From Synechococcus sp. CBW1002 (GTDB lineage Bacteria > Cyanobacteriota > Cyanobacteriia > PCC-6307 > Cyanobiaceae), in NCBI RefSeq assembly GCF_015840915.1, contig NZ_CP060398.1, forward strand, positions 3,472,001 through 3,536,000: DNA of 64,000 nucleotides, given 5' to 3'. Under the pieces are notes generated by a model. It searched no databases and had not been told where the DNA came from. It was given only the letters and a program-made list of their open reading frames with translations. Both the position numbers and the translations under genes were made by a program. Shown piece by piece: positions 1 to 64,000 of this stretch (position 1 is its first letter; each line of letters begins with the position of its first letter).

Positions 1-823
1 TCACCTTGCGCACGCCATTGCGGATGCCCTCCTGGATCTCTTCGACGGGTACGCCGTAGGTCTCGGGGATGGCGCCGCCGTACTTGTTGATCATGTCCAG
101 CCACTCCTGGGGAACCGAGGAGGAGCCGTGCATCACCAGGTGGGTGTTGGGGATGGCCTTGTGGATTTCAGCGATGCGGCTGATCGCCAGCACTTCACCG
201 GTGGGCTTGCGGGTGAACTTATAGGCGCCGTGGCTGGTGCCGATGGCGATGGCCAGGGCGTCGACCTTGGTCTTGGCGACGAAGTCGGCGGCCTCAGCGG
301 GATCGGTGAGCAGCTGGCTGTGGTCGAGCTTGCCCTCGAAACCGTGGCCGTCCTCGGCCTCACCCATGCCGGTCTCCAGGGAACCCAGGCAACCCAGTTC
401 GCCTTCGACGCTCACGCCGATGGCGTGGGCCACGTCGACCACTTCCTTGGTCACAGCCACGTTGTACTCGTAGCTGGCCGGCGACTTGGCGTCGGCCATC
501 AGTGAGCCGTCCATCATCACCGAGGTGAAACCGTTGGCGGCGGCACCGAAGCAGGTGGCAGGGCTGTTGCCGTGGTCCTGGTGCATCACCACCGGGATGT
601 CGGGATAGGTTTCAACGGCGGCCAGGATCAGGTGCCGCAGAAAGGCCTCACCGGCGTACTGGCGGGCACCGCGGGATGCCTGCAGGATGACGGGGCTGTC
701 GGTCTCGTAGGCAGCCTCCATGATCGACTGCACCTGCTCCAGGTTGTTGACGTTGAAGGCAGGGATGCCGTAGCCGTTCTCAGCGGCGTGGTCGAGCAGC
801 AGCCGAAGCGGAACGAGCGCCAT
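1..823 (-). CDS. fba: Class II fructose-bisphosphate aldolase (Calvin-cycle type), 3' end outside the window
   Basis: The enzyme makes fructose-1,6-bisphosphate from dihydroxyacetone phosphate and glyceraldehyde 3-phosphate (and sedoheptulose bisphosphate in the Calvin cycle) using a divalent metal. The frame opens with [19 protein letters not shown] at 823 and stays open to base 1, so about 274 residues are present of a family usually near 350. Visible family motifs include [10 protein letters not shown] early on, the metal-site region VMHQDHG near residue 80, [12 protein letters not shown] near residue 135, and [11 protein letters not shown] near residue 190. It is the first of a long run of minus-strand housekeeping genes. 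The 199 bases upstream, before the oxidoreductase, should hold its promoter, but I see no clear -10/-35 pair. Confidence 0.95.
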
Positions 824-1022
824 GGATAGAACCTCGGATCGGTGGGTATGGGACTGGGTGACACCAGGGGACAGGTAGGGCCGTGCTCGGGTGGAGCCGT
901 GCTCTGAAGGGGTCCGGCTCAGGAGCCGGGCCGGGGTCGGTCAACCCGCCTTGGTCTGGCGGCGAGTCTAGGGGATCCCCCTCAAGACCCAGGCCCTCAC
1001 CAGTGCCGCTCCACGGCCTGAC

Positions 1023-2156
1023 TCAGGGATCAAGCGCCAGGGACGCCTCGCCCGACGTGCCCTGCCGTGCCCAGTCGCAGCAACGCTGGCTCGCCACCGC
1101 TTCCGCCAGGCCCGGCAGCATCGGACGGCCCTCGCGGATCGCCTCGGCCCACCACTGCTGAATCCGCTGCACCGGTGCCACCCGGCCGTCCTCCCAGGTG
1201 CGGGCAAAGGCGAGTGACGGATCGGCTGGGAGCGGCCGCAGCGCCTCGCCCGGCCGGGCCATCCACAGCTGGAAGCCGTGCACATAATCGCTCTGGTTGG
1301 ACGAACCCAGCACCAGGGTGGCCTCGCTGCCATAGAGCTCGATCCAGTAGCCCCGGCCCTGACGGGTCACCGAGGCCAGCGTCACCTGGGCCGGGGTGCG
1401 GACGCCAGAGGCGGTGCCCAGAACCATCTGCAGCAGGGCGATGTCTTCGGCATCCACCGCCGCCCGACCCTCGCCCGGCCCCGGCAGGGGACGCTCAGTG
1501 ATGGCAGTGCTGAGCTGGGCCCGAAGGCTGCGGGTCGGGCCCACCAGCCAGTGGAGCGTGTCGAAGGCGTGAGTCCCGAGGGCGCCCAGCACCCCGCCGC
1601 CCTGCTCCACCTGGGAATACCAGGTCCAGGGACGCTGGCCATCGGCGCGGCTGCTCATCAGCCAATCCAGCTTCACCAGCCAGGGATCACCCAGCACCCC
1701 CTCTGCGATCAGGGCTGCCATCTGCTGAAACAACGGCACAGCCCGGTATTCGAAATCCACCGCCACACAGCAGCGTTGCCGCAGGGCAAGGCGCTGCAGC
1801 TCCTCGATCTGGGCCGCCTCCAGGGCCACGGGCTTCTCCAGCAACAGGTGCTTGCCCGCCAGCAGGGCGCGCCGGGCCATATCAAACCGGGGGCCCGGTG
1901 GGGTGGCGATCACCACCGCCTCGATCTGCGGGTCGCCGAGCAGGGCATCGAAATCGGTGTGGCCGGGCAGTTCGGCGCGGTGACAGGCCTGCTCCAATCG
2001 CTCGGCCCGCGGATGCCACAGGGCCACCGGTTCGGTGAGAAGGCCACTGCGCAGGGCGGGCAGATGCACCGTCTCCCCGAAACCCAGACCCGCCACGGCC
2101 ACCCGAACCGGCTGGCTGGAACGGCGGCCGCCAAGGGTCGACAGAGCTGGACTCAT
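1023..2156 (-). CDS. Gfo/Idh/MocA family NAD(P)-dependent oxidoreductase
   Basis: The 377-residue protein has the two-domain layout of the family. An N-terminal Rossmann fold starts at about residue 18 with VRVAVAGLGFGE, and the characteristic LLEKPVAL (EKP motif, catalytic lysine) lies near residue 108. The C-terminal alpha/beta substrate domain contains GGGVLGALGTHAFDTLHW, matching the family's G-x-L-x-D/T-x-G-x-H-x-x-D region. Members oxidise or reduce sugars and related substrates, or biliverdin. The substrate cannot be read from this sequence. It sits alone between the aldolase and a small secreted-protein gene. The ATG at 2156 is the only in-frame Met before the Rossmann motif. Confidence 0.88.
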   Translation of the reverse strand: MSPALSTLGGRRSSQPVRVAVAGLGFGETVHLPALRSGLLTEPVALWHPRAERLEQACHRAELPGHTDFDALLGDPQIEAVVIATPPGPRFDMARRALLAGKHLLLEKPVALEAAQIEELQRLALRQRCCVAVDFEYRAVPLFQQMAALIAEGVLGDPWLVKLDWLMSSRADGQRPWTWYSQVEQGGGVLGALGTHAFDTLHWLVGPTRSLRAQLSTAITERPLPGPGEGRAAVDAEDIALLQMVLGTASGVRTPAQVTLASVTRQGRGYWIELYGSEATLVLGSSNQSDYVHGFQLWMARPGEALRPLPADPSLAFARTWEDGRVAPVQRIQQWWAEAIREGRPMLPGLAEAVASQRCCDWARQGTSGEASLALDP

Positions 2157-2191
2157 TGTGACAATCGGGAAGGGAGAGCGACTGGGGCCAC

Positions 2192-2599
2192 TCAGGCGGG
2201 CAGGTCGGAGCCGGCGGCGCAGACGGCGTCGATCATGGCGTCGAGCAGCTGATCACCACCGGCTGGCTGCCAGTCGGCCTTGAATCGGGGAACGCCGTTC
2301 ACGGCAGTGTCGCGGTAGAGCTTCTGACCGCAGTCGAGCTCCATCACATAGAGATCACCGAGGCGAGGGCGACCCTCCTCTTCCGGAGGCGGCAGATAGC
2401 GTGACAACACGCTGAGGTTGCCGTCACGGGTGCGCCGCAGGCTGCCCGCATCCCACCACTGCTTGCCCTCCTCGGTGGCGGGAAGCTCCCGCCAGTCGAC
2501 AGAACCAGCCTGGGCCGGCAGGGCAAGCAGCAGCAGCAGGGCCAGGCTCAGGCCGAGGCGGCCCAGATAACTGATCCAGCGGTGCATCACATCGTCCAT
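2192..2599 (-). CDS. Small exported protein of unknown function
   Basis: The 135-residue product begins with a basic and hydrophobic segment (RLGLSLALLLLLALPAQAG, about residues 14-32) that looks like a signal peptide cleaved after AQA. The mature part is about 100 residues with several Trp residues and two Cys, and I see no known domain. The pattern YVMELDCGQKLYRD followed by a C-terminal CAAG suggests a periplasmic protein, possibly with one disulfide. It ends 36 bases from the oxidoreductase start and starts 6 bases from the accD stop, so it is probably co-transcribed with accD. Function unknown. Confidence 0.75.
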   Translation of the reverse strand: MDDVMHRWISYLGRLGLSLALLLLLALPAQAGSVDWRELPATEEGKQWWDAGSLRRTRDGNLSVLSRYLPPPEEEGRPRLGDLYVMELDCGQKLYRDTAVNGVPRFKADWQPAGGDQLLDAMIDAVCAAGSDLPA

Positions 2600-2605
2600 G
2601 GGGGC

Positions 2606-3484
2606 TCAGGACAGGGACAGACAGGTCTTGGGCGCATGCAGCCGCAGCAGGCTGGCCAGGGTGCTGCGCAGCTGGGGACGGGGCACGATCGTGTCCACGA
2701 AGCCATGATCCTGCAGGTATTCAGCGGTCTGGAAGCCATCGGGCAGCTTCTCGCGCAGGGTCTGCTCGATCACCCTGCGGCCGGCGAAGCCGATCAGCGC
2801 CTTCTGTTCGGCCAGGATCAGGTCGCCCAGCATGGCGAAGCTGGCGGTCACTCCGCCGGTGGTGGGATGGGTGAGCAGGGGGATGTAGAGCAGTTCGGCC
2901 CGGCGATGCCGCTCCAGCGCCCCGGAGATCTTGGCCATCTGCATCAGGCTGAGCATGCCCTCCTGCATGCGGGCACCGCCGGAGGCGCAGACGATCAGCA
3001 CCGGCAGCTGGCGATCGGTGGCCTTCTCGATCAGACGGGTGAGCTTCTCGCCCACCACCGAACCCATCGAACCGCCCATGAAGCGGAAGTCCATCACCCC
3101 CAGGGCGAGCGGATGGCCATCGAGGCGGCACAACCCCGTCACCACCGCATCGCGCAGGCCGGTGCTGCGCTGGCTGTCGCGCAGCCGGTCGGCGTAGTGG
3201 CGGCGATCCTTGAAGGCCAGGGGATCGGTGGGGGCCAGCTCGGTGTCAAGGGGCTCGAAGCTGCCCTCATCGGCCAGCAGCCGGATGCGCTCCTCGCTGT
3301 CGATGCGGTGGTGATAGCCGCATCCCTTGCATACGCTGGCGTTGGCCTGCAGATCCTTGCGGTAGGTGACCAGGCCGCACTCGGGGCACTTGCTCCAGAG
3401 ACCATCGCCTTCATCGCTTTCCTGGTTGACGCGCACCACTGGTGCAGCCTTGCGGCGGTCAGCGAACCAGTCGAACAGCGACAC
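2606..3484 (-). CDS. accD: Acetyl-CoA carboxylase carboxyltransferase, beta subunit
   Basis: AccD pairs with AccA to transfer the carboxyl group from carboxybiotin to acetyl-CoA, forming malonyl-CoA for fatty-acid synthesis. The 292-residue length is typical. The N-terminus [12 protein letters not shown] is followed by the four-Cys zinc ribbon (CPEC about residue 34, CKGC about residue 53). The crotonase-like carboxyltransferase core contains [34 protein letters not shown] and [15 protein letters not shown], all diagnostic. The start at 3484 is supported by the conserved N-terminus. It is flanked on the same strand by a prepilin peptidase upstream and a small exported protein downstream. Confidence 0.97.
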
Positions 3485-3511
3485 GGGAAAACTCGGAGGA
3501 TCCGATCACAT

Positions 3512-4336
3512 TTAAGGACCGGGCCAGCCCAGCAGCTGCAGCCACAGGCCATGGCCGCCGATCCAGACGAGCACGCCACCGCAGGCCAGGAACGGACCGA
3601 AGGGAAAGGGTTGCTGTGGACCCAGCCGGCCCAGCAGGCGGGCCAGCCCGCCCACCACAGCTCCGCCGCCGATGGCCAGGGCCACGGCCAGGCCCAGACC
3701 GGTGGGACCGAGCCAGGCTCCCAGCAGGGCAGCCAACTTGGCATCGCCCAGGCCCAGGGCAGGGCGGCCGAGGAGCCGTTCGGCCAGGGCGCTGGTGCCC
3801 TCGAAACCCAGCAGGCCGATCCCGGCGGCGAGCAGATGCTGAAACAGCAGCGCCCGGCCCACCTCCTCACCCTGGCTGAAGCCGATCACCGCCGTGCAGG
3901 CCAGCCCAAGCAACAGTCCCCAGCGGCAGAGGGGCTCAGGCAGCCAGAGTGCGTCGAGGTCGACCAGCACCAGCGGGATCAGCCAGCTGACCAGCAGCCA
4001 GCCCGCCGCCACCAGCATCCAGGCGGCAGGGGCCGGCCCCAGACCGGCCGGCTGGGCAAACACCATCGCCACCCACAGGCCGGCGCAGAGCAGTTCGACC
4101 AGCAGATAGCGCGGGCTGATGCTGCGGCGGCAAGTCCGGCAGCGGCCGCCCAGCCAGAGCCAGCCCAGCACGGGCACGTTCTCGAACCAGGCCAGCGGGG
4201 TGCCGCAGTGGGGGCAGTGGCTGCCGGGATGGATGAGCGACTCCTGCCGAGGCAGGCGAAAGGCGACCACCTGCAGAAAGCTGCCCACGCAGGCACCGAG
4301 GACCGCGGCAAGCAGGGGCAGGGTCGAGGGCTCCAT
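3512..4336 (-). CDS. pilD: Prepilin peptidase / N-methyltransferase (A24 family)
   Basis: An integral membrane aspartyl protease that cleaves and N-methylates type IV prepilins, needed for pili and natural competence. After a first hydrophobic helix with GACVGSFLQVVAFRLPR come two CxxC pairs (CPHC and CRTC, about residues 40-70) of the methyltransferase-type cytoplasmic domain. The two catalytic aspartates are in the VDLDALWLPE region (about residue 135) and in the GLGDAKLAALLGAWLG motif (GxGD, about residue 190). Several further membrane helices follow. I prefer the start MEPSTLPLLAAV at 4336. An in-frame ATG at 4366 would add ten residues. Length about 274 residues, usual for the family. 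Confidence 0.92.
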   Translation of the reverse strand: MEPSTLPLLAAVLGACVGSFLQVVAFRLPRQESLIHPGSHCPHCGTPLAWFENVPVLGWLWLGGRCRTCRRSISPRYLLVELLCAGLWVAMVFAQPAGLGPAPAAWMLVAAGWLLVSWLIPLVLVDLDALWLPEPLCRWGLLLGLACTAVIGFSQGEEVGRALLFQHLLAAGIGLLGFEGTSALAERLLGRPALGLGDAKLAALLGAWLGPTGLGLAVALAIGGGAVVGGLARLLGRLGPQQPFPFGPFLACGGVLVWIGGHGLWLQLLGWPGP

Positions 4337-4382
4337 GATCAGGGGCGACCCGTTGCTGCTGAGCATGGCTGACGCGGCGGGT

Positions 4383-4757
4383 TCAGGGGCGCAGATTGGA
4401 GCGCGGATTGCGCAGCCGGGTGGAGGCAGTGCGGTTGGGCCGGCCCCGGATCATCTCAATCGGGACGAAGTGTTCCTCCGGCAGCAGCACCGGCAACTCG
4501 AACACCACCCGCGGCGGAACCGGAGCCTGCTGCCAGATGATGCCGATGGGTTCAGCCCCACCCGGGCACTGCTCGAGGTAGTGAAAATAGGCCCTGCGGG
4601 CGTCTTGAAACACCTGACGGCTATCGATCTGATCCAGCCGAAGTTCCGGCCGCGGAGACGAGCCAGTGGATCCATTGGCTCCCTGGATCAGGAAGGAGGG
4701 GGAAGAAGTGGCACGTCCGGTGAAGGGAATCGGCCCCACCTTGTCCGACTGGTTCAC
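4383..4757 (-). CDS. Hypothetical protein, 124 residues, GTG start
   Basis: The open frame extends to 4979, but its upstream part runs antisense through the phosphoribulokinase gene and is not plausible protein. The GTG at 4757 (VNQSDKVGPIPFTG) follows AAGGTGG and gives a 124-residue soluble product. The central stretch FHYLEQCPGG and the C-terminal VVFELPVLLPEEHFVPIEM look structured, and the last residues are basic and Arg/Asn rich. I do not recognise the family. It lies between prk and the prepilin peptidase on the same strand. Start choice is the main uncertainty. Confidence 0.6.
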   Translation of the reverse strand: MNQSDKVGPIPFTGRATSSPSFLIQGANGSTGSSPRPELRLDQIDSRQVFQDARRAYFHYLEQCPGGAEPIGIIWQQAPVPPRVVFELPVLLPEEHFVPIEMIRGRPNRTASTRLRNPRSNLRP

Positions 4758-4816
4758 CCACCTTAGAGGTCTTGGCAGGGGGTGAGACCAATCGTGCACC
4801 GGGCTTGAGCTGGAAC

Positions 4817-5719
4817 TCAGGCGAGCGTCTTCTTGTCCTGGATCATGCGATGGATGATCGGGGTGAGGATCAACTCCATCGCAAAGCCCATCTTGCCGCC
4901 GTTCACCACGATGCTCGTGGGGCTGGACATGAAGGAATCGTGGATCATGTCCAGCAGGTACTGGAAGTCGATCCCCCACTTGTCCCGGGCTCCCTTGCGG
5001 AAGTGGATGATCACGAAGCTCTCATCCGGGGTGGGGATGTTGCGGCAGATGAAGGGGTTGGAGGTGTCCACGGTGGGCACCCGCTGGAAGTTGATGTCGG
5101 TGCGGCTGAACTGCGGGCAGATGTGGTTGATGTAGTCCGGCATCCGGCGCAGGATCGTGTCGACGATCGCCTCGGCGGAGTAACCCCGTTCGGCGTTGTC
5201 GCGCGAGATCTTCTGGATCCACTCCAGGTTGGTGATCGGCACCACGCCCACCAGCAGGTCCGCCAGGGATGCCACGTCGTAGCCCTCACCAACCACACCG
5301 CCGTGCAGACCCTCGTAGAAGAGCAGGTCGGTGCCGGCGGGGATGGGTTCCCAGGGGGTGAACTGGCCGGGCTCCAGGCTGGTGCCGAGGCGGCTGTTGT
5401 GATCAGCGGCCTCCTCAACGGAGTGGAGGTAGTAGCGCTTCTGGCCACCGCCGGATTCGCCGTAGCTCTGGAACAGCTCCTGGAGCTTGTCGAACAGGTT
5501 GGCCTCGGGACCGAAGTGGGAGAAGTTCTCGCCCTTAGACAGGGCTGCCGCCATGGCCTCCTTCATGGGGCCGCGCTCGTAGCGGTGGTAGCTGTCGCCC
5601 TCCACCACCGCAGGCTGGATGCCTTCTCGCTCGAAGATGTGCTCGAAGGCACGCTTGACCGTGCTGGTTCCTGCGCCGGAGGAACCGGTGACGGCGACGA
5701 CGGGGTGACGCTTCGACAT
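4817..5719 (-). CDS. prk: Phosphoribulokinase, proteobacterial (class I) type
   Basis: Phosphorylates ribulose 5-phosphate with ATP to give the Rubisco substrate. The 300-residue protein begins MSKRHPVVAVTGSSGAGTST, where the P-loop GSSGAGTST lacks the Cys present in the plant and beta-cyanobacterial (class II) P-loop. It continues with GDSYHRYERGPMK, LFYEGLHGGVV, NLEWIQKISRD, TDTxLRR-like VDTILRRMPDYI and VPTVDTSNPFI. These match the octameric enzymes of purple bacteria (as in Rhodobacter PrkA) rather than the 330-residue redox-regulated class II enzyme. Only two cysteines are visible (ICPQF and FICRN), so the classical thioredoxin switch is absent. Its close neighbour, the class II aldolase, belongs to the same pathway. 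Confidence 0.95.
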   Translation of the reverse strand: MSKRHPVVAVTGSSGAGTSTVKRAFEHIFEREGIQPAVVEGDSYHRYERGPMKEAMAAALSKGENFSHFGPEANLFDKLQELFQSYGESGGGQKRYYLHSVEEAADHNSRLGTSLEPGQFTPWEPIPAGTDLLFYEGLHGGVVGEGYDVASLADLLVGVVPITNLEWIQKISRDNAERGYSAEAIVDTILRRMPDYINHICPQFSRTDINFQRVPTVDTSNPFICRNIPTPDESFVIIHFRKGARDKWGIDFQYLLDMIHDSFMSSPTSIVVNGGKMGFAMELILTPIIHRMIQDKKTLA

Positions 5720-5790
5720 CGGCGCGGACTGCAGAAAAACCGTAGTGAGTTTTGCAGGTCGCCGGTCCGCCTCCCTGCTGGGCGCCTGGT

Positions 5791-6870
5791 TCAGGCCTCC
5801 AGCGCCGCCAGCAGCTGCTCACCCATGGCGCTGCAGCCCAGCACACTGCAGCCCTCGCTGAGCAGATCACCGGTGCGGTAGCCAGCCGCCAGCACCCGAT
5901 CCACGGCCCCTTCCAGAGCCGCGGCGGCCGCGTCCTGCCTGAGGCCCACCCGCAGCAACATGGCGGCGCTGAGCACCATGGCCATCGGGTTGGCCTTGTC
6001 CTGCCCGGCGATGTCCGGGGCTGAGCCATGCACCGGCTCGAACAGCCCCGGCCCGTCCGATCCGAGGGAGGCGGAGGGCAGCATGCCGATCGAGCCGGTC
6101 AGCATGGCGGCCTCGTCGCTGAGGATGTCGCCGAACAGGTTGCCGGTGAGCAGCACATCGAACTGCTTCGGTGCCCGCACCAGCTGCATGGCGGCATTGT
6201 CCACGTACATGTGGCTGAGCTCCACCTCCGGGTAGTCGCAGGCGATCGCTTCCACCCGATCGCGCCAGAGCTGGCTCACATCCAGCACATTGGCCTTGTC
6301 GACCGAGCAGAGCCTGCGGCCGCGCTGCATGGCCAGATCGAAGCCCACCCGGGCGATCCGGTCGATCTCGTGGTCGGAATAGACCATCGTGTTGAAGGCG
6401 CGCACGTGGCCATCGGCCTCGACGCGTCCCTTGGGCTGGCCAAAATAGATGCCGCCGGTGAGCTCCCGCACCACCATCAGGTCGACGCCCTCGATCACCT
6501 CCGGCCGCAGGCTGCTGGCGTCAGCCAGGGCGGGAATGATCGTCACCGGCCGCAGGTTGGCGAACAGCTCCAGGCCGGCCCGCAGGCCCAGCAGACCCGT
6601 CTCGGGCCGCTGCGAGCGGGGCAGGGCATCAAAGCGGGGGCTGCCGATCGCCGCCAGCAGCACGGCATCGGCCGCCTTGCAGGCCGCCAGGGTGCTGGCG
6701 GGCAGGGGTTCACCGCAGGCGTCGATGGCGGCACCACCGATCGGTTGCTCGTCGAAGACAAGGCTGAAGCCATGGCGTTGACTCACCACCTCCAGCAGCT
6801 GCCGGGCCACCGCGGTGATTTCCGGGCCGATGCCGTCGCCGGGAAGCAGGGTGATCCGGTAGCTGGTCAT
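5791..6870 (-). CDS. leuB: 3-isopropylmalate dehydrogenase
   Basis: Catalyses NAD-dependent oxidation and decarboxylation of 3-isopropylmalate in leucine synthesis. Starting at [18 protein letters not shown] (6870) it is 359 residues, as usual. Diagnostic stretches are [19 protein letters not shown], the Arg-rich [29 protein letters not shown] (catalytic Lys) and [14 protein letters not shown] with [12 protein letters not shown]. An upstream in-frame ATG at 6930 would add 20 residues rich in Arg and Pro that are absent from the family, so I reject it. lpxD lies just upstream on the same strand. Confidence 0.96.
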
Positions 6871-6957
6871 GGGAGCCGGAGGAGCGACAAGCGGGCTGGG
6901 CGCGAGGCTACGCCGCGACCTTCTGGGCACGGATTCAGAGCTCCCGGACCAGGCTCC

Positions 6958-7995
6958 TCAGCTGGAGCTGTTTTTCAGTTGCCGCAGGGTCCTGGCCATC
7001 TCCGGCAGCTTGTTGAAGGCAGCCGAGCAGCGCAGCCACAGCCGGTTGGGGATGGCGGGGTAGCCACTCACCACCTCACCGGCGGCCACCTCTCCGTGGA
7101 TGCCGGATTTGGAGGAGGCAATCGCCCGATCGCCGATCACGGCCTTGTTGGCCACGCCCACCTGGCCGGCCAGGATCACACCATTGCCGAGACGGGCACC
7201 GCCGGCAATGCCCACCTGGGCCGCCAGGGCACAGCCCCGCCCGGTCACCACGCCATGGCCGACGTGCACGAGGTTGTCGATCTTGCTGCCGGCACCGATG
7301 CGGGTCTCGCCCACCGAGGGGCGATCGATGGTGCTGCCGCAGCCCACTTCCACGCCATCCTCGAGCACCACCAGCCCGGTCTGGGGCATCTTGCGCCAGC
7401 CGGCGGCGGTGGGCACGAAGCCAAACCCCTCCGAGCCGATCACAGCGTTGGAGTGCACCACGCAACCACGGCCGAGGCGACTGCCCGTGTGGAGCACGGC
7501 GTTGGCATGGATCTCACAGCCCTCGCCGAGCTGCACATCGTCGTAGAGCACAGCTCCGGGGTGCAGGGTGCAGCCGCTGCCAACGGTCACCGCGGCGCCG
7601 ATCACCACATGGGCACCCACGTGCACCGCCTCACCGAGCTGGACGCTGGGATCGAGCACGGCACTGGAGTGCACCCCCGCAGGCAGGGGACGCCGTGGGT
7701 AAAGGGCCTCCAGGGCTTCGGCGAATCCGAGGCGCGGATCGGCCAGGGCCACCCAGGCCAGGCCCCGCTCGCTGGCCTGGTGCTGCAGATCGGCGTCGGC
7801 CGGGAGCAACACGGCACTGGCGCCAGTGGCAGCCAGGGACGCCGCCAGGGCGTTGCCGGGCTCCAGGAAACTCAGCTGACCACCGCTGGCCTGATCCAGG
7901 GCAGCCGCGCCGCCGATCTCCGGGTCTGCAGCCAGATCCCTGGGAGTGCTCTCCGCCACCTGGCTGAGCTGGCCGAGCAGCTGGCTGAAACGCAT
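6958..7995 (-). CDS. lpxD: UDP-3-O-(3-hydroxyacyl)glucosamine N-acyltransferase
   Basis: Adds the N-linked hydroxyacyl chain to UDP-3-O-acylglucosamine, the third step of lipid A synthesis. The 345 residues split into an N-terminal uridine-binding domain (to about residue 100) and a left-handed beta-helix of hexapeptide repeats from about residue 105. Within the helix are [34 protein letters not shown] (containing the catalytic His of NxVHVGH) and [16 protein letters not shown]. It ends with the helical [17 protein letters not shown]. The start [12 protein letters not shown] at 7995 is conserved in type. Presence implies an outer membrane with a lipid A-like anchor. Confidence 0.94.
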
Positions 7996-8039
7996 GCCTG
8001 GGAGGAGGGATCGAGGCCGGATCGTAGGGCTGGGCTCCG

Positions 8040-9194
8040 TCAGGCTGGCGGCGGCACGGAGGTGAGCACCAGGTGGTCGCGGTGCACCACTGCATCGCCC
8101 ACCGCATCTCCACCTGCCCCGAGCCGGCTGCGCACGGCTTCGCTGCTGAGGCCCACCACCTGACGCAGCTCATCGCTGCTGAGGCTGCAGAGACCACGGC
8201 CCAGCTCCCGGCCATCGGCGGCCAGCAGGCGCACGGGATCGCGGCGGCGGAAGTCGCCCTCCACCGCACGGATCCCCACCGCCAGCAGGGACGCCCCCCG
8301 ATGGACCAGGGCCCGCTCGGCGCCGGCATCCAGGGTGAGGCTGCCCTTGGCCAGCAGGGCATGGGCCAGCCAACCCTTGCGATCAGGCAACGGAGTGGTG
8401 GAGGGATGGAACACCGTGCCCACCCGTTCACCGGCCAGCAGGGCATCGAGCACGGCGGGATCACGGCCATCGGCGAGCCGCACACGGATGCCGCTGGCCG
8501 TGGCGATCCGGGCCGCCGCGAGTTTGGTGGTCATGCCGCCGGTCCCCCAGCGACCGCCTCCTTTGGCCACGCCTCGGAGGCTCTCCAGTTCCGCCAGATC
8601 GCGCACCTCATCGATCGGAACCGCCTCGGCATCGCTGCGGGGATCACCCGAATAGAGGCGATCCACATCAGTGAGCAGGATCAGTTCGTCAGCGTTGATC
8701 GCCACCGCCACCAGGGCCGAGAGGGTGTCGTTGTCGCCGAAGCGCAGCTCCTCGGTGGCGAGGGTGTCGTTCTCGTTCACCACCGGCACCACCCCCCAGG
8801 CGAGCAGCTGCTCCAGGGTGCGGCAGGCGTTCTGGTAGCGCCGCCTGGAGGCCAGATCGCCGCGGGTCAGCAGCACCTGGGCCACCCGCGCACCGCGCAC
8901 CGCGAAGGCGTCCTGATAGAGGGCCATCAGCTGCCCCTGGCCCACCGCCGCCGCCGCCTGCAGCGCCACCACTTCGCTGGGACGTTGCTCCAGCGCCAGG
9001 GTGCGACAGCCCAGGCCCACGGCCCCACTGGTCACCAGGGCGATCGCATCGCCACGACGCTGCTGGCGACTGAGGCTGGCGGCCAGGTCGTGAACCACGG
9101 CGCTCGTGGGCCGATCGGGCTGACCCTGCAGGGTGCTGGTCCCCACCTTGATCACACGACGCAGGCCGCCGCCTGCAGGACTGCTGTTGGTCAT
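8040..9194 (-). CDS. proB: Glutamate 5-kinase
   Basis: Phosphorylates glutamate to gamma-glutamyl phosphate, the first step of proline synthesis. The 384-residue protein has the amino-acid kinase domain beginning [12 protein letters not shown], with SGAVGLG at about residue 57, [18 protein letters not shown] at about residue 140 and the ATP-site stretch [15 protein letters not shown] at about residue 212. A C-terminal PUA domain follows from about residue 280 ([13 protein letters not shown]...[14 protein letters not shown]). Domain order and length match the family. It lies 44 bases upstream of lpxD and follows the YqeG-type gene on the same strand. Confidence 0.95.
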
Positions 9195-9230
9195 CCGCCT
9201 AGAGGGTGAGGCGCACGGGTCGGCATCCGA

Positions 9231-9770
9231 TCAGGCCAGGGGGGTTCCGATCCAGCGCGCCAGGCCCAGCTCGATCCGCTGCAGGTGATCCTGCCGGCAC
9301 GGCTCCCCATTCGGATCGATCGGCCGCACCAGCACGGTGTACAGGCCCAGCCGATTACCCGCCAGCACATCCGTGAACAGACGATCCCCGATCAGGGCGA
9401 CCTGCTCGGGGAGCAGGTCCAGGTCCGCCAGCACCCTCCTCAGGGCGGAGCGGCGCGGCTTGCCCGCCGAGGTGGTGAAGGGCAGCCCCAGCTGCTGGGC
9501 GAGGCCACCGATCCGCCGCCGCGATGGGTTATTGCTGAGCAGGTGCAAGGGCATCCGTGCCTGGGCACGTCGCAACCACTGCTCGGCCCGGGCCGGCAGC
9601 TCGGAACGGTGACGCGGCAGCATGGTGCGGTCCACATCGAGCACCAGAGCGGCGATCGACTGGTCCTGCAGCCGCTCCAGGGAGAGGTCCACCAGAGTTC
9701 CCTGCACCACCAGATCGGGTGTGAGCAGCCGCGGCAGGGCGGCAAGGCTGGCTGCATGCCGGCTGGGCAT
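9231..9770 (-). CDS. YqeG-family HAD IIIA-type phosphatase
   Basis: The 179-residue protein has the YqeG pattern: an N-terminal PRLLTPDLVVQG, HAD motif I in LDVDRTMLP (two Asp), motif II in LLSNNPSRRR, the Lys in AGKPRRSALR (motif III) and motif IV GDRLFTDVLAGNR. Family members dephosphorylate small phosphorylated substrates. A plant and cyanobacterial branch is linked to phosphatidylglycerophosphate dephosphorylation, so it could supply the PgsA product pathway (pgsA lies at 25525-26085), but that is inference. Its ATG overlaps the stop of the upstream DUF3727 gene by one base (TGATG), so the two are probably translationally coupled. Confidence 0.88.
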   Translation of the reverse strand: MPSRHAASLAALPRLLTPDLVVQGTLVDLSLERLQDQSIAALVLDVDRTMLPRHRSELPARAEQWLRRAQARMPLHLLSNNPSRRRIGGLAQQLGLPFTTSAGKPRRSALRRVLADLDLLPEQVALIGDRLFTDVLAGNRLGLYTVLVRPIDPNGEPCRQDHLQRIELGLARWIGTPLA

Positions 9771-10324
9771 CAGTCCCCCTGCTCCCGCTCCTCCAGTTCC
9801 GCCTCGAGGCGGGGCTGAATCCGCTCGAATTCCTCGCCCTCCACCAGCACGGCTTCGCTGCCGTTCATCCGGGCCACCACGAAGAAGGGATCGAGGGGAA
9901 TGAAGAGGCCATAGTCCTGACCATCCGCCTTGAACTGGATCAGCAGCTCATAGGTCTCACTGTCCTCATCCTCGTCCTCATCCTCGTCGAAGTCGTCAGG
10001 ATCGGGCTCATCGAGCTCGCCGCTCACGGTAAGAGTCACCGCTGAGCGCACCAGGGTCAGGTCATGCTCCTGCAGCACCACATCCGCCACCGAGAAGATC
10101 GCCTCGTTGCCCTCGATCGTGTCGATCAGTTCCGGGTTGGTCTCGTCATCGGTGAGCCGGAACAGGCACACCGGGGTGTCCACCGGAGTGAGCAGCCCGT
10201 AGTCGTTGCCATCCAGCGGGATCAGCTGCTCGAGGAAGCAGAGCAGTTGCCGCTGCTGGCTGTCCCGCACGAGCACCGTGGGCACATCACCGGAGGACGG
10301 GGTCGTGGGTCCGTCGGGACTCAT
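9770..10324 (-). CDS. DUF3727 domain protein
   Basis: A 184-residue acidic protein with two copies of a DUF1292-like beta fold. The first is near residues 15-85 (LLCFLEQLIPLDGNDYGLL), the second near residues 125-165 (LLIQFKADGQDYGLFIPLD). A highly acidic linker of Asp and Glu lies between them (about residues 106-122). This duplicated layout is the cyanobacterial and plastid DUF3727 family, whose biochemical function is unknown to me. It sits between ruvX and the YqeG gene on the same strand and overlaps YqeG by one base, so the three probably form an operon. Confidence 0.85.
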   Translation of the reverse strand: MSPDGPTTPSSGDVPTVLVRDSQQRQLLCFLEQLIPLDGNDYGLLTPVDTPVCLFRLTDDETNPELIDTIEGNEAIFSVADVVLQEHDLTLVRSAVTLTVSGELDEPDPDDFDEDEDEDEDSETYELLIQFKADGQDYGLFIPLDPFFVVARMNGSEAVLVEGEEFERIQPRLEAELEEREQGD

Positions 10325-10345
10325 GGGGGAGGAGCGTTGTCCCCC

Positions 10346-10819
10346 TCAGGATGGATCAGCATGGTCCGACCTGCAGGAATTCGGGGTCGCCGGCAGGACC
10401 GGTTCGGGACCCTCCCCCAGCCACTGCTCCAGCAACAGGGCTGCGGCGGCGCTGTCCAGGGCGCCGCTGCGATCGCCGTGCAGGCCATGGAGCTCGGCGG
10501 CGGCCCAGCTGCTGGCGAACTCATTCACCAGGGCCAGCGGCAGGTTCAGCTGCCGGGCCAGCCGTTCGCCATACCGGCGGCAATGGACCGCCTGGGCGGT
10601 GGGTTGCTGCTGCTGATCCAGGGGCAGCCCCACCACCAGGGCCTCAACGCGGCGCTGGCGAGCCAGTGGCTCCAGCACAGCCAGATCGGCCGGGAAGGAC
10701 CCGCGCCGCAACGGCGGCAGCGATGTGACCGTGAGACCGAGCGGGTCACAGCCGGCCAGGCCGATGCGCCTGCGGCCCACGTCGAGGGCGAGCACCGAGC
10801 GGCGACGGGGGACAGGCAT
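10346..10819 (-). CDS. ruvX: RuvX/YqgF-type Holliday junction resolvase (pre-16S rRNA nuclease)
   Basis: RNase H-fold protein of 157 residues. The first acidic residue is in LALDVGRRRIGLAG. The glycine-rich strand VEALVVGLPLD follows. The second acidic residue sits in VNEFASSWAA and the third in ALDSAAAALLL. In most homologues the middle motif reads DER followed by L/T/S, and here it is NEF, so the catalytic Glu is kept while its neighbours differ. Family members process the 5' end of 16S rRNA in E. coli and were first proposed as junction resolvases. Start MPVPRRRSVLALD at 10819. Downstream is the DUF3727/YqeG pair. Confidence 0.86.
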   Translation of the reverse strand: MPVPRRRSVLALDVGRRRIGLAGCDPLGLTVTSLPPLRRGSFPADLAVLEPLARQRRVEALVVGLPLDQQQQPTAQAVHCRRYGERLARQLNLPLALVNEFASSWAAAELHGLHGDRSGALDSAAAALLLEQWLGEGPEPVLPATPNSCRSDHADPS

Positions 10820-10886
10820 CCGGGGGGTGGGGAGGCTGCGCGGGGGCGAGGGCGCAGAGTTGGATGGCGAGGCTTGATGGCCTGGC

Positions 10887-11900
10887 TCAATGGTCCCGCA
10901 GCGGGGAGGGAACCGGGCGCCGGCGGGGCTGCAGGGGTTCCAGCAGGGCGGTGAGGCGTTTCATCGCCGGGTGGACCACCGCCCGTTCCTGACGGCGCCA
11001 GACGCTGCGGGCCATCAGGATCCGTTCGCCGCAGGCCTCTGCACCGAGGTGCTCCAGCCACTGGTGCGGCGAGGGCTGGGTCACGTCGCAGGCCAGCCAC
11101 AGGGGTTCGGTCGGCGTCAGCTCGGCCGCCAGGCGCTGCAGCAGCAGTTCGGTGGCCGGACCGACCAGCTCCACCCAGCCCGGATGCACGCTCAGTTCAA
11201 CATCGTGGCCCCCGCCGGGATGGTCGCCGAGCCAGCGCACCCCCGCCACCGCCTGATCCCGACAGGGATCGACAAGCATCCAGCCGCGGTTCTGGCTCTG
11301 ATCCAGCAGATCTTCGGGGCGGCGATCGAGCAACTGGCGCAGCTGGGCGGGGCAGGCGGCCTGCTCCAGATGCCAGAGCAATGGTCCGGAGCGGCGCTGC
11401 AGGCGACGCAGCTGCAGCTCCGATGGGATGGGTTGGGGAGCCTGCCCCTGGGGTTGCCAGCGCCAGATCCGGTCGGTGCGCAGGGGCTGAAAACCCTGTT
11501 CGCGCAGTTGGGCCTGGCGGTCAGTGTCGAGGCTGGCGGCGCTGGCGATCCAGCTGGTGGCTCCGGTGGTGCGCTGGATCGCTTCCCGCAGCAGGGCCAC
11601 AGCGACGCAACGGCGACCCGGATCGCCCTCCAGTCCACGGGCCAGCCGCAGATGCTGCACCTGCCAGCAACTGCCGGTGCGGTTGAGGGGACGCACCACC
11701 ACAAGTCCGAGCGGCAGGCTGGCTCCGAAGAGCATGCGCGTCGCCACCAGCACCTGGGGAGCCAGGGGCTGGCGGGGGGTGAGGGCATGGATCAGCCGGG
11801 CCGGCAGGGCCAGCAGCACGGCCCGCTGCAGCAGCGGCTGGAGCGGCAGGAAGGCCGGATCATCGAGGAGCGGCAGATGCCAGGGCTGCAGCGGCTGCAC
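10887..11900 (-). CDS. Conserved hypothetical protein with GNAT-like region
   Basis: The open frame reaches 12173, but its first part overlaps the CofE-like gene and is low-complexity. I place the start at the GTG at 11900 (VQPLQPWHLPLLDD), giving 337 residues. The middle contains CVAVALLREAIQRT and then TDRQAQLREQGFQPL, which resemble the acetyl-CoA-binding turn and the terminal helix of GNAT acetyltransferases. I see no clear P-loop glycines, so this is a weak assignment. The C-terminus is basic (RRRPVPSPLRDH). It sits between ruvX and the CofE-like gene on the same strand. Real coding is likely, but the start and function are uncertain. Confidence 0.6.
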   Translation of the reverse strand: MQPLQPWHLPLLDDPAFLPLQPLLQRAVLLALPARLIHALTPRQPLAPQVLVATRMLFGASLPLGLVVVRPLNRTGSCWQVQHLRLARGLEGDPGRRCVAVALLREAIQRTTGATSWIASAASLDTDRQAQLREQGFQPLRTDRIWRWQPQGQAPQPIPSELQLRRLQRRSGPLLWHLEQAACPAQLRQLLDRRPEDLLDQSQNRGWMLVDPCRDQAVAGVRWLGDHPGGGHDVELSVHPGWVELVGPATELLLQRLAAELTPTEPLWLACDVTQPSPHQWLEHLGAEACGERILMARSVWRRQERAVVHPAMKRLTALLEPLQPRRRPVPSPLRDH

Positions 11901-12084
11901 GCCCCAGTCGGCGGGAATTCCTGCCGATGGCGGCGTAGCCGCAGCCTGATCGGCCGGATGTGAACTGCCTTCACCCGAGCTGGTGGCGTGCCCAGACGTG
12001 GATCGGGCAGCGCTGATGTTGCGGCTGATGGCGGCTGGCACGGCGTTCCCGCAGCGTGGCGACCCTCGCAGGCCTTCTCCCAGT

Positions 12085-13317
12085 TTAGGCCGGGCGTACC
12101 AGCACAAGCGGCGTGCGCTCGTTGGCATTACCGGCCGGATTGGGCCGCAGGGCTCGCTGCAGCAGGGCTTCATCGCAACCCTGGCTGGCCGCCAGCACCT
12201 TGACGCGGCCCAGATCGTTCACATCCACGATCGCCACACCCACACCGAGGGCGGCAGCCAGGCGTTCACAGACGTCCTCGGGCTGATGCGGGCCCAGCAC
12301 GATCGTCTGGTCGTAGGGGGGGGTGGTGCCGGTGATGTCGTCGATCAGGCGGGCCTGATCCCCGGCCAGTCGGTAGAAGCCACCCTTGAGCCCCACCAGC
12401 TTCATGGCCGATCCCGCCAGCCAGGCGCAGAGCACCCGCGCCGGACCCACCACATCGATCAGGGTCTGCAGCCCGCAGGCACTCGCCAGGCTGCTGGTGG
12501 GATGGAACACACGGCAGAGCAGACGGGCCAGCATCGAGGGCTGCACCGTGGCGGGATGGTGGTAGCGGCCCTGCATCACCGCCAGGGGCGTCTCGCCGAT
12601 GGTGAGGATGTCGCCGGGCTGCAGCAGAGGGCCGGCGTAGCGCTGCAGCACAGCCTCGGGATCGTCGAGCACCCCCAGCAGATGGGTGCGGATCGGCAAC
12701 ACCCGGCAGCGTTCACCCTCGCGCCAGGGGGCCTCGACCTCGGTGAGCACACCAGGCTTACGCAGGGGGACCAGCAGTCCGTCACGCCGCTCGAGTCGGC
12801 CGAAGGGGCCGTAGTTGATCCAGAACACCTCCAGCCAGAGGGTGTCGAGCAGGGAGCGGAGGTCCACGTCTGCCGCTGCGCTGATCCGTACCGAGACCTC
12901 CACCTCGGTGCTCTTGCGGCCCTTGAGGATGTAGGCGAACCAGTAGCCATCGGAGCGGGCGTCTTCATCCGGGTGATGGGGCGTCACCCGGGTGGAGACG
13001 CGGAGTGCGGAGAGATCACCGCGGCCGAGCAGCACGGGATTGACCCGCAGCTCCGGCACGAACACCTCCATGCGGGGGTGGGGATTGCGCAGCGTCAGGC
13101 TGCCGCTCAGCTCCACGCTGCCGCCGCTGCCGGCATCGCCCTGTTCACCTGAGCTGCCGCCTGCGTTGCAGCGCTGCACCCGCCAGGCACCGGAACTGAG
13201 CCGCAGGGGCGATGCGGGCCTCAGGCGGTGGCCCAGCTCCAGCCACAGCAGGGTGAGGCCGAAGGCGAGGGCCACCAGCAGGATCGAGGGGAGCAGCACG
13301 GGCAAGGGCGGGGACAA
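12085..13317 (-). CDS. CofE-like (F420-0:gamma-glutamyl ligase-type) membrane-anchored protein
   Basis: A 410-residue protein with one N-terminal hydrophobic helix (about residues 5-28), a beta-rich middle region, and a C-terminal half resembling the CofE fold. That half includes GDILTIGETPLAVMQGRY, GLQTLIDVVGPARVL, KGGFYRLAGDQARLIDDITGT and VAIVDVNDLGRVKVLA. Cyanobacteria commonly carry this family although they are not thought to make coenzyme F420 in this way, so the substrate is unknown. It is divergent from phoH, with 113 bases between the starts (13318-13430), which should contain both promoters. Confidence 0.78.
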   Translation of the reverse strand: MSPPLPVLLPSILLVALAFGLTLLWLELGHRLRPASPLRLSSGAWRVQRCNAGGSSGEQGDAGSGGSVELSGSLTLRNPHPRMEVFVPELRVNPVLLGRGDLSALRVSTRVTPHHPDEDARSDGYWFAYILKGRKSTEVEVSVRISAAADVDLRSLLDTLWLEVFWINYGPFGRLERRDGLLVPLRKPGVLTEVEAPWREGERCRVLPIRTHLLGVLDDPEAVLQRYAGPLLQPGDILTIGETPLAVMQGRYHHPATVQPSMLARLLCRVFHPTSSLASACGLQTLIDVVGPARVLCAWLAGSAMKLVGLKGGFYRLAGDQARLIDDITGTTPPYDQTIVLGPHQPEDVCERLAAALGVGVAIVDVNDLGRVKVLAASQGCDEALLQRALRPNPAGNANERTPLVLVRPA

Positions 13318-13430
13318 AAGAGCTGGGAATCGGCGCCGCCGATCCGATTCGCTACGAGGCGCGAACGGCCGGAGCGTAGATGGCCTGGCCGCCCTAGCTT
13401 CGCCAGCACCGATCGGGCGAGAGCTCCGGT

Positions 13431-14810
13431 ATGCGCAAGACCTTCGTTCTCGACACCAATGTGCTGCTGCACGACCCCGAGGCGATGCGTCGCTTTGAAG
13501 ACAACAACGTCGTGATTCCGATCGAGGTCGTCGAGGAGATCGATCGCTTCAAGCGCGATCCCTCTGAAAAGGGGCGCAATGCCCGCCAGGTGTCGCGCCT
13601 GCTCGACGACCTGCGCAGCCGCGGCAATCTCTCGGAAGGAGTGCCGCTCGACGGCAGGGATGGCGGACACCTCAAGGTGGTGTTCTGCCGCAGTGAAACC
13701 CTCACCCAACTGCCGCCGGAACTGAAGGCTGGCAATGGCGACAACAACATCCTGGCCGTAGCCCTTGAGCAGCGGCTCTCGGAGGTGATGGGCAGCCAAC
13801 CTCCGGTGGTGCTGGTCACCAAGGACACCAACCTGCGCATCAAGGCCGATGCGGTGGGACTCACCGCGCAGGATTACACCACCGACAAGGTGGACATCGC
13901 CGATCTCTATCCCGGCGTCTGCGAGGTCTGGATCGACGCAGGCCGGATGGATCAGGTCAAAGGAGATGGGGGACTGGCGATCGCGGCGCTGCCGGATGGG
14001 GCCATTCCCGGCGGAACGCTGCAGGCCAATGAAGGGGTGATGCTGGTGGATCCAGCCCAGCCCAGCCACACCCTGCTGGCCCGCTATGACGCGGCCGATG
14101 GGGCGATCCATCCGCTGCAGCGGGTGACGAAGGTGAAGCTGGGGCGGGTACAGGCCCGCAACCGCGAGCAGAGCTTTGCCCTCGATCTGCTGCTGGATCC
14201 GGCCGTGCAGCTGGTGACATTGGTGGGCAAGGCGGGCACCGGCAAGACCCTGCTGGCCCTGGCGGCGGGGCTGCATCAGGTGGCGGATGAGCACCGCTAC
14301 GACCGCATGCTGGTAACGCGGCCGGTGATCTCCCTGGGCAAGGAACTCGGCTTTCTGCCGGGGGATCTGGAGGACAAGATGGGTCCCTGGATGCAACCGA
14401 TCATCGACAACCTCGATTTCCTGCTCGGCGGCGAAGACCGCGGGTCGATGCGGGCCGGCCAGCGGGGGCCACGCAACAGCTGGGCGGATCTGAAGGGGAT
14501 GGGCTTGCTGGAAGTGGAGGCGATCAGCTACATCCGCGGCCGCTCGATTCCACGCCAGTTCATGGTGGTGGACGAGGCGCAGAACCTCACCCCCCATGAG
14601 GTGAAGACGATCGTGACCCGGGTGGGCGAGGGCACCAAGATCGTGCTCACCGGCGATCCTTATCAGATCGACAATCCCTACGTGGATGCGGAAAGCAACG
14701 GCCTCACCTGGCTGGTGGAGCGCTTCAAGGGCCAGCCCCTGGCGGGCCATGTCACCTTGCTGCGTGGTGAGCGCTCGGCCCTGGCGGAACTGGCGGCCAA
14801 CCTCCTCTGA
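13431..14810 (+). CDS. phoH: PhoH-family ATPase with N-terminal PIN domain
   Basis: The 459-residue protein joins a PIN ribonuclease-like domain to a PhoH helicase/ATPase domain. The PIN domain has Asp residues in TFVLDTNVLLHD, EEIDRFK, GNGDNNILAVAL and TKDTNLRIKAD. The PhoH domain has Walker A GKAGTGKTLLALA at about residue 265, and Walker B FMVVDEAQNLTPHEV with GTKIVLTGDPYQID downstream. This layout is known as PhoH2 or YlaK-like and is an RNA unwinding and cleaving toxin-type enzyme in mycobacteria. Despite the name there is no direct evidence here of phosphate control. It converges tail-to-tail with the SIMPL gene, leaving 3 bases. Confidence 0.93.
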   Translation: MRKTFVLDTNVLLHDPEAMRRFEDNNVVIPIEVVEEIDRFKRDPSEKGRNARQVSRLLDDLRSRGNLSEGVPLDGRDGGHLKVVFCRSETLTQLPPELKAGNGDNNILAVALEQRLSEVMGSQPPVVLVTKDTNLRIKADAVGLTAQDYTTDKVDIADLYPGVCEVWIDAGRMDQVKGDGGLAIAALPDGAIPGGTLQANEGVMLVDPAQPSHTLLARYDAADGAIHPLQRVTKVKLGRVQARNREQSFALDLLLDPAVQLVTLVGKAGTGKTLLALAAGLHQVADEHRYDRMLVTRPVISLGKELGFLPGDLEDKMGPWMQPIIDNLDFLLGGEDRGSMRAGQRGPRNSWADLKGMGLLEVEAISYIRGRSIPRQFMVVDEAQNLTPHEVKTIVTRVGEGTKIVLTGDPYQIDNPYVDAESNGLTWLVERFKGQPLAGHVTLLRGERSALAELAANLL

Positions 14811-14813
14811 GCC

Positions 14814-15593
14814 TCACTCCACCCGGAAGGTCACCCCCATGATCGCCGTGATGTCCTTGTCGATGGTGCGGGTGTCGTAGGAGCCACCGTCGCCGATGTC
14901 CGTGGAGTTGGGACGGGTGATCTGGAACAGGCCAGTGTCGGCGTTGGTGATCGCGCCGATGCCGCTGCCGGCCTCGCGCGCGATGGCAACGGCCCGCTGC
15001 CGCGCATCACGGGTGGCCTTGGCGAGCATGTCCACCCGCTTCTCCGCCAGCTTGGTGAAGGTGTAGGCCGGCTCCTCGATCGTGAGCGGGATGCCCTCGC
15101 CGATCAGGCTGCCAATGCCGGCCGAGACCCGCGCGATCCGGTCCACATCGGGGCTGGCGATGCGCAGGGTCTGGCGACTGGTCCAGCTCACCGATCGCAA
15201 CTCGCCGGTGCGGGGATCGCGCACCTCCTCCCGGTCCGAACGCACCGGATCAAGCGAGAGCTCCGCCGCCGCGATGCCCTGCTCCTGGAGCCAGGTGCGG
15301 CTGCGTTGCACCAGCGGCTGCAGGGCCTGCCACGACTCCTGCTGGCTGGCGCCGCCGGCGCTCACCACCACCATCCAATCGGCGAAGTCGCTGCGGATCC
15401 GTTCGGTGCTGGCGCCGGTCACGGTGATGGCGTCATTGGCGCGACGCAACCCCTTCACCGCCACGGCGCTGGCTGTGACCAGTCCAACCCCCAGCACCGC
15501 CATGGCGAACACCAGGGGCGGTGTGCGCCGCAGCGGACCCAGAAAGGCGGCAGCGCTGCCCCGATCCGGGGCGGGAGATGCGGGAGTGGACAT
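14814..15593 (-). CDS. SIMPL-domain (DUF541) membrane-anchored protein
   Basis: The protein has an N-terminal membrane helix (PPLVFAMAVLGVGLVTASAVAV) followed by a SIMPL domain from about residue 55 (AITVTGASTERIRSDFADW) to the C-terminus (DITAIMGVTFRVE). The start at 15593 is preceded by GAAGG with a 7-base spacer. An upstream ATG at 15620 would add 9 residues. The length of about 259 residues is usual for the periplasmic or outer-membrane DUF541 group, whose function is poorly defined. The terminal 60 codons reappear as a decayed copy at 48505-48685. Confidence 0.87.
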   Translation of the reverse strand: MSTPASPAPDRGSAAAFLGPLRRTPPLVFAMAVLGVGLVTASAVAVKGLRRANDAITVTGASTERIRSDFADWMVVVSAGGASQQESWQALQPLVQRSRTWLQEQGIAAAELSLDPVRSDREEVRDPRTGELRSVSWTSRQTLRIASPDVDRIARVSAGIGSLIGEGIPLTIEEPAYTFTKLAEKRVDMLAKATRDARQRAVAIAREAGSGIGAITNADTGLFQITRPNSTDIGDGGSYDTRTIDKDITAIMGVTFRVE

Positions 15594-15809
15594 GGCAGGA
15601 CCTTCGCTGGTCCGATGCAAGCGCCGCTGGGTCGGAGTGCAGCCCTACGTAAGGAAAGCTTACGGTGGTCCCTAGAGCTGATCTGATGGGCGAAGGATTG
15701 CAATGCCCCTTCTCGGGCGCGGATGGATGCCAAGGTTCATCCACTGGTGCCTCTCGAGTGCATGGTGCATCCACTCAGCAAGGAGACGTGAAAGAATAGT
15801 TTAGTGATT

Positions 15810-16769
15810 CTAGCTTTTCTTTCGTTTCGCCTGGTACATCAGAGCATCTCCCTCCTCGATCAGATCAGAGATGCTTCCATGGCGTGATGGATCGAAGGCA
15901 ACGACCCCGCAGGAGAACTGCAAGTCCCACGTATTCTCGGGTTTCTGTTTTTCCTGAATGGCTGCAAGCTCCAGGGCTGCCACTGCCCTGCGCGCGTCAC
16001 TCACGGTGACGTTGACCAGCAATGCCACGAACTCGTCGCCTCCCAACCGAGCGACCAGATCCGAGCTGCGGAAGGCCACCGCCAGCAGTGAGGCGAACTG
16101 ACGAATCAGGCCATCGCCGGCGGCGTGGCCCCTGGTGTCGTTGATCGCCTTCAGCCCATCGAGATCGAAGAACACCAATGTTGCCGGGAGCTTCTGGCGC
16201 TGGCAGAGCGTAAGGCCGTAGGCTGCAAGATTCAGGAATCCCCGCCGATTCGTGATCCCGGTGAGTTCATCGGTGATCGAGAGCTGGAAGCCGGCCAGTT
16301 CACTCTCCGCGATCTGCGCCAGATCCTCCAATGTGGCCAGATCGTCGTCACACAGCTCGCGGGGTTTCTGATCGATCAGGCAGAGGGTTCCAAGGGCAAA
16401 GCCTTGGAGATCCTTCAAGGGCCTGCCTGCGTAGAAGCAGATGTTCGGCTCGCCAGTGACCAGGGGGTTGTGCGCAAAGCGTTGGTCTGCACGGGCATCG
16501 GGAATGAGGAAGATGTGGTCTTCCAGGATGGCGTGTGCGCAGAAAGCCACATCGCGAGGGGTTTCAGTTGTATTCAGCCCCATGCAGGATTTGAACCACT
16601 GCCGGTTGGCATCCACCAGGGTCACCAGGGCGATCGGCACATCAAACAGGCGTCGGGCCAGCCGGGTCAATCGATCAAACCTCTCTTCGTTGGGACCATC
16701 CAGAAGCGCGCTCCGCTGCAGTACCTCCAGGCGCAGAGCTTCATCGGCGGGGAGTGCAGCGCTGGTCAT
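15810..16769 (-). CDS. GAF-domain diguanylate cyclase
   Basis: A 319-residue cytoplasmic signalling protein. Residues about 25-155 form a GAF domain (RLFDVPIALVTLVDANRQWFKS, CAHAILEDHIFLIPDA, FYAGRPLKDLQGFALGTL). Residues about 165-319 form a GGDEF domain starting at DELTGITNRRGF, with metal-binding FFDLDGLKAIND and an intact LGGDEF signature. It should therefore make cyclic di-GMP from GTP. I see no RxxD inhibitory site immediately before the signature. It is monocistronic, with 189 bases to the SIMPL gene start and 185 bases downstream to fumC. Confidence 0.92.
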   Translation of the reverse strand: MTSAALPADEALRLEVLQRSALLDGPNEERFDRLTRLARRLFDVPIALVTLVDANRQWFKSCMGLNTTETPRDVAFCAHAILEDHIFLIPDARADQRFAHNPLVTGEPNICFYAGRPLKDLQGFALGTLCLIDQKPRELCDDDLATLEDLAQIAESELAGFQLSITDELTGITNRRGFLNLAAYGLTLCQRQKLPATLVFFDLDGLKAINDTRGHAAGDGLIRQFASLLAVAFRSSDLVARLGGDEFVALLVNVTVSDARRAVAALELAAIQEKQKPENTWDLQFSCGVVAFDPSRHGSISDLIEEGDALMYQAKRKKS

Positions 16770-16954
16770 GGAACGGAAGCGAGGGGTTCAGCACACCTGG
16801 GATCATCCTGCTGGGCAAGAGTTCATTCAGACAGAGAATGAAGGGATTTGCGCCATCTGGAGCCTGGTCTGCAAGGCTCTTCAATGCTGTTCGCCCTTGG
16901 AGTCGTTGGCCGTACGGGTGAAGCCCCACCCATGTGCCGGATTTCTCTGCAGGC

Positions 16955-18397
<1,443 letters not shown>

Positions 18398-18446
18398 GAC
18401 CTGGGCTGGGACTGGATCAGAAACTGGACAGGGATCGGGCCACCCC

Positions 18447-19028
18447 TCAGCGGCTGGTCACCACCTCGGCATTGAGTTCGTTGAAGCTGACGGTGGTGCT
18501 GGTGGCCTGCCCTTCCGGCAGGGCGATCCCGGTGGCGCGGCTCACAGCATCGTTGATCGCCTCGAGGTTCACCTGGCCGGCGGCGTCGAGCAGCACCGTG
18601 CCGTCTCCATCCAGCACCACCACCTGGGGCACGGTGCCCTTCCAGTAGTGGGCCGGATCGCTGCTGCCGCCATCGGGCCGGTTCTGAAGCGGATCGGTCA
18701 CCAGGGGCAGCAGGTCAATGTTGTTGCCCCAGAGCCGCTGCAGCTCCGACACCACCGGCGAAAACTGCTTGCTGGCGGCTGAATCATCGAGGTAATAGAT
18801 CACCACCGACGGCCGGTGAGCCGCCAGGGCGTCCGCCAGGCTGTTGCGGGGTGGCACGAGCGACCCGTTGCCGGCGTAGAGGGCGTAGATGTTGCCGTCG
18901 TAGTTGTCGTTGGTGAGCGAGGCCTGGGCTCCGGCGGGCAGGGCGACCAGGCCGAGGCTGAGCAGCACCAGCGCCACCAGCCGGGTGATGGCGCGCCGCA
19001 GAACAGGAAGCAGGGCCGAAGACAACAA
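18447..19028 (-). CDS. Thioredoxin-like thylakoid protein (photosystem I accumulation-factor family)
   Basis: A 193-residue protein with an N-terminal membrane or signal segment ([20 protein letters not shown]) followed by [20 protein letters not shown] and a thioredoxin-like fold ([37 protein letters not shown]). The CxxC of active thioredoxins is replaced by DDSAAS, so it is not redox-active in the usual way. I recall similar cyanobacterial proteins annotated as thylakoid photosystem I accumulation factors. That name comes from memory and cannot be confirmed here. Downstream on the same strand is fumC. Confidence 0.72.
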
Positions 19029-19097
19029 CGGGCATGGGCGGGTGGCGCCATTGTGACGCGCGCCCGTCTGGACTGACCTGGCCAGCCTGGCAGGGGA

Positions 19098-20786
19098 TCA
19101 GCTGCGGCCCACACTGCGGCCCATGCCCTGCAGGATGCCGCGGCCGATCAAGCCCAGACCGCGACCCACCACCTGGGTGAGGAGCACCACCACGAAATCG
19201 CCGAGCCGGCGCAGCAGGGCCTGGAGCTGGGGAGCCAGGGCATCGCGGCCCTCCAGCGCCAGGGTGACCAGCTGCTGCCACCAGCCCAGCCGGCGCAGTT
19301 CCTGATCACGGGGCTCGGTGAGGGCGAGGGTCTCGATGGCACCCTGGTCGAGCCGGAACAACTGCCGCCGGCTTTCGTAGAGCAGCACGGGCCGCTCGAA
19401 CCATTCGCTCCAGCGCTGCTGGGCGCTGAGGCGGTTGCGCAACCGCTCCAGGTTGCGGGTCGAGAGCAGTTCGGGCCGCAGCAGATAGCGGCGCAGTTCC
19501 GGCCAGGCCCCGCAGCAGGCCAGCACATCGAGGCAGATCAGCTCCGCGCTGCGCACCAGCCAGTTGCTGACCAGCAGTTCGAGGTGGAGCAAGGCCAGCG
19601 GTTCATCCGGCGCCAGCAGCCGTCCGTCGACCATCACCGGCTGGGCCTGCACCAGGCTGATCAGCATCGGCTGGGGATCGGGCAGTTCCGGGTCGTCGTC
19701 GGTGAGTGCCGCACTGGCCAGCAGGGTGTCGGCCACGGGCCGGAGGCTGCCATCGCAGGGCAATTGCACGTAGGTGCCGGCCATGCAGCGCAGGGCCTCG
19801 CGGCGCAGCTCCGCCTGCCAGGCCCGCCAGCTGTCCTGCAGGGTCACACCACGCTGGTTGTCCTGCATCAGCCGCAGGCGCAGGCGGTCGAACTGCTCCA
19901 GCAGGGCCAGCAGCAGGTCTTCCCGGCGGCTGGGGCTGAGCCCCTCAAGGGCCAGCAGCAGGCCACTGCGGTTGGCCAGCTCGGCGCGGCAGGTCTCCTG
20001 CAGGCGGGCTCGGATCGCCTGCCAGACGCTGCTGGCATCCCGCTGGCGCAGGGTGAGGCTGGTGCTGGAGCGGCGGGTCAGGGCCGTGCCGCTGGCCTCA
20101 GCGGGGGGAGACGGCAGCTCCGGGATCTCCTGGCTCCAGGCCAGCTGGGCCGGTGCCCAGATCCACAGCAGCAACTGCCGGGCGACCCGCAGCTCCCGCT
20201 GGCGGCCCTCCAGCAGCAGTTGCTGCAACAGGCTCTGCGGCGGCGGATCGAGCAGGTGGGCGCAGAGGGCCAGATCGGCATCGATCTGCTGCAGACCGCT
20301 GAGCAGCAACCACTGACCCAGCCCCAGCACCGGCGCGCTGCTCGGCGGAGCCGCCGCTGCGCTGCCGCTGGCAGCGAGGTGCACCACCCGCCCGCCGGCC
20401 AGCAAGGTCGTGATCGCCTCCAGCAGAGCGTCGGGGTCGGGGTCCTGCAGCAGTCCCTGCACCGGCAGAGCCAGCCACTGTTCGCGCCGGTCGGTGGCCC
20501 CGGCGGGCAGGGTCAGCAGGATCGGTGCCGGTTGCCAGCGCTCCTGCAGGTGCTGCACTTCGGTCAGCAAGGCCTCAGGTGCGGGCAAGGGGGCCGCCAG
20601 GCACCACAGGATCAACTGCGGCGCACCCTGAAGCGCCTCGGCAGTGAGGGCCACCCGGTAGCCGCTGGGCTCACCGCTGAGCAGGCTGGCCAGCCCATGG
20701 CGCAGCAGGGGGTCAGCCAACAGCAGCAGCTGCGGAACGGAGTCAGGGGGCGACGAGCCCGATGTGGAACGCACGCCCAGGGGCAC
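19098..20786 (-). CDS. DUF3685 protein with receiver-like N-terminus
   Basis: The 562-residue protein starts with a receiver-like fold (LLLLADPLLRHGLASLL, then LILWCLAAPLP) that lacks the phospho-acceptor Asp in the expected place. A long mainly helical region follows, and the C-terminus is glycine-rich and amphipathic (VVVLLTQVVGRGLGLIGRGI). This layout matches cyanobacterial DUF3685, which has chloroplast relatives. The function is not known to me. The C-terminal segment could attach to a membrane. It is separated by 93 bases from the Fur-family gene upstream on the same strand. Confidence 0.78.
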   Translation of the reverse strand: MPLGVRSTSGSSPPDSVPQLLLLADPLLRHGLASLLSGEPSGYRVALTAEALQGAPQLILWCLAAPLPAPEALLTEVQHLQERWQPAPILLTLPAGATDRREQWLALPVQGLLQDPDPDALLEAITTLLAGGRVVHLAASGSAAAAPPSSAPVLGLGQWLLLSGLQQIDADLALCAHLLDPPPQSLLQQLLLEGRQRELRVARQLLLWIWAPAQLAWSQEIPELPSPPAEASGTALTRRSSTSLTLRQRDASSVWQAIRARLQETCRAELANRSGLLLALEGLSPSRREDLLLALLEQFDRLRLRLMQDNQRGVTLQDSWRAWQAELRREALRCMAGTYVQLPCDGSLRPVADTLLASAALTDDDPELPDPQPMLISLVQAQPVMVDGRLLAPDEPLALLHLELLVSNWLVRSAELICLDVLACCGAWPELRRYLLRPELLSTRNLERLRNRLSAQQRWSEWFERPVLLYESRRQLFRLDQGAIETLALTEPRDQELRRLGWWQQLVTLALEGRDALAPQLQALLRRLGDFVVVLLTQVVGRGLGLIGRGILQGMGRSVGRS

Positions 20787-20879
20787 GGAGTGGGCCCAAG
20801 GTACCGATCACTGCCTCAGAACTCCAGAGGTGTGGCGGGTTGACCGGATGGACTGACCAGGTGCATTGACGGGGTGAAC

Positions 20880-21428
20880 TCAGCGGCGTGGCCGGCCGGT
20901 GAGATGCAGGGTGTACGACTCGATCGCGAATCCGGTGAGCTCTTCGATCTGCCGAACCAGGGCTTCGGGCAGCACCACGTCCAGGTCCTGGATGGCGCCG
21001 GTCTCGCTGCAGGTGAGATGGCTGTGGGGATCGGCGCGGTAGCCATAGAGCCGGCCATTGGCGCGGTCGAGGCATTCGATCACGCCGGCCGATTGGAGCG
21101 CCTCAAGGTTCTGATAAACGGAGGTATGGCCGATGTTGCGGCCTAGATCGTTCAGCTTCTCGAAGATGTCGCGGGCGCTGAGGTGATCCCGTTCGGCCCA
21201 GAGCAGATCCAGCACCATGCGCCGCTGGCGACTGAGCCGCATCCCCAGATCGCGGCACCGCTGATACACGTCGTCGACGCTGCCGGGCAGACGGGGCTCA
21301 TCAGAGTTGAGGCCAGAGTCTTCGGTGGAGCCGGAGGCGGCCAGGGATTCGGCGGCGACGCATCCCGCTTGAGCATCAGCCGACCCAGCCGGTGCCGGAG
21401 CGACGGATTCGGCGGGGGCGGCGACCAC
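20880..21428 (-). CDS. Fur-family transcriptional regulator with degenerate zinc site
   Basis: A 182-residue protein with a long low-complexity leader (about 60 residues), a Fur winged helix (LSRQRRMVLDLLWAERDHLSA, then NIGHTSVYQNLEALQSAGVI) and a dimerisation domain. In most Fur, Zur and PerR proteins the dimerisation domain opens with a His-rich stretch and CxxC for structural zinc. Here it reads DPHSHLTCSETG, with one Cys only, and there is no C-terminal CxxC. Metal specificity therefore cannot be assigned. It may sense peroxide, iron or something else. A candidate -10 box lies just upstream at 21455-21460. Confidence 0.87.
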   Translation of the reverse strand: MVAAPAESVAPAPAGSADAQAGCVAAESLAASGSTEDSGLNSDEPRLPGSVDDVYQRCRDLGMRLSRQRRMVLDLLWAERDHLSARDIFEKLNDLGRNIGHTSVYQNLEALQSAGVIECLDRANGRLYGYRADPHSHLTCSETGAIQDLDVVLPEALVRQIEELTGFAIESYTLHLTGRPRR

Positions 21429-21454
21429 GGGTAAAGCGAAGTGGGTATGGCTCT

Positions 21455-21460
21455 GTTATA
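21455..21460 (-). promoter_or_regulatory. Possible -10 box for the Fur-family gene
   Basis: On the minus strand the hexamer reads TATAAC, close to the sigma-70 consensus, in an otherwise GC-rich gap 26 bases upstream of the Fur-family start codon. I see no good -35 hexamer at the right distance, so this is a tentative site. Confidence 0.35.
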
Positions 21461-21491
21461 GGGGGGCGACAGCTGTAGGGGGGGAAGCGGT

Positions 21492-22280
21492 TCAGGCGAC
21501 GACGCCCCCACCCAAGCCAAACGGTGTCCCCAGCGGTGGCACGTCCTGCAGCCTGCCCTCACCAACCGCGTGCAGCGCATCGGCCAGGGTGAGGCGCCCG
21601 TCGTAGAGGGCCCGGCCCAAGATCACGCCCTCCACCCCCAGGGCCTGCAGCGGCAGCAGCGACAGCACGTGTTCGAGGCAGCCGATGCCACCGGAGGCGA
21701 TCACCGGCACCTGGCTGGCGTCCGCCATGGCGCGCAGGGCCTCCAGGTTCGGGCCCGCCAAGGTGCCATCGGTGGCGATGTCGGTGCTGATGATCGCGGC
21801 GATGCCGCTGCCGGCGAAACTCTGGGCCAGGGCCGTGGCCTCGACCGTGCTCTCCTCGATCCAGCCGCGGGTGGCGACCTTGCCGTCCTTGGCATCGATG
21901 CCCACCACGATCCGGCCGGGATGGCGCTCCGCCAGACGCAGCACCAGCTGCGGCTGCTCGATCGCCACCGTGCCCAGAATCACCCGATCCAGGCCGCAGG
22001 CCAGCAGCTCCTCCGCCCGCTCCAGGGAGCGCACGCCGCCGCCGAGCTGCACCGGGATGTCGAGGGCGGCGGTGATCGCCTTGACGGCCCCATCGTTGAC
22101 CGGCTCGCCGGAGCGGGCGCCGTCGAGATCGACCAGATGCAGCCGCTCCGCTCCCTGGCGCTGCCAGGCGAGGGCCTGGGCCACGGGGTCGTCGCTGAAG
22201 CGGGTCACCTGGTCGTAGTCGCCCTGGTGCAGCCGCACGCACTGACCGGCCAGCAGGTCGATGGCGGGGAGAATCTGCAT
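21492..22280 (-). CDS. hisA: Phosphoribosylformimino-AICAR ribotide isomerase
   Basis: Histidine synthesis enzyme that isomerises ProFAR to PRFAR. Counting from MQILPAIDLLAGQCVRLHQG (22280) it has 262 residues, the usual size, with catalytic Asp in AIDLLAG and in VGIDAKDGKVATRGW or ISTDIATDGTLAGPN, and the phosphate-binding GGGVRSLE and ASGGIG. The reading frame does not stop upstream of this ATG. It continues through a Trp-rich domain to an ATG at 22571, so the native product could be a 359-residue fusion. There is no Shine-Dalgarno-like sequence before 22280. Confidence 0.93.
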   Translation of the reverse strand: MQILPAIDLLAGQCVRLHQGDYDQVTRFSDDPVAQALAWQRQGAERLHLVDLDGARSGEPVNDGAVKAITAALDIPVQLGGGVRSLERAEELLACGLDRVILGTVAIEQPQLVLRLAERHPGRIVVGIDAKDGKVATRGWIEESTVEATALAQSFAGSGIAAIISTDIATDGTLAGPNLEALRAMADASQVPVIASGGIGCLEHVLSLLPLQALGVEGVILGRALYDGRLTLADALHAVGEGRLQDVPPLGTPFGLGGGVVA

Positions 22281-22571
22281 GGGGCGGCGGTGACTGGCCC
22301 CATCTTCCCTGGCAGGCAGGGACAGCCAGCCGCTGCACCAGAGGCTGGGGTCGTGCAGCTCCGGCAACGGCACCAGCAGCCGGAAACCGGGCTGCAGCAC
22401 CGCCTCCAGTTCGGCTGCGCAGGCGGCGATCGGATCGCGCGCCCGTCCCCGTCGACCCACCAGGGTGAAGTGGCGATAGCCCTGGCTGCGGGCCAGGCTC
22501 CTGTCCTGGGCCGTCCAGTGCCGGGCCAGCTGCCGCCGGCCAGCCCCGCGGCCCCTTGGCTGTGGTGTCAT
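22281..22571 (-). CDS. Trp-rich (TIGR02450-like) domain in frame with hisA
   Basis: These 97 codons read from an ATG at 22571 directly into hisA without a stop. The segment HWTAQDRSLARSQGYRHFTL, then ELEAVLQPGFRL and LHDPSLWCSGWLSLP, has the spacing of conserved residues in the small Trp-rich TIGR02450 family (HF-x-V, VELEAV, L-x-D-x3-W-x2-GW). The ATG overlaps the stop of the upstream gene as ATGA, which argues for translation starting here. Either this is a natural fusion to HisA or a stop codon has been lost. Function of the domain is unknown. Confidence 0.6.
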
Positions 22572-23203
22572 CGCAGATCAGCCTCTGCGCGCCGCCGCCA
22601 CAGCGCCAGGCCGCCGCCGCGGCCCCGGGCCGCAAGCCAGTCGGACTCGGCCGCGATCAGGGCGAAGAAGGGCTGGCGCCGCGGATCACCGCCTTCCGGC
22701 AGGGGGCGGCTCCACAGCGGCCGGAAGCCTCCGTTGGCCTCCAACCAGCCAAGCTCCAACAGGTTGAAGCTGAAGCGGAGCAGAGGCCGTTTGCCCACCA
22801 AGGCACCCTGGCCGCTGAAGCGCAGCTCCAATCGCCCCAGGCGCACCGCATTGGTGAGGTGAAGGGTTGATGAATCCACCGAGACAGACGCAGGTGAAGG
22901 CGCAGGAAGGGGCACCGTGGTGGTCGTTGGCGCAGACGTCGCACTGCGAATCTCCAGCCGTGCCCCCAGCAGCTGCAGCAGGGGACTGGCCACCCGATCC
23001 GGGGTCTGCCGACCCTTGCGCCAGACGCTCTGCAGACACCAGCAGGCCTCGAGCTGCGGCGCGCCGATACCGCTGCCCTGGCGGCGACAGCGGCGTTCCA
23101 GCGCCTCCAGGGTGACCCCATCAGGCAGACCCGAAGGATCAGGAGCGGAAAGGGAATCCAAAGGCTTCGTCGCGGCGGCGATCACCCCTGCAGTGAACGA
23201 CAT
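22568..23203 (-). CDS. Conserved hypothetical protein upstream of hisA
   Basis: A 211-residue protein with a proline- and threonine-rich linker (about residues 90-105) between an N-terminal region (LEACWCLQSVWRKGRQ) and a C-terminal beta-rich region (LRFSFNLLELGWLEANGGFR, then FFALIAAESDWLAARG). The LEACWxLxxVW pattern slightly recalls plastid-lipid-associated (fibrillin-like) proteins, but I would not assign it. Its stop overlaps the ATG of the Trp-rich/hisA frame (ATGA), so it is probably co-translated with it. It is divergent from the HD-GYP gene. Confidence 0.65.
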   Translation of the reverse strand: MSFTAGVIAAATKPLDSLSAPDPSGLPDGVTLEALERRCRRQGSGIGAPQLEACWCLQSVWRKGRQTPDRVASPLLQLLGARLEIRSATSAPTTTTVPLPAPSPASVSVDSSTLHLTNAVRLGRLELRFSGQGALVGKRPLLRFSFNLLELGWLEANGGFRPLWSRPLPEGGDPRRQPFFALIAAESDWLAARGRGGGLALWRRRAEADLR

Positions 23204-23360
23204 CCAGGCCCCAAGGGCCCTCCCTGCTGCGTCGCCATCCTGGCGAGCCCTGCCGCCATCCGATGATCTCAGAGCTGGATGGCCTCAGAGCTGCCTGGTG
23301 AGCCATGCTGAACCGGTCGGCCTGGGCGGTTGCCCCACTGGACCGGCGCCGGTGCCACCG

Positions 23361-24566
23361 ATGAGATCCACCCCCACTCCCGTCCCCGGGGCCTCGTCGT
23401 CGGACGAGGTTCAACCTCAACAGGTTCAACCACAAGAGGTTCAGACCCCTCTGCCTGGGTTGCCCCTGCATCTGAAGAGTGCGGGCAATGCGCTCACCCA
23501 ACGGCTGGAGCAATTGCACCAGCAGCTCCTGGATCTGGTGCCGACCATTGATCGGATCGCCTGTGCTCTCTACGACCCAGGCACCGATCTGCTGAAGACG
23601 TTCATCAACAGCACCCGCAGCGGCGCAGCGATCGCAGCCTATGAATTCCCCCTGGGCGGCAGCAGATCCCTGAGCGAGTTAGTCCGAACCCGGCGGCACC
23701 GCGTGATCGACGACATCCCCAGCACAATCCAAGCCGGCAACCAGCATTCCAATTGGCTACTGGAGCAAGACTATCGATCCTCGTTAACACTTCCACTGTT
23801 TGACAATGCCAATTTCATCGGCTTCCTCTTCTACGACTCTTGCCAGACGGCTGCATTTACGCCGGAAGTACAGCGCAATCTTTCCTTATTCTCGAAGCTG
23901 ATCAATATGACGATCTCCCAGGAGATCGGTGTGGTCCGCTCATTACTCGCTTCCGCCAGCGTGGCCAGGGATTTTGCCCAGCTGCGTGATTTCGAGACCG
24001 GCACCCATCTCGAACGCATGGCGCACTACTGCCGCCTGATTGCCAAGGGCGTCGCCCCGCAGTTCAGCCTGAGCGATGAGTTCGTTGAGCACGTCTTCCT
24101 GTTCGCCCCCCTGCACGACATCGGCAAGATCGGCATCCCAGACAGCATCCTGCTCAAGCCCGGACGTCTTGATGCTGCCGAAAGGGAGGTGATGAAGACC
24201 CATGTGAACAAGGGTGTCGCGATCCTTGAACGCATCATCGGACAGTTCGCCCTGGAGGAACTGGCCGATTCGATCGTGATGCGCAACATCGTGGCCGGCC
24301 ATCACGAGCGCCTCGACGGATCGGGCTATCCCGCTGGCCTCAGGGCTGAGGAGATTCCGATCGAGGCGCGCATCGTGGCCGTGGCCGATGTCCTCGATGC
24401 CCTCACCAGCGTGCGGCCCTACAAACAGCCCTGGTCGGTGGAGCAAGCCCTGACCGAACTCGAGCGGTTGGTCAGCGAGGGCAGCCTGGATCCCGACTGT
24501 GTCGCGGTGGTGCGCAGCCAGAGCGACCAGGTGGAGGCCATCCGTCACCGCTTCGCTGAGACCTGA
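23361..24566 (+). CDS. GAF and HD-GYP domain protein (probable c-di-GMP phosphodiesterase)
   Basis: Starting at MRSTPTPVPGASSSD the product has 401 residues. A Gln/Val-rich repeat (EVQPQQVQPQEVQ, about residues 16-28) leads into a GAF-like domain (about residues 50-200, with IACALYDPGTDLLKTFIN and LTLPLFDNANFIGFLFYD). The C-terminal HD-GYP domain has HLERMAHYCRLIAKG, the metal-binding LHDIGKIGIPD and HHERLDGSGYPAGL (GYP present), and VADVLDALTSVRPYK. HD-GYP enzymes hydrolyse cyclic di-GMP. The open frame extends upstream to 22917, but that part is antisense to the gene at 22568-23203. Together with the GGDEF proteins at 15810 and 30342 it forms a c-di-GMP toolkit. Confidence 0.92.
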   Translation: MRSTPTPVPGASSSDEVQPQQVQPQEVQTPLPGLPLHLKSAGNALTQRLEQLHQQLLDLVPTIDRIACALYDPGTDLLKTFINSTRSGAAIAAYEFPLGGSRSLSELVRTRRHRVIDDIPSTIQAGNQHSNWLLEQDYRSSLTLPLFDNANFIGFLFYDSCQTAAFTPEVQRNLSLFSKLINMTISQEIGVVRSLLASASVARDFAQLRDFETGTHLERMAHYCRLIAKGVAPQFSLSDEFVEHVFLFAPLHDIGKIGIPDSILLKPGRLDAAEREVMKTHVNKGVAILERIIGQFALEELADSIVMRNIVAGHHERLDGSGYPAGLRAEEIPIEARIVAVADVLDALTSVRPYKQPWSVEQALTELERLVSEGSLDPDCVAVVRSQSDQVEAIRHRFAET

Positions 24567-24635
24567 GTCGGCGCCGGGTCTGCGGGCGGCGGCGCCGGGC
24601 CCAGCACAATGGCGCCAGTTCCTGGTGATGCGGCC

Positions 24636-25556
24636 GTGAAGATCCTGGTGATGGGCGGAACCCGGTTCGTGGGCAAGCCCCTCGTGGAGCAGCTGATCGC
24701 CTCCGGCCATGCACTCACCCTGTTCACCCGCGGCAGGAATGCGGTGCCTGCCGGGGTGGAGCACCTGGTGGGTGACCGCACCGACCCGGCCAGCCTGGAC
24801 CAGCTGCGGGGGCGCCGTTTCGAGGTGATCGTCGACAGTTCCGGCCGCACGCTCAGCGATTCCAGCGCCGTGATCGAGCGCACCGGTGCGCCCAGCCAAC
24901 GCTTCGTTTATGTGAGCTCCGCCGGCGTCTACGCCGACAGCGCCCAGTGGCCCCTCGACGAGGAATCCCCCACCGATCCGGCCAGTCGTCACGCCGGCAA
25001 GGCCGACACCGAAGCCTGGTTGCGACAGCAGGGCATCCCCTTCACCAGCTTCCGGCCCACCTACATCGTGGGTCCCGGCAACTACAACCCCGTCGAGAGC
25101 TGGTTCTTTGATCGGATCGTGCACGATCGCCCGGTGCCACTGCCCGGCGATGGCAGCACCATCACCCAGCTGGGCCACGTCAACGACCTGGCCGCTGCCA
25201 TGGCGCGCTGCATCGAGGTGGAGGCGGCCACCAACCGCATCTACAACTGCACGGGGGCCAAGGGCGTCACCTTCACCGGACTGGTGGAGGCGGCCGCCCG
25301 CGCCTGCGGCAAGGATCCCGCCGCCGTGCCGATCCGCAGCTTCGATCCCGCCGGTCTCGATCCCAAGGCGCGCAAGGCCTTTCCGCTGCGCCTCAACCAT
25401 TTCCTCACCGACATCCACCGGGTCTGCTCCGAACTGGCCTGGAGCCCCGCCCACGACCTGGATCAGTGCCTCCGCGACAGCTTCGTGAACGATTACGCCC
25501 TGCGGATGCCCACCAGTCCCGATTTCAGTTCTGACGAGCGGCTGCTGGCCGGCTGA
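24636..25556 (+). CDS. NAD-dependent epimerase/dehydratase, CSP41-like
   Basis: An atypical short-chain dehydrogenase of 306 residues starting at the GTG at 24636 (read as MKILVMGGTRFVGKPLVEQL). An upstream ATG at 24609 is possible and would add nine residues. The Rossmann motif GGTRFVG, the YVSSAGVYADS strand, FRPTYIVGPGNYNPVESWFFD and the downstream GDGSTITQLGHVNDLA match plant chloroplast stem-loop binding protein CSP41b and its cyanobacterial relatives, which bind RNA and associate with ribosomes. It may therefore act on RNA rather than on a sugar nucleotide. Its end overlaps pgsA, on the other strand, by 32 bases. Confidence 0.87.
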   Translation: MKILVMGGTRFVGKPLVEQLIASGHALTLFTRGRNAVPAGVEHLVGDRTDPASLDQLRGRRFEVIVDSSGRTLSDSSAVIERTGAPSQRFVYVSSAGVYADSAQWPLDEESPTDPASRHAGKADTEAWLRQQGIPFTSFRPTYIVGPGNYNPVESWFFDRIVHDRPVPLPGDGSTITQLGHVNDLAAAMARCIEVEAATNRIYNCTGAKGVTFTGLVEAAARACGKDPAAVPIRSFDPAGLDPKARKAFPLRLNHFLTDIHRVCSELAWSPAHDLDQCLRDSFVNDYALRMPTSPDFSSDERLLAG

Positions 25557-26085
25557 CCAGGTAGCCCAGGGCTGAACTGAGGGCCAGGAGCAGGGAGGGC
25601 CAGAACAGCCACCAGCCCAGCTGCCGCAGCACCAGGGGCAACCCCGGCGAGGCGACCCCAGCCAGGCTCCACGTCTCGGGCCAGAGCAGCAGCAGCAGCG
25701 CGGCGAACTGCAGGATCGTCTTGGCCTTGCCGGAGGCCGAGGCGGGTCCACCGCTGCTCTGGCCGGCCCGCCAGCCGGAGATCAACAGCTCGCGGGCCAG
25801 CAGCAGCCACACGGCCCAGAGCGGCAGGGTTCCGGCGGCCCCCAGCCAGAGCAGGGGGGCGCTGATCAGGATCTTGTCGGTGAGGGGATCGAGGCGGGCG
25901 CCCCACACCGAGCCACCGCCGGCCCGACGGGCCAGGGCACCATCGGCCGCATCGCTGAGGCCACCCAGCAGCAGCAGGATCCAGGCCAGCCCCTGCCAGC
26001 CAGCCGCGAGGGCCAGCAGCAGGGGCAGCCCCAGCAGGGCCCGCAGCACGGTGAGGGCATCGGCAGCGCGCCGGAGGGAGGCCAT
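25525..26085 (-). CDS. pgsA: CDP-diacylglycerol-glycerol-3-phosphate 3-phosphatidyltransferase
   Basis: Makes phosphatidylglycerophosphate, precursor of phosphatidylglycerol, an essential thylakoid lipid. The 186-residue membrane protein begins MASLRRAADALTVLR at 26085 (another ATG at 26097 adds four residues). The CDP-alcohol phosphotransferase signature is complete: DG-x2-AR-x8-G-x3-D-x3-D is seen in ADGALARRAGGGSVW then GARLDPLTDK. About four to five hydrophobic helices follow. A much longer open frame reaches 26673, but it runs antisense to the CBS gene and is not credible. The 3' end overlaps the epimerase gene. Confidence 0.92.
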   Translation of the reverse strand: MASLRRAADALTVLRALLGLPLLLALAAGWQGLAWILLLLGGLSDAADGALARRAGGGSVWGARLDPLTDKILISAPLLWLGAAGTLPLWAVWLLLARELLISGWRAGQSSGGPASASGKAKTILQFAALLLLLWPETWSLAGVASPGLPLVLRQLGWWLFWPSLLLALSSALGYLVSRPAAARQN

Positions 26086-26160
26086 GGCAGGGGGCATGTG
26101 GCGTGAGGCCGATCCTGAACCCTCCCCGCCGCAGAATGGCCGCAGTTCGTTCTGGTCGCC

Positions 26161-26625
26161 GTGGTGCAACAGCCGGTCTCCGCAGTGATGTCCGCGCCGG
26201 TGTTGAGCGTGGGCCCCGACACCCCCCTGCAGGATGCGGTGCAGCTGATGAGCCAGCACCACATCGGCGCCCTGGCGGTGGTGGGCACCGCTGGCGAGCT
26301 GGTGGGTGAGCTCACCGAGCAGGATCTGATGGTGCGCGAGAGCGGTTTCGATGCCGGGCCCTATGTGATGTTGCTCGATGCGGTGATCTACCTGCGCAAT
26401 CCCCTGCAATGGGACAAACAGGTGCATCAGGTGCTCGGCAGCACCGTGGGGGAGGTGATGGGCCGCCATCCCCACCATTGCCCCGCCGATCTGGGCCTGC
26501 CCGCCGCGGCACGCCAACTGCATGAGAGCAGCACCCAACGGCTGTTCGTGCTCGATGCCGACCAGCGGCCGGTGGGAGTGCTCACCCGTGGCGACGTGGT
26601 GCGGGCTCTGGCGGCGGTGGAATGA
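26161..26625 (+). CDS. CBS-domain pair protein
   Basis: A 154-residue protein made almost entirely of two CBS motifs. The first is at about residues 5-60 (VSAVMSAPVLSVGPDTPLQD, HHIGALAVVGTAGELVGELT) and the second at about residues 92-150 (VGEVMGRHPHHCPADLGLPA, QRLFVLDADQRPVGVLTRGD). CBS pairs bind adenine nucleotides and regulate other proteins. No effector domain is attached, so it is probably a stand-alone regulator. The start is GTG at 26161, with a second GTG next to it. Its 3' end overlaps pdeM, on the opposite strand, by 44 bases. Confidence 0.87.
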   Translation: MVQQPVSAVMSAPVLSVGPDTPLQDAVQLMSQHHIGALAVVGTAGELVGELTEQDLMVRESGFDAGPYVMLLDAVIYLRNPLQWDKQVHQVLGSTVGEVMGRHPHHCPADLGLPAAARQLHESSTQRLFVLDADQRPVGVLTRGDVVRALAAVE

Positions 26626-27250
26626 GCGTTGGCGGAACCACGGTCCCTTCGGCCACGAGCCAGAGCTGCTCACCCTGGGGACGGGGATGACCGCCCGTCA
26701 ACTGCCCGAAGGAGGGAAGAGCCAGCCGCTGGCCCTGGGGGTCGTAGGCGAAGCAGGGCAAGCGCAGGCGATCGCCACGCCGGCCCAGCAGCGCCACCGG
26801 ATGCAGATGACCGCAGAGGTTGAGCCGTCCCGGCCGCGGATCGGGTTCGTGGCTGAGCCACAGGGCGCCTGCCGCCTGGGCGGGCTCCTGGGGCAGCCCA
26901 TCGATCCAGCTGCCCCGTTCGTGGTTGCCGCCGATCAGCTGCAGGGGGCAGCCCAGCAGCTGCGGCAGGGCGGCCAGCTTCTGGCGCAACTCGGCGGTGA
27001 GCCCAAGGCGGCTGTGGATCAGATCCCCCAGCACCACCACCCGGCGGGGCCGCCAGCGATGGGCCAGGGCCAGCAGGGCGTTGAGGGTGGCGCCATCACC
27101 ATCGCTGGGCAGCGGGATGCCATGGGCCTGGAAGGTCTCGGCCTTGCCCAGGTGCAGATCCGCCACCAGCAGCAGGCCCTGCCGCGGATCCCACACCGCC
27201 TTGTCCCCCAGGAACAGCAGCTGGTGCTGGCCCCACTGAAAGACGGTCAT
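26582..27250 (-). CDS. pdeM: Ligase-associated metallophosphoesterase PdeM
   Basis: Calcineurin-like phosphoesterase of 222 residues starting at MTVFQWGQHQLLFLGDKAVW (27250). The metal-binding motifs are in order: VADLHLGKAETF, VLGDLIHS, GGNHERGS, and NLCGHLHPV. The N-terminal match and length fit PdeM, the nuclease of the ligase-associated DNA-damage-response group, which typically occurs with an Lhr-like helicase, an ATP-dependent ligase and a beta-lactamase-fold exonuclease. The helicase and ligase of the set lie at 32535-36874 in this window, but I do not find the exonuclease. The C-terminus overlaps the CBS gene. Confidence 0.82.
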   Translation of the reverse strand: MTVFQWGQHQLLFLGDKAVWDPRQGLLLVADLHLGKAETFQAHGIPLPSDGDGATLNALLALAHRWRPRRVVVLGDLIHSRLGLTAELRQKLAALPQLLGCPLQLIGGNHERGSWIDGLPQEPAQAAGALWLSHEPDPRPGRLNLCGHLHPVALLGRRGDRLRLPCFAYDPQGQRLALPSFGQLTGGHPRPQGEQLWLVAEGTVVPPTLIPPPPEPAPRRHG

Positions 27251-27328
27251 CCGCGTACATCCCTCCACCGCAGCAGGGCCATCCCACCCCGAATCGGGCC
27301 ATGCTGATGGTTCCCAAGGTTTCTTCGC

Positions 27329-29452
27329 GTGTCTTCGCCGTCTCCCGCCACGGCCGACAGCACCGCCTGCCTGCTGAAACTGGCGCCCTTCGTGCAGGGC
27401 CGGGTGCGGCGCGGCATCGTCGGCAGCAGCCGCTACGCCCAGCGCCTTCGCGACGACATCCGCAAGGCGGCGGCCGATCCCCTGGCGCCCCCCGTCCTGA
27501 TCAGCGGCGAACCGGGTTTGGAGAAGGACAACATCGCGGCCCTGATCCATTTCGGATCGCGCCGTCGCACCCAGCTGCTGGTGCGCTTCAACGGCGCCCT
27601 GCTGCGGCCCGATGGCTCGGATCTGTTCGGTCCTGCCAGTGGCCAGGGGGAGGGCAGCGTGCTCGATTGCCTGGGGGACGGGTCCCTGCTGATCGACCAG
27701 GTGGATCTGGTCGACCCGCAGCTGCTGCCGGCCCTGCTCGAACTGGCCCGCACGGGCAACTGGCGGGGGCCGAGCGAATCGGCGCCCGTGCACCACTTCA
27801 GCGGCCGGGTGTTCTTCACCGCCGAGGCGCCGGTGCCGGGCTTCGAGGGCCTCGGGGCCCAGATCCGGGTTCCGCCCCTGCGGGTGCGGCGCAAGGACCT
27901 GGGTGAATGGCTGCGCTACGGCGTGCGGCAGCGGACCCGCAAGCTTGGCTGGAAGCAGCCACCGGAGGTCTCCGAAACGGTGGTGAAGCGGCTGCAGACC
28001 TACGACTTCCCCAACAACCTGCGCGAACTCGATGGCCTGATCGCCCGGGCCCTGCGCCAGTGCAGTGCCCAGCAACCGGCCGAATTACCGGAAGATGTGT
28101 TCTGGACCGGCCCCAGCCATCGCTATCAGGGTCTGCGCTTCGACCTCTGGCGCTGGAAGCCGAGGCTGCGTGACCTGATGCGATCCCCACGGCTCTGGAA
28201 CGGCCTGTTGTTCGGCCTGGTCAGCTGGGTGTTCGTGCTGGTGAACCTCTGGCTGTGGCTGGGCCCCCAGGACCGGGCCAGCAACGGCGGGCTCAACCTG
28301 TTCTGGGCCTGGTGGTGGCCCCTGATCCTGCTGGGTTACCCCCTGGTGGGCCGGCTCTGGTGCTCCTTCTGCCCCTTCATGGTCTGGGGCGAGATCGTGC
28401 AGCGGCTGGGGCGTCGCCTCGGCCTGAAGCCACGCCCCTGGCCTCGCGGCGACACGGATCGCTGGGGGGCACCGGTTCTGGCGGCCGGCTTTGCCGCGAT
28501 CCTGCTCTGGGAGGAACTGGCCGACCTGCCCAATACGGCCTGGCTGAGCAGCTGCCTGCTGTTGTTGATCACCGCCGGCGCGGTGGTCTGCTCGCTGCTG
28601 TTCGAGAAACGCTTCTGGTGCCGCTACCTCTGCCCGGTGGGAGGCATGAACGGCCTGTTCGCCAAGCTCTCGATCCTGGAACTGCGCGCCCAGGTGGGCA
28701 CCTGCAGCGGCAGCTGCAGCACCTACGCCTGCTTCAAGGGCGGCCCCGCCGAAGGCGAGGGGATGGCCACCGGCGGCTGCCCAGTGGGCACCCATCCGGC
28801 CCACCTGGCTGACAACCGCAATTGCGTGCTCTGCCTCACCTGCGCCCAGGCCTGCCCGCACCGCTCGGTGCAGCTGCGCCTGCGCCCCCCCGCCGCAGAC
28901 ATCCAGCGCAGCATGGCGCCACCGGCCGGTGAGACCGGCCTGATCCTGGTGCTGGCGGGTGGCGTGACCCTCACCTACTGGTCGAAGCTGCTGGGCTGGC
29001 TGCCGCTGGCGCCCCTGTCACTGCAGAGCGGCCCGCTGCTGCCCCGGCTGGCCTTCGCGAGCCTGGCCCTGGCCCTGCCTGCCGCCGCCTTCCTGGCCAC
29101 GCGTTGGCTAGCCGTGCCGCTGCGGCGCCAGCGGGTGCTCTACGGCCTGCTACCCCTGCTCTGGGCGTTGCTGCTGGCCCGCTACCTGCCGCTGGGCATG
29201 GTCGAGGCTGGCCAGCTGCTGCCGGTGAGCCTGACGCCGCTGGCGCCGGATCTGGCGGCAACCCTGCCGGGCTGGAGTGCCGATCCGCACGTGATCACCT
29301 TCTGCCAGAGCCTGGTGGGGGTGGTGGGGGTGGTGGGGTCGTGGGTGCTGCAGCGCCGCCTGCGCCAGGCAGACCGCTGGCGCTGGCTGCTGGGTCCCCT
29401 GCTGGTGCTGGGCCTCGGTGCGGGCGGTCGCTGGTTGGTGGCTTTGCCCTGA
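27329..29452 (+). CDS. AAA+ (sigma54-activator-like) and polyferredoxin membrane fusion protein
   Basis: The 707-residue protein begins with a region resembling the AAA+ domain of sigma54 activators (about residues 30-245). The phosphate-loop position reads GEPGLEKD, so it lacks the canonical GxxGxGKE. Walker B-like LLIDQVDLVDP and PNNLRELDGLI follow. Residues about 280-560 carry membrane helices with a NapH/NosR-like polyferredoxin, with CSFCPF, CRYLCPVGG and a 4Fe-4S motif CVLCLTCAQACP. A further set of hydrophobic helices completes the C-terminus. The start codon is GTG. This is an unusual joining of a regulatory ATPase with a membrane iron-sulfur electron-transfer module. Cyanobacteria lack sigma54 as far as I know, so an enhancer-binding role is unlikely. 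Confidence 0.85.
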   Translation: MSSPSPATADSTACLLKLAPFVQGRVRRGIVGSSRYAQRLRDDIRKAAADPLAPPVLISGEPGLEKDNIAALIHFGSRRRTQLLVRFNGALLRPDGSDLFGPASGQGEGSVLDCLGDGSLLIDQVDLVDPQLLPALLELARTGNWRGPSESAPVHHFSGRVFFTAEAPVPGFEGLGAQIRVPPLRVRRKDLGEWLRYGVRQRTRKLGWKQPPEVSETVVKRLQTYDFPNNLRELDGLIARALRQCSAQQPAELPEDVFWTGPSHRYQGLRFDLWRWKPRLRDLMRSPRLWNGLLFGLVSWVFVLVNLWLWLGPQDRASNGGLNLFWAWWWPLILLGYPLVGRLWCSFCPFMVWGEIVQRLGRRLGLKPRPWPRGDTDRWGAPVLAAGFAAILLWEELADLPNTAWLSSCLLLLITAGAVVCSLLFEKRFWCRYLCPVGGMNGLFAKLSILELRAQVGTCSGSCSTYACFKGGPAEGEGMATGGCPVGTHPAHLADNRNCVLCLTCAQACPHRSVQLRLRPPAADIQRSMAPPAGETGLILVLAGGVTLTYWSKLLGWLPLAPLSLQSGPLLPRLAFASLALALPAAAFLATRWLAVPLRRQRVLYGLLPLLWALLLARYLPLGMVEAGQLLPVSLTPLAPDLAATLPGWSADPHVITFCQSLVGVVGVVGSWVLQRRLRQADRWRWLLGPLLVLGLGAGGRWLVALP

Positions 29453-29497
29453 ACCCGGTCCTGCCTTTGCGGAACTGACGATCCGTGGCTCAGACGA

Positions 29498-30244
29498 TCA
29501 GTAGCCACGGCAGAGGCGCTCGAGATCACTGCGGCGATAGAGCGCCACGGGCTGATCCGTGGGGGTCTGGGCCAGCTTGTGATCCTTGGTGAGCAGATGC
29601 TCAGCGCCGAGCCGGTTACCCACGATCGCCCGATGGCTGCCGCTGCTCCCCCTCCAGAGCTGGCAGTCGTGGCGGCTGTCGGCATGGACCGGGCTGGGCA
29701 TGAACCCAAGCCCCAACGCCAACCATCCCGACAGCGCCAGCGGCGTGACGGGTGAGCGCCGCGTCCCCCGGGATTGGCGAGGTCCGCGCCAACGGCCATC
29801 GGGAATCGGCGCCACATGCCGCACCTGCCGGGCCCGTCCGAGATAGACCCACACCTCTCGACCATCCAGCAGAACAAGTCGCTGGCGCCGATAGAGCCGC
29901 GGCACACCTTCCAGCCGATCGAGATCGCCAAGCTGAGCCTCATTCACGGCATAGACCTCCCCGTGGATGACCCCGTTTTCGGTTGAGGGGGTTGGGGATG
30001 ATGGCGACGCGGATGCGCTGGGCGAGGCGACAGGGAAGCAGCCATCCATCTCAACAGCCATCGGGAAGGGGCCAAGGTCATAGAGAACAGCTCCACCGAG
30101 GCACCCCCGGCCCAGAAACCGAGCTCCAGCCAGCCAGCCATGGTTCCGATGGCCCCGCAGCAGTGTTCCGTAGACGAAGACGGCCTGCAGGCCAGGGGTG
30201 GCAGCGCGACTGGGATAATCCGTTGACCTGCTGATGTCGTCCAT
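29498..30244 (-). CDS. Gamma-glutamylcyclotransferase-like protein with C-terminal extension
   Basis: Starting at MDDISRSTDYPSR (30244; another ATG at 30250) the protein has 248 residues. It opens with VFVYGTLLRGHRNHGWL, the YGTL phosphate-binding loop of the GGCT/AIG2 fold. Further on come the acidic VIHGEVYAVNEAQLGDLDRLEG, with the conserved Glu, and LYRRQRLVLLDGREVWVYL. The second half (from about residue 150) is unrelated. It has LALSGWLALGLGFMPSPVHA, which looks like a signal peptide or membrane segment inside the protein, then a basic domain with CQLW and LCRGY. It may be two genes or a tandem fusion. A frame reaches further upstream to 30484 but I reject that part. Confidence 0.7.
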   Translation of the reverse strand: MDDISRSTDYPSRAATPGLQAVFVYGTLLRGHRNHGWLAGARFLGRGCLGGAVLYDLGPFPMAVEMDGCFPVASPSASASPSSPTPSTENGVIHGEVYAVNEAQLGDLDRLEGVPRLYRRQRLVLLDGREVWVYLGRARQVRHVAPIPDGRWRGPRQSRGTRRSPVTPLALSGWLALGLGFMPSPVHADSRHDCQLWRGSSGSHRAIVGNRLGAEHLLTKDHKLAQTPTDQPVALYRRSDLERLCRGY

Positions 30245-30323
30245 GACCATTGCGCTGTTGCTTGCTCTGGCGGCCTCGCTCGGCCTGATGACCTGGATCG
30301 TCAAACGACTCGAACGGGCCTGA
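30243..30323 (+). CDS. Possible 26-residue single-helix membrane peptide
   Basis: An ATG at 30243 (an in-frame ATG at 30234 adds three residues) reads MTIALLLALAASLGLMTW and ends VKRLERA before TGA. One hydrophobic helix with a basic C-terminal tail resembles small thylakoid or membrane subunits in size and topology, but I do not recognise it as any known photosystem or cytochrome b6f subunit. It starts in the promoter region of the divergent GGCT-like gene. There is no clear ribosome binding site. Low confidence. Confidence 0.3.
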   Translation: MTIALLLALAASLGLMTWIVKRLERA

Positions 30324-30341
30324 GCAACTGAGCCCAGCCTC

Positions 30342-32423
30342 TCAGGCAGGGCGTTGCGATGGCATCGCTTCCCCTGCGTCGGGGGTTGCGATGGCGACAT
30401 GTCCACTGGAGCCCTGACGTTGTTGCTTGGCCTGATACATGGCCTGATCCGCCAGGTGGAGCAACTGCTCAGCGCTGGCGGCATGGTCCGGAAACAGGGC
30501 GATACCGATGCTCACAGACAGCGGTAGCCCCTCCAGCTCGGGGATGGGCAACTCCACCTGCTCCTGCAGTTTGTGCGCCAGCGTGATCAGTCCGTTCTGA
30601 TCGGAAGCCTGGGGAATCAGCAACACGAATTCATCACCACCCTGCCTGGCCAGGGTGTCGCTTTCACGGATCACCAGCTGAAGGCGTGCCGCCACGGTCT
30701 TGAGCACACGATCGCCTGTGGCATGGCCGAGCTGATCATTGATGGGCTTGAAGCCATCGAGATCCAGGAACACCAGCGCCACCCGCAAGCCATAGCGCTT
30801 GGCCCGGGCCAAGGCCTGATCCATCTGAACAATCAGCTCGGCGCGATTGGGCAGGCCTGTGAGGTAGTCATGCCGAGCCTGGAAACGAATCTCAGCCTCC
30901 TGCCTGTAGCGATCGCTGATGTCGTGCAACATCCCCACATAACAAATCAGTTGTTCACCGTCGTTGCAGACCGCCTTGATGGTGAGTTCATGCCGCCTCA
31001 ACTCGCCATTCTTCAGGCGGTTCCAGATCTCTCCTTCCCAGCGACCCTGATGCTGAAGGCACTCCCAGAGCTGTCGAAAGAAAGCTTTGTCATGCCGGTT
31101 GGACTTGAGGATGCTCATATTTTGGCCAAGCAACTCTTGCCGGCTATAGCCCGTGAGTTGAGAAAAGGCCTGATTGCAGGATATCAGTCTTGCATCTGAA
31201 TCGGTGATGGTGATGCCATACGACGATTGCTCGAAGACAGTGGCCGCCAGGGCCCGCTCCCGGTTGCGGGCCTGCGAGATGGTCAGCTGATTCAGCACCA
31301 ACCGATGATTCCGGACAAGCAGCCAGGTGATCCCGCAGATGGCGCTGCTGAAAACAACACCAATCGCAAGGGTGATCCAGGCGATGGCATTGAGCCCCCA
31401 GAATTGTCCACTGGTTCGACCCAACTGAACGCCAAGCAGAAAGGTCCTGCCGCCAACATTGAATCTCGAGAAGGAGGCATACTTCAAATCGGGAGTACCA
31501 GACCCATCCGCCTGCTGGGTTAACACCCGTCCAGCCGACTGACTGAACAACAGTTCACTTGGTGTCGCAAGACTGCCGTCGTACAATGCAAAGCTGGCTC
31601 GGCGGAGATAGGGGTTCCTGATCGGCACCAGTGCAGCCTGGACCAGATCAGCCATCCGCAGGGGGGAGTAAGCCCAACCGAGCAAGTCCTTGAACGCAGC
31701 ATCTCCACGTCCTGCCGGGGAAAACACACCCTTGACGTGCATGCGACTGCCATCACGAAAGATGGGCAGATAAAGCAGCTCCCCTGCCTGGACATCGTCT
31801 GAATTTTCCTGAAGAAGTTTCACCCTCCCAGAAAGAGAGGGGAGCCCCGTCAGCGCGGCACGCTTCATCGCCTCACGCCGCACAGGGTTGCTATACATGT
31901 CATAGCCGACTGCTCGCTCATTACGCCAGTCGCTTGGCTGAAGAAACTCAATTGTGGTATAAATTTGTCGCCGGCCCTCAGGGAATACGCGAAAATCGCT
32001 GCGCCCTTTCGATCGCATGCTATTCAAGAAGGGCTTGAGTTGGCCTTCTGGAATCAATCGCGAAAAGCCAACTCCTTGAATCCCTCTGAGATTGGTTGCC
32101 GTTCCTGCGATCTCACGGAAGAAGCTCTGAAACTCCTGCCGTTCCACATCCTCTGAGGCGTTGAACAAGCCCACCACCGAGGAGAGCAGAGCCGTATTGA
32201 CCTCAAAACGCCGTTCGACCGCGTCCCGGATATCATCTGCCAGCGCCTTTTCGAGGCGGAGATGCTCCTTGATCCCCCGCTGTCGTGCAGACTCCACGGC
32301 CACGGCCGTGAGCAACAGACTTAGGGAGAAAACAACCTGCGGCAACACCTGATAGACAAAGTGTCGTTGTCTCCAGAACGGAACTTCGCTCGTTGCCTCC
32401 AGAGGGGGTTCGCTATCCGTCAT
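30342..32423 (-). CDS. CHASE-PAS-GGDEF sensor protein (probable diguanylate cyclase)
   Basis: The 693-residue membrane protein starts at MTDSEPPLEATSEV. A first helix (VLPQVVFSLSLLLTAVAVES) precedes a periplasmic CHASE domain (residues about 70-300, with LRGIQGVGFSRLIPE). A second helix (LNAIAWITLAIGVVFSSAICG) is next. A PAS domain (SSYGITITDSDARLISCNQA) spans about residues 410-530. The C-terminal GGDEF domain begins near HDYLTGLPNRAELI and has FLDLDGFKPINDQLG and an intact RQGGDEFVLLIP, so it should synthesise cyclic di-GMP. CHASE domains sense small ligands outside the membrane. It is a single-gene unit. Confidence 0.92.
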   Translation of the reverse strand: MTDSEPPLEATSEVPFWRQRHFVYQVLPQVVFSLSLLLTAVAVESARQRGIKEHLRLEKALADDIRDAVERRFEVNTALLSSVVGLFNASEDVERQEFQSFFREIAGTATNLRGIQGVGFSRLIPEGQLKPFLNSMRSKGRSDFRVFPEGRRQIYTTIEFLQPSDWRNERAVGYDMYSNPVRREAMKRAALTGLPSLSGRVKLLQENSDDVQAGELLYLPIFRDGSRMHVKGVFSPAGRGDAAFKDLLGWAYSPLRMADLVQAALVPIRNPYLRRASFALYDGSLATPSELLFSQSAGRVLTQQADGSGTPDLKYASFSRFNVGGRTFLLGVQLGRTSGQFWGLNAIAWITLAIGVVFSSAICGITWLLVRNHRLVLNQLTISQARNRERALAATVFEQSSYGITITDSDARLISCNQAFSQLTGYSRQELLGQNMSILKSNRHDKAFFRQLWECLQHQGRWEGEIWNRLKNGELRRHELTIKAVCNDGEQLICYVGMLHDISDRYRQEAEIRFQARHDYLTGLPNRAELIVQMDQALARAKRYGLRVALVFLDLDGFKPINDQLGHATGDRVLKTVAARLQLVIRESDTLARQGGDEFVLLIPQASDQNGLITLAHKLQEQVELPIPELEGLPLSVSIGIALFPDHAASAEQLLHLADQAMYQAKQQRQGSSGHVAIATPDAGEAMPSQRPA

Positions 32424-32534
32424 GGCTGGAACTGGAGCGCCGTGGGGATGCAGGCCAGCAGGAGATCGCCCCTTCAGTATGGCTGCTCTGGAGCCCAGAA
32501 AACGGCAACGCCAACCCAACCGAACAGCTCTTCA

Positions 32535-35108
32535 TCAGCCTTCGCGCCGCTCAGCCTCGGCGATCAGGCGACGCACCCTCTCCAACACCGATTCATTGCT
32601 CATGCGGCTGTTCAGCCGCTCCACCAGCAGAGGGAAAGCCAGAGGACCCTGCCGCTGTGGGGTTTCCAGGCGCAACTCGGAGCGTAGCAGCCGCCGCAGG
32701 GCCTGGCGCAGCCGGGGCAACTCCAGCTGCTCGGCCATCACTTCGCGGCGCGCCTGCTCCAGCAGACGATTGTCCGGCTCATGCCGACCGAACACCTCGA
32801 ACAGCAGGGCGGCACTGATCTGCAGCTGGCCACCACTTTTGGACTGTCCAGGGTAGCCATGACGCACCAACCCGGCAATCTGGGCAATGGAACGAAAGCG
32901 GCGGCGGCAGAGCTCGGAGAGATTCACCGCCTGCTCCAGATCACGTTCGAGGCAGGAGTCGTCGAGCAGCTCCTCCGCCTGCAGCTCGAACAGCTCCAGC
33001 AGGGGGTAACCACGCGGGGCCAGCAACTCGAAGCCGCAATCATTCACCGACACCGTGAAGGTGGTGGCCTGGCAGCGGGCCAGGCGCCAGGCCCAGAGGA
33101 AGCCCAGGCCCTCGTGCACGAAGCGGCCATCAAAGGGGTAGGCATAGAGGTGCTGACCCTCGCGGCTGGAGCAGATCTCCACCAGGAATTCCGTCTCCAG
33201 CGGCAGATGGGAGAGATCCGCCTGGCGGCGCAGCAGGGGCTCGAGAGCGCGTAATTCCGGGGTGTCGAGGCCGGCGGGATTCGGCTCCGATCGGGCCAGA
33301 GCCAGGGCACAGCGGTGCAGCTCGGCCCGCAGCTGGGTGCTGAGCAGATCGGAGAGGGCCATCTGCCCCCCCGCCCAGGCCGGCACCGTGGTACTGCGGC
33401 GGTTGCTGGCCTTCACCTGGGCTGTCATCTCACGCAGCCGCACGAACTCCAGCTGGCGACCGGCGAAGAAGAACACATCGCCGGGCTTGAGGCGGGAGAT
33501 GAAGGCCTCCTCCACGTGGCCCAGCACGGCGCCGCGCACGACGCGCACCATAACGGCGCGATCGGCGGTGATCGTGCCGATGTGCAGCCGATGCAGGCGC
33601 TGGATCGCCGGCTCGCGCACCACATAGGCGAAGGGTTCTCCGGGGCTGGGCGGGCGCTCGCGGTCGATGCGGTCAGGCAGCAGCGCCGCCCGCTGCAACT
33701 TGCGGTAGCGGGGATAGGCCCCCAGGCAATCGCCCCCGTCCTCCAGGAAACGCAGACACCACTGCCAGGTGGCGTCATCAAGCTGGCGGTAGCTCCAGGC
33801 CGTACGCACCGTCGCCAGCTCCTGCTCAGGGTTGAAGCCGGGGCCACAGGCCAGGGTGGTGAGGTGCTGCAGCAGCACATCGATCGGAGCGTCAGGCGGG
33901 CGGCGCTGCTCCACCAGACCGGCGGCCAGACCCCGCCGCATGGCGCTGACCTCCAGCAGCTCGAGGGCGTTGGTGGGCATGAACAGCACCTGGGAGATGC
34001 CACCGGGGCTGTGGGCGCTGCGGCCCGCCCGCTGCAGCAGGCGGGCCAGGTTCTTGGCGCTGCCGATCTGCACGACCCGCTCCACCGGCTGGAAGTCAAC
34101 CCCCAGATCCAGGGAGCTGGTGCAGACCACCCACCGGATCTCGGCGTTCTTGACGCCGCTCTCGATCGCCTCCCGTTCGGAGCGGTCGATGGCGCTGTGG
34201 TGCAGGGCGAGGGCGCCCTCCATCTCCGGGCAGGCGTAGCGCAGGCACTGGTGCCAGCGCTCGGCCTGGTTGCGGGTGTTGGTGAACAGCAGGGTCGCAA
34301 CACCCGGTTCGAGGCCATCCACCAGCGTCTCGTACATGCGCAGGCCAAGGTGACCGGCCCAGGGGAAGCCATCGATCCGTTCCGGCAGCAGGCTGCGGAT
34401 GCGGGTCTGGCGCTTCAGCCGGGCCGTGACGATCAGAGGATCGATGTCGCTCACCCCCACGGCGGCCCGCGCCGCCTCCTCGAGGTTGCCGATCGTGGCG
34501 CTGATCGCCCAGGTGCGCAGCCCCGGCCGCTGGCGGCGCAGCCAGCTGAGGCAGAGCTCGCTCTGGCTGCCGCGCTTGCTGCCGAGCAGCTCGTGCCATT
34601 CATCGAGCACCACCGCATCGAGCTGGGCAAACAACTCCGCAGCCCTCTGGTTCGCCAGCAGCAGCGACAGGGACTCCGGCGTGGTGATCAGGATCTGGGG
34701 CGGGGTGCGGAGCTGGCGGGTCCGCTCACTGCTGCTGGTGTCGCCGTTGCGGATGCCGACCTTCAGGGGCCAGGCCATCGCCTCGATCGGTTCGCGGATG
34801 GCCAGCGCCAGATCGCGGCTGAGGGCCCGCAGCGGGGTGAGGTAGAGGAGGCGAATCCCGGGAGCCAGGCCGGCTCCGCCGGCGGCCTCCGCCTCGGCCA
34901 GCAGCTGGGCGATCGGGCCCATCACCGCCGCGTAGGTCTTGCCGGAGCCGGTGGGAACCTGGATGAGGCCACTGCGGCCCTGCAGATCGGCGGTCCAGCA
35001 CTGCCGCTGGAACGGCATCGGCCGCCAGCCGCGCTGGGCGAACCAGGCCTCGATCGGAGCCAGCAGGGCACGGTGGCTGCGGCTGTTCCGTACAACCACG
35101 GTCAGCAC
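32535..35108 (-). CDS. Lhr-like ligase-associated DEXH-box helicase
   Basis: Superfamily 2 helicase of 857 residues. Motif I PTGSGKTYAAV is at about residue 55, motif II VLDEWHELLGSKRG at about residue 170, motif III SATIGNLEE next, and motif IV-VI region LLFTNTRNQAERWHQ and LQRAGRSAHSPGG. A long C-terminal part (FFFAGRQLEFVRLREMTAQV and downstream) fits the Lhr core. In the ligase-associated damage-response module such helicases unwind damaged DNA. It starts with GTG at 35108 and overlaps the upstream ligase stop by 7 bases, so the two are translationally coupled. Confidence 0.9.
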   Translation of the reverse strand: MLTVVVRNSRSHRALLAPIEAWFAQRGWRPMPFQRQCWTADLQGRSGLIQVPTGSGKTYAAVMGPIAQLLAEAEAAGGAGLAPGIRLLYLTPLRALSRDLALAIREPIEAMAWPLKVGIRNGDTSSSERTRQLRTPPQILITTPESLSLLLANQRAAELFAQLDAVVLDEWHELLGSKRGSQSELCLSWLRRQRPGLRTWAISATIGNLEEAARAAVGVSDIDPLIVTARLKRQTRIRSLLPERIDGFPWAGHLGLRMYETLVDGLEPGVATLLFTNTRNQAERWHQCLRYACPEMEGALALHHSAIDRSEREAIESGVKNAEIRWVVCTSSLDLGVDFQPVERVVQIGSAKNLARLLQRAGRSAHSPGGISQVLFMPTNALELLEVSAMRRGLAAGLVEQRRPPDAPIDVLLQHLTTLACGPGFNPEQELATVRTAWSYRQLDDATWQWCLRFLEDGGDCLGAYPRYRKLQRAALLPDRIDRERPPSPGEPFAYVVREPAIQRLHRLHIGTITADRAVMVRVVRGAVLGHVEEAFISRLKPGDVFFFAGRQLEFVRLREMTAQVKASNRRSTTVPAWAGGQMALSDLLSTQLRAELHRCALALARSEPNPAGLDTPELRALEPLLRRQADLSHLPLETEFLVEICSSREGQHLYAYPFDGRFVHEGLGFLWAWRLARCQATTFTVSVNDCGFELLAPRGYPLLELFELQAEELLDDSCLERDLEQAVNLSELCRRRFRSIAQIAGLVRHGYPGQSKSGGQLQISAALLFEVFGRHEPDNRLLEQARREVMAEQLELPRLRQALRRLLRSELRLETPQRQGPLAFPLLVERLNSRMSNESVLERVRRLIAEAERREG

Positions 35109-36874
35109 GAATCGGACTGGGCCTGGTCGGACTGGCCCAGATCGGACTGCTTCTCAAGCAGGCGCCGCGCCGCAGCGAGGCTGTCGGCTTCGGCGGCGGG
35201 TTTGTCACGACGCCAGCGGGCGATGCGGGGAAAGCGCACGGCGATGCCGCTGCGGTGGCGACGGGAGGGCTGCAACCCCTCAAAGGCCAGCTCGAACACC
35301 TGGTCCGGCGCCACGGCCCGCACCGGCCCGAACCGCTGCAGGGTGTGGCTGCGGATCCAGCGATCGAGCTCGCTGATCTCGGCATCATCGAGGCCGGAAT
35401 AGGCCTTGGCGAAGGTGACCAGCTGGCCGGCATCGCCGCTGGAATCAGCCGGATCCCGCTCCCACAAGCCAAACGTGTAGTCGGTGTAGAGGTTGGCGCG
35501 GCGGCCGCTGCCGGCCTGGGCGTAGAGCATCACCGCATCGAGGCGCAGCGGCTCCTTCTTGTGCTTCCACCAGTGGCCCCGCCGCCGACCGGCCAGGTAG
35601 GGCGAGGCGATGGCCTTGAGCATCAGACCCTCCGCGCCGGCGGCGCCAGAGTGGTGCCGCAGCGGTTCGAGCGCGTCCCAGTGATCGAACGGCAGCAGGC
35701 TGGAGAGACGCAGGAGCCCGGCTGCGGGGGTGGGTGTCGCCGCAGTGACCTGCCGGTGCAGAGCCTCCAGGGCGGCGCGGCGGAGGCTCAGGGGTTCGGA
35801 ACGGCAATCGCGGCCCCCCTGCTCCAGCAGGTCGTAGGCCACGAAAGCGGCGGGGCACTCCGCCAGGATCGAACGGCCCGGTGCCTTGCGGCCCAGGCGG
35901 CGCTGCAGCTGGGCGAAGGGGGCCGGACGATCGGCCTCCTGCGGCCAGACGATCACCTCACCGTCGAGCACGGTGCCATCGGGAAGGCTGTCCGCCAGGG
36001 CGATCAGCTCGGGGAACACCGGATTGATCAGCTCGTCGCCGCGGCTCCAGAGGAAGCTCTCACCAGCGCGGCGGATCAGCTGGCCGCGGATGCCGTCCCA
36101 TTTCCACTCCACCAGCCAATCGGCGGGGGAACCCGGAAGAGGTGAGTGCGTGCTGGCCTCCAGCGGGGAGGCCAGGAAGAAGGGATAGGGGCGACTGCTG
36201 CAGGCGCCGCCGGCTTCGGCGGGAGCCAGCAGCTGCGTCCAGGCGGCGGCACCGGGCTGGAAGCCGCCCATGAGGCGATGGGCCAGCAACGGCTCCTCCA
36301 GCTCACTGAGCTGGGCGAGCGCCCGGATCACCAGTCCCTGGGCGACGCCGACGCGAAAGCCACCGGTGAGCAGCTTGTTGGCCACCAGGAGCTCCTGCGG
36401 TTGCAGCTGCTGCCAGAGGGCCTGCACGGCAGCCGCCTGTTGCTCGCCCTCCAGCCCGGCAAGGCCGGGCAGCAGCTGCTCCATCCAGTGGGCAAGGGGG
36501 AGGGCCATGGGAGGGAGAAGAGCCGTGGGATCCGAGGCGGGTGGTGCGGCGGCCCTTGTGGTGCGTGGTGGGGCAACCTCCGGGGCGGTCTGATGCCAGA
36601 GCAAGGCAATGGTTTCAGCGGAATCGCCCACCTGGGCATGGCAGTCGTCGAACAACCAGTCCGGCAGGCCGGTGCCCTCGAGACAGATCTGGCGCAGGCG
36701 GCGACCGGTGATATGGCGGCGGCGCTGCTTGCCGAGCAGGCAGTGCAGCGCCCAGGCCGCATCGGCGGGGGAACGGGCAGCGGTGGCGGCGAAGTAGGCG
36801 GCCAGGGCCTCCACCTTGGCGCGGGTGGCGGTGGTGTGATCGAGGTGGGCGAACAGGGCCACGAACGCCTGCAT
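35102..36874 (-). CDS. ATP-dependent DNA ligase (ligase-associated damage response)
   Basis: From MQAFVALFAHLDHTTATRAK at 36874 the protein is 590 residues. The N-terminal helical DNA-binding domain covers about residues 1-200. Motif I is VEWKWDGIRGQLI, with the nucleotidyl Lys in KWDG at about residue 220. Motif III-like DGTVLDGEVIVW follows, then EGLMLKAIASPYLAG (motif IV) and WWKHKKEPLRLDAVM (motif V). The C-terminal OB fold has LVTFAKAYSGL. The longer frame to 37123 is antisense to the flavin-reductase gene and I reject it. It is upstream of the helicase and overlaps it by 7 bases. NAD-dependent LigA probably does the replication work elsewhere. Confidence 0.9.
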   Translation of the reverse strand: MQAFVALFAHLDHTTATRAKVEALAAYFAATAARSPADAAWALHCLLGKQRRRHITGRRLRQICLEGTGLPDWLFDDCHAQVGDSAETIALLWHQTAPEVAPPRTTRAAAPPASDPTALLPPMALPLAHWMEQLLPGLAGLEGEQQAAAVQALWQQLQPQELLVANKLLTGGFRVGVAQGLVIRALAQLSELEEPLLAHRLMGGFQPGAAAWTQLLAPAEAGGACSSRPYPFFLASPLEASTHSPLPGSPADWLVEWKWDGIRGQLIRRAGESFLWSRGDELINPVFPELIALADSLPDGTVLDGEVIVWPQEADRPAPFAQLQRRLGRKAPGRSILAECPAAFVAYDLLEQGGRDCRSEPLSLRRAALEALHRQVTAATPTPAAGLLRLSSLLPFDHWDALEPLRHHSGAAGAEGLMLKAIASPYLAGRRRGHWWKHKKEPLRLDAVMLYAQAGSGRRANLYTDYTFGLWERDPADSSGDAGQLVTFAKAYSGLDDAEISELDRWIRSHTLQRFGPVRAVAPDQVFELAFEGLQPSRRHRSGIAVRFPRIARWRRDKPAAEADSLAAARRLLEKQSDLGQSDQAQSDSC

Positions 36875-36915
36875 GCCGGGCCAATGGACGCTGGTGCCAT
36901 CCTGGCGGATCCGGA

Positions 36916-37542
36916 TCACCCCAGCCTGGGACGCTGCAGCTCGAAGAGTTCGCCGAGTTTGGTATAGCCATTCAGGGCCAGTTTCCCCACGGGGCGGAGC
37001 GCTTCCGGCGAGGCCATGCCGGATTCCGTCAGGCAGCGGCTCTGGACATGGACCATCACGATGCGGCCGAGGGCCATGGTGAAACGGGTGCCGGGCACTG
37101 GGATCAGATCGATGCAATCGCATTCCATGCAGGCCGCAGCGGCCTCGATCCGGGGGGCGGCGATGCGGCTGCAGGCCACGGCCTGGAGGCCCGCTGCCTC
37201 AAATTCATTGATGCCCGGGGCATAGTCGGCGGCGGTGATGTTCATCGGCTCCACCAACGCTTCATCCACCACATGCACGGCGAAGCAGCCGGTCTGACGG
37301 AGATTGCGCAGGGTGTCTTTCTCGCGATCCCGGTGGGCGCCGATCGACACCATCAGCACGGCCGGTTGATCACTCAGGGCATTGAAGAAGCTGAACGGCG
37401 CCAGGTTGGGCTGACCGTCGCCGCTGATGCTGCTGACCCAGGCGATCGGCCGAGGCACCACCAGGCTGGTGCAGAGCCGATACAGGGCGCCGCCATCGAG
37501 GCTGTCGGGATCGATGGATCGCATCGGCGCGGGCTCGGCCAT
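36916..37542 (-). CDS. Flavin reductase-family protein (FMN-binding split barrel)
   Basis: Starting at MAEPAPMRSIDPDSLDG (37542) it is 208 residues. The sequence PRPIAWVSSISGDGQPNLAP and SFFNALSDQPAVLMVSIG is typical of flavin reductase-like FMN-binding proteins. The KDTLRNLRQTGCFAVHVVDE region and DLIPVPGTRFTMALGRIVMV follow the same fold. These enzymes bind FMN and may reduce flavin for partner oxygenases or be oxidoreductases with unknown partners. Upstream in-frame ATGs at 37563 and downstream at 37524 are alternative starts. Its stop lies 42 bases before the ligase start. Confidence 0.85.
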   Translation of the reverse strand: MAEPAPMRSIDPDSLDGGALYRLCTSLVVPRPIAWVSSISGDGQPNLAPFSFFNALSDQPAVLMVSIGAHRDREKDTLRNLRQTGCFAVHVVDEALVEPMNITAADYAPGINEFEAAGLQAVACSRIAAPRIEAAAACMECDCIDLIPVPGTRFTMALGRIVMVHVQSRCLTESGMASPEALRPVGKLALNGYTKLGELFELQRPRLG

Positions 37543-37670
37543 ACAGCGCACCCTGAACGTCAAGCGAATGATGCTGCACCAGGTCTTGGCTGAGGGTCCT
37601 GAGATCTGGAGGCACGGCTCCGCCCCCCGAGCGACGTGCTGAAATTCCGCAGCCCTTGATCTGCTGCGCC

Positions 37671-37844
37671 ATGGATCGTCGTCACTGGCTGCTGCTGCTC
37701 GCAGCCCTGGCCTGCCTGGCCGGTTTGGTGCTCTGGATCGGGGAAATCGACCTGGGCCTCGACGACTCCCTCAATCCACCGCCGACCGCGTCGCCAGGTG
37801 TGTCGCCAGCGGCATCTGCCGGCGCTGCCACCACCAAGCCTTGA
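37671..37844 (+). CDS. Small single-pass membrane protein
   Basis: 57 residues beginning MDRRHWLLLLAALACLAGLV, so one N-terminal membrane helix, then an Asp-rich turn (EIDLGLDDSLN) and a Pro/Ala/Ser-rich tail. No family is recognisable. It is followed on the same strand by the TspO-like gene 85 bases downstream. An upstream in-frame ATG at 37656 (MICCA) is the alternative start. Confidence 0.5.
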   Translation: MDRRHWLLLLAALACLAGLVLWIGEIDLGLDDSLNPPPTASPGVSPAASAGAATTKP

Positions 37845-37929
37845 GCAACACCATCACATCACAGAAACGCTTGGCAGTACCTCCACGCAGGGCCTAGCGC
37901 ATCAGCCTGGAAGTGATGGGATTGAAGCA

Positions 37930-38376
37930 ATGCTGGCTGCACTGGTGATCCTGGCTGTGATCGTGGCCGTCGGGGCACTGCTCAATCCGTCCCGCGCGGA
38001 GTTCCGATGGTTTCTGCAGCTACGCCGGCCGAGATGGCTCACCTTCGAGCGATGGATCCCGCTGATCTGGCTGGCGATCTACCTCTGCTTCTACGGCTCG
38101 GCCCTGCTGGTATGGCAGGCAACGGCCAGCGCTGGTGCCATGGCCGGCTTCCTGCTGCTGCTGCTGCTGGTGCAGAGCTACACCTGGGTGATCTGCCGCA
38201 CGCGCCGGCTGCGAAACGGCACTGCCGTTGGCCTGGCGGGCTGGATCTGGGGCGTGGGTCTGGCCGTCTCGGTGCTGCAGGTGTCGCGGCCGGCGGCAGG
38301 GCTGTTGGTGCCCTTCCTGCTCTGGAGCCCGGTGGGCACGTTCGTGACCTGGCGAATGGAGCGGCTGAATCGCTGA
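37930..38376 (+). CDS. TspO/MBR-like membrane protein
   Basis: 148 residues with four to five hydrophobic helices. The segment RPRWLTFERWIPLIWLAIYL corresponds to the family's early P-x-W region. TspO proteins have a five-helix fold, bind tetrapyrroles such as protoporphyrin IX, and are linked to porphyrin and stress responses. The C-terminal LLWSPVGTFVTWRMERLN also fits. The protein is a little shorter than many family members (about 160 residues), so the assignment is by pattern. I chose the ATG at 37930 because it directly precedes the first membrane segment (MLAALVILAVIVAVGALL). An upstream frame to 37798 is not protein-like. Confidence 0.65.
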   Translation: MLAALVILAVIVAVGALLNPSRAEFRWFLQLRRPRWLTFERWIPLIWLAIYLCFYGSALLVWQATASAGAMAGFLLLLLLVQSYTWVICRTRRLRNGTAVGLAGWIWGVGLAVSVLQVSRPAAGLLVPFLLWSPVGTFVTWRMERLNR

Positions 38377-38404
38377 GCCGCTGGGCGTTGACGTCAGCAG
38401 CCCT

Positions 38405-39202
38405 TCAGCTCCAGTCGTACCAGCGGGCGATGCCCAGGCGTTCGGCCCAGGCATCGATCACCTGGCGATCCGGATCGCTCACCTCCGTGGATTCGGCCGC
38501 ATCCGAGGTCGAGGCCTGAGCGAGCTGCAGCAGCTCGGTGCCCAGCTCCTCCCAGGCACTTCCCTGGTAGGGAAGCGAGAATTCCGGGACGCCGCTGAGG
38601 GTGGCGGCATGAATCGCGTAGGCGGCATCCATGGCCCGGTTGGCCTGCAGCACCAGGGGTGGCATGCGCCGATCCATGCCCAGGGCCAGGCCCTCCGCCA
38701 GCTCCTGGCATTGCTGCCGCAGGAAAGCGTCCTGGCGGCTGCGCAGCTGGGGCAACTGCTCGAACAACCAGCGATCCACCGCCATCGCCGGCGGCACGGT
38801 GCGTAACTGGCTGAGGGTGGTGTTGTACAGATTCAGCCCCACCTTACGCTGCTGCGCCAGCGAGAGATCCCGGTTGCGTCGCTCCGCCTCGCTCACCACC
38901 CGCTCCCGCGCCTCCCGCCGCGGCAGCATCGCCAGTTGCTGCTCGCCGGGAGCCTGCAGAACGCGCAGGAGCTGCACCGCCTCCATCGCCACCAGATAGG
39001 GCGTGGTCTCGTGGGTGTTGTCTCTGTAGAGAATGCGATGCACCGGATCGGCGTCGCTGGCGGGCAGCAGGATCGACTGATCCTCCAGCTCCGACACCCA
39101 CAGGGTCTGCAGAGGCACACCGGCCACCTGTTCCACCCGATCGAACAGATCACCCAGATCGCTCAGCCAGGTGGCTGCATCAGGTGTGGCTGCATCGGTC
39201 AT
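38405..39202 (-). CDS. Hypothetical protein, 265 residues
   Basis: A soluble, mainly helical protein beginning MTDAATPDAATWLSDLGDLF and ending RLGIARWYDWS. The middle has many charged residues with RREARERVVSEAERRNRD and no obvious enzymatic motif, signal or membrane segment. No known domain is recognisable. It is next to the DCC-family gene on the same strand with a 23-base gap, which suggests co-transcription. Codon and base use resemble the neighbouring core genes, so it is likely a normal gene. Confidence 0.7.
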   Translation of the reverse strand: MTDAATPDAATWLSDLGDLFDRVEQVAGVPLQTLWVSELEDQSILLPASDADPVHRILYRDNTHETTPYLVAMEAVQLLRVLQAPGEQQLAMLPRREARERVVSEAERRNRDLSLAQQRKVGLNLYNTTLSQLRTVPPAMAVDRWLFEQLPQLRSRQDAFLRQQCQELAEGLALGMDRRMPPLVLQANRAMDAAYAIHAATLSGVPEFSLPYQGSAWEELGTELLQLAQASTSDAAESTEVSDPDRQVIDAWAERLGIARWYDWS

Positions 39203-39225
39203 CGGATTCCTGAGCGCCCAAGGAT

Positions 39226-39645
39226 CTACCGCTGGCCATGCTGCATCAGCGGCACCGACGGCCCATCCGGATCCACGGGCAGCCCTTTCAGGGCGAGGGC
39301 AAGGCGGCGGCCCAGCAGGAGCAACGGATAGAGGCGCCGGCCCCGTTCCGGTCCCCGAAACAACGGACCCAGCACCTGCAGCAAGGGGGCGCTGGGGCGC
39401 AGGCGCTCACAGATCCAGGTGATCGCCGCAGCGCCATGCAGCACCTGCTCCCCCTGCAGCAGCATCGCCCCATCCCGCAGATGGAAGCCTCGCTCTGCCA
39501 GCCGGTGCCGCAGCTCTGCAGCGTCGCGGCCATCGACGATCCGCAGACCGGGAATCCCACCGCGCAGCTCGCTGAGAACGGCGAAGTGACTGCAGAACGG
39601 ACAGCCACCGTCGTAGACGAGCACCGGATCAGGGGTCAGGGTCAT
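39226..39645 (-). CDS. DCC-family (DUF393) thiol-disulfide oxidoreductase-like protein
   Basis: 139 residues. The N-terminus VLVYDGGCPFCSHFAVL contains the DGxCxxC motif that names the family (DCC), with the two Cys in CPFC. ITWICERLRPSAPLLQVLG is also typical. The fold is thioredoxin-like, and family members may transfer thiols, but their partners are largely unknown. The start at MTLTPDPVLVYDGG (39645) puts the motif near residue 12. It is the last ordinary core-type gene before the accessory zone starts downstream. Confidence 0.88.
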   Translation of the reverse strand: MTLTPDPVLVYDGGCPFCSHFAVLSELRGGIPGLRIVDGRDAAELRHRLAERGFHLRDGAMLLQGEQVLHGAAAITWICERLRPSAPLLQVLGPLFRGPERGRRLYPLLLLGRRLALALKGLPVDPDGPSVPLMQHGQR

Positions 39646-39777
39646 GGCCTGTCACGACTACGGGGATCCTGGGTCACAGTCTGGTCACCCTGGCTAGGGA
39701 GGGTGGTGGACGCAGACCCTCCGCTCTCCCTTCCCTTGGGTCCACCGACCCTCACGCCAGGCCGCCATGGGCTCAGC

Positions 39778-40143
39778 ATGCGGCTGCCCCTGATCGCCCT
39801 GTTGGCGGTTGGATTAGCCGGTGGCGGCTGGCTGCTGTGGCAGCAGAACCGGCGCTCGCAGGAGGAGCGTGCGCTTGCCGCCCAGACAGCCGCGGTGCAG
39901 CAGCGTGCGATTGCGATCCGGGTGACGGCGGCGGGATCGATCCGGCCGATCACGCCTGTGAACATCAGCCCCAAGCAGCCCGGGCGCGTCAGCCAACTGC
40001 TGGTGGATCAGGGGGATCGGGTGGTGGCGGGTATCGTGCTGGTGACCCACGATCCGGCGGTGGCCCATCGCAGTGACAGGATCGTGCGGCTTCAGGATGG
40101 ACAGATCACAAGCGACAGCAGCGCCCAAGGGGAGAGGAGCTGA
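39778..40143 (+). pseudogene. HlyD-type adaptor start fused to ABC ATPase tail (deletion remnant)
   Basis: An intact 121-codon frame that combines two unrelated gene ends. Residues 1-80 (MRLPLIALLAVGLAGGGWLL, ending DQGDRVVAG) are the N-terminal membrane anchor and first lipoyl-like part of an efflux adaptor of the DevB/MacA type. From about residue 86 (IVLVTHDPAVAHRSDRIVRL) it is the C-terminal H-loop region of an ABC-transporter ATPase of the MacB/DevA type. In a normal devBCA-like operon a permease gene lies between the two. An in-frame deletion from the adaptor to the ATPase explains this. The product cannot be a working transporter. The junction lies near 40030-40040. Confidence 0.75.
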
Positions 40144-40164
40144 GCCGATTGCTCTCAGGACTGC

Positions 40165-40608
40165 TCACCAAGTGGTCCTTTGGCGCATCACACCCGAGAA
40201 CCCCATCACCACCGGCGGCTTGAAGGGCTCCAGCTGCTGGGCCGTGGCCTCCAGGAAGGCCACCGGAATCGTGATCAACAGGATGTAGCCGCGGAGATGG
40301 GGGTCGAGGTTCCCCTGGGGGGAAGGCAACTGGGCGGCCAGCACGGTTTCCCGCGGCGCCCAGAGGGGATTGGTGCGAGCCTCCGCATAGATCTCTGCCA
40401 ACCGGGAGCTGCGGCTCTGATAAGCGAGAGACGCAGACTCTGCTGAATGGGCAAAGGCGTTGCGCAGATTGCGCAGGGCGGAAAGGGCTCGCTCCACCGG
40501 CGTGTCAATTGCATGGAAACACCAATGGCATTGCATGGGATAGCGCGTACAACGCCGCAGGGCACATGAGCCTTCTACCGGTGTACCGATCAATGCAACC
40601 ATCTTCAT
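40165..40608 (-). CDS. Hypothetical protein, possibly decayed
   Basis: 147 codons from the ATG at 40608 (MKMVALIGTPVEGSCAL). The second half has a helical stretch LSALRNLRNAFAHSAESASL, in which RNAFAHS resembles the RNxxxHS signature of HEPN or MltR-type proteins, and ends with a hydrophobic YILLITIPVAFLEATA. A Cys/His-rich stretch (CTRYPMQCHWCFHA) precedes it. The first part looks unlike the second, so two frames may have been joined by a frameshift. The frame continues upstream to 40824, but that segment overlaps another small ORF and is not credible. Function unknown. Confidence 0.35.
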   Translation of the reverse strand: MKMVALIGTPVEGSCALRRCTRYPMQCHWCFHAIDTPVERALSALRNLRNAFAHSAESASLAYQSRSSRLAEIYAEARTNPLWAPRETVLAAQLPSPQGNLDPHLRGYILLITIPVAFLEATAQQLEPFKPPVVMGFSGVMRQRTTW

Positions 40609-40681
40609 GGAACACCTGGAGCGACTGAAGCTGTGTATAGGTCCTGGCCTCAACAAGTTCCGACGGCAAAGGAGCACTTCT

Positions 40682-40831
40682 TCATTCTTTTCCACTCCCT
40701 CCAGGCGCTGCCTTCCGACTGTCCCATGGAATAATCGGACATTGATTGCCAACAAGCTCCAGCGCCATATCCAAATCCCCATCCAACAGGTACTTTGCCG
40801 CCAAGGACAGCACTGTGGCGCCATCTTTCAT
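40682..40831 (-). CDS. Possible 49-residue ORF
   Basis: ATG at 40831 reads MKDGATVLSLAAKYLLDGDL and then DMALELVGNQCP before stopping at TGA. The composition (helical, acidic) is more protein-like than the neighbouring frames, and it starts in a GC-poorer stretch. It lies just upstream of the 40165-40608 ORF on the same strand, so the two may be parts of one decayed gene. No family recognised. Confidence 0.3.
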   Translation of the reverse strand: MKDGATVLSLAAKYLLDGDLDMALELVGNQCPIIPWDSRKAAPGGSGKE

Positions 40832-40887
40832 GCGCTAGAAGCAGACTCCCCAGCATAGAATCAAGAGCCGGAGTCTGAAGCATCTGC

Positions 40888-41490
40888 TTACACGTAGTCG
40901 CGTGGATCGAGTCTTTCGCCGGTCATCTCGCTTTCCACGCTGTCGACGTACATCTTCGCGACGACCGAAGCGGACAAACCTGGCGTGGGATCGCGCCCCA
41001 ATGCAAGCAGCGTCTCGCGAACCCACGGTGGCGACACCACGTTGATGCGTACCCCTCGGGGCATCCCCAGCGCTGCTGCCCGCGTGAAGGCGTCGAGGCC
41101 GGCATTGACCATGCTAATCGAGCAGCTGTCTGGAACAGGATTCCGACCCAGAACGCCGCTTGACAGTGTGAACGAGCCTCCATCTGAGATCGAAGCCAGA
41201 CCCAGACGGACGAGATTGACCTGCCCCATCAGCTTGCTGGTGAGACCGAGTTGAAAGTCGTCATCGGACAAGTCTGCGATTGATCCAAAAGCGGCCTGCC
41301 CAGCTGCGCAGACCACAGCGTCGAACGGAGCCACCGCTTCAAACAACGCTCGGATGGATTCCGGCTGGGCAATGTCCACCTGCTGATCGCCCCTGGTGCG
41401 GCTGACGCGAATCAGTTGGTGCCGTTCTGCAAGGGCTTGATCAACCGCCTGGCCGATGGTCCCAGCTGCTCCGATGAGGACAATTCTCAT
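40888..41490 (-). CDS. Short-chain dehydrogenase/reductase
   Basis: 200 residues from MRIVLIGAAGTIGQAVDQAL at 41490. The Rossmann motif GAAGTIGQ is present, VVCAAGQAAFG corresponds to the family's NNAG region, and the catalytic region SSGVLG followed by SISMVNAGLDAFTRAAALG has the Ser and the helix-embedded Asn/Ala, but the usual YxxxK reads SMVNAG, so the catalytic Tyr is replaced by Met. Activity is therefore uncertain. It resembles short SDR proteins that act without the Tyr, or it may be inactive. It is a single gene between decayed regions. Confidence 0.78.
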   Translation of the reverse strand: MRIVLIGAAGTIGQAVDQALAERHQLIRVSRTRGDQQVDIAQPESIRALFEAVAPFDAVVCAAGQAAFGSIADLSDDDFQLGLTSKLMGQVNLVRLGLASISDGGSFTLSSGVLGRNPVPDSCSISMVNAGLDAFTRAAALGMPRGVRINVVSPPWVRETLLALGRDPTPGLSASVVAKMYVDSVESEMTGERLDPRDYV

Positions 41491-41571
41491 AAGAAGACGT
41501 CTCTTCGTTGGCCGATTCTGAAAAATAATCCCTTGCGGTGTTGCTTCCCAACCTTGAGGCCCATCCTGTCG

Positions 41572-41757
41572 ATGAGCGACAGTGGATCCTTGGAGCAACC
41601 GATCGAGGAGTGGCCCTACCTCGATCAGGAGGTGCTGCTACGCACCCGCAGCCGCAAGGTCTGCATGACCAGCCACTGGTTCAGGCACCACGCCGGCCCC
41701 AATTGCATCCCGCTGCTCACCTCACCAGTCGTTGCCAGGGCTGGACCGACGACATGA
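41572..41757 (+). pseudogene. Remnant of a small hypothetical gene, probably frameshifted
   Basis: ATG at 41572 reads MSDSGSLEQPIEEWPYLDQE, then CMTSHWFRHHAGPNCIPLL, after which the frame turns into low-complexity sequence. In the next frame LTSRCQGWTDDMTRQRGWAP reads on, and together they resemble one protein split by a frameshift near 41715-41725. No assigned function. The decay fits the position at the edge of a rearranged zone. Confidence 0.4.
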
Positions 41758-41765
41758 CCCGCCAG

Positions 41766-41935
41766 CGGGGCTGGGCACCGGTGGCCGGCCAGCGGGGGTG
41801 ATGGCTGCGGCCAGCCGCGGCGCAGCTCGGGTGGAGGGGCACCTGGTGGTGGGGGTTTTGCCCGATGAAGGAAGCGGTGACGACAGGCAGGGCACCGCCG
41901 AAGTGGATCTGGCCCTGTTCACCGGCATGGGGCAA
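41766..41935 (+). pseudogene. Fragment of a SLOG/TIGR00725-like (lysine-decarboxylase-fold) gene
   Basis: Read in frame with 41802, the segment gives GVMAAASRGAARVEG, LVVGVLPDEG and VDLALFTGMG. This is the pattern of TIGR00725-type SLOG proteins, in which GVM-x-A-x-RGA is followed by GIVVGILP and by P-TGMG-x-ARN. The fragment has no 5' domain and stops matching at GMG-Q, exactly where a different AT-richer sequence begins (about 41936). The missing part is not found elsewhere in the window. It may have been cut by the integration of the recombinase element. Confidence 0.45.
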
Positions 41936-42035
41936 ATAGTTTGTTTGACAGATACGGGGTGTGCTAGCTGTGGAGAGGGTTCTCGGGCTCCAGCCTCCAG
42001 GGCCCGTGTCATGCCGGAAGGAGAATCCTTAAGAA

Positions 42036-43754
42036 ATGACGAAGATGCTGGCGGTCTCGTATCAGCGGGTGTCCACCGGGGAGCAGGTCGGCGAGGCTCG
42101 CTCCGGCCTCGATCGCCAGGCAGCAGCGTTCGCCGCCTTCTGCAGCCGCCACGGCCTGACGCCCGCGCCCGCCGCCGTGGTCGATGAGGGAGTGTCGGCG
42201 TTCAAGGGCCGCCACCGGCGCGAGGGTGGTCTGGCTGCCTTCATCGCGGCGGCCATGGCAGGCCACTGGCCGATGGGCACCATCCTCGTTGTCGAAGACC
42301 TCGATCGGTTCAGCCGTGAGGTGGCCAGCCGCCAGCAGGCGCTCCTGCTGGGTCTGTTCGACGCAGGGGTGGCGCTCGGGGTGTGCCGCGACGATCGGAT
42401 CGTGGATCGCGACATCTACGACACCAACTTGGCCGTGCGGCTGATGCTCACCATCCGGGCGGACGCCGCCCATGACTACAGCGCCAAGCTCTCGGAGCGG
42501 ATCGACGCCTCCTGGCGGCACCGCCGCGAGCGATCACTCCAGGGCGAGAAGATCGCCGGATTCAAGCCCTTCTGGTGTGGCTGGGATGGCGCCGACTACG
42601 TGCTCAACACCCACGCCGCCACCGTGCAGCGGATGACACAGCTTTGCCTCGACGGTCTCGGGCTTATCCGCATCGCTCAGGCGCTCAACGCTGAGGGGTT
42701 CCGCACTGCCAAGGGGCGCACCTGGGCATATGCCAACGTCCACAAGGTCATCAGCGACCCACGCATCGTCGGCGACCGCCCCTGGAGCGATGGCACGGTG
42801 GTGCCGGGTTACTTTCCAGCGGTGATCACCCGCGCCGAGTTCGACCGCTGCCACAAGTTGATCACATTGCGGAACAGCCGTAAGGGACAGGTTGGCAAGG
42901 GTGACGCGATCCGCAATCTCTTTCAAGGTCACTCCTACTGCACCTGCGGAAGATTGCTCAGCTACCAGTCACGCCGTAGCCGCAGCGGGGAGACCCTTTA
43001 CGAATACCTCACCTGCGTGGGAAAGCGCCACGGGCACTGTGACAGCCAGAACGTCAAGTACGACGAGGAGTTGATACTCCGCGCCCTAATGCGTGAACGC
43101 TGGAGACACTACTTCACCGCCTCAGATCGCCGGCATGAGGATCGCAAACTCCGCCAGAAAATCCTCGCGGCCGAGGCGGAGGTGGCCAAGCACCAGGCCC
43201 AGGCCGAGCGCTACCAGGCCCAGCTCGGCTCCCTGTTAGGCGAGGGTAGGCTCAGCGCCAAGGCAGCGAATCTGATCGCCGCGCAGGTGGACCAGGCCCT
43301 CGCCGCCGCCAGCGAGGCCCAGGAGGCGCTCCAGGCGCTCCAGCGGCGACAGGCAGAGATGGGTGCCCACCTCACCGGTCTGGAGCTGGAGGAGGCCATC
43401 CACGGGCAGGTGGAGAAGTTCATCGCCGAGAGCCTCCAGCAGCCGGAGGTGCGGCAGCGGTTCAATGCCTGGCTCCTGGCCTCGGGGGTGCGGATCACGG
43501 CCACCGATCCGGTGCGGAATAGCTGGGCCATGGAACTCGACGGCAGGCACCATCAGGCCTGGGCCCTGCGGTATCGCGGCCGGCCCGAAACGGTGGTGGA
43601 GGAGGGGCTCAGCTCGGTGGTCGCCGTGGCGCTGGCGGACAGCGGGAAGATTTCGCAGGAGGCGGTGCCAGATTGGGTGCGAGAGGCAGCTGACAGGAAA
43701 GCTCAGGACTTCTCCGCAAGGGTGGAGCGGCGGCTCAGCTCCGCTGAGGCTTGA
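42036..43754 (+). CDS. Large serine recombinase
   Basis: 572-residue site-specific recombinase. The N-terminal resolvase domain has the catalytic Ser13 in AVSYQRVSTGEQ and the conserved region VVEDLDRFSR at about residue 88. The recombinase domain follows with ALNAEGFRTAKGRTWAYANV. A zinc-ribbon region is visible with YCTCGRLLSYQ and a later CVGKRHGHC, and a coiled coil (about residues 370-460, AAEAEVAKHQAQAERYQAQL) completes the DNA-binding part. Enzymes of this type integrate phages and mobile elements. It stops 20 bases inside a convergent helix-turn-helix gene. I see no attachment-site repeat at either side. Confidence 0.9.
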   Translation: MTKMLAVSYQRVSTGEQVGEARSGLDRQAAAFAAFCSRHGLTPAPAAVVDEGVSAFKGRHRREGGLAAFIAAAMAGHWPMGTILVVEDLDRFSREVASRQQALLLGLFDAGVALGVCRDDRIVDRDIYDTNLAVRLMLTIRADAAHDYSAKLSERIDASWRHRRERSLQGEKIAGFKPFWCGWDGADYVLNTHAATVQRMTQLCLDGLGLIRIAQALNAEGFRTAKGRTWAYANVHKVISDPRIVGDRPWSDGTVVPGYFPAVITRAEFDRCHKLITLRNSRKGQVGKGDAIRNLFQGHSYCTCGRLLSYQSRRSRSGETLYEYLTCVGKRHGHCDSQNVKYDEELILRALMRERWRHYFTASDRRHEDRKLRQKILAAEAEVAKHQAQAERYQAQLGSLLGEGRLSAKAANLIAAQVDQALAAASEAQEALQALQRRQAEMGAHLTGLELEEAIHGQVEKFIAESLQQPEVRQRFNAWLLASGVRITATDPVRNSWAMELDGRHHQAWALRYRGRPETVVEEGLSSVVAVALADSGKISQEAVPDWVREAADRKAQDFSARVERRLSSAEA

Positions 43755-44146
43755 GCCCCCTGGTCATGGCCCTGATCAGCCGTTGCCGTTGCTCGGGTGA
43801 CACCTTCCAGGTCTGCAACCAAGACTCACAGCGTATCGGCGACCTTTCTGGCCAGCGCGATCTGCAGCTCGGCGCTCCGGGCGGGCAGCTCGGCCTTGGC
43901 AGCCCGCAGGCGGGCCACGGAGAGCGCGTCCGGGGGTGGAGCCCCGCGTGCCGCTGTGCCGCTGTGCCGCCTGCAGGTGGCCTGATAGGCGTCCTGGGGG
44001 CCGTCAGGGTCGAACCTCCAGCGGCACTGGCGCTTGAGGGCCTGGCCCAGGACCTCCAGACGCTCAGCACTCTCCAGGAGGAACTGCCGGCGAATACCTA
44101 ACAAATCGGCCGCATCTTGCGTTGAAAGCCATGCCTTGGATGCCAT
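43735..44146 (-). pseudogene. Helix-turn-helix gene with a one-base frameshift (excisionase-like)
   Basis: The frame from ATG 44146 (MASKAWLSTQDAADLLGIRR) runs to a TGA at 43826-43828 and encodes an excisionase-type or HTH-17-like DNA-binding domain with a basic tail. If one T at about 43828-43829 is removed, LARKVADTL continues directly as ESWLQTWKVSPEQRQRLIRA to a stop at 43735, giving a uniform 137-residue protein. So an insertion has probably truncated the gene. The intact part may still bind DNA. It is convergent with and overlaps the recombinase by 20 bases, which suggests that both belong to one element. Confidence 0.6.
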
Positions 44147-45094
44147 TGCCGGAAGACTGGGGCAGGGGAATGCGTGGCTAGATCCAACCTGTCGATAGGC
44201 ATCGAAGGTTTCTATAGCTGGCTACTTTTTGCGGGTCGACTCATCCATATATACGGCTATGCCCAAGGAGGATTACTTGGCCCACTGGACCACCTCGCTT
44301 TCACTACCTTCTCCACCATGACTGATGCTCAGCTTCTCGCGTTGGCTACGGCGCCCAGACAGCCCAGAACCCGCGTAGGTCATCAGAGTTCATGACTGTC
44401 TTGACCCTACCATGTCTATCGATTCCGACCCACCACGCTCCTCGTTCTCTCCTCACCTGGAGGGCTTGCGTTATCTGGCTGTCGCCATACATCCCAGTGG
44501 CCGCTGTCCCTTATTGCAATGCCACCGATGAACACCCACAGTGAGACAATGAGCATCATGAGTCTATTGCCACACGGGATGCAAGATGGCCCCGCATTAG
44601 TCGCCACCAAAATACATTGACCGCTAACACGTGCGAAGCCCTGGCCAAACATTGCTGTTGGTCAAAATGGGTGTTGCAACCATTAACCGCCAAAGATCGG
44701 CGCCCATTGCGGAGGAGATTGGCGGCTAGCTTGCGGGACCCGTGTCGATAGCATGGTCACCGGTTATAGGACACAGCGGAATGGCAATCGCTGAACATAT
44801 AGCAGATGCTAGCCTCGGTCGCTATGTCAAGGCTGTTAACATCGTGCGGGTCCTTTATACCTCCCCCTATAGGTGCGACGCCGCGAGGCCGCAGGAAAAA
44901 GCCACTGATAGAGTTTCAAGCATAGCTAGACCCCGCGCATAGCCCCATTGTATTATGTCTACGTTCTACCCCAGAAGCCAGTGATACCAGTGCTTTTGGC
45001 CGAGTCACCCCGGAAACTTTCGCCGCATTTGCATCAGCAGCACCCCGCCGGTCAGGCACTGCCCGACTGAAAACGGCGCCGGTAGAGTGCTGGC
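44147..45094. other. Stretch without a convincing gene
   Basis: About 950 bases of lower GC than the flanks. Open frames such as 44174-44395 (+) and 44416-44652 (-) are short, lack clear starts, and do not read like conserved protein. No tRNA, IS end or CRISPR repeat is seen. It is probably decayed mobile DNA between the recombinase module and the phage-like gene. Confidence 0.5.
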
Positions 45095-45640
45095 ATGGCA
45101 CACACTCTCTCGATTACTGACTATTGCTCCTATCGCCGGGAGCGTGGCCTTGCTTGCGCCTATACGACGGTGAAGCAAGCTCTTTCACAAGGCAAAATCC
45201 GCCAGGGTGTAAAGAGACATGGACAGCGAGTGCTAATCGACCCGGAGATTGCCGACCGCGAATGGGCCGCATCGGTGCTCAGCCATCAGGGGCGGCAGGT
45301 GAATATCAGCGGCGACCCGGTGGTGGCGGATGTCGACTGGGCCCCTAGGGCAGTGTCGCAAGCAAGGAAGGAAGCAGCGCTAGCAGAAATGGCGGAACTA
45401 GAACTACAAGAAAGGCGCGGAAGCTTGGTGCCTATTGATGAAGTAGAAGAGCTATGGTTCGTCGCGTGTCGGCAGATGCGTGACGCGATGGAATCAATTC
45501 CGGCAAGGATCCTGGGGCGAATCTCTGGAATCATGGGAGTCATCGACCCGGTTCAACAATCCAAGCTGAATGAGGTGCTGGAAGGTGAGATTAGATCTGC
45601 CCTGGAAGGGTTATCCCGTAGCATGAAGGTATCGGAATAG
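45095..45640 (+). CDS. Phage terminase small-subunit-like (Nu1-type) protein
   Basis: 181 residues. The N-terminal winged-helix part (SITDYCSYRRERGLACAYTT, then VKQALSQGKIRQ and RVLIDPEIADREW) and the following coiled region AELELQERRGSLVPIDEVEE with LWFVACRQMRDAMESIPARI match the layout of Nu1/Gp1-type small terminase subunits, which recognise phage DNA for packaging. No large subunit is present in the window. It is probably the remnant of a prophage. The HTH and the coil are continuous and no frameshift is visible, so it could still be expressed. Confidence 0.6.
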   Translation: MAHTLSITDYCSYRRERGLACAYTTVKQALSQGKIRQGVKRHGQRVLIDPEIADREWAASVLSHQGRQVNISGDPVVADVDWAPRAVSQARKEAALAEMAELELQERRGSLVPIDEVEELWFVACRQMRDAMESIPARILGRISGIMGVIDPVQQSKLNEVLEGEIRSALEGLSRSMKVSE

Positions 45641-45868
45641 CCAGCCCGGCGCGGTTTCTGCTACTTCCGTCAGGAGGTATTGCTTCCGGCGCCCCCCGGC
45701 GCGGGGGGCATCCCACTGCCGACGGCTGCCAGGAGGTTCTGCTTCCCCCGGCAGCCGCCGGCGGAAGCAGCCCGCTGCCACGGCGGCAGGTGCCGTGTGC
45801 GTGGGGGGGGTTCCCGATTCCGGGAGCCTGGGCTCCGGCGGCCCGGCCCGCTGGGCGCCGATGGAACT

Positions 45869-45924
45869 GTCCCGGTAAGCTGTCCCAACGGGGACGGCGC
45901 TCCATGAGGACCACTTACGGGGAC
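45869..45924. promoter_or_regulatory. Cluster of GTCCC/GGGAC boxes (possible operator)
   Basis: GTCCC occurs at 45869-45873 and 45882-45886, and its complement GGGAC at 45891-45895 and 45920-45924. The middle pair forms a short palindrome with a four-base spacer. The cluster ends over the proposed start codon of the zinc-binding-type gene. This is a possible binding site for a regulator, seen by eye only. Confidence 0.25.
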
Positions 45925-46887
45925 ACCATGGATCGGCTTCCTACAGGAGAGCTGCCGGGCGACACCGCGCAGCAACTCGCCAATCACTGGGACTACATCG
46001 ACCGCCAGGGGCAGAAGCTCCGCGAATGGCGGCAGCGCAACCCGCAACCCGAGTACGGCGACCCCGCCGCACAGCAGTGGTGGTCGGATCTCAACGCCAT
46101 GGAGAAACGCCTCGGGCTGCCCCCCGACTACTCGCACGATCGCCTGCGAACGAGCGGTGGCAGGGCTGCTCGCAGCGGTAGCAGTGCCCTGTGCATCGAC
46201 CTGGGGCGCCAGACCTGCGAGCACCTGCAGCTGCCTGACGGATTGAATCGCCTCAGCCGTTGCCGCGCCTGCGATGGGCTGTTCCTCACCACGCGACTGT
46301 TCGGCGGCAGGCAGCAATGCAGCGCCGCCTGTGATGCGGTCGCGGTCGATCAGATCGCCGAACGCAAGCGGCAGCAGCGGCGGCAACGATCGACCGAACT
46401 GGCCAGCCGCACGGGACGCTGCCGAGTCTGCGGTGAGCTGTTTCAGGTGAAACGCAAGACCGCCCGCACCTGCAGCGAACGGTGCAAGAAACAGGCGCAG
46501 CGTCACCCAGAGCGGTATGCCATCACCGGCCCGCCGACGCACCTGGAGCCGGAGGACTGTGAGCTCAGCCTCGATCGCCTACTGGAGATCGCCACCACCT
46601 GCCATGAGGCCAGTCGGGCGGCGCTTGGGTTCTCCCTGACCGAGCACCCCAGCGAACGCGACTGCTACCGCCACGACGGTGGGGCGATACCCCTGGAGCA
46701 ATACGTTGAAGCCCTGCAGCAAACATGGGTGACGGCTAGTGGCAGCCCAGACCGTGGGGAGGTGGAAGCCGAACAGAGCCGCGCCGCCGCAATGCTGCGC
46801 GATCTGCAGCTGTTCAAGGATGCGCCTGCGGTCTGGCTGGCGGGACAATCACCCGGAACGGTGATCGACCCTCACCCAATTGGATGA
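45904..46887 (+). CDS. Cysteine-rich hypothetical protein with two zinc-ribbon-like motifs
   Basis: 327 residues from the ATG at 45904 (another ATG at 45928). Near the middle is CRACDGLFLTTRLFGGRQQC, with a further CSAACDA, and later CRVCGELFQVKRKTARTCSE with CKKQAQRHPERY. These pairs of CxxC and CxxxC motifs suggest two small zinc ribbons, as found in DNA- or RNA-binding proteins of mobile elements. The remaining parts are helical and acidic to the N-terminus. A minus-strand frame across the same region (45670-46542) is antisense and not credible. Unknown function. It lies between the terminase-like gene and the IS remnant. Confidence 0.72.
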   Translation: MRTTYGDTMDRLPTGELPGDTAQQLANHWDYIDRQGQKLREWRQRNPQPEYGDPAAQQWWSDLNAMEKRLGLPPDYSHDRLRTSGGRAARSGSSALCIDLGRQTCEHLQLPDGLNRLSRCRACDGLFLTTRLFGGRQQCSAACDAVAVDQIAERKRQQRRQRSTELASRTGRCRVCGELFQVKRKTARTCSERCKKQAQRHPERYAITGPPTHLEPEDCELSLDRLLEIATTCHEASRAALGFSLTEHPSERDCYRHDGGAIPLEQYVEALQQTWVTASGSPDRGEVEAEQSRAAAMLRDLQLFKDAPAVWLAGQSPGTVIDPHPIG

Positions 46888-47049
46888 TGCCGCTGGCAAT
46901 CGCCGCTACGGGGCGACAGCCACAGCCCAACCCGAGACGACCCGGCACCATGTCCGATACGTCCCTGGCCGTCCCAGACGGCATGAGGTTCAGCGATTGG
47001 TGGGAGTCCCGAGCCGTCCCAGGGCTGATTCAAAGTCTCACCATGGGTT
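46888..47049. other. Possible truncated ORF before the IS remnant
   Basis: An ATG at 46950 reads MSDTSLAVPDGMRFSDWWES, then RAVPGLIQSLTMGSG, before merging with IS-like sequence. It may be the 5' end of a gene interrupted by the IS. No other gene is visible in this short stretch. Confidence 0.25.
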
Positions 47050-47640
47050 CGGGGATGGCTGGCCCGCGGCCATCACGCCAGCACCATTGCCCCGGTAGCG
47101 GTGGGCATCTTCATGGAGCTGGGTGTCACGGATCCAGTGCCAGCACTCAATGCTCCAGCGGTCTCGCACCAGTTGCAGCAGGGATTCTGGGGTTGTGCGC
47201 AGGCTGGTGAGAAACAGATGCGTGGCATGAAAGGGCTTGCCGTCACGGGTTCAGGTGGCCACCACCTCGACGATCCAGCTGGTGCCGATCCAGGACTGAG
47301 CGATGTGCTCTGGGGCCGCCTTGGCACGCAGACTCCAGGTGATCTGTCGGCTGTGGCTGATCTCGTGATCCGTCGCCAAGAAAGGGATCTTGCGCTTGCC
47401 CTGGAACTGGCTGCAGATCTGGCGATGCAGCGTCTTCTGGTTGGCCTTGACCGTCAGGAGGAAGTCGCCCCCTGCTCCTGGAGCTGCTGAAAAACGGTTT
47501 CTGGGTATGCAGGGCATCCGCCTGGATGAGCACGCCCTCCAGATCCAGCTCGCCAAGCAGCTGCCGCAGCACCGCCCGCTCGTGGCTTTCGCCAGTGGCG
47601 TAGCAGGCCTGGCCATGCCCAACCGATCGCTCCCTTTCTC
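47050..47640 (-). mobile_element. Decayed ISAs1-like transposase (3' part only)
   Basis: Read on the minus strand in three frames, the segment gives in order GESHERAVLRQLLGELDLEG with VLIQADALHTQKPFF, then GGDFLLTVKANQKTLHRQI with LRAKAAPEHIAQS, and then GKPFHATHLFLTSLRTTPES followed by RDRWSIECWHWIRDT and EDAHRYRGNGAGVMA. Together they match the C-terminal two thirds of an ISAs1/H-repeat-type DDE transposase. Two frameshifts are needed, near 47480-47500 and 47240-47260. The N-terminal part is missing because the remnant stops at about 47640, where an unrelated gene fragment begins. I cannot define terminal inverted repeats. Confidence 0.65.
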
Positions 47641-47775
47641 TCCATCCGCTATGGGCCGGCGGTCTACGGCGGGCGGGAGCTTCCCAAGGCCTTCTGCAAC
47701 ATCCGAGTGCAGGCGGAGTCGTGGGCCGCTGATCAGCTGATGCGCCTCCGCCGGCTGGAGGTTGGGTTGGGCTGA
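47641..47775 (+). pseudogene. C-terminal fragment of a paralogue of the HTH gene at 49230
   Basis: On the plus strand this segment gives RYGPAVYGGRELPKAFCNIR, then VQAESWAADQLMRLRRLEV before TGA. The gene at 49230-49880 has RYMPAVYGVRDVPKAFCNSR followed by EQAEGWASRELRRLRAKG, so they are close paralogues. The fragment ends at the IS remnant boundary, so the IS or a linked deletion probably removed the 5' part. Confidence 0.65.
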
Positions 47776-48504
47776 TGCACCAGGCGGTGGTGAACCTGCA
47801 CCCCATCCACCCCAGCAATGGAATCAGCAACGCCCTGATCCCGTTCCAGCTCCAGTAGTGGTGGCGTTGAACCCATGCATCACCAGAGCCTTGGGGCTGC
47901 CGATGCGCAGACAAGCTGGGAGTGGGTGAAAATCCCTGTTCCGCTGCCTCCTGAGCCACGGTCGTCTGCAGGAGCAGCTGGGCGGTGGAGTGCAGGTGTG
48001 GCCGCGCACGGCCTGGACTCCTCTGCCCTGGCCACCAGCACCGCCAGGAGCAGCACGGGCACGAGCGTGGCGAGCAGCTCCAGAGGCTGCGTCAGTATCC
48101 GGGACAAGGGAATGGACTGCGAGGCGATGCCTGCAGCCTTGTCGATCCGGCTCCTTTTGTGAGAAGTCTTCCTGCGAAGCACGCCCTCAGTGTCAGTACC
48201 TGAGCTCTGGGTGGCGCCAATGAATGGCACAGATCGCTTTCGGCCAGGGATCGGGATGACTCGTGAACGACGAAGGCTTGGCTTGCTGCCGGTGTGTCTT
48301 GCCTATCCCCCGTCAAGGCGGTCGGCGCTTCCAGAGACTTTACCGGTGCGACCGCCGATTGGTTGTCAATCGGCTCCAACATAGCGACGGATTTGGATCA
48401 GCGGAGGGACCCTCTCCACCTGATTTCGCCATCACCATGCGCTTCACACCGACGGATCACCTGCTGATCGACCCGCTGGCTCTTCTGCCGCGACCCGGTA
48501 GGTT
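47776..48504. other. Stretch without a convincing gene
   Basis: About 730 bases with short frames on both strands, none of which has a clear start, a family motif or a sensible composition. A minus-strand frame (47880-48230) contains a hydrophobic LLATLVPVLLLAVLVAR that could be a relic of a membrane protein, but I would not call it. Likely decayed DNA between mobile-element remnants. Confidence 0.45.
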
Positions 48505-48685
48505 TCACTCCACCCGGAAGGTCACGGCCATCACGGCGGTAATGTCCTTGTCGATGGTGCCGGTGTCGTAGGAGCCCGTATCGCTGGCCTCGGTAGAACT
48601 CGGCGCCGTGATCTGGAATGAACCCGTGTCGGCGTTGGTGATTGCACCGACGCTGGAGCCCGCCTCCCTGGCAATCGCCCTAGCC
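48505..48685 (-). pseudogene. C-terminal fragment of a SIMPL-domain gene
   Basis: Reads ARAIAREAGSSVGAITNADTG, shortened here as IAREAGSSVGAITNADTG, then IDKDITAVMAVTFRVE and a stop. The SIMPL gene at 14814-15593 has IAREAGSGIGAITNADTG and IDKDITAIMGVTFRVE at its C-terminus. Only about 60 codons remain and no start or membrane anchor is attached. It is probably a relic of a second gene copy or of a transferred segment. Confidence 0.75.
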
Positions 48686-48876
48686 CACCAGCGCACCGAT
48701 CTCTCAAGAGATCCGATGGATCTTGGCGACATCCCAGCACCCGATCAGCACCCCATTGGCATTGGTCAGGCCCACCCCCAGCTCCGCCATCTCGTACGAC
48801 CAGCTCGTGGTTCGCACAAGTCAGCTTCATTTTTTGCCGCACTGTCGCAACACTGAGATCATTCACAGAAACGCCC

Positions 48877-49050
48877 ATGACCCGTATCACCATCCAGTGG
48901 CAGAACCAGTTCGGCCGCTGGCAGCACTACACCTCCAGCCACCACGAGCCCAGTGCCTTCCGCAGTGCCCAGCAGCGTGCCCGCTCCACCGGCAAGCGTC
49001 ATCGCCTGATCGACGATGAAGGGCGGGTGCTCGACATCATCGAGCCCTGA
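48877..49050 (+). CDS. 57-residue protein, paralogue of the gene at 53327
   Basis: ATG at 48877 encodes MTRITIQWQNQFGRWQHYTS, then SAFRSAQQRARSTGKRHRLI and DDEGRVLDIIEP. The copy at 53327-53500 has the same length, the same QNQFGRWQH and AQQRARST cores and a conserved DDxGRxLDxIxP end. The conservation of both ends and the equal length argue for real, selected genes. The pattern suggests strand-strand-helix-strand-strand, but this is inference. There is no signal or membrane segment. A strong hairpin lies 11 bases after the stop. Confidence 0.78.
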   Translation: MTRITIQWQNQFGRWQHYTSSHHEPSAFRSAQQRARSTGKRHRLIDDEGRVLDIIEP

Positions 49051-49061
49051 GTTCTTGTGCC

Positions 49062-49081
49062 AGGAGGCCCAGGGGCCTCCT
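49062..49081 (+). terminator. Hairpin after the 57-residue gene
   Basis: A perfect 9-bp inverted repeat (AGGAGGCCC and its complement, two-base loop) begins 11 bases after the stop codon. It has no long T-run, so it may be a weak or factor-dependent terminator. Confidence 0.5.
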
Positions 49082-49229
49082 TCAAGAGTTCGCTCCGTTC
49101 ATCCCGAGCACCGGCGCCAATCCTCCAGGGGATTGCCAGTCACCAACCTGCCGTCCGTTCCTGCTGGGCAAGGTGGTCAATCCTGGAACCCTGAAGGGTT
49201 GATGAGCAGGAACGCTACCTGAATTTAAG

Positions 49230-49880
49230 ATGTCTTTCGGTGCTCGCCGCACGACCCATCTGTCGCGGCTTCTCATGGCTCAGCGCAAGAAGCTGGGCCT
49301 CAGGCCTGGTCAGGTCGCAGCCCTGCTCGGCGCCACGAACATCTCCAGAGTGGGCAGCCTGATCGGCTGCTTTGAGGTGGGAGAGCCGATCACGGATCAA
49401 TGGCTCGAGAAGCTGATCAATGCTCTCAAGCCTGATCCTGAGGAGCTGCGCCGCTGCCTGGAGCTCGATCAGGAGGAGGCCGAGCAGCAGTTGGAAGCGG
49501 ATCGTCGCGCCTGGGAGGCCTGGGCCGATGAACCGATGGATGCATACGTCTGGGTCCGCTACATGCCGGCGGTCTATGGCGTGAGGGACGTGCCCAAGGC
49601 CTTCTGCAATAGCCGTGAGCAAGCGGAGGGCTGGGCTTCTCGAGAGCTCAGGCGCTTACGGGCCAAGGGGTATCTGCAATGGACACGGCGCGAGCAGACC
49701 TGGTTTGACCAGTACGGCATCAACCCCCGCCGTCTTCCCGTCACGTTTGAGAATTCAAGACCGATCGGTGGGATGCAGGTCGGCCAATCACAACGACGGT
49801 TTTTGCTGGGATCCGATGGTCAGGTGATCACGGGCGGCTATGGGTTGTTGCAGGCGGGCCAATCCGGCTCGACGGCATGA
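49230..49880 (+). CDS. Helix-turn-helix domain protein (Xre-like)
   Basis: 216 residues. The N-terminus THLSRLLMAQRKKLGLRPGQ and VAALLGATNISRVGSLIGCF resembles the Xre/Cro helix-turn-helix, followed by a helical EELRRCLELDQEEAEQQLE. The second half (RYMPAVYGVRDVPKAFCNSR and WTRREQTWFDQYGINPRRLP) is a distinct domain that I do not recognise. A truncated paralogue lies at 47641-47775. It may regulate neighbouring genes or belong to a mobile element. The start at 49230 is the first ATG of the frame. Confidence 0.72.
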   Translation: MSFGARRTTHLSRLLMAQRKKLGLRPGQVAALLGATNISRVGSLIGCFEVGEPITDQWLEKLINALKPDPEELRRCLELDQEEAEQQLEADRRAWEAWADEPMDAYVWVRYMPAVYGVRDVPKAFCNSREQAEGWASRELRRLRAKGYLQWTRREQTWFDQYGINPRRLPVTFENSRPIGGMQVGQSQRRFLLGSDGQVITGGYGLLQAGQSGSTA

Positions 49881-49956
49881 TGAGGCTTGCCGAGCTTCTG
49901 GGCTATCGAGCACAACGCAAGGTCTGTCACAGACCAGGACGCCGAGTCAAGCCAGT

Positions 49957-50286
49957 TCAGCTGAACAGCTTGCGGATCGAGCTGATCAGCCAGAGGACCA
50001 GACCGATGAGGAACCACTGGTAGAACGCCACCACCAGCCAGATCGCGCCGGCCAGTACCGCAAGCCCGATCACGATGGCCAGGACGGCTCCGACCACCTC
50101 CCAGGGGTCAGGCCCGGAGGCATGGCCTTGGGATCGTGGTTGCTGGGGGCGATCAGCACTGCTGGTGACCCGTGCTCGACCGGGCGGAATAACGTGGTGC
50201 TGGCCGCTGCTGGCGCGGGAGGGAGTGGAGCGTGGGGCTGGCGGGGATTCAGAGCGGATGAACTCGCCTTTGTCGTTGAATGGCAT
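49957..50286 (-). CDS. Small membrane protein, last gene of the E2-JAB-E1 operon
   Basis: 109 residues. The N-terminal part (MPFNDKGEFIRSESPPAPRS to about residue 60) is hydrophilic, Pro/Ser/Arg-rich and probably disordered. The rest holds one or two membrane helices (VVGAVLAIVIGLAVLAGAIW and LVVAFYQWFLIGLVLWLIS) and ends IRKLFS. It starts 9 bases after the E1-like stop and shares strand and spacing with the operon, so it is probably co-transcribed. It might place the conjugation system at a membrane or be a target, but no function is known. Confidence 0.7.
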   Translation of the reverse strand: MPFNDKGEFIRSESPPAPRSTPSRASSGQHHVIPPGRARVTSSADRPQQPRSQGHASGPDPWEVVGAVLAIVIGLAVLAGAIWLVVAFYQWFLIGLVLWLISSIRKLFS

Positions 50287-50295
50287 GGCGACGCC

Positions 50296-51585
50296 TCAGT
50301 CCCTCCAGCGGCAGGGCGGGCACCCCTGGCCGTACCCCACCTGGATGGAGGTGGTGACCTGCAGTGGATGGGAGAAGATCTCGGCCCGCTCGCCGCCGAG
50401 ACGGGGATCGTTGCTGTTGCAGACCAACGTGAACTGGCTGAGCTTGCCGAGCAGCCTTGGCGCGTAGGAGGGGGTGTGGAGGTTCAGCAGATCGAGGGCG
50501 AGCTTGAGGCCGATCTGGGTGACGTAGGCGATGTCGATGCTGAGACCCGGTTGGAAGTCGAGCTTCTCGAGTGCTGCTTCTGTGGCATAAAAGCGTCGCT
50601 GCGACTCCTGCTTGCCGCTGAGAGCCTGAAGGCTCTGGCGTTCCTCTCCACCCATTTCTCCGGTCCCGTGGTTGCCCTGCCCTCCCTGGCTCAGTTCCTC
50701 GAAGGCGCAGCCGTAGCAGGGCATCGGCTCAGCCGGGTGGCTGTAGAAGATCTCACCCGCGAAGGCCCGCTCCCACAGGCCGATCGCCAGAAAGGGCAGT
50801 TCCAGCGCGGCGGCGAGGCGTGCGGCATGACGATCAGCCCTGCGACTGTCGGCGCAGGCCAGCATCAGCGTGATCGGCCCGCCCTGCCGTGCGGCTTCAG
50901 CACATTGCGCTTCTCCGGAAGGCTCCGCCCCACTCGCGAAGGCCTGCACCACGGCCGGATCGAGCCGCTCGATCGTCGTGGCCTGCACCTGCACCACCGC
51001 GTTGGGATTGATCTGATGGATCCGCTCGGCGGTGGCATCCACCTTGCGGCGGCCCACGTCAGCCAGGCCACAGGGATGGCGGCAGAGGTTCTCGAGCGAC
51101 AGCAGGTCGGGGTCGATCAGCAGGAAGCGCCCCACACCGCTGCGGGCCAGCTCCAGGGCCGCCAGGCCGCCCACCGAGCCGCAGCCGCAGATGATGACGC
51201 CCGCGTCCTGCAGGCGGCGCTCCTCCAGCAGGCACGTGTGTCTGGAAAACAGGGCGCTCTCCAGGTCGTAGGGCTGGGCTTGGCAGGGCTGGCCGTCGAG
51301 CCAGAAGCGCAGCAACTCGCCATCGCGGCGCACCACAAGCGATGGGGCGTCAGCGGCTGCCAGCTCGTCATTGCCAGTGGCCTGGGGTTCCAGCCAACCG
51401 AGCAGCACAGCTCGGGGTTGATGCCGCGGAGGTTGGTTGCCACAGCTGTCCAGGACCAGCGTCTGACCTGTGTCGGGGTGGGCGTAGCCGTAGAGGGGGC
51501 TGCCGTCCGGCCAGCCGGCCAGATCGGCGGGGAAAAGCACGGTCGTGCGCACGTGGGATTGGGGTGGTGAGGGGCGATCAGGCAT
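50296..51585 (-). CDS. ThiF/MoeB/E1-like adenylyltransferase
   Basis: 429 residues from MPDRPSPPQSHVRTTVLFPA. An N-terminal region of about 110 residues of unclear type comes first. The E1/ThiF Rossmann domain starts at about residue 115 (LLEERRLQDAGVIICGCGSV) with GCGSVGG (residues 134-140) and the conserved acidic LLIDPDLLSLENLCRH. Two CxxC pairs, PCYGC (about residue 306) and the C-terminal GCPPC, are the zinc site typical of ThiF/MoeB-type enzymes. Such enzymes adenylate the C-terminus of a ubiquitin-like or sulfur-carrier protein. It overlaps the JAB gene by 8 bases and belongs with E2-like and JAB partners. Confidence 0.85.
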   Translation of the reverse strand: MPDRPSPPQSHVRTTVLFPADLAGWPDGSPLYGYAHPDTGQTLVLDSCGNQPPRHQPRAVLLGWLEPQATGNDELAAADAPSLVVRRDGELLRFWLDGQPCQAQPYDLESALFSRHTCLLEERRLQDAGVIICGCGSVGGLAALELARSGVGRFLLIDPDLLSLENLCRHPCGLADVGRRKVDATAERIHQINPNAVVQVQATTIERLDPAVVQAFASGAEPSGEAQCAEAARQGGPITLMLACADSRRADRHAARLAAALELPFLAIGLWERAFAGEIFYSHPAEPMPCYGCAFEELSQGGQGNHGTGEMGGEERQSLQALSGKQESQRRFYATEAALEKLDFQPGLSIDIAYVTQIGLKLALDLLNLHTPSYAPRLLGKLSQFTLVCNSNDPRLGGERAEIFSHPLQVTTSIQVGYGQGCPPCRWRD

Positions 51586-52447
51586 GGCAGGGCTCTGTCC
51601 ACAACAGCGACAGCTGCTCGGGTTCCAAGCGGAGTCGTTCCCTGGATCCAGGAACCTGAACCCACAACTGGTCCTCGCAGGCCTGAAGAAGCAGGGCGCG
51701 TTGCTGCGGGCCCGAGCGCTCCACCAGGGCCAGGCAGAGATCGCTGCCGCAGGGCTGTAGGGCATAGGCAAGGCGATCCTGCGCCTCCAGCTGCTCCAGC
51801 AGCGGCTCCAACAGCGCCGTCAGCCCCGGGGCCAGTGGTTGTGGTGTGGAGCAGCGATCCACACATGCAGCGAGCAGGGTCTGCAGAACCCGTTGCTGGC
51901 GGTGGTGTTCCAGCGCGGCGGGGTGCAGGCAGCTGCGGTGGCGGGGTTCGAGCAGGGCCCTGGGGATGGCCTGATCCCCGCAGGAGATGGGCAGGCGCCG
52001 ATAGGCCAGGTCGGCCGGTACGTGATAGGCCGTGATCCGGAAATGGGGATCGAGGTTGACCAGGCAGGAGATGGCCCCGGCAGGTGACTGCTCGGCGTAG
52101 CGGCGGTTGGTGACGTCATCCTCCGCGGAGAAGCGATCAAAGCTGCCGGGATGGCGATGCCAGAGGCCGATCAGGCTGAGGGGCTCTTCATAAACACCGG
52201 CCATCTTGCGGGCCAGGTGGGTCACATAGGTGGTGTCGTATTCGAAGGTGGTGGGAGTGAAGCGGGCGGCCGGACCTGGATCGATCGCCTCAATCACATG
52301 CCAGCGACCCTGGCTGTGGTGACCGAGCAGGATGCCGCCGGTTTCGTTGGGATGCTGCGCGTGGGTTTCGGCCACGATCGCCGCATGGGCACGGCTCGAG
52401 AAGATGACACGCTCAGAGGTACGCGGCCAGAAGTGGAGGTTCAACAT
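51578..52447 (-). CDS. JAMM/JAB (Mov34/MPN) metallopeptidase
   Basis: 289 residues. The complete JAMM signature is seen: catalytic Glu35 in PNETGGILLG, and HxHP-x6-S-x2-D in WHRHPGSFDRFSAEDD (His97, His99, Ser107, Asp110). In eukaryotes and prokaryotic ubiquitin-like systems JAMM enzymes remove or process the modifier. A C-terminal half of about 120 residues without a known motif follows. It sits between the E2-like and E1-like genes on one strand, 4 bases after the E2-like stop and overlapping the E1 start by 8 bases, so all belong to one operon. Confidence 0.87.
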   Translation of the reverse strand: MLNLHFWPRTSERVIFSSRAHAAIVAETHAQHPNETGGILLGHHSQGRWHVIEAIDPGPAARFTPTTFEYDTTYVTHLARKMAGVYEEPLSLIGLWHRHPGSFDRFSAEDDVTNRRYAEQSPAGAISCLVNLDPHFRITAYHVPADLAYRRLPISCGDQAIPRALLEPRHRSCLHPAALEHHRQQRVLQTLLAACVDRCSTPQPLAPGLTALLEPLLEQLEAQDRLAYALQPCGSDLCLALVERSGPQQRALLLQACEDQLWVQVPGSRERLRLEPEQLSLLWTEPCHA

Positions 52448-52451
52448 CGGC

Positions 52452-53096
52452 TCAGATGTGATGTCCTCTGAACTGCTCGCTGCTCAGATCTCCGAGCATC
52501 CACAGCTCGAAGGCAGCAATCCACTTGGCGGCCCAGGCCAGGCTGCTGGCGGCGGTGCTGCTGCGGTTTCTGTCGCTGCGAAAGCTGCCGGCCTCCACGG
52601 TGCAGAGGCTCAACCCACCATCCGGATGGCGCAGGGTATGGGGGATCGATTCACCCAGCTGGGCCTCCAGCGTCAGCAGATCAGGCTCGATCGAGAAGAC
52701 GCTGATGGAGCCGCCATAGTCGTTGTTGTGGGGATGGTCGTGGTCGTAGACCAGCTGCAGATGCCAGATGCGCTCGCTGCCGGGCAGGCCGCTGGCCAGG
52801 GAGCCCAGCCAGGACATGCGGCCATCGGGCAGCCGATCGGGGCGGAACTGGGGGAAGAAGTGGTTCATTGCCTCCAACTCCCCCTGAAACAGCTGCGGAT
52901 CGCGCTCGTACCAGTAGAGAGAGGGGGCAGCAAGCTTGCCCTCAGGCACGGTGATGGCGGCACTGCCACTGCTGGCGTTGGAGCCCAGCGGCTGGATGGC
53001 CCCCTGCTGGGTGACCATCACGGATTCGCCGCGGAGCAGCTGGGCCGCCAGCTGGCGACGGCGTTCGGCGGCGGCGTCCTTGAGAGGGGGATTCAT
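52452..53096 (-). CDS. E2-like protein of a prokaryotic ubiquitin-like conjugation system
   Basis: 214 residues from MNPPLKDAAAERRRQLAAQL (53096). The core has HLQLVYDHDHPHNNDYGGSI, then IPHTLRHPDGGLSLC with Cys165, and the helix SSLAWAAKWIAAFELWMLGD. In prokaryotic E2 proteins of JAB/E1 operons a similar H-x-x-x-G-x-x-C-x core and terminal Trp-rich helix are found, so Cys165 is my candidate thioester Cys. The overall similarity is weak, and the position in the operon carries much of the argument. The frame extends to 53219 without need. It is divergent from the 57-residue gene at 53327. Confidence 0.65.
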   Translation of the reverse strand: MNPPLKDAAAERRRQLAAQLLRGESVMVTQQGAIQPLGSNASSGSAAITVPEGKLAAPSLYWYERDPQLFQGELEAMNHFFPQFRPDRLPDGRMSWLGSLASGLPGSERIWHLQLVYDHDHPHNNDYGGSISVFSIEPDLLTLEAQLGESIPHTLRHPDGGLSLCTVEAGSFRSDRNRSSTAASSLAWAAKWIAAFELWMLGDLSSEQFRGHHI

Positions 53097-53326
53097 GGCG
53101 GGTGGAATGGGCTGAGGCAATGGTCGGGGCCAGGTACTTCCACGCGAGCCTGCATTGTGCGAAAGACGGCCCAACCAACGCATCAGCGGCCACGGATGCG
53201 CCACTCGACTAAACAGCAACGACCACAGGGGTTGGCGTTCAACCGCTCGTCATTCGCAGTAGACGACTTCCATCATTGTCATGGTGGAGCAAGCTAAGCA
53301 GCAACATCAACCACAGACGCATCGGC

Positions 53327-53500
53327 ATGCCGAAAATCCACATCGAGGTGCAGAACCAGTTCGGACGTTGGCAGCACGTGCAGACGATGCACAACGAGGC
53401 CAATGCCTACCGCACGGCCCAGCAGCGTGCCCGATCGACCGACAAGCGCTACCGCCTGGTCGATGACGATGGGCGCCTTCTGGATGTGATCGATCCCTGA
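53327..53500 (+). CDS. 57-residue protein divergent from the E2-JAB-E1 operon
   Basis: Reads MPKIHIEVQNQFGRWQHVQT, then AQQRARSTDKRYRLVDDDGR and LLDVIDP. It is a paralogue of the gene at 48877. Its predicted order, strand (IHIEVQ), strand (RWQHVQTM), helix (NEANAYRTAQQRARST), strand (KRYRLVDD), strand (RLLDVID), is the order of a minimal beta-grasp fold, but its C-terminus lacks the usual diglycine, so a modifier role is speculation. It starts 230 bases from the E2-like ATG on the opposite strand. Confidence 0.78.
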   Translation: MPKIHIEVQNQFGRWQHVQTMHNEANAYRTAQQRARSTDKRYRLVDDDGRLLDVIDP

Positions 53501-53510
53501 AGTTCCAGGG
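53495..53510 (+). terminator. Weak hairpin over the stop codon of the 57-residue gene
   Basis: CCCTG and CAGGG pair around a six-base loop, overlapping the stop codon, and are followed by CGCGTTTT. It could act as a terminator between this gene and the convergent HIRAN gene, whose stop is at 53517. Confidence 0.35.
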
Positions 53511-53516
53511 CGCGTT

Positions 53517-55148
53517 TTAGTGGCCGGGCACATGCAGATGGCGGCCGCAATGGCCGATCACCACCTGGCCCAGATCGGCATCCCAGCAGAAGTGAATGCG
53601 AAGGGTTCGATTCTCGGAATCCTTGACGCCAATCTTGAGGTGCTGCCACATCTCGATGGTCTTGTCTCCATAGGAGAAGGTCCGCTCCCGCCTGGCCTGC
53701 TGATTGTTCTCGATCGTCTGCGACTCCCTGGGGGCATAACTGCTGGCCCCGAAGGCTTGCTGCCCCGCCACCAGGTCCGGAGCGCCCGCAAATTTCTGCT
53801 CGCGGAAGTTGGTGGCCAGCAGCCAGAGCAACTCGAACAGTCGATCGCCGTACTCGAAGCCCTTCGCTTCATCGGCCGAGCGCCAGGCGGAGTCGAGCAC
53901 CAGCAAATGTCCTGGACACAGCTCCTCGCTCACCAGCTCCAGGCACTGGCGGGGCCTCAGCCGTTCACTGCCGGCCAGGCGGCGCAGGCTCATCAGCAGA
54001 CGGTCGCTGATCTCCTGATCCTCAGCCTTCCCGTCGCCACCATCGGCTGCGGTCCATGGAGTGACAGCGAACTCACCGGAGCCACCAGAACCGCTCTGTT
54101 GCCTGAAGTAGTCGAGCTCAAGGGTGTTGACCTCCAGTTCGGTGCTGATCTGGGCGAGCTGATCGCTGAGGGTCTGGATCTCCGCCAGTGCCAGCTGCAG
54201 CTCCTGCTCCTTGAGATCGAGCTCCTGGCGCAGCTCCCCCTCCACGGACTGGGCCAACTCAATCGCCTGTTCGCCCTCCGCCAGTGCCTTCTGCGCTCGG
54301 CGCTCCAGAACGGATCTGCTGGTGTCGTACTCGCGCTGGAGACGGCGCTGTTCTGCTCGGCTGGTCTCCAGGCGCGTGCTGATCTCCTCCTGCTTCTCCT
54401 CCAGTTCCTTGAGCCGCTCCTGGCGTTCCCGCACGCGCGTGCTCTCGCTGGGGACCCCGAAGTGGGAGCGGATCAGCTGCTCCACCACGTCCGGATCCTC
54501 CGGTGCCCGCCCGCTGGCATCGGTGAGGCTCAGGTACCAGGGGTAATGGCGGCCATCCTGAGCCGGGTAGTAGCTGTAGCCGCACTTGCTGACATCGAAG
54601 CTGGCGGCCAGTAGCTCCTGAAGCTCGCGGAAGGCCCCTTCGCTGCAGCTGATCACCAGGCGCAGCTTGTCGCTGCCACTGGTGCGATCAACGTCCCAGG
54701 CGAAACTGCTCGAGACCCCCAGCTCCCGCAGGCGCCGGCTGGCCCTGGGGATCGGGATGGCGATCTGGAGGCGAAAGGCATCGCGCCGGGAGGTGGTTGC
54801 CAGCCCGGTGACCACAGCCTCCAGTCCATCCCTGGCCTCAGGCACCTCGGCAGCGATCAACGCAGCCATGTCCTTGGGGATGTAGCCGATCCACTGCTCC
54901 CTCCAGAAGACCTTGACGGCATTGGGATCCCATTGGTTCGTGGGCTCGTGCTGGAGGGTGAGCGAGTCACCGATGGTGATGCCAAGGGCCATCTTCTCGG
55001 CGGCATCTTCAAGCCTGTAAGCCAGGAACGTCTGCAGGATCTCGGCGCTGCTCTGCTGCTGGCGACGTTGGCGGGCCGCCTGCCGTTCGGCGCTGCCTGC
55101 GTCATCGAGGTGCTGCAGGCGCTGGAAGAGATTGCCTTTGGGCGCCAT
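53517..55148 (-). CDS. HIRAN-domain coiled-coil protein
   Basis: 543 residues. A HIRAN domain is at about residues 48-125 (LTLQHEPTNQWDPNAVKVFW, then QWIGYIPKDMAALIAAEV), which in other proteins recognises DNA 3' ends or stalled forks. A long coiled coil spans about residues 235-345 (LEEKQEEISTRLETSRAEQR, then many Glu/Gln/Leu heptads). The C-terminal domain of about 150 residues ends HFCWDADLGQVVIGHCGRHL and recurs in other uncharacterised bacterial proteins. It lies beside the E2-JAB-E1 operon but has a 17-base gap to the 57-residue gene and converges with it. A role in DNA-damage response or defence is inference. Confidence 0.75.
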   Translation of the reverse strand: MAPKGNLFQRLQHLDDAGSAERQAARQRRQQQSSAEILQTFLAYRLEDAAEKMALGITIGDSLTLQHEPTNQWDPNAVKVFWREQWIGYIPKDMAALIAAEVPEARDGLEAVVTGLATTSRRDAFRLQIAIPIPRASRRLRELGVSSSFAWDVDRTSGSDKLRLVISCSEGAFRELQELLAASFDVSKCGYSYYPAQDGRHYPWYLSLTDASGRAPEDPDVVEQLIRSHFGVPSESTRVRERQERLKELEEKQEEISTRLETSRAEQRRLQREYDTSRSVLERRAQKALAEGEQAIELAQSVEGELRQELDLKEQELQLALAEIQTLSDQLAQISTELEVNTLELDYFRQQSGSGGSGEFAVTPWTAADGGDGKAEDQEISDRLLMSLRRLAGSERLRPRQCLELVSEELCPGHLLVLDSAWRSADEAKGFEYGDRLFELLWLLATNFREQKFAGAPDLVAGQQAFGASSYAPRESQTIENNQQARRERTFSYGDKTIEMWQHLKIGVKDSENRTLRIHFCWDADLGQVVIGHCGRHLHVPGH

Positions 55149-55248
55149 CAGGCAGAAATGCTGAGTTGACGGCAGGACTGGGTCGCCTCATCATAAGGCG
55201 ATTTCTCAAAAGAGCTGCCTGAAGGTACGTTGGAGGAGTATGCGCCGT

Positions 55249-56163
55249 CTACTCAACGAGACAAAACGCACTCCTGAGTTCATCAACGACTTGAAGACCG
55301 GTCTCGAATCCCTGGAATACGCTGCCAAGCAGTTGATCCCCAATGGAGTTAATTCGATGAGACTCCTCGACTTCATCCGTTGAGAGAGAAATGCTGTGTA
55401 CGAGGCCAGCGGGATCAGTGATCATAAGAGAGTGATCATTACTGACGCAAAACCCCCAATCCGGGAGGACTGGATGAATGCTGATGATTTCCAGGCTTGA
55501 ACTTGAGTTAGTACCTTCAAGCTCAAGAAACCAGCCGCTGCCAAATTCCAAGTCTGCAACGTAATCCTCAGCGCAGGAGAATAGCATCTCAAGTAGTTCA
55601 ATCAGATCGCAGGCTGATTCAGGGCGATCACCAGGACTGAGCGTGTAATAACCAGGAAATGGATCAACACCTGTGCAAATCTGGAATGTCTGCCGATGTT
55701 CATTGACCTTTCGATCGTTCTCTTTGCAACTCATCTTGGTGACAGGCTTCCAAGTAATCTCAATGTCCTCCTCCCAACGCCAGAGGATTTCTCCGCGCTG
55801 ACTGGATTCAAGATCAGCCAGGGCATCAACGAGCTGCTCCAGGAGATAAATCCGTGCTGGCTCTGGAGCTTCAGGTCCCATCCTCGCAAGCAATCTGATC
55901 AGTGCGGTCGTGCCACAGCGCTTCCACCAGGCGTCGTTTTCAAGCAATAGGAGCTTGAAGACCGGATTGTCGACGACCTGCTGGGAGCAGTCCTGAGCGA
56001 GATCCCAGAGGAGGTTCTCATCAACGTTGGGATTGGCAGCAATGACTGCGCGGATAGGCTGCCGAATACCCTTGCGCTTCAGACTACTGAGCTGGTGGAG
56101 CCTTGCTGGGGCGGTTGAAGGGTCAGCAGCGTCTGCAAGATAAATCCGAAGCCTGTTCTTCAT
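55249..56163 (-). CDS. LRV-repeat-type protein A
   Basis: 304 residues. The N-terminal LHQLSSLKRKG with IAANPNVDENLLWDLAQD is the leucine-rich-repeat-variant (LRV) pattern (A-x-NPN-x-x-LLWxLA). The rest is an acidic region with no recognised domain, ending LQVVDELRSAFCLVE. Base composition is lower in GC than the core genes, suggesting transfer. It has a paralogue 140 bases upstream at 56305-57288. The region from TCRQ to DWGFCVSNDHSLMITDPAGL also corresponds to GWEFDLDVDGFGEGVLTVID in the other copy. Confidence 0.7.
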   Translation of the reverse strand: MKNRLRIYLADAADPSTAPARLHQLSSLKRKGIRQPIRAVIAANPNVDENLLWDLAQDCSQQVVDNPVFKLLLLENDAWWKRCGTTALIRLLARMGPEAPEPARIYLLEQLVDALADLESSQRGEILWRWEEDIEITWKPVTKMSCKENDRKVNEHRQTFQICTGVDPFPGYYTLSPGDRPESACDLIELLEMLFSCAEDYVADLEFGSGWFLELEGTNSSSSLEIISIHPVLPDWGFCVSNDHSLMITDPAGLVHSISLSTDEVEESHRINSIGDQLLGSVFQGFETGLQVVDELRSAFCLVE

Positions 56164-56304
56164 GAAGAAAAAGAATTCAGTTGATTGCCAGAAAAATGCT
56201 GTTGATCTGGCAGACTAAGTCGAGCGACCTATGGTAATAATAAGCGATGTAGCCATCCCCCTCATTGGCCGATAAGATCTACATGGTGTTGCAGATTTAC
56301 GAAT

Positions 56305-57288
56305 CTACCTATGGGCTGCCTGGGCGGAGTCAGGATTAAGGACTAGGGCTTTAGGTAGCAGCTCATGCAGTTGATCGATGCTGAACTGGCCACCAAAAAG
56401 AAGCTCAGCCAGGTCTCTATCAAGCTCAGGATTCAGATAGTCTTGGTCAGCTTCGCTGCTGATGTCCCTATGGTGGCCAAATCCGGTTGGATCGATAACA
56501 GTAAGGACTCCTTCTCCAAATCCATCCACATCTAGATCAAATTCCCAGCCGGGGAGGTCTGGATCGACCTTGTCAATTTGCCAGTAGCCTTGGCCGCCTA
56601 AAGTTGAATTGTGTTCATAGTCCCAAGGAAGAGCAGTGAGGTCCATTTTGCCGGATTCTGAGAGCCCTAGTGCAATAAGGATCTTCAGCAGTGTGGCCGA
56701 GTCATGGGGTTTCCATGAGTTACCAATCTCCAGATCAAAGAAGCAGTCTTCAACAATAGAGCAGAATTCCAAGGTGAAAGAGTACTCCTCTTGCTCTTTG
56801 TCGTCAGCATTAGACCAGAAGGCGTCATCTTGCGCATCTTGATCGTCGGATCCAATGGATTCATCAGAGCTGTCAGCTTCACTCGTGTCCTGGGCGACCG
56901 CGATGAAGATGTGCCTGGTGAGACGTTGATGCCATTCCATGCGAAACGCCAGAGGTGAACTCTCACGCAGTTCGTCAGCGATGGAATGCACCAACTGATC
57001 ACGTCCGCGCTGGGGGGCATTCACACCCAGTTCAACGAGAAGTTTCAACAAGGCTGCACTCTCACAACGTTCCCACCAGGGATCAACGCCGAGATCAAAC
57101 AGGTCCATCTTTGGGTTCTTGATCACCGCTTCCGGATGATCCACAGCCAACTCCCAAAGCAGTTCCTCATCGACATTGGGGTTGGCCGCTATCAAGGGCC
57201 TGAGGATCTTGGTCTTTGCCAGCTGCCGCAGTCTCGCTGGGCTGGTATCGGGACTGCGGGCTTCTGTCGCTTCGTCGTTTGGGTCCAC
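56305..57288 (-). CDS. LRV-repeat-type protein B
   Basis: 327 residues and a paralogue of the previous gene. N-terminal PARLRQLAKTKIL with IAANPNVDEELLWELAVD is the LRV pattern, then NPKMDLFDLGVDPWWERC corresponds to NPVFKLLLLENDAWWKRC in the other copy. A very acidic linker (Ser/Asp/Glu, about residues 135-165) follows. The two proteins are full-length relatives with diverged middle parts, so an old tandem duplication is likely. Two proteins of this kind beside an LRV gene with MoxR and VWA partners (61225 onwards) suggest one functional group. The interval downstream (57289-57716) has no gene. Confidence 0.7.
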   Translation of the reverse strand: MDPNDEATEARSPDTSPARLRQLAKTKILRPLIAANPNVDEELLWELAVDHPEAVIKNPKMDLFDLGVDPWWERCESAALLKLLVELGVNAPQRGRDQLVHSIADELRESSPLAFRMEWHQRLTRHIFIAVAQDTSEADSSDESIGSDDQDAQDDAFWSNADDKEQEEYSFTLEFCSIVEDCFFDLEIGNSWKPHDSATLLKILIALGLSESGKMDLTALPWDYEHNSTLGGQGYWQIDKVDPDLPGWEFDLDVDGFGEGVLTVIDPTGFGHHRDISSEADQDYLNPELDRDLAELLFGGQFSIDQLHELLPKALVLNPDSAQAAHR

Positions 57289-57716
57289 GGCAAACGGAGA
57301 TTGAACAATCTAGCCTAAGGCTATGTGGTGTATAAGGAGAGAAGAATAGTAATTTTAAAGTCGCCGCGCGACCTCGTCAACCTCTGATGCTCAGAATGTT
57401 CACCTCCATTGCCCAAGGCTGCATGCGGATTTTAGCTTTGGCCTGGTCACGATCCGGTAAGGCGACCTCGCCGCTCCGAGTGTAGGAGCGATTGTTCTGA
57501 TCAATCCGGTGCACTGTGGCATGCAGCATGGGGATTGGCATTGGAGTGTGTTGAGTCTCGTCGGCATTAATGATGCATCCGATGTCGTCCAGAGTGGGAT
57601 CGGGTTCGAGGAAGAACGGACATTCCTTGCAGTGGGGAGTTACAACCTGCTAAGCCGGATAATGCGGCCAGCATTGATCTCGCCTAGTCTATGCGAGAGA
57701 ATGACAGGTATGCTCC
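57289..57716. other. Stretch without a convincing gene
   Basis: About 430 bases between the divergent start of LRV protein B and the 362-residue gene. It is GC-poor compared with the core. A plus-strand frame at 57509-57736 (IGFEEERTFLAVGSYNLLSR) looks like a short relic. Promoters for both flanking genes should be here, but I see no clear hexamer pair. Confidence 0.45.
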
Positions 57717-58805
57717 ATGGCAGAATCTTCCATTGATCTGCTGGCCTTGAATCGCGAGATCCTGCTCAATCCCAAAACGGCTGCCTGCAATCATCTGGTC
57801 GCCCTGCTTGAACTGGAGAAACCAGGCTTGGAGTTTTTGTGCCCAATGGCAAAGGCAATTTACCTTCTAGAAACCAACAGGAGTCATCTGGTTAATCCTA
57901 CTGAAGCCCTTTTGGGCTGCTTACTCGTTGACTACACGTTCTCAGGGGTACCTGGCACTGATGAATACGCCTCAGTTACAGAGCAAGTCCATCATGTGAT
58001 TGAAACCAGATTCGCCGGTCGTGATATCGTTCTCGGATTTGAGTCGACTGGTGGCATGCTTCATTATTCCAGCTACTGGAGTGACTATCTCCGCACTGTC
58101 TGGGCGAAGAAGTGGAACCTGGATCGAATCTCAAGACCACACGAGTTTATTGAGAATATATTCTGCATTCTAGGCGACGACGCTCGCCAAGCGACGCCAA
58201 GTGCCTATCCGTCAGATAAAGGAGAATTTCTGGGTAGCGTAAGCTATGTAATGACAAATATTAATGGCATAGACATCCAAGGCCCGGAGTATACAAATTC
58301 TGGTTGTGATGATGAGTGGGCAGGTCTCTCGGACAAATACAGCCAAAGGTATCCGGGTACTCGATGTGACTCCGATGGGCAGATGTGCTGGCTCCACTAC
58401 CTGGAAGAACGAGATGCCAAGAGACTTGGGATTTTGAGCGATGGCAACGAGGCAATCGGAGAAAATGATGACTATCCCGAATGGGTATCGAAAAAAGTCT
58501 CAGTAAAGGAACTCGAAGAAACATGGATTAGTCCTGATGAGCTACAGAGTAGCTACATGCGTGGCAATCTCGCCTTTGAAGAATCGACTATTGCCTGGTT
58601 GGCAATAGGCTGTGGTGAGGACTGGTATCCCGGGCGGCTCGAAGATGATGATCAGGGTCATAACAAGGAAGAAGACGGCGGGATCTTCGATCCCATGAGT
58701 CGACCTTTAATCGAAGTTGAAATTGAGAAAGAAGCAAAAGTGTTGCCAGATGAGCTGCTCACTCTTGCCCCATATCTTATCAAGCTACATCAAATGCTGA
58801 ATTAG
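57717..58805 (+). CDS. Hypothetical protein, 362 residues, acidic
   Basis: Begins MAESSIDLLALNREILLNPK and has no known domain. Residues about 50-140 are helical (AIYLLETNRSHLVNPTEALL). The C-terminal half contains CDDEWAGLSDKYSQRYPG, GILSDGNEAIGENDDYPEW, VKELEETWISPDELQSSYM and an acidic tail, LEDDDQGHNKEEDGG. The low GC and unusual codon use suggest acquisition from elsewhere. It lies in the accessory block, convergent with the metallopeptidase-VWA gene (17-base gap), and might be an effector or target in the same system. Unknown. Confidence 0.7.
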   Translation: MAESSIDLLALNREILLNPKTAACNHLVALLELEKPGLEFLCPMAKAIYLLETNRSHLVNPTEALLGCLLVDYTFSGVPGTDEYASVTEQVHHVIETRFAGRDIVLGFESTGGMLHYSSYWSDYLRTVWAKKWNLDRISRPHEFIENIFCILGDDARQATPSAYPSDKGEFLGSVSYVMTNINGIDIQGPEYTNSGCDDEWAGLSDKYSQRYPGTRCDSDGQMCWLHYLEERDAKRLGILSDGNEAIGENDDYPEWVSKKVSVKELEETWISPDELQSSYMRGNLAFEESTIAWLAIGCGEDWYPGRLEDDDQGHNKEEDGGIFDPMSRPLIEVEIEKEAKVLPDELLTLAPYLIKLHQMLN

Positions 58806-58821
58806 TTCTGTGCCTGCTGGA

Positions 58822-60096
58822 CTATTGGTGGATTCGAACAACCTCCCCCCAGGGAAACTCATCATTCTCCAGCCCCCCCGGCACCACCACCCAAAGGGTA
58901 GGCAGCTCTGGCTCCTGCTTGGGAAAATCACCGAAGCCATCCGTAAGATACACGCAGACGGCCCGTTTCTCACGGCTCCAGGTCTTCTGAACTTGCTTGA
59001 AGAACGGCCGGAAGTCGGTTCCGCCACCGCCTTCCGGTGCAGGCAGCTCACTGTCCTCCATCAGTTCATAGGGTCCATAGCAGCTGGCATCCGCGTACCA
59101 GAGCCAACAACGAAGCATCGGATAGGCCGAGAGGATGCCCCTCAGTTCGCCGAGAAACAGGCTGAGTTCTTCCTGGCCAACCGAACCGCTGGTGTCGATG
59201 CAACAGAACACCTCGACGCTTTCGCCCTCAAGGTGGTCGAGATACAGTCCCTGATGGATGAAGCGGCGGTCAAAACCGGCATAGTCGTTGGGGGTGTGCA
59301 CCAGATAGCGCCACAACTGGCTGCGCCAGTCCAACTGCGGATCGGCGATTTCATCCAGATGTCGCTGCAGGGCCGCCGGCAGATCCCCCTTGCCCTGGCT
59401 GCGCAGCAACACCTGTGCCTGTTGGATCGCCTGTTTCCAATGCGCCTCCAGCTCCTGCCGATCCGCCGGATCCCTCCCTGACTGCTGTTCGGCTGAGGAC
59501 TCACGTCCCTGTTTGTGGTGGTCCGCTGATTTGTCCTGCCCCGAATGGGCTGGCCTGCTCCGGCCTCTCTGACGACGGTGTGTTGGACTTCCCCCAGCAG
59601 GCTCGGATGTAGTCATCGGAGCTGCCAGCAAATCAGCCAGGGGTAATTGTGGCCGTTTGCGCTTCTGGCGCTTCTGGAGAAGCTCATAGATCTCCTCCAC
59701 ACTGTGATGCTCCAGGCGTACATCACGAATCGCGCCTTCAGGCAGTTGCAGTGAGCCCTCCGCCGCAATCATGCCATTGACGACCAGATCTGCTGCGATG
59801 TTGAACTGTTCGTGATCACGCATCCCTCGACGCAAGGGGTGCAACAAGGCCGCATGCAGCAGCTCATGCAAAAACAACCCATCGCGTTGGTTGGCAGGTA
59901 AGGCTGCGTAGGCCTGGGGATGGAACCACAGGGTGCGGCCATCGGTAGCCGCCAGGGCCACCGATTCGCTGAAGCGCACCTCCGCGAACATTGCCAGAGC
60001 CGCGAAAAATGGCGAGTGCATGCGCAGCCGCAGTCGCGTGGCGCTGACCAGTCTCTCCAGCTCAGAGATAGACGCCCCATTCGCGGTGGCAGTCAT
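58822..60096 (-). CDS. Putative metallopeptidase plus VWA-domain protein (DUF2201-like)
   Basis: 424 residues. The N-terminal half has a zinc-protease motif HELLH (residues 77-81, FLHELLHAALLHPLRRG) and a family motif VVNGMIAAEGSLQLPEGA. A long basic Arg/Gln/Ser-rich linker lies at about residues 165-215. The C-terminal half is a VWA domain with MIDAS-like DTSGSVG (in FCCIDTSGSVGQEELSLFL), and later GGGGTDFRPFF and YLTDGFGDFP. Metallopeptidase-VWA proteins pair with MoxR ATPases, as here. Its ATG overlaps the MoxR stop by 4 bases (ATGA), so the two are translationally coupled. Confidence 0.85.
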   Translation of the reverse strand: MTATANGASISELERLVSATRLRLRMHSPFFAALAMFAEVRFSESVALAATDGRTLWFHPQAYAALPANQRDGLFLHELLHAALLHPLRRGMRDHEQFNIAADLVVNGMIAAEGSLQLPEGAIRDVRLEHHSVEEIYELLQKRQKRKRPQLPLADLLAAPMTTSEPAGGSPTHRRQRGRSRPAHSGQDKSADHHKQGRESSAEQQSGRDPADRQELEAHWKQAIQQAQVLLRSQGKGDLPAALQRHLDEIADPQLDWRSQLWRYLVHTPNDYAGFDRRFIHQGLYLDHLEGESVEVFCCIDTSGSVGQEELSLFLGELRGILSAYPMLRCWLWYADASCYGPYELMEDSELPAPEGGGGTDFRPFFKQVQKTWSREKRAVCVYLTDGFGDFPKQEPELPTLWVVVPGGLENDEFPWGEVVRIHQ

Positions 60097-61121
60097 CGGC
60101 CCAGCAGTTCGCGGTAGTCCTTGAGGAAGGCCTGCAGAGCAGGCTCATCCGCCACCATCTTGGCCAGCACACCGACCTGATTCGTGCGGCGCATCTGAGC
60201 GACCAGGTCACTGGCAAACAGCTGCACCCATTCAGCTGTGGCCTTGGCCACCAGCCACTGGAAGGCCGCCAGGCCTTGCTCGGCAGTGGAAGCGCGCATG
60301 GTCAGGCCGATCGCGGTAGCCCAGCGCCCAGACGGTTCCTCAGGAAATTTGAGGCGTGCCCCCTTGCCGGTGAGAACCTTATCGAGATCGGGCAGCCTTG
60401 TATACACCTTGAGGTAGGCCCGGAACTCCGAAGCCGCCGCCTCACCGATGGCCGGATCCACATCCAGGCCGCCTTGATGCAAACAACTGGCCATCTCCCA
60501 GCTGCGTGGTGACGGCCAGGCTGGCTCCTTGGGATTGAGCTTATGCAGCAGGGTCGGGCGGAACGCCAGGAAGGCCAGCACCTGTTCATGCAGCCGGCGC
60601 TCCAGCGCATAGGCCTTGAAGCTGTCGAAATCGACGCCAACGCTGAGATGGAGGAAGCGATTGGCCAGGGGGGAGGGCATCTCGAACACCGAGGCGCGAT
60701 CCTCCTTGCGATTACCCGCTGCCCAGATGAACCAGCCCTCCGGCACCCGGTAACTGCCCACCTGGCGATCGAGGATCAGCTGCTGGGCCACACCCTGCAT
60801 CGCAGGGGGTGCCATGTTTAGCTCATCGAGGAACAGGATACCTTTTCCGGAGCGCGGCAAAAATTCTGGGGGGAACCAAGTGGACGTACCCAGGCTTTCG
60901 CCATCCGCCGGCGGAACGGCCACGGGCAGCCCTCTCAGGTCTGTTGGGGCCAGCTGACTGAGGCGTACATCGATGAAGTCCAGCCCAGCAGCCTCTGCCA
61001 CCTGCGCCACGATGCTGGATTTGCCGATTCCTGGAGGGCCCCAGATCATCGTGCTGATCCTGATGTTGCCCACCACCAGCTGGTCGAGGTAACGGAGTAG
61101 CTGGGAGGGTTTGAGTGTCAT
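60093..61121 (-). CDS. MoxR-type AAA+ ATPase
   Basis: 342 residues from MTLKPSQLLRYLDQLVVGNI at 61121. Walker A is GPPGIGKSSIVAQ at about residue 28 and Walker B is ILFLDELNMAPPAMQGV at about residue 105. Sensor-type ANRFLHLSVGVDFDSF follows, with an AAA lid (SPRSWEMASCLHQGGLDVDP). MoxR ATPases work as chaperone-like partners of VWA proteins in metal-centre insertion or in regulated protein assembly. The frame reaches 61583, but that start is antisense to the LRV gene and not credible. It lies between the LRV gene upstream and the metallopeptidase-VWA gene downstream. Confidence 0.9.
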   Translation of the reverse strand: MTLKPSQLLRYLDQLVVGNIRISTMIWGPPGIGKSSIVAQVAEAAGLDFIDVRLSQLAPTDLRGLPVAVPPADGESLGTSTWFPPEFLPRSGKGILFLDELNMAPPAMQGVAQQLILDRQVGSYRVPEGWFIWAAGNRKEDRASVFEMPSPLANRFLHLSVGVDFDSFKAYALERRLHEQVLAFLAFRPTLLHKLNPKEPAWPSPRSWEMASCLHQGGLDVDPAIGEAAASEFRAYLKVYTRLPDLDKVLTGKGARLKFPEEPSGRWATAIGLTMRASTAEQGLAAFQWLVAKATAEWVQLFASDLVAQMRRTNQVGVLAKMVADEPALQAFLKDYRELLGR

Positions 61122-61224
61122 GGATGACGGGGTAGTGAGAATGCTGTTACCAGTGCTCCTCCGCTCCTTACGGATGTGACACGAGCAGTTAACAGCAGAG
61201 GCAGGAGGGGACTTGCAGGGCCAC

Positions 61225-64000
61225 TCATGAAGGCGTCTCGCTGCAACGCTGCATGGCTGCTTGCGCCACATGCTGATTGGCATCCTGCAAGAGAGCCTTT
61301 CGCTGCCGCGGCGGAGTAGCCGGGTGAGAAGCCACGGCATGGCGTTCGCGCCAGTCCAGGCTGGTGGCACAGCGTCGGAGCAACGGAGGAGGGCAGTGAC
61401 GGCTGCGCAGTGCCAACCGCCGGGCACGAGAAGAGGGCTTAGTGGAGCGCAGTAAAGCCAGGGCCGCGGTCTCGTAGCTGCTGGGATCGGTGATGGTGCT
61501 GAGCGCAGGACTAGTCGCCGCAACCTCCGCGACAGTGCGCTTGCTGAAGGGGCCGTAGTCAGACGTCTTTTCTTGATCAACAAGCAACTGAATCAGCAGT
61601 GACAAGGGGCAATGGGGGTGACGAGACACCATGGCTCTCAGGTCTGGATTTTGATCGCTGGCGTGTTCAGCTAGCCACCCCACGGGATAGTGAGGACTCG
61701 AGACGACGGCAAGGGTGTCGCCCGAAATCCCCTGCTGTTTAAGTGTCTGATGAAGATCCGTGGTGCAGGCGGGATTGCTGGCGACGGACTCTCGAAGCTC
61801 CCTGTCTGGATCCTTGACCAATTTCTGCAGCACGGTTACCGGTGTCCCGGGATGCGATGCTGCCAGCTGGCGCAAGGCGCTCAGATCTGGATTTGAATCA
61901 GTTGGAAGCTGGGCCATCCAGCTGAGCAACTCGGGGGAATAGGGACGAGCTCTGAATGGTGCAAATCTACTTCCCCAGTCAAGCCCACGGACAAATATCC
62001 TGAGCTCCTCCGAATCCAAGGAATTCAGAATCTCTTGCATCAAGGATGGGGACCAGCAGAGGATCTCCGTGGCATGGTGGAACAGCTTCTCCCGTGCAAG
62101 ACGCTTGAGCAGACCACGGGCGGCTTCCTCCGGTAGATTTGGATTGCGTAATGGTGATCGGCCCTGCAATGCCCTAAACGTGGACACACGGCAGCTCGGG
62201 TTCTGAACGGCAGCCTTGCTCAGAAGGTTATTTGGATCAGCTGAGAGCTTTTCCAGGATAGGTGCTGGGCATGGACGTAGCAAAGCCAAAGCAAAGCGCA
62301 CCTCCTCCCGTGGATCACTCGCCAAGGCCTCCATCTGCGCGTCATTGAGAACGCCGAAGCATGCCGCTACCAGACGTTGATTAACGTTGCGACTGGAGAT
62401 CAGCTTTTTGGTTTCCTTAGCCGAGAGGACGCCGGGCCAAACTTCCACAGGTGTCTTCAGATACTCGTTCCGATAGCCATCGACAAACACCTGGCCGGCA
62501 TGATCAGCCACCAACTGAATCAACCAGGACCGAAGTCCATCGGAGATACCATCCTGGCCCAAGGATTTCCCAGTGATTCTCAAGTGATTGAGTCCATGAT
62601 CGCTACCATCAATAAATGTATAGCCATCTGCAGCCTTATTTAGGGCGTAGCCAGGAAAGTAGCCTTTAACGATCTCGTGTCGCTCATCTTTGCGATCGTC
62701 GAGTGCCTGGCCGAGATGGCGCCGCAAGTCAATAGAGATACCGGGATGCAATAGAAGCTTCAACAATTCGATCGTATGGAGTAGCCTCACGTCAGCAGGG
62801 TCGTAAAAGCCCATCACGAAGAAGGCCATTTCATGGGGCTCCAGTTCGGCCCATGTTTCTTTCTCGAGTTCGGCTTGGGAACAGCGCAACAACTCCGTCC
62901 TGGTCTGTTGGTGATGGGACGCCGCGGTACTGGCAACAAGATCAGCCAGGTTTCCCTGTTCATTATCTGGCAGCGGGCAGACCAGGATGTCACTGAGCGC
63001 GTCGTAGCGCACCAGTTGATCAAGGGCCTCTTGGGGGACCTGACGGTTCATCAGCAGCCGTAGCTGCTCGCGCTCGCTGAGGTGGCTCAGTTGCCAGCAG
63101 AAATACGCAGCTGGCAGATTCCCTGCCTCCAGGATCGTGCGGTGCTGCTTGCGCAGCAGTGATGCCACAAGATCGGGCTGCTGATCAAGCCAGTCGGCAA
63201 AGCGCGGGTGGCGCACGCAGCCAACAGGATCAGCGGTAGCCAATGCCGCGAGCTGCTCCATCCAGCCTCCAGCCGTGAGTGCCGATACAGAGCGACGTGG
63301 CTGTAGAGCCGCATGGCGGATGAATGGCAGCCCATCGCCCTGTAGTTTCGCCAGTGCCGTGGCCGGAGCGAGAGGGGAGCTGGCCACCGCCAGGCGTTCC
63401 ATCCAGTGCCAGCTCCAGGCCGCTGCCTGCATCAGTTCGTCGCTGGCCCAGCCCTTCTGGATCATTCGAAGGCGCAGTGTCGATGGCTCGAGCCGCCAGC
63501 TGGCCCAGAGCGACGCATTGAGCAGGATGCGCAGGCTATCCAGAGGATCGGGCTCGCTGGCCAGCAGGTCGAGGCAGGCAAGCAACACGTCCTTCTTGCG
63601 CTGATCCGTCTGGAGCTGCAATCGGCCCATCTCCATCAACTGCCAGGTTTCACCACCGACATAGGCAGGGTTGTCTTGCACATAGCGCTGAACTGTCTTG
63701 GCACCCCAGCCAGACCAATGCATCAGTTGCTGCAACACCGAGACTGGTGTCATTGGGTTGCAAGCCAAGGGATAGATGATCTCCTTGCTGGTGGACTGAG
63801 CAAGCTCCTCAAAGACCTCGGCAGGTGTATGAAGGCAACTCGCCACCTCTGATTGTGGACCACTGTTGCGGTGTCGGGACAGCCGCTCGTAGATTTCAGC
63901 CGGCAGCAACGTGTCGGTATCTACGCGAATACCGCGCTTCACCAGCTGCGTCTTCGCCAGGGAGAGCAACTGATCCGCCACAGGGGACGCATCCAGAAAT
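61225..64000 (-). CDS. Large LRV-repeat protein, 5' end possibly outside the window
   Basis: The frame reads 918 residues from a GTG at 63981, but the frame is also open to the window edge (FLDASPV upstream of it), so the true start may be outside. The C-terminal half has clear LRV repeats of about 24 residues: ASHPGTPVTVLQKLVKDPDR, SNPACTTDLHQTLKQQG, SRHPHCPLSLLIQLLVDQ, RSRHCPPPLLRRCATSLD and ASHPATPPRQRKALLQD. N-terminal repeats (NPMTPVSVLQQLMHW) are weaker. LRV proteins form a right-handed helical scaffold that binds other proteins. Its 3' end lies 103 bases before the MoxR start, so it probably belongs to the same operon. Confidence 0.85.
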   Translation of the reverse strand, partial: FLDASPVADQLLSLAKTQLVKRGIRVDTDTLLPAEIYERLSRHRNSGPQSEVASCLHTPAEVFEELAQSTSKEIIYPLACNPMTPVSVLQQLMHWSGWGAKTVQRYVQDNPAYVGGETWQLMEMGRLQLQTDQRKKDVLLACLDLLASEPDPLDSLRILLNASLWASWRLEPSTLRLRMIQKGWASDELMQAAAWSWHWMERLAVASSPLAPATALAKLQGDGLPFIRHAALQPRRSVSALTAGGWMEQLAALATADPVGCVRHPRFADWLDQQPDLVASLLRKQHRTILEAGNLPAAYFCWQLSHLSEREQLRLLMNRQVPQEALDQLVRYDALSDILVCPLPDNEQGNLADLVASTAASHHQQTRTELLRCSQAELEKETWAELEPHEMAFFVMGFYDPADVRLLHTIELLKLLLHPGISIDLRRHLGQALDDRKDERHEIVKGYFPGYALNKAADGYTFIDGSDHGLNHLRITGKSLGQDGISDGLRSWLIQLVADHAGQVFVDGYRNEYLKTPVEVWPGVLSAKETKKLISSRNVNQRLVAACFGVLNDAQMEALASDPREEVRFALALLRPCPAPILEKLSADPNNLLSKAAVQNPSCRVSTFRALQGRSPLRNPNLPEEAARGLLKRLAREKLFHHATEILCWSPSLMQEILNSLDSEELRIFVRGLDWGSRFAPFRARPYSPELLSWMAQLPTDSNPDLSALRQLAASHPGTPVTVLQKLVKDPDRELRESVASNPACTTDLHQTLKQQGISGDTLAVVSSPHYPVGWLAEHASDQNPDLRAMVSRHPHCPLSLLIQLLVDQEKTSDYGPFSKRTVAEVAATSPALSTITDPSSYETAALALLRSTKPSSRARRLALRSRHCPPPLLRRCATSLDWRERHAVASHPATPPRQRKALLQDANQHVAQAAMQRCSETPS

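What the first reader, a model, noticed from the sequence alone, without database searches (positions are those of the whole stretch)
49957..53096. E2-JAB-E1-membrane protein operon without a recognisable modifier
Four same-strand genes with gaps of -8 to +9 bases encode an E2-like protein (candidate Cys165), a complete JAMM peptidase, a ThiF/E1 enzyme with two CxxC pairs, and a small C-terminally membrane-anchored protein. Known prokaryotic ubiquitin-like systems (for example BIL-type and PRTRC-type clusters) have a ubiquitin-like protein next to these enzymes. None is recognisable here, and the terminal membrane gene is not part of the standard sets I know. The operon may be a variant conjugation system, possibly in phage defence or protein quality control.
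Basis: partly seen in the sequence, partly recalled or inferred. Interest (0 to 1): 0.75.

Follow-up and report, generated by a model that had tools for sequence, protein, structure and literature searches.

The report
Conjugation operon with possible built-in modifier
A rare four-gene cassette in picocyanobacteria looks like a bacterial protein-tagging machine related to enzymes of a known phage-defence system, and comparison with other bacteria suggests that its seemingly missing tag is fused to the front of one of its enzymes.

Summary
The operon is real. E2 (52452-53096), JAMM peptidase, ThiF-type E1 and a membrane protein lie in one tight same-strand run, and the order recurs in six of six complete loci found in the family. 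The E2 body has the E2 fold; a CBASS E2 heads the structural matches, tied with Tsg101 domains, and Cys165 aligns with the CBASS E2 cysteine. 'No recognisable modifier' needs revising. The cyanobacterial E2s carry a ~55-residue N-terminal module ending in GKLA. In two distant loci (L013, L018) that module is a separate small gene ending ...APEGKLA-stop, directly before E2. A C-terminal Gly or Ala is what CBASS E1-E2 enzymes need on the protein they conjugate. The membrane protein keeps a near-invariant start, MPFN[DEH]KGEFIR, on a divergent chain. I propose that the module is the conjugated peptide, freed by JAB, and the membrane protein its target. This is inferred, not shown. Against it: no beta-grasp fold is predicted for the module, and the E1 lacks a crossover-loop cysteine. 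Defence rests on neighbourhood only. New variant of a known kind.

The parts
52452..53096 (-). E2-like gene, 214 aa; body from residue 57 has the E2 fold; candidate catalytic Cys165 (codon 52602-52604)
   Evidence: PADLOC E2 2.7e-10; model and VIA match; Cys aligned with CBASS E2s
52929..53096 (-). N-terminal module of the E2 gene (residues 1-56, ending GKLA): candidate modifier
   Evidence: Separate 63-65 aa gene before E2 in L013 and L018
51578..52447 (-). JAB/JAMM peptidase, 289 aa, complete metal site
   Evidence: Prok-JAB 9.7e-14; alignment of 10
50296..51585 (-). Minimal ThiF/UBA5-like E1, 429 aa, two CxxC pairs, no crossover-loop cysteine
   Evidence: ThiF 9.7e-23; best PDB sequence match UBA5 1.1e-17; alignment
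49957..50286 (-). Small membrane protein, 109 aa; hydrophobic C-terminal region; candidate target
   Evidence: Present in six of six complete loci; hydropathy
50254..50286 (-). Near-invariant N-terminal peptide MPFNDKGEFIR with Lys6
   Evidence: MPFN[DEH]KGEFIR in 6 of 6, with synonymous codon changes
53517..55148 (-). HIRAN-domain protein, 543 aa, frequent neighbour, possible partner
   Evidence: HIRAN 4.5e-10; in 7 of the 9 genomes with an E2 match
49230..49880 (+). HTH-like protein gene, convergent neighbour; membership uncertain
   Evidence: HTH_31 at 0.025, below cut-off; homologues beside the operon in L049, L051, L052, not in L050 or L053

Best explanation
A reversible protein-conjugation cassette that works like CBASS Cap2/Cap3 but with separate E1, E2 and JAB genes. 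Proposed steps: (1) JAB cleaves the E2 gene product after GKLA and frees a ~55-residue peptide (relatives make it as its own 63-65 aa protein). (2) The minimal E1 adenylates its C-terminal alanine. (3) The peptide passes to Cys165 of the E2, perhaps directly from the adenylate. (4) The E2 attaches it to a lysine, most likely Lys6 in the near-invariant N-terminal peptide of the membrane protein. (5) JAB removes it again. The likely purpose is a membrane-linked switch in an anti-phage or other conflict response. Shown by computation: gene order, domain identities, E2 fold, JAMM residues, the module boundary, the conserved membrane peptide. Inferred: every catalytic step, the target and the function.
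For: Operon and order in six of six complete loci. E2 fold with a CBASS E2 at the head of the matches and a shared cysteine. Complete JAMM site in 10 of 10. Module encoded as a separate gene ending ...APEGKLA-stop before E2 in L013 and L018, each E2 with its own ribosome-binding site and with diverged synonymous sites. Junction VP(E/Q)GKLA kept in six complete fused genes and in the part of L054 that is held. In L013 the order small gene-E2-JAB-E1 matches BilABCD. C-terminal Gly/Ala rule of CBASS, and conjugation of a C-terminal Ala to lysines of the membrane-associated PspA with removal by Cap3. MPFN[DEH]KGEFIR in 6 of 6. No other gene of the set has a consistent Gly/Ala end: the membrane protein ends in S, Q, R, R, R, S, HIRAN in H in 6 of 6, the HTH protein in A, G, G, P.
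Against: No beta-grasp is predicted for the module (low confidence, few sequences). None of the seven aligned E1s of the group has a cysteine in the crossover region. JAB cleavage at GKLA-A is not shown. Only two split loci are known. The fused module is less conserved than the E2 body (mean pairwise identity 0.735 against 0.805). The L013 set has no protein with the MPFN motif among the ORFs I read.
Confidence: 0.38

Rival explanations
1. The N-terminal module is a structural or regulatory part of the E2 that acts non-covalently, fused or split; the conjugated protein is encoded elsewhere or comes from an invader.
For: The module models as a helix and two short strands at low confidence. Fission or fusion of an E2 domain would give the same gene pattern.
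Against: The split falls exactly after GKLA, a residue type that CBASS E1-E2 enzymes accept, and the residues before it stay conserved in the fused genes.
Confidence: 0.35
2. The HIRAN protein (or the convergent HTH protein) is the partner or cargo, and the cassette modifies a DNA-end-sensing complex.
For: HIRAN in 7 of 9 E2 genomes against 10 of 391 others; Mre11/Rad50-like genes precede it in L052. In the window and L050 it stands without Rad50/Mre11, next to the cassette.
Against: HIRAN occurs without E2 in 10 genomes and beside Rad50 in 5 of the 7 further HIRAN loci that I fetched; none was found in G592. HIRAN ends in His in 6 of 6 and HTH ends vary.
Confidence: 0.12
3. Not protein conjugation: the E1 works like MoeB/ThiF in sulfur or small-molecule chemistry.
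For: No crossover-loop cysteine in the E1; ThiF and MoeB are among its PDB matches.
Against: The E2 fold with a conserved cysteine and the JAMM enzyme. No sulfur-metabolism gene among the window proteins that I scanned.
Confidence: 0.08
4. The membrane protein itself is activated through its C-terminus.
For: It is the fourth gene of six of six complete loci.
Against: Its last residues vary (S, Q, R, R, R, S) and follow a hydrophobic region.
Confidence: 0.04

Closest known systems
CBASS type II Cap2 (E2-E1) and Cap3 (JAB), including E2-only CBASS operons
   Same: E2 fold and cysteine, JAB and E1 family matches in PADLOC, Ala at the end of the candidate cargo, a modifier that is not a recognisable ubiquitin
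   Different: No nucleotidyltransferase or CBASS effector found among the window proteins scanned; separate E1 and E2; no crossover-loop cysteine; own small module and membrane protein
BilABCD
   Same: Order E2-JAB-E1, and in L013 small gene-E2-JAB-E1
   Different: BilA is a double ubiquitin-like protein and BilD has a Cys domain (review passages); the CEHH spacing of BilB is absent here
Ubl-E2 fusion of the FtsH ternary systems (Kaur et al. 2020, PMC7159879, passages)
   Same: Modifier-E2 fusion with JAB and E1; the authors suggest that JAB releases the Ubl
   Different: There a recognised Ubl with an EAD1 domain and a RING-type E3; here a short module without recognised fold and no E3 found
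UFM1 pathway (UBA5, UFC1)
   Same: Best PDB sequence matches of the E1 are UBA5 chains; UFC1 structures are among the E2 fold matches
   Different: No beta-grasp modifier recognised; no cysteine at the place of the UBA5 crossover-loop Cys250
6A-MBL anti-phage system
   Same: Its NCBIfam model NF058523 is the best NCBIfam match of JAB (59 bits) and a match of E1 (58 bits)
   Different: Scores far below the cut-off of 320; there one E2-E1-JAB polypeptide with a metallo-beta-lactamase, here separate genes and none found

Membership tests
CBASS type II | Nucleotidyltransferase (cGAS-like) gene in the operon | tested here: not met
   None among the 17 window proteins scanned (PADLOC on 7 of them)
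CBASS type II | E2 domain with catalytic cysteine | tested here: met
   Fold match 8yjy_B Z 8.9, tied with Tsg101 UEV; cysteine aligned
CBASS type II | E1 catalytic cysteine in the crossover region | tested here: not met
   Absent in seven of seven aligned E1s of this group; the Cap2 position is recalled, not looked up
Bil (BilABCD) | Recognisable ubiquitin-like BilA | tested here: inconclusive
   No Pfam hit in the E2 gene product and no other small same-strand gene in the operon; module fold unresolved
Bil (BilABCD) | CEHH motif of BilB (Cys138, Glu144, His146, His151) | tested here: not met
   Residues at +6/+8/+13 from Cys165 in the window are S/R/R; His at +13 only in five of six cyanobacterial rows (motif)
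PRTRC | PRTRC ThiF family (TIGR03736) | tested here: not met
   12.2 bits against a cut-off of 144.75
6A-MBL | E2-E1-JAB in one polypeptide next to a metallo-beta-lactamase | tested here: not met
   Separate genes; no such lactamase among the window proteins scanned
Reversible E1-E2-JAB protein conjugation (generic) | E1, E2 and JAMM enzymes encoded together | tested here: met
Reversible E1-E2-JAB protein conjugation (generic) | Thioester transfer and isopeptide formation on a lysine | not testable with these tools
   Needs biochemistry

The most novel reading that the evidence does not exclude
A bacterial conjugation pathway whose modifier is a 55-65 residue, non-beta-grasp peptide ending Gly-Lys-Leu-Ala, made either as a separate gene or as the detachable N-terminus of its own E2, and put on a conserved N-terminal lysine of a small membrane protein. 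In other bacteria the same enzymes, or the JAB alone, are built into FtsK/WXG-like (type VII-like) gene sets, so the modification may gate a membrane or secretion complex.
Probability: 0.27. Interest if true: 0.82.

Novelty: new variant of a known kind. Interest (0 to 1): 0.6.

Why it matters
If the module is the conjugated peptide, ubiquitin-type chemistry in bacteria would extend to another class of cargo besides beta-grasp proteins and cGAS-like cyclases. An E2 carrying its own modifier would be a simple, testable model of how such pathways assemble. The conserved membrane peptide is a defined candidate substrate. The L013 locus and the JAB-only loci point to a link between ubiquitin-like enzymes and FtsK/WXG-type membrane machines.

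Tried and rejected
Other modifier candidates. The only other small gene between HIRAN and E2 that I considered (53276-53500, + strand) is on the opposite strand and matched only L049 and L052 among the eight other family loci; rejected. Six E2-bearing genomes were searched for an unfused copy of the module: the best hit in each is the E2 gene itself, and further hits have E = 0.33 to 0.76.

Searches that led nowhere. tblastn with the window E2 found nothing in plasmids or phages; the L018 E2 nothing in phages; the small protein nothing in plasmids. The PDB sequence search with the E2 profile gave one chance-level hit. Foldseek alone listed E2-fold proteins at E >= 0.016. The viral scans gave L013 (fetched again as L016, L017, L019, L020, L023, L024) and L018 as the only relatives. 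The FtsK protein of G183 had no match in G000, G001 or G451, without a positive control in that call. The papers on Bil and two by Burroughs and colleagues are not held. I know Bub here only from PDB titles.

Results against my reading. No beta-grasp predicted. No E1 crossover cysteine. The HIRAN link may be a shared hotspot: HIRAN also occurs in 10 genomes without an E2 match, beside Rad50-like genes in 5 of the 7 further HIRAN loci fetched (L069 and L071 had none). E2 was found in 9 of 400 family genomes, of which L055 and L056 look decayed and L054 is cut by a contig end.
Full report
OBSERVATION. The four genes are present as described: E2 52452-53096, JAB 51578-52447, E1 50296-51585 and a membrane protein 49957-50286, all on the minus strand and nearly touching. 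Pfam gives Prok-JAB 9.7e-14 and ThiF 9.7e-23. The E2 has no Pfam or NCBIfam hit but matches seven PADLOC 'E2' models, best 2.7e-10.

DISTRIBUTION. The cassette is rare. E2 was found in 1 of 99 genomes (own and relatives) and in 9 of 400 genomes of the family, own genome included. In the phylum sample of 386 genomes, E1 was found in the own genome only at E <= 1e-15, and JAB in the own genome plus two others at E <= 1e-12. Six of the nine E2 genomes have a complete locus: the window, L049, L050, L051 (the Vulcanococcus sp. Clear-D1 contig, first met as L002), L052 and L053. All six keep the order E2-JAB-E1-membrane protein. L054 is cut by a contig end; L055 has a shortened, altered E2, and JAB and E1 were not matched in the 9 kb held; L056 holds fragments.

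E2. An AlphaFold2 model from six rows (mean pLDDT 72.3, pTM 0.63) shows a helix, four strands, an active-site loop and a helix. Foldseek lists E2 and UEV proteins, none with E <= 0.001. VIA-align, a second look at Foldseek's list, ranks the CBASS CdnG-E2 of Serratia marcescens first (8yjy_B, Z 8.9, rmsd 3.4, 127 aligned, 22% identity), tied within one Z unit with Tsg101 UEV domains; UFC1 follows, Cap2 has Z 7.2 and BubCD 6.6. Plasmid relatives of the L013 E2 are weak (four records, E 0.02-0.09). Three of the four lie between a nucleotidyltransferase and a CBASS phospholipase gene; the fourth lies unannotated between genes with other annotation. Cys165 and an upstream PH pair are shared with the three CBASS E2s.

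E1 AND JAB. The E1 is a minimal ThiF-type enzyme. Its best PDB sequence matches are UBA5 chains (1.1e-17), then ThiF, MoeB and others, with Cap2 at 1.3e-10. Two CxxC pairs align with those of other bacterial E1s, and no cysteine occupies the crossover region in seven of seven E1s of this group. That the crossover cysteine of L005 corresponds to the catalytic one of Cap2 is from memory. JAB keeps E35, H97, H99, S107 and D110 in ten of ten aligned sequences.

THE MODULE. L013 (IMGVR_UViG_3300022589_001211) and L018 (IMGVR_UViG_2854222423_000004) hold E2s that start where the cyanobacterial E2 body starts. Directly before them stands a separate small gene of 63 and 65 aa, homologous to residues 1-56 of the window's E2 product (41% identity to L018), ending ...LKAPEGKLA-stop. 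The stop codons overlap good ribosome-binding sites (TAAGGAGG, TAGGAGG). The two loci differ at 75% (small gene) and 86% (E2) of synonymous sites, so the split is a shared feature of two diverged lineages and not a reading error. Six complete fused genes read ...VP(E/Q)GKLAA(P/R)SLYWYERD; L054 agrees as far as held, while the decayed L055 reads VPEDQLAAPS. In L013 the order is small gene-E2-JAB-E1, like BilABCD, where BilA is the modifier, BilB the E2, BilC the JAB enzyme and BilD the E1 (review PMC11354881, passages). L018 ends with its E2. A free C-terminal alanine fits the rule of type II CBASS: Jenson et al. report Gly or Ala at the C-terminus of cGAS in operons with full Cap2 and Cap3, and no such conservation in other architectures (PMC10097602, passages). 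The B. cereus cyclase is joined through its C-terminal Ala to lysines of PspA and released without scar by Cap3 (PMC11153139, passages). The module alone gives a poor model (mean pLDDT 56.9, pTM 0.29, four sequences), so its fold is open; no beta-grasp was predicted. A Ubl fused to an E2, to be released by JAB, was proposed for other systems (PMC7159879, passages). The fused module is somewhat less conserved than the E2 body (0.735 against 0.805 mean pairwise identity).

THE MEMBRANE PROTEIN. In six of six loci it begins MPFN[DEH]KGEFIR, with synonymous codon changes, followed by a linker of varying length and a hydrophobic C-terminal region. A degenerate DNA pattern for this start matched once in 60 genomes, in this operon; those 60 did not include the other E2-bearing genomes, and the pattern would miss the His variant of L053. 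Lys6 is the only lysine of the motif. The C-terminus varies, which argues against it being the activated protein.

SURROUNDINGS. A HIRAN protein lies beside E2 (53517-55148). It was found in 17 of 400 family genomes (E <= 1e-20). If the two family draws hold the same 400 genomes, as the shared handles suggest, 7 of 9 E2 genomes have it against 10 of 391 others (Fisher p = 2e-9, ignoring kinship). In those seven it lies about 0.1 to 6 kb from the operon. But among seven further HIRAN loci that I fetched, five have Rad50-like matches (L070, L072-L075) and two have none (L069, L071); Mre11-like matches occur in L070, L072, L074 and L075. In the window and in L050 HIRAN stands without them, next to the cassette. 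In L053 the operon sits between two stretches of one repeat (12 and 14 exact copies of a 28-mer), with Cmr2/Cas10-type and Cmr3-type genes near by. An integron integrase lies near the operon in L051, with homologous pieces in L049 and L052. These contexts fit a defence or mobile island; no defence was tested.

DISTANT CONTEXTS. In L013 the enzymes are followed by a 74-aa gene, an FtsK/SpoIIIE ATPase (8.3e-23), a WXG100-like protein (16.1 bits, below the cut-off of 27.3), a 224-aa gene and a 173-aa gene with a hydrophobic stretch (seen by eye). JABs 47-48% identical to the window's stand beside WD40-repeat proteins on two Gloeothece plasmids, with no E1 or E2 annotated in the 12 kb stretches (L003, L004). 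In G183 (L031) such a JAB stands with an FtsK ATPase (9.7e-31), two WXG100-like proteins (15.1 and 14.3 bits, below cut-off) and a WD40-repeat protein; G309 has a similar JAB neighbourhood in the 3.5 kb read. So this JAB family occurs with FtsK/WXG-like genes in two kinds of locus. I found no paper describing such a set with E1, E2 and JAB (searches, in a library that lacks most subscription journals).

VERDICT. An authentic, rare conjugation cassette that works, I propose, like Cap2/Cap3, and that fails membership of CBASS, Bil, PRTRC and 6A-MBL on at least one tested feature each. The main addition is a concrete modifier candidate inside the E2 gene and a concrete target peptide; both are hypotheses.

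Noticed in passing
window 49086-49215 (+): A 130-bp stretch before the HTH-like gene is 96-97% identical to L049 and L051 (89% over 172 bp in L052), while that gene's protein is only ~58-62% identical: possibly a regulatory RNA. Rfam SAM-I-IV matches weakly, 33.4 bits against a gathering score of 41.1.
   Followed up: partly
L031 (G183) 5582-14892: FtsK ATPase, two WXG100-like proteins (below cut-off), a coiled-coil-like protein (by eye), a JAB and a WD40-repeat protein in one run.
   Followed up: partly
L013 4125-12123: Small gene-E2-JAB-E1 followed by an FtsK/SpoIIIE ATPase and a WXG100-like protein (below cut-off), on a viral-contig record.
   Followed up: partly
L052 201-5846; also L070, L072-L075: Metallophosphatase (Mre11-like), Rad50-like ATPase and HIRAN protein in a row in L052; Rad50-like matches beside HIRAN in the others.
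   Followed up: partly
L053 4508-5734 and 13081-14363: 26 exact copies of a 28-mer on both sides of the conjugation operon, with Cmr2- and Cmr3-type genes near by: CRISPR context.
   Followed up: partly
window 55249-63981: LRV-repeat proteins, a DUF2201 metallopeptidase/VWA protein and an AAA ATPase, reminiscent of vWA-MoxR conflict systems.
   Followed up: no
window 42036-43754 (+): Large serine recombinase about 6 kb from the cassette; may mark a mobile region.
   Followed up: no
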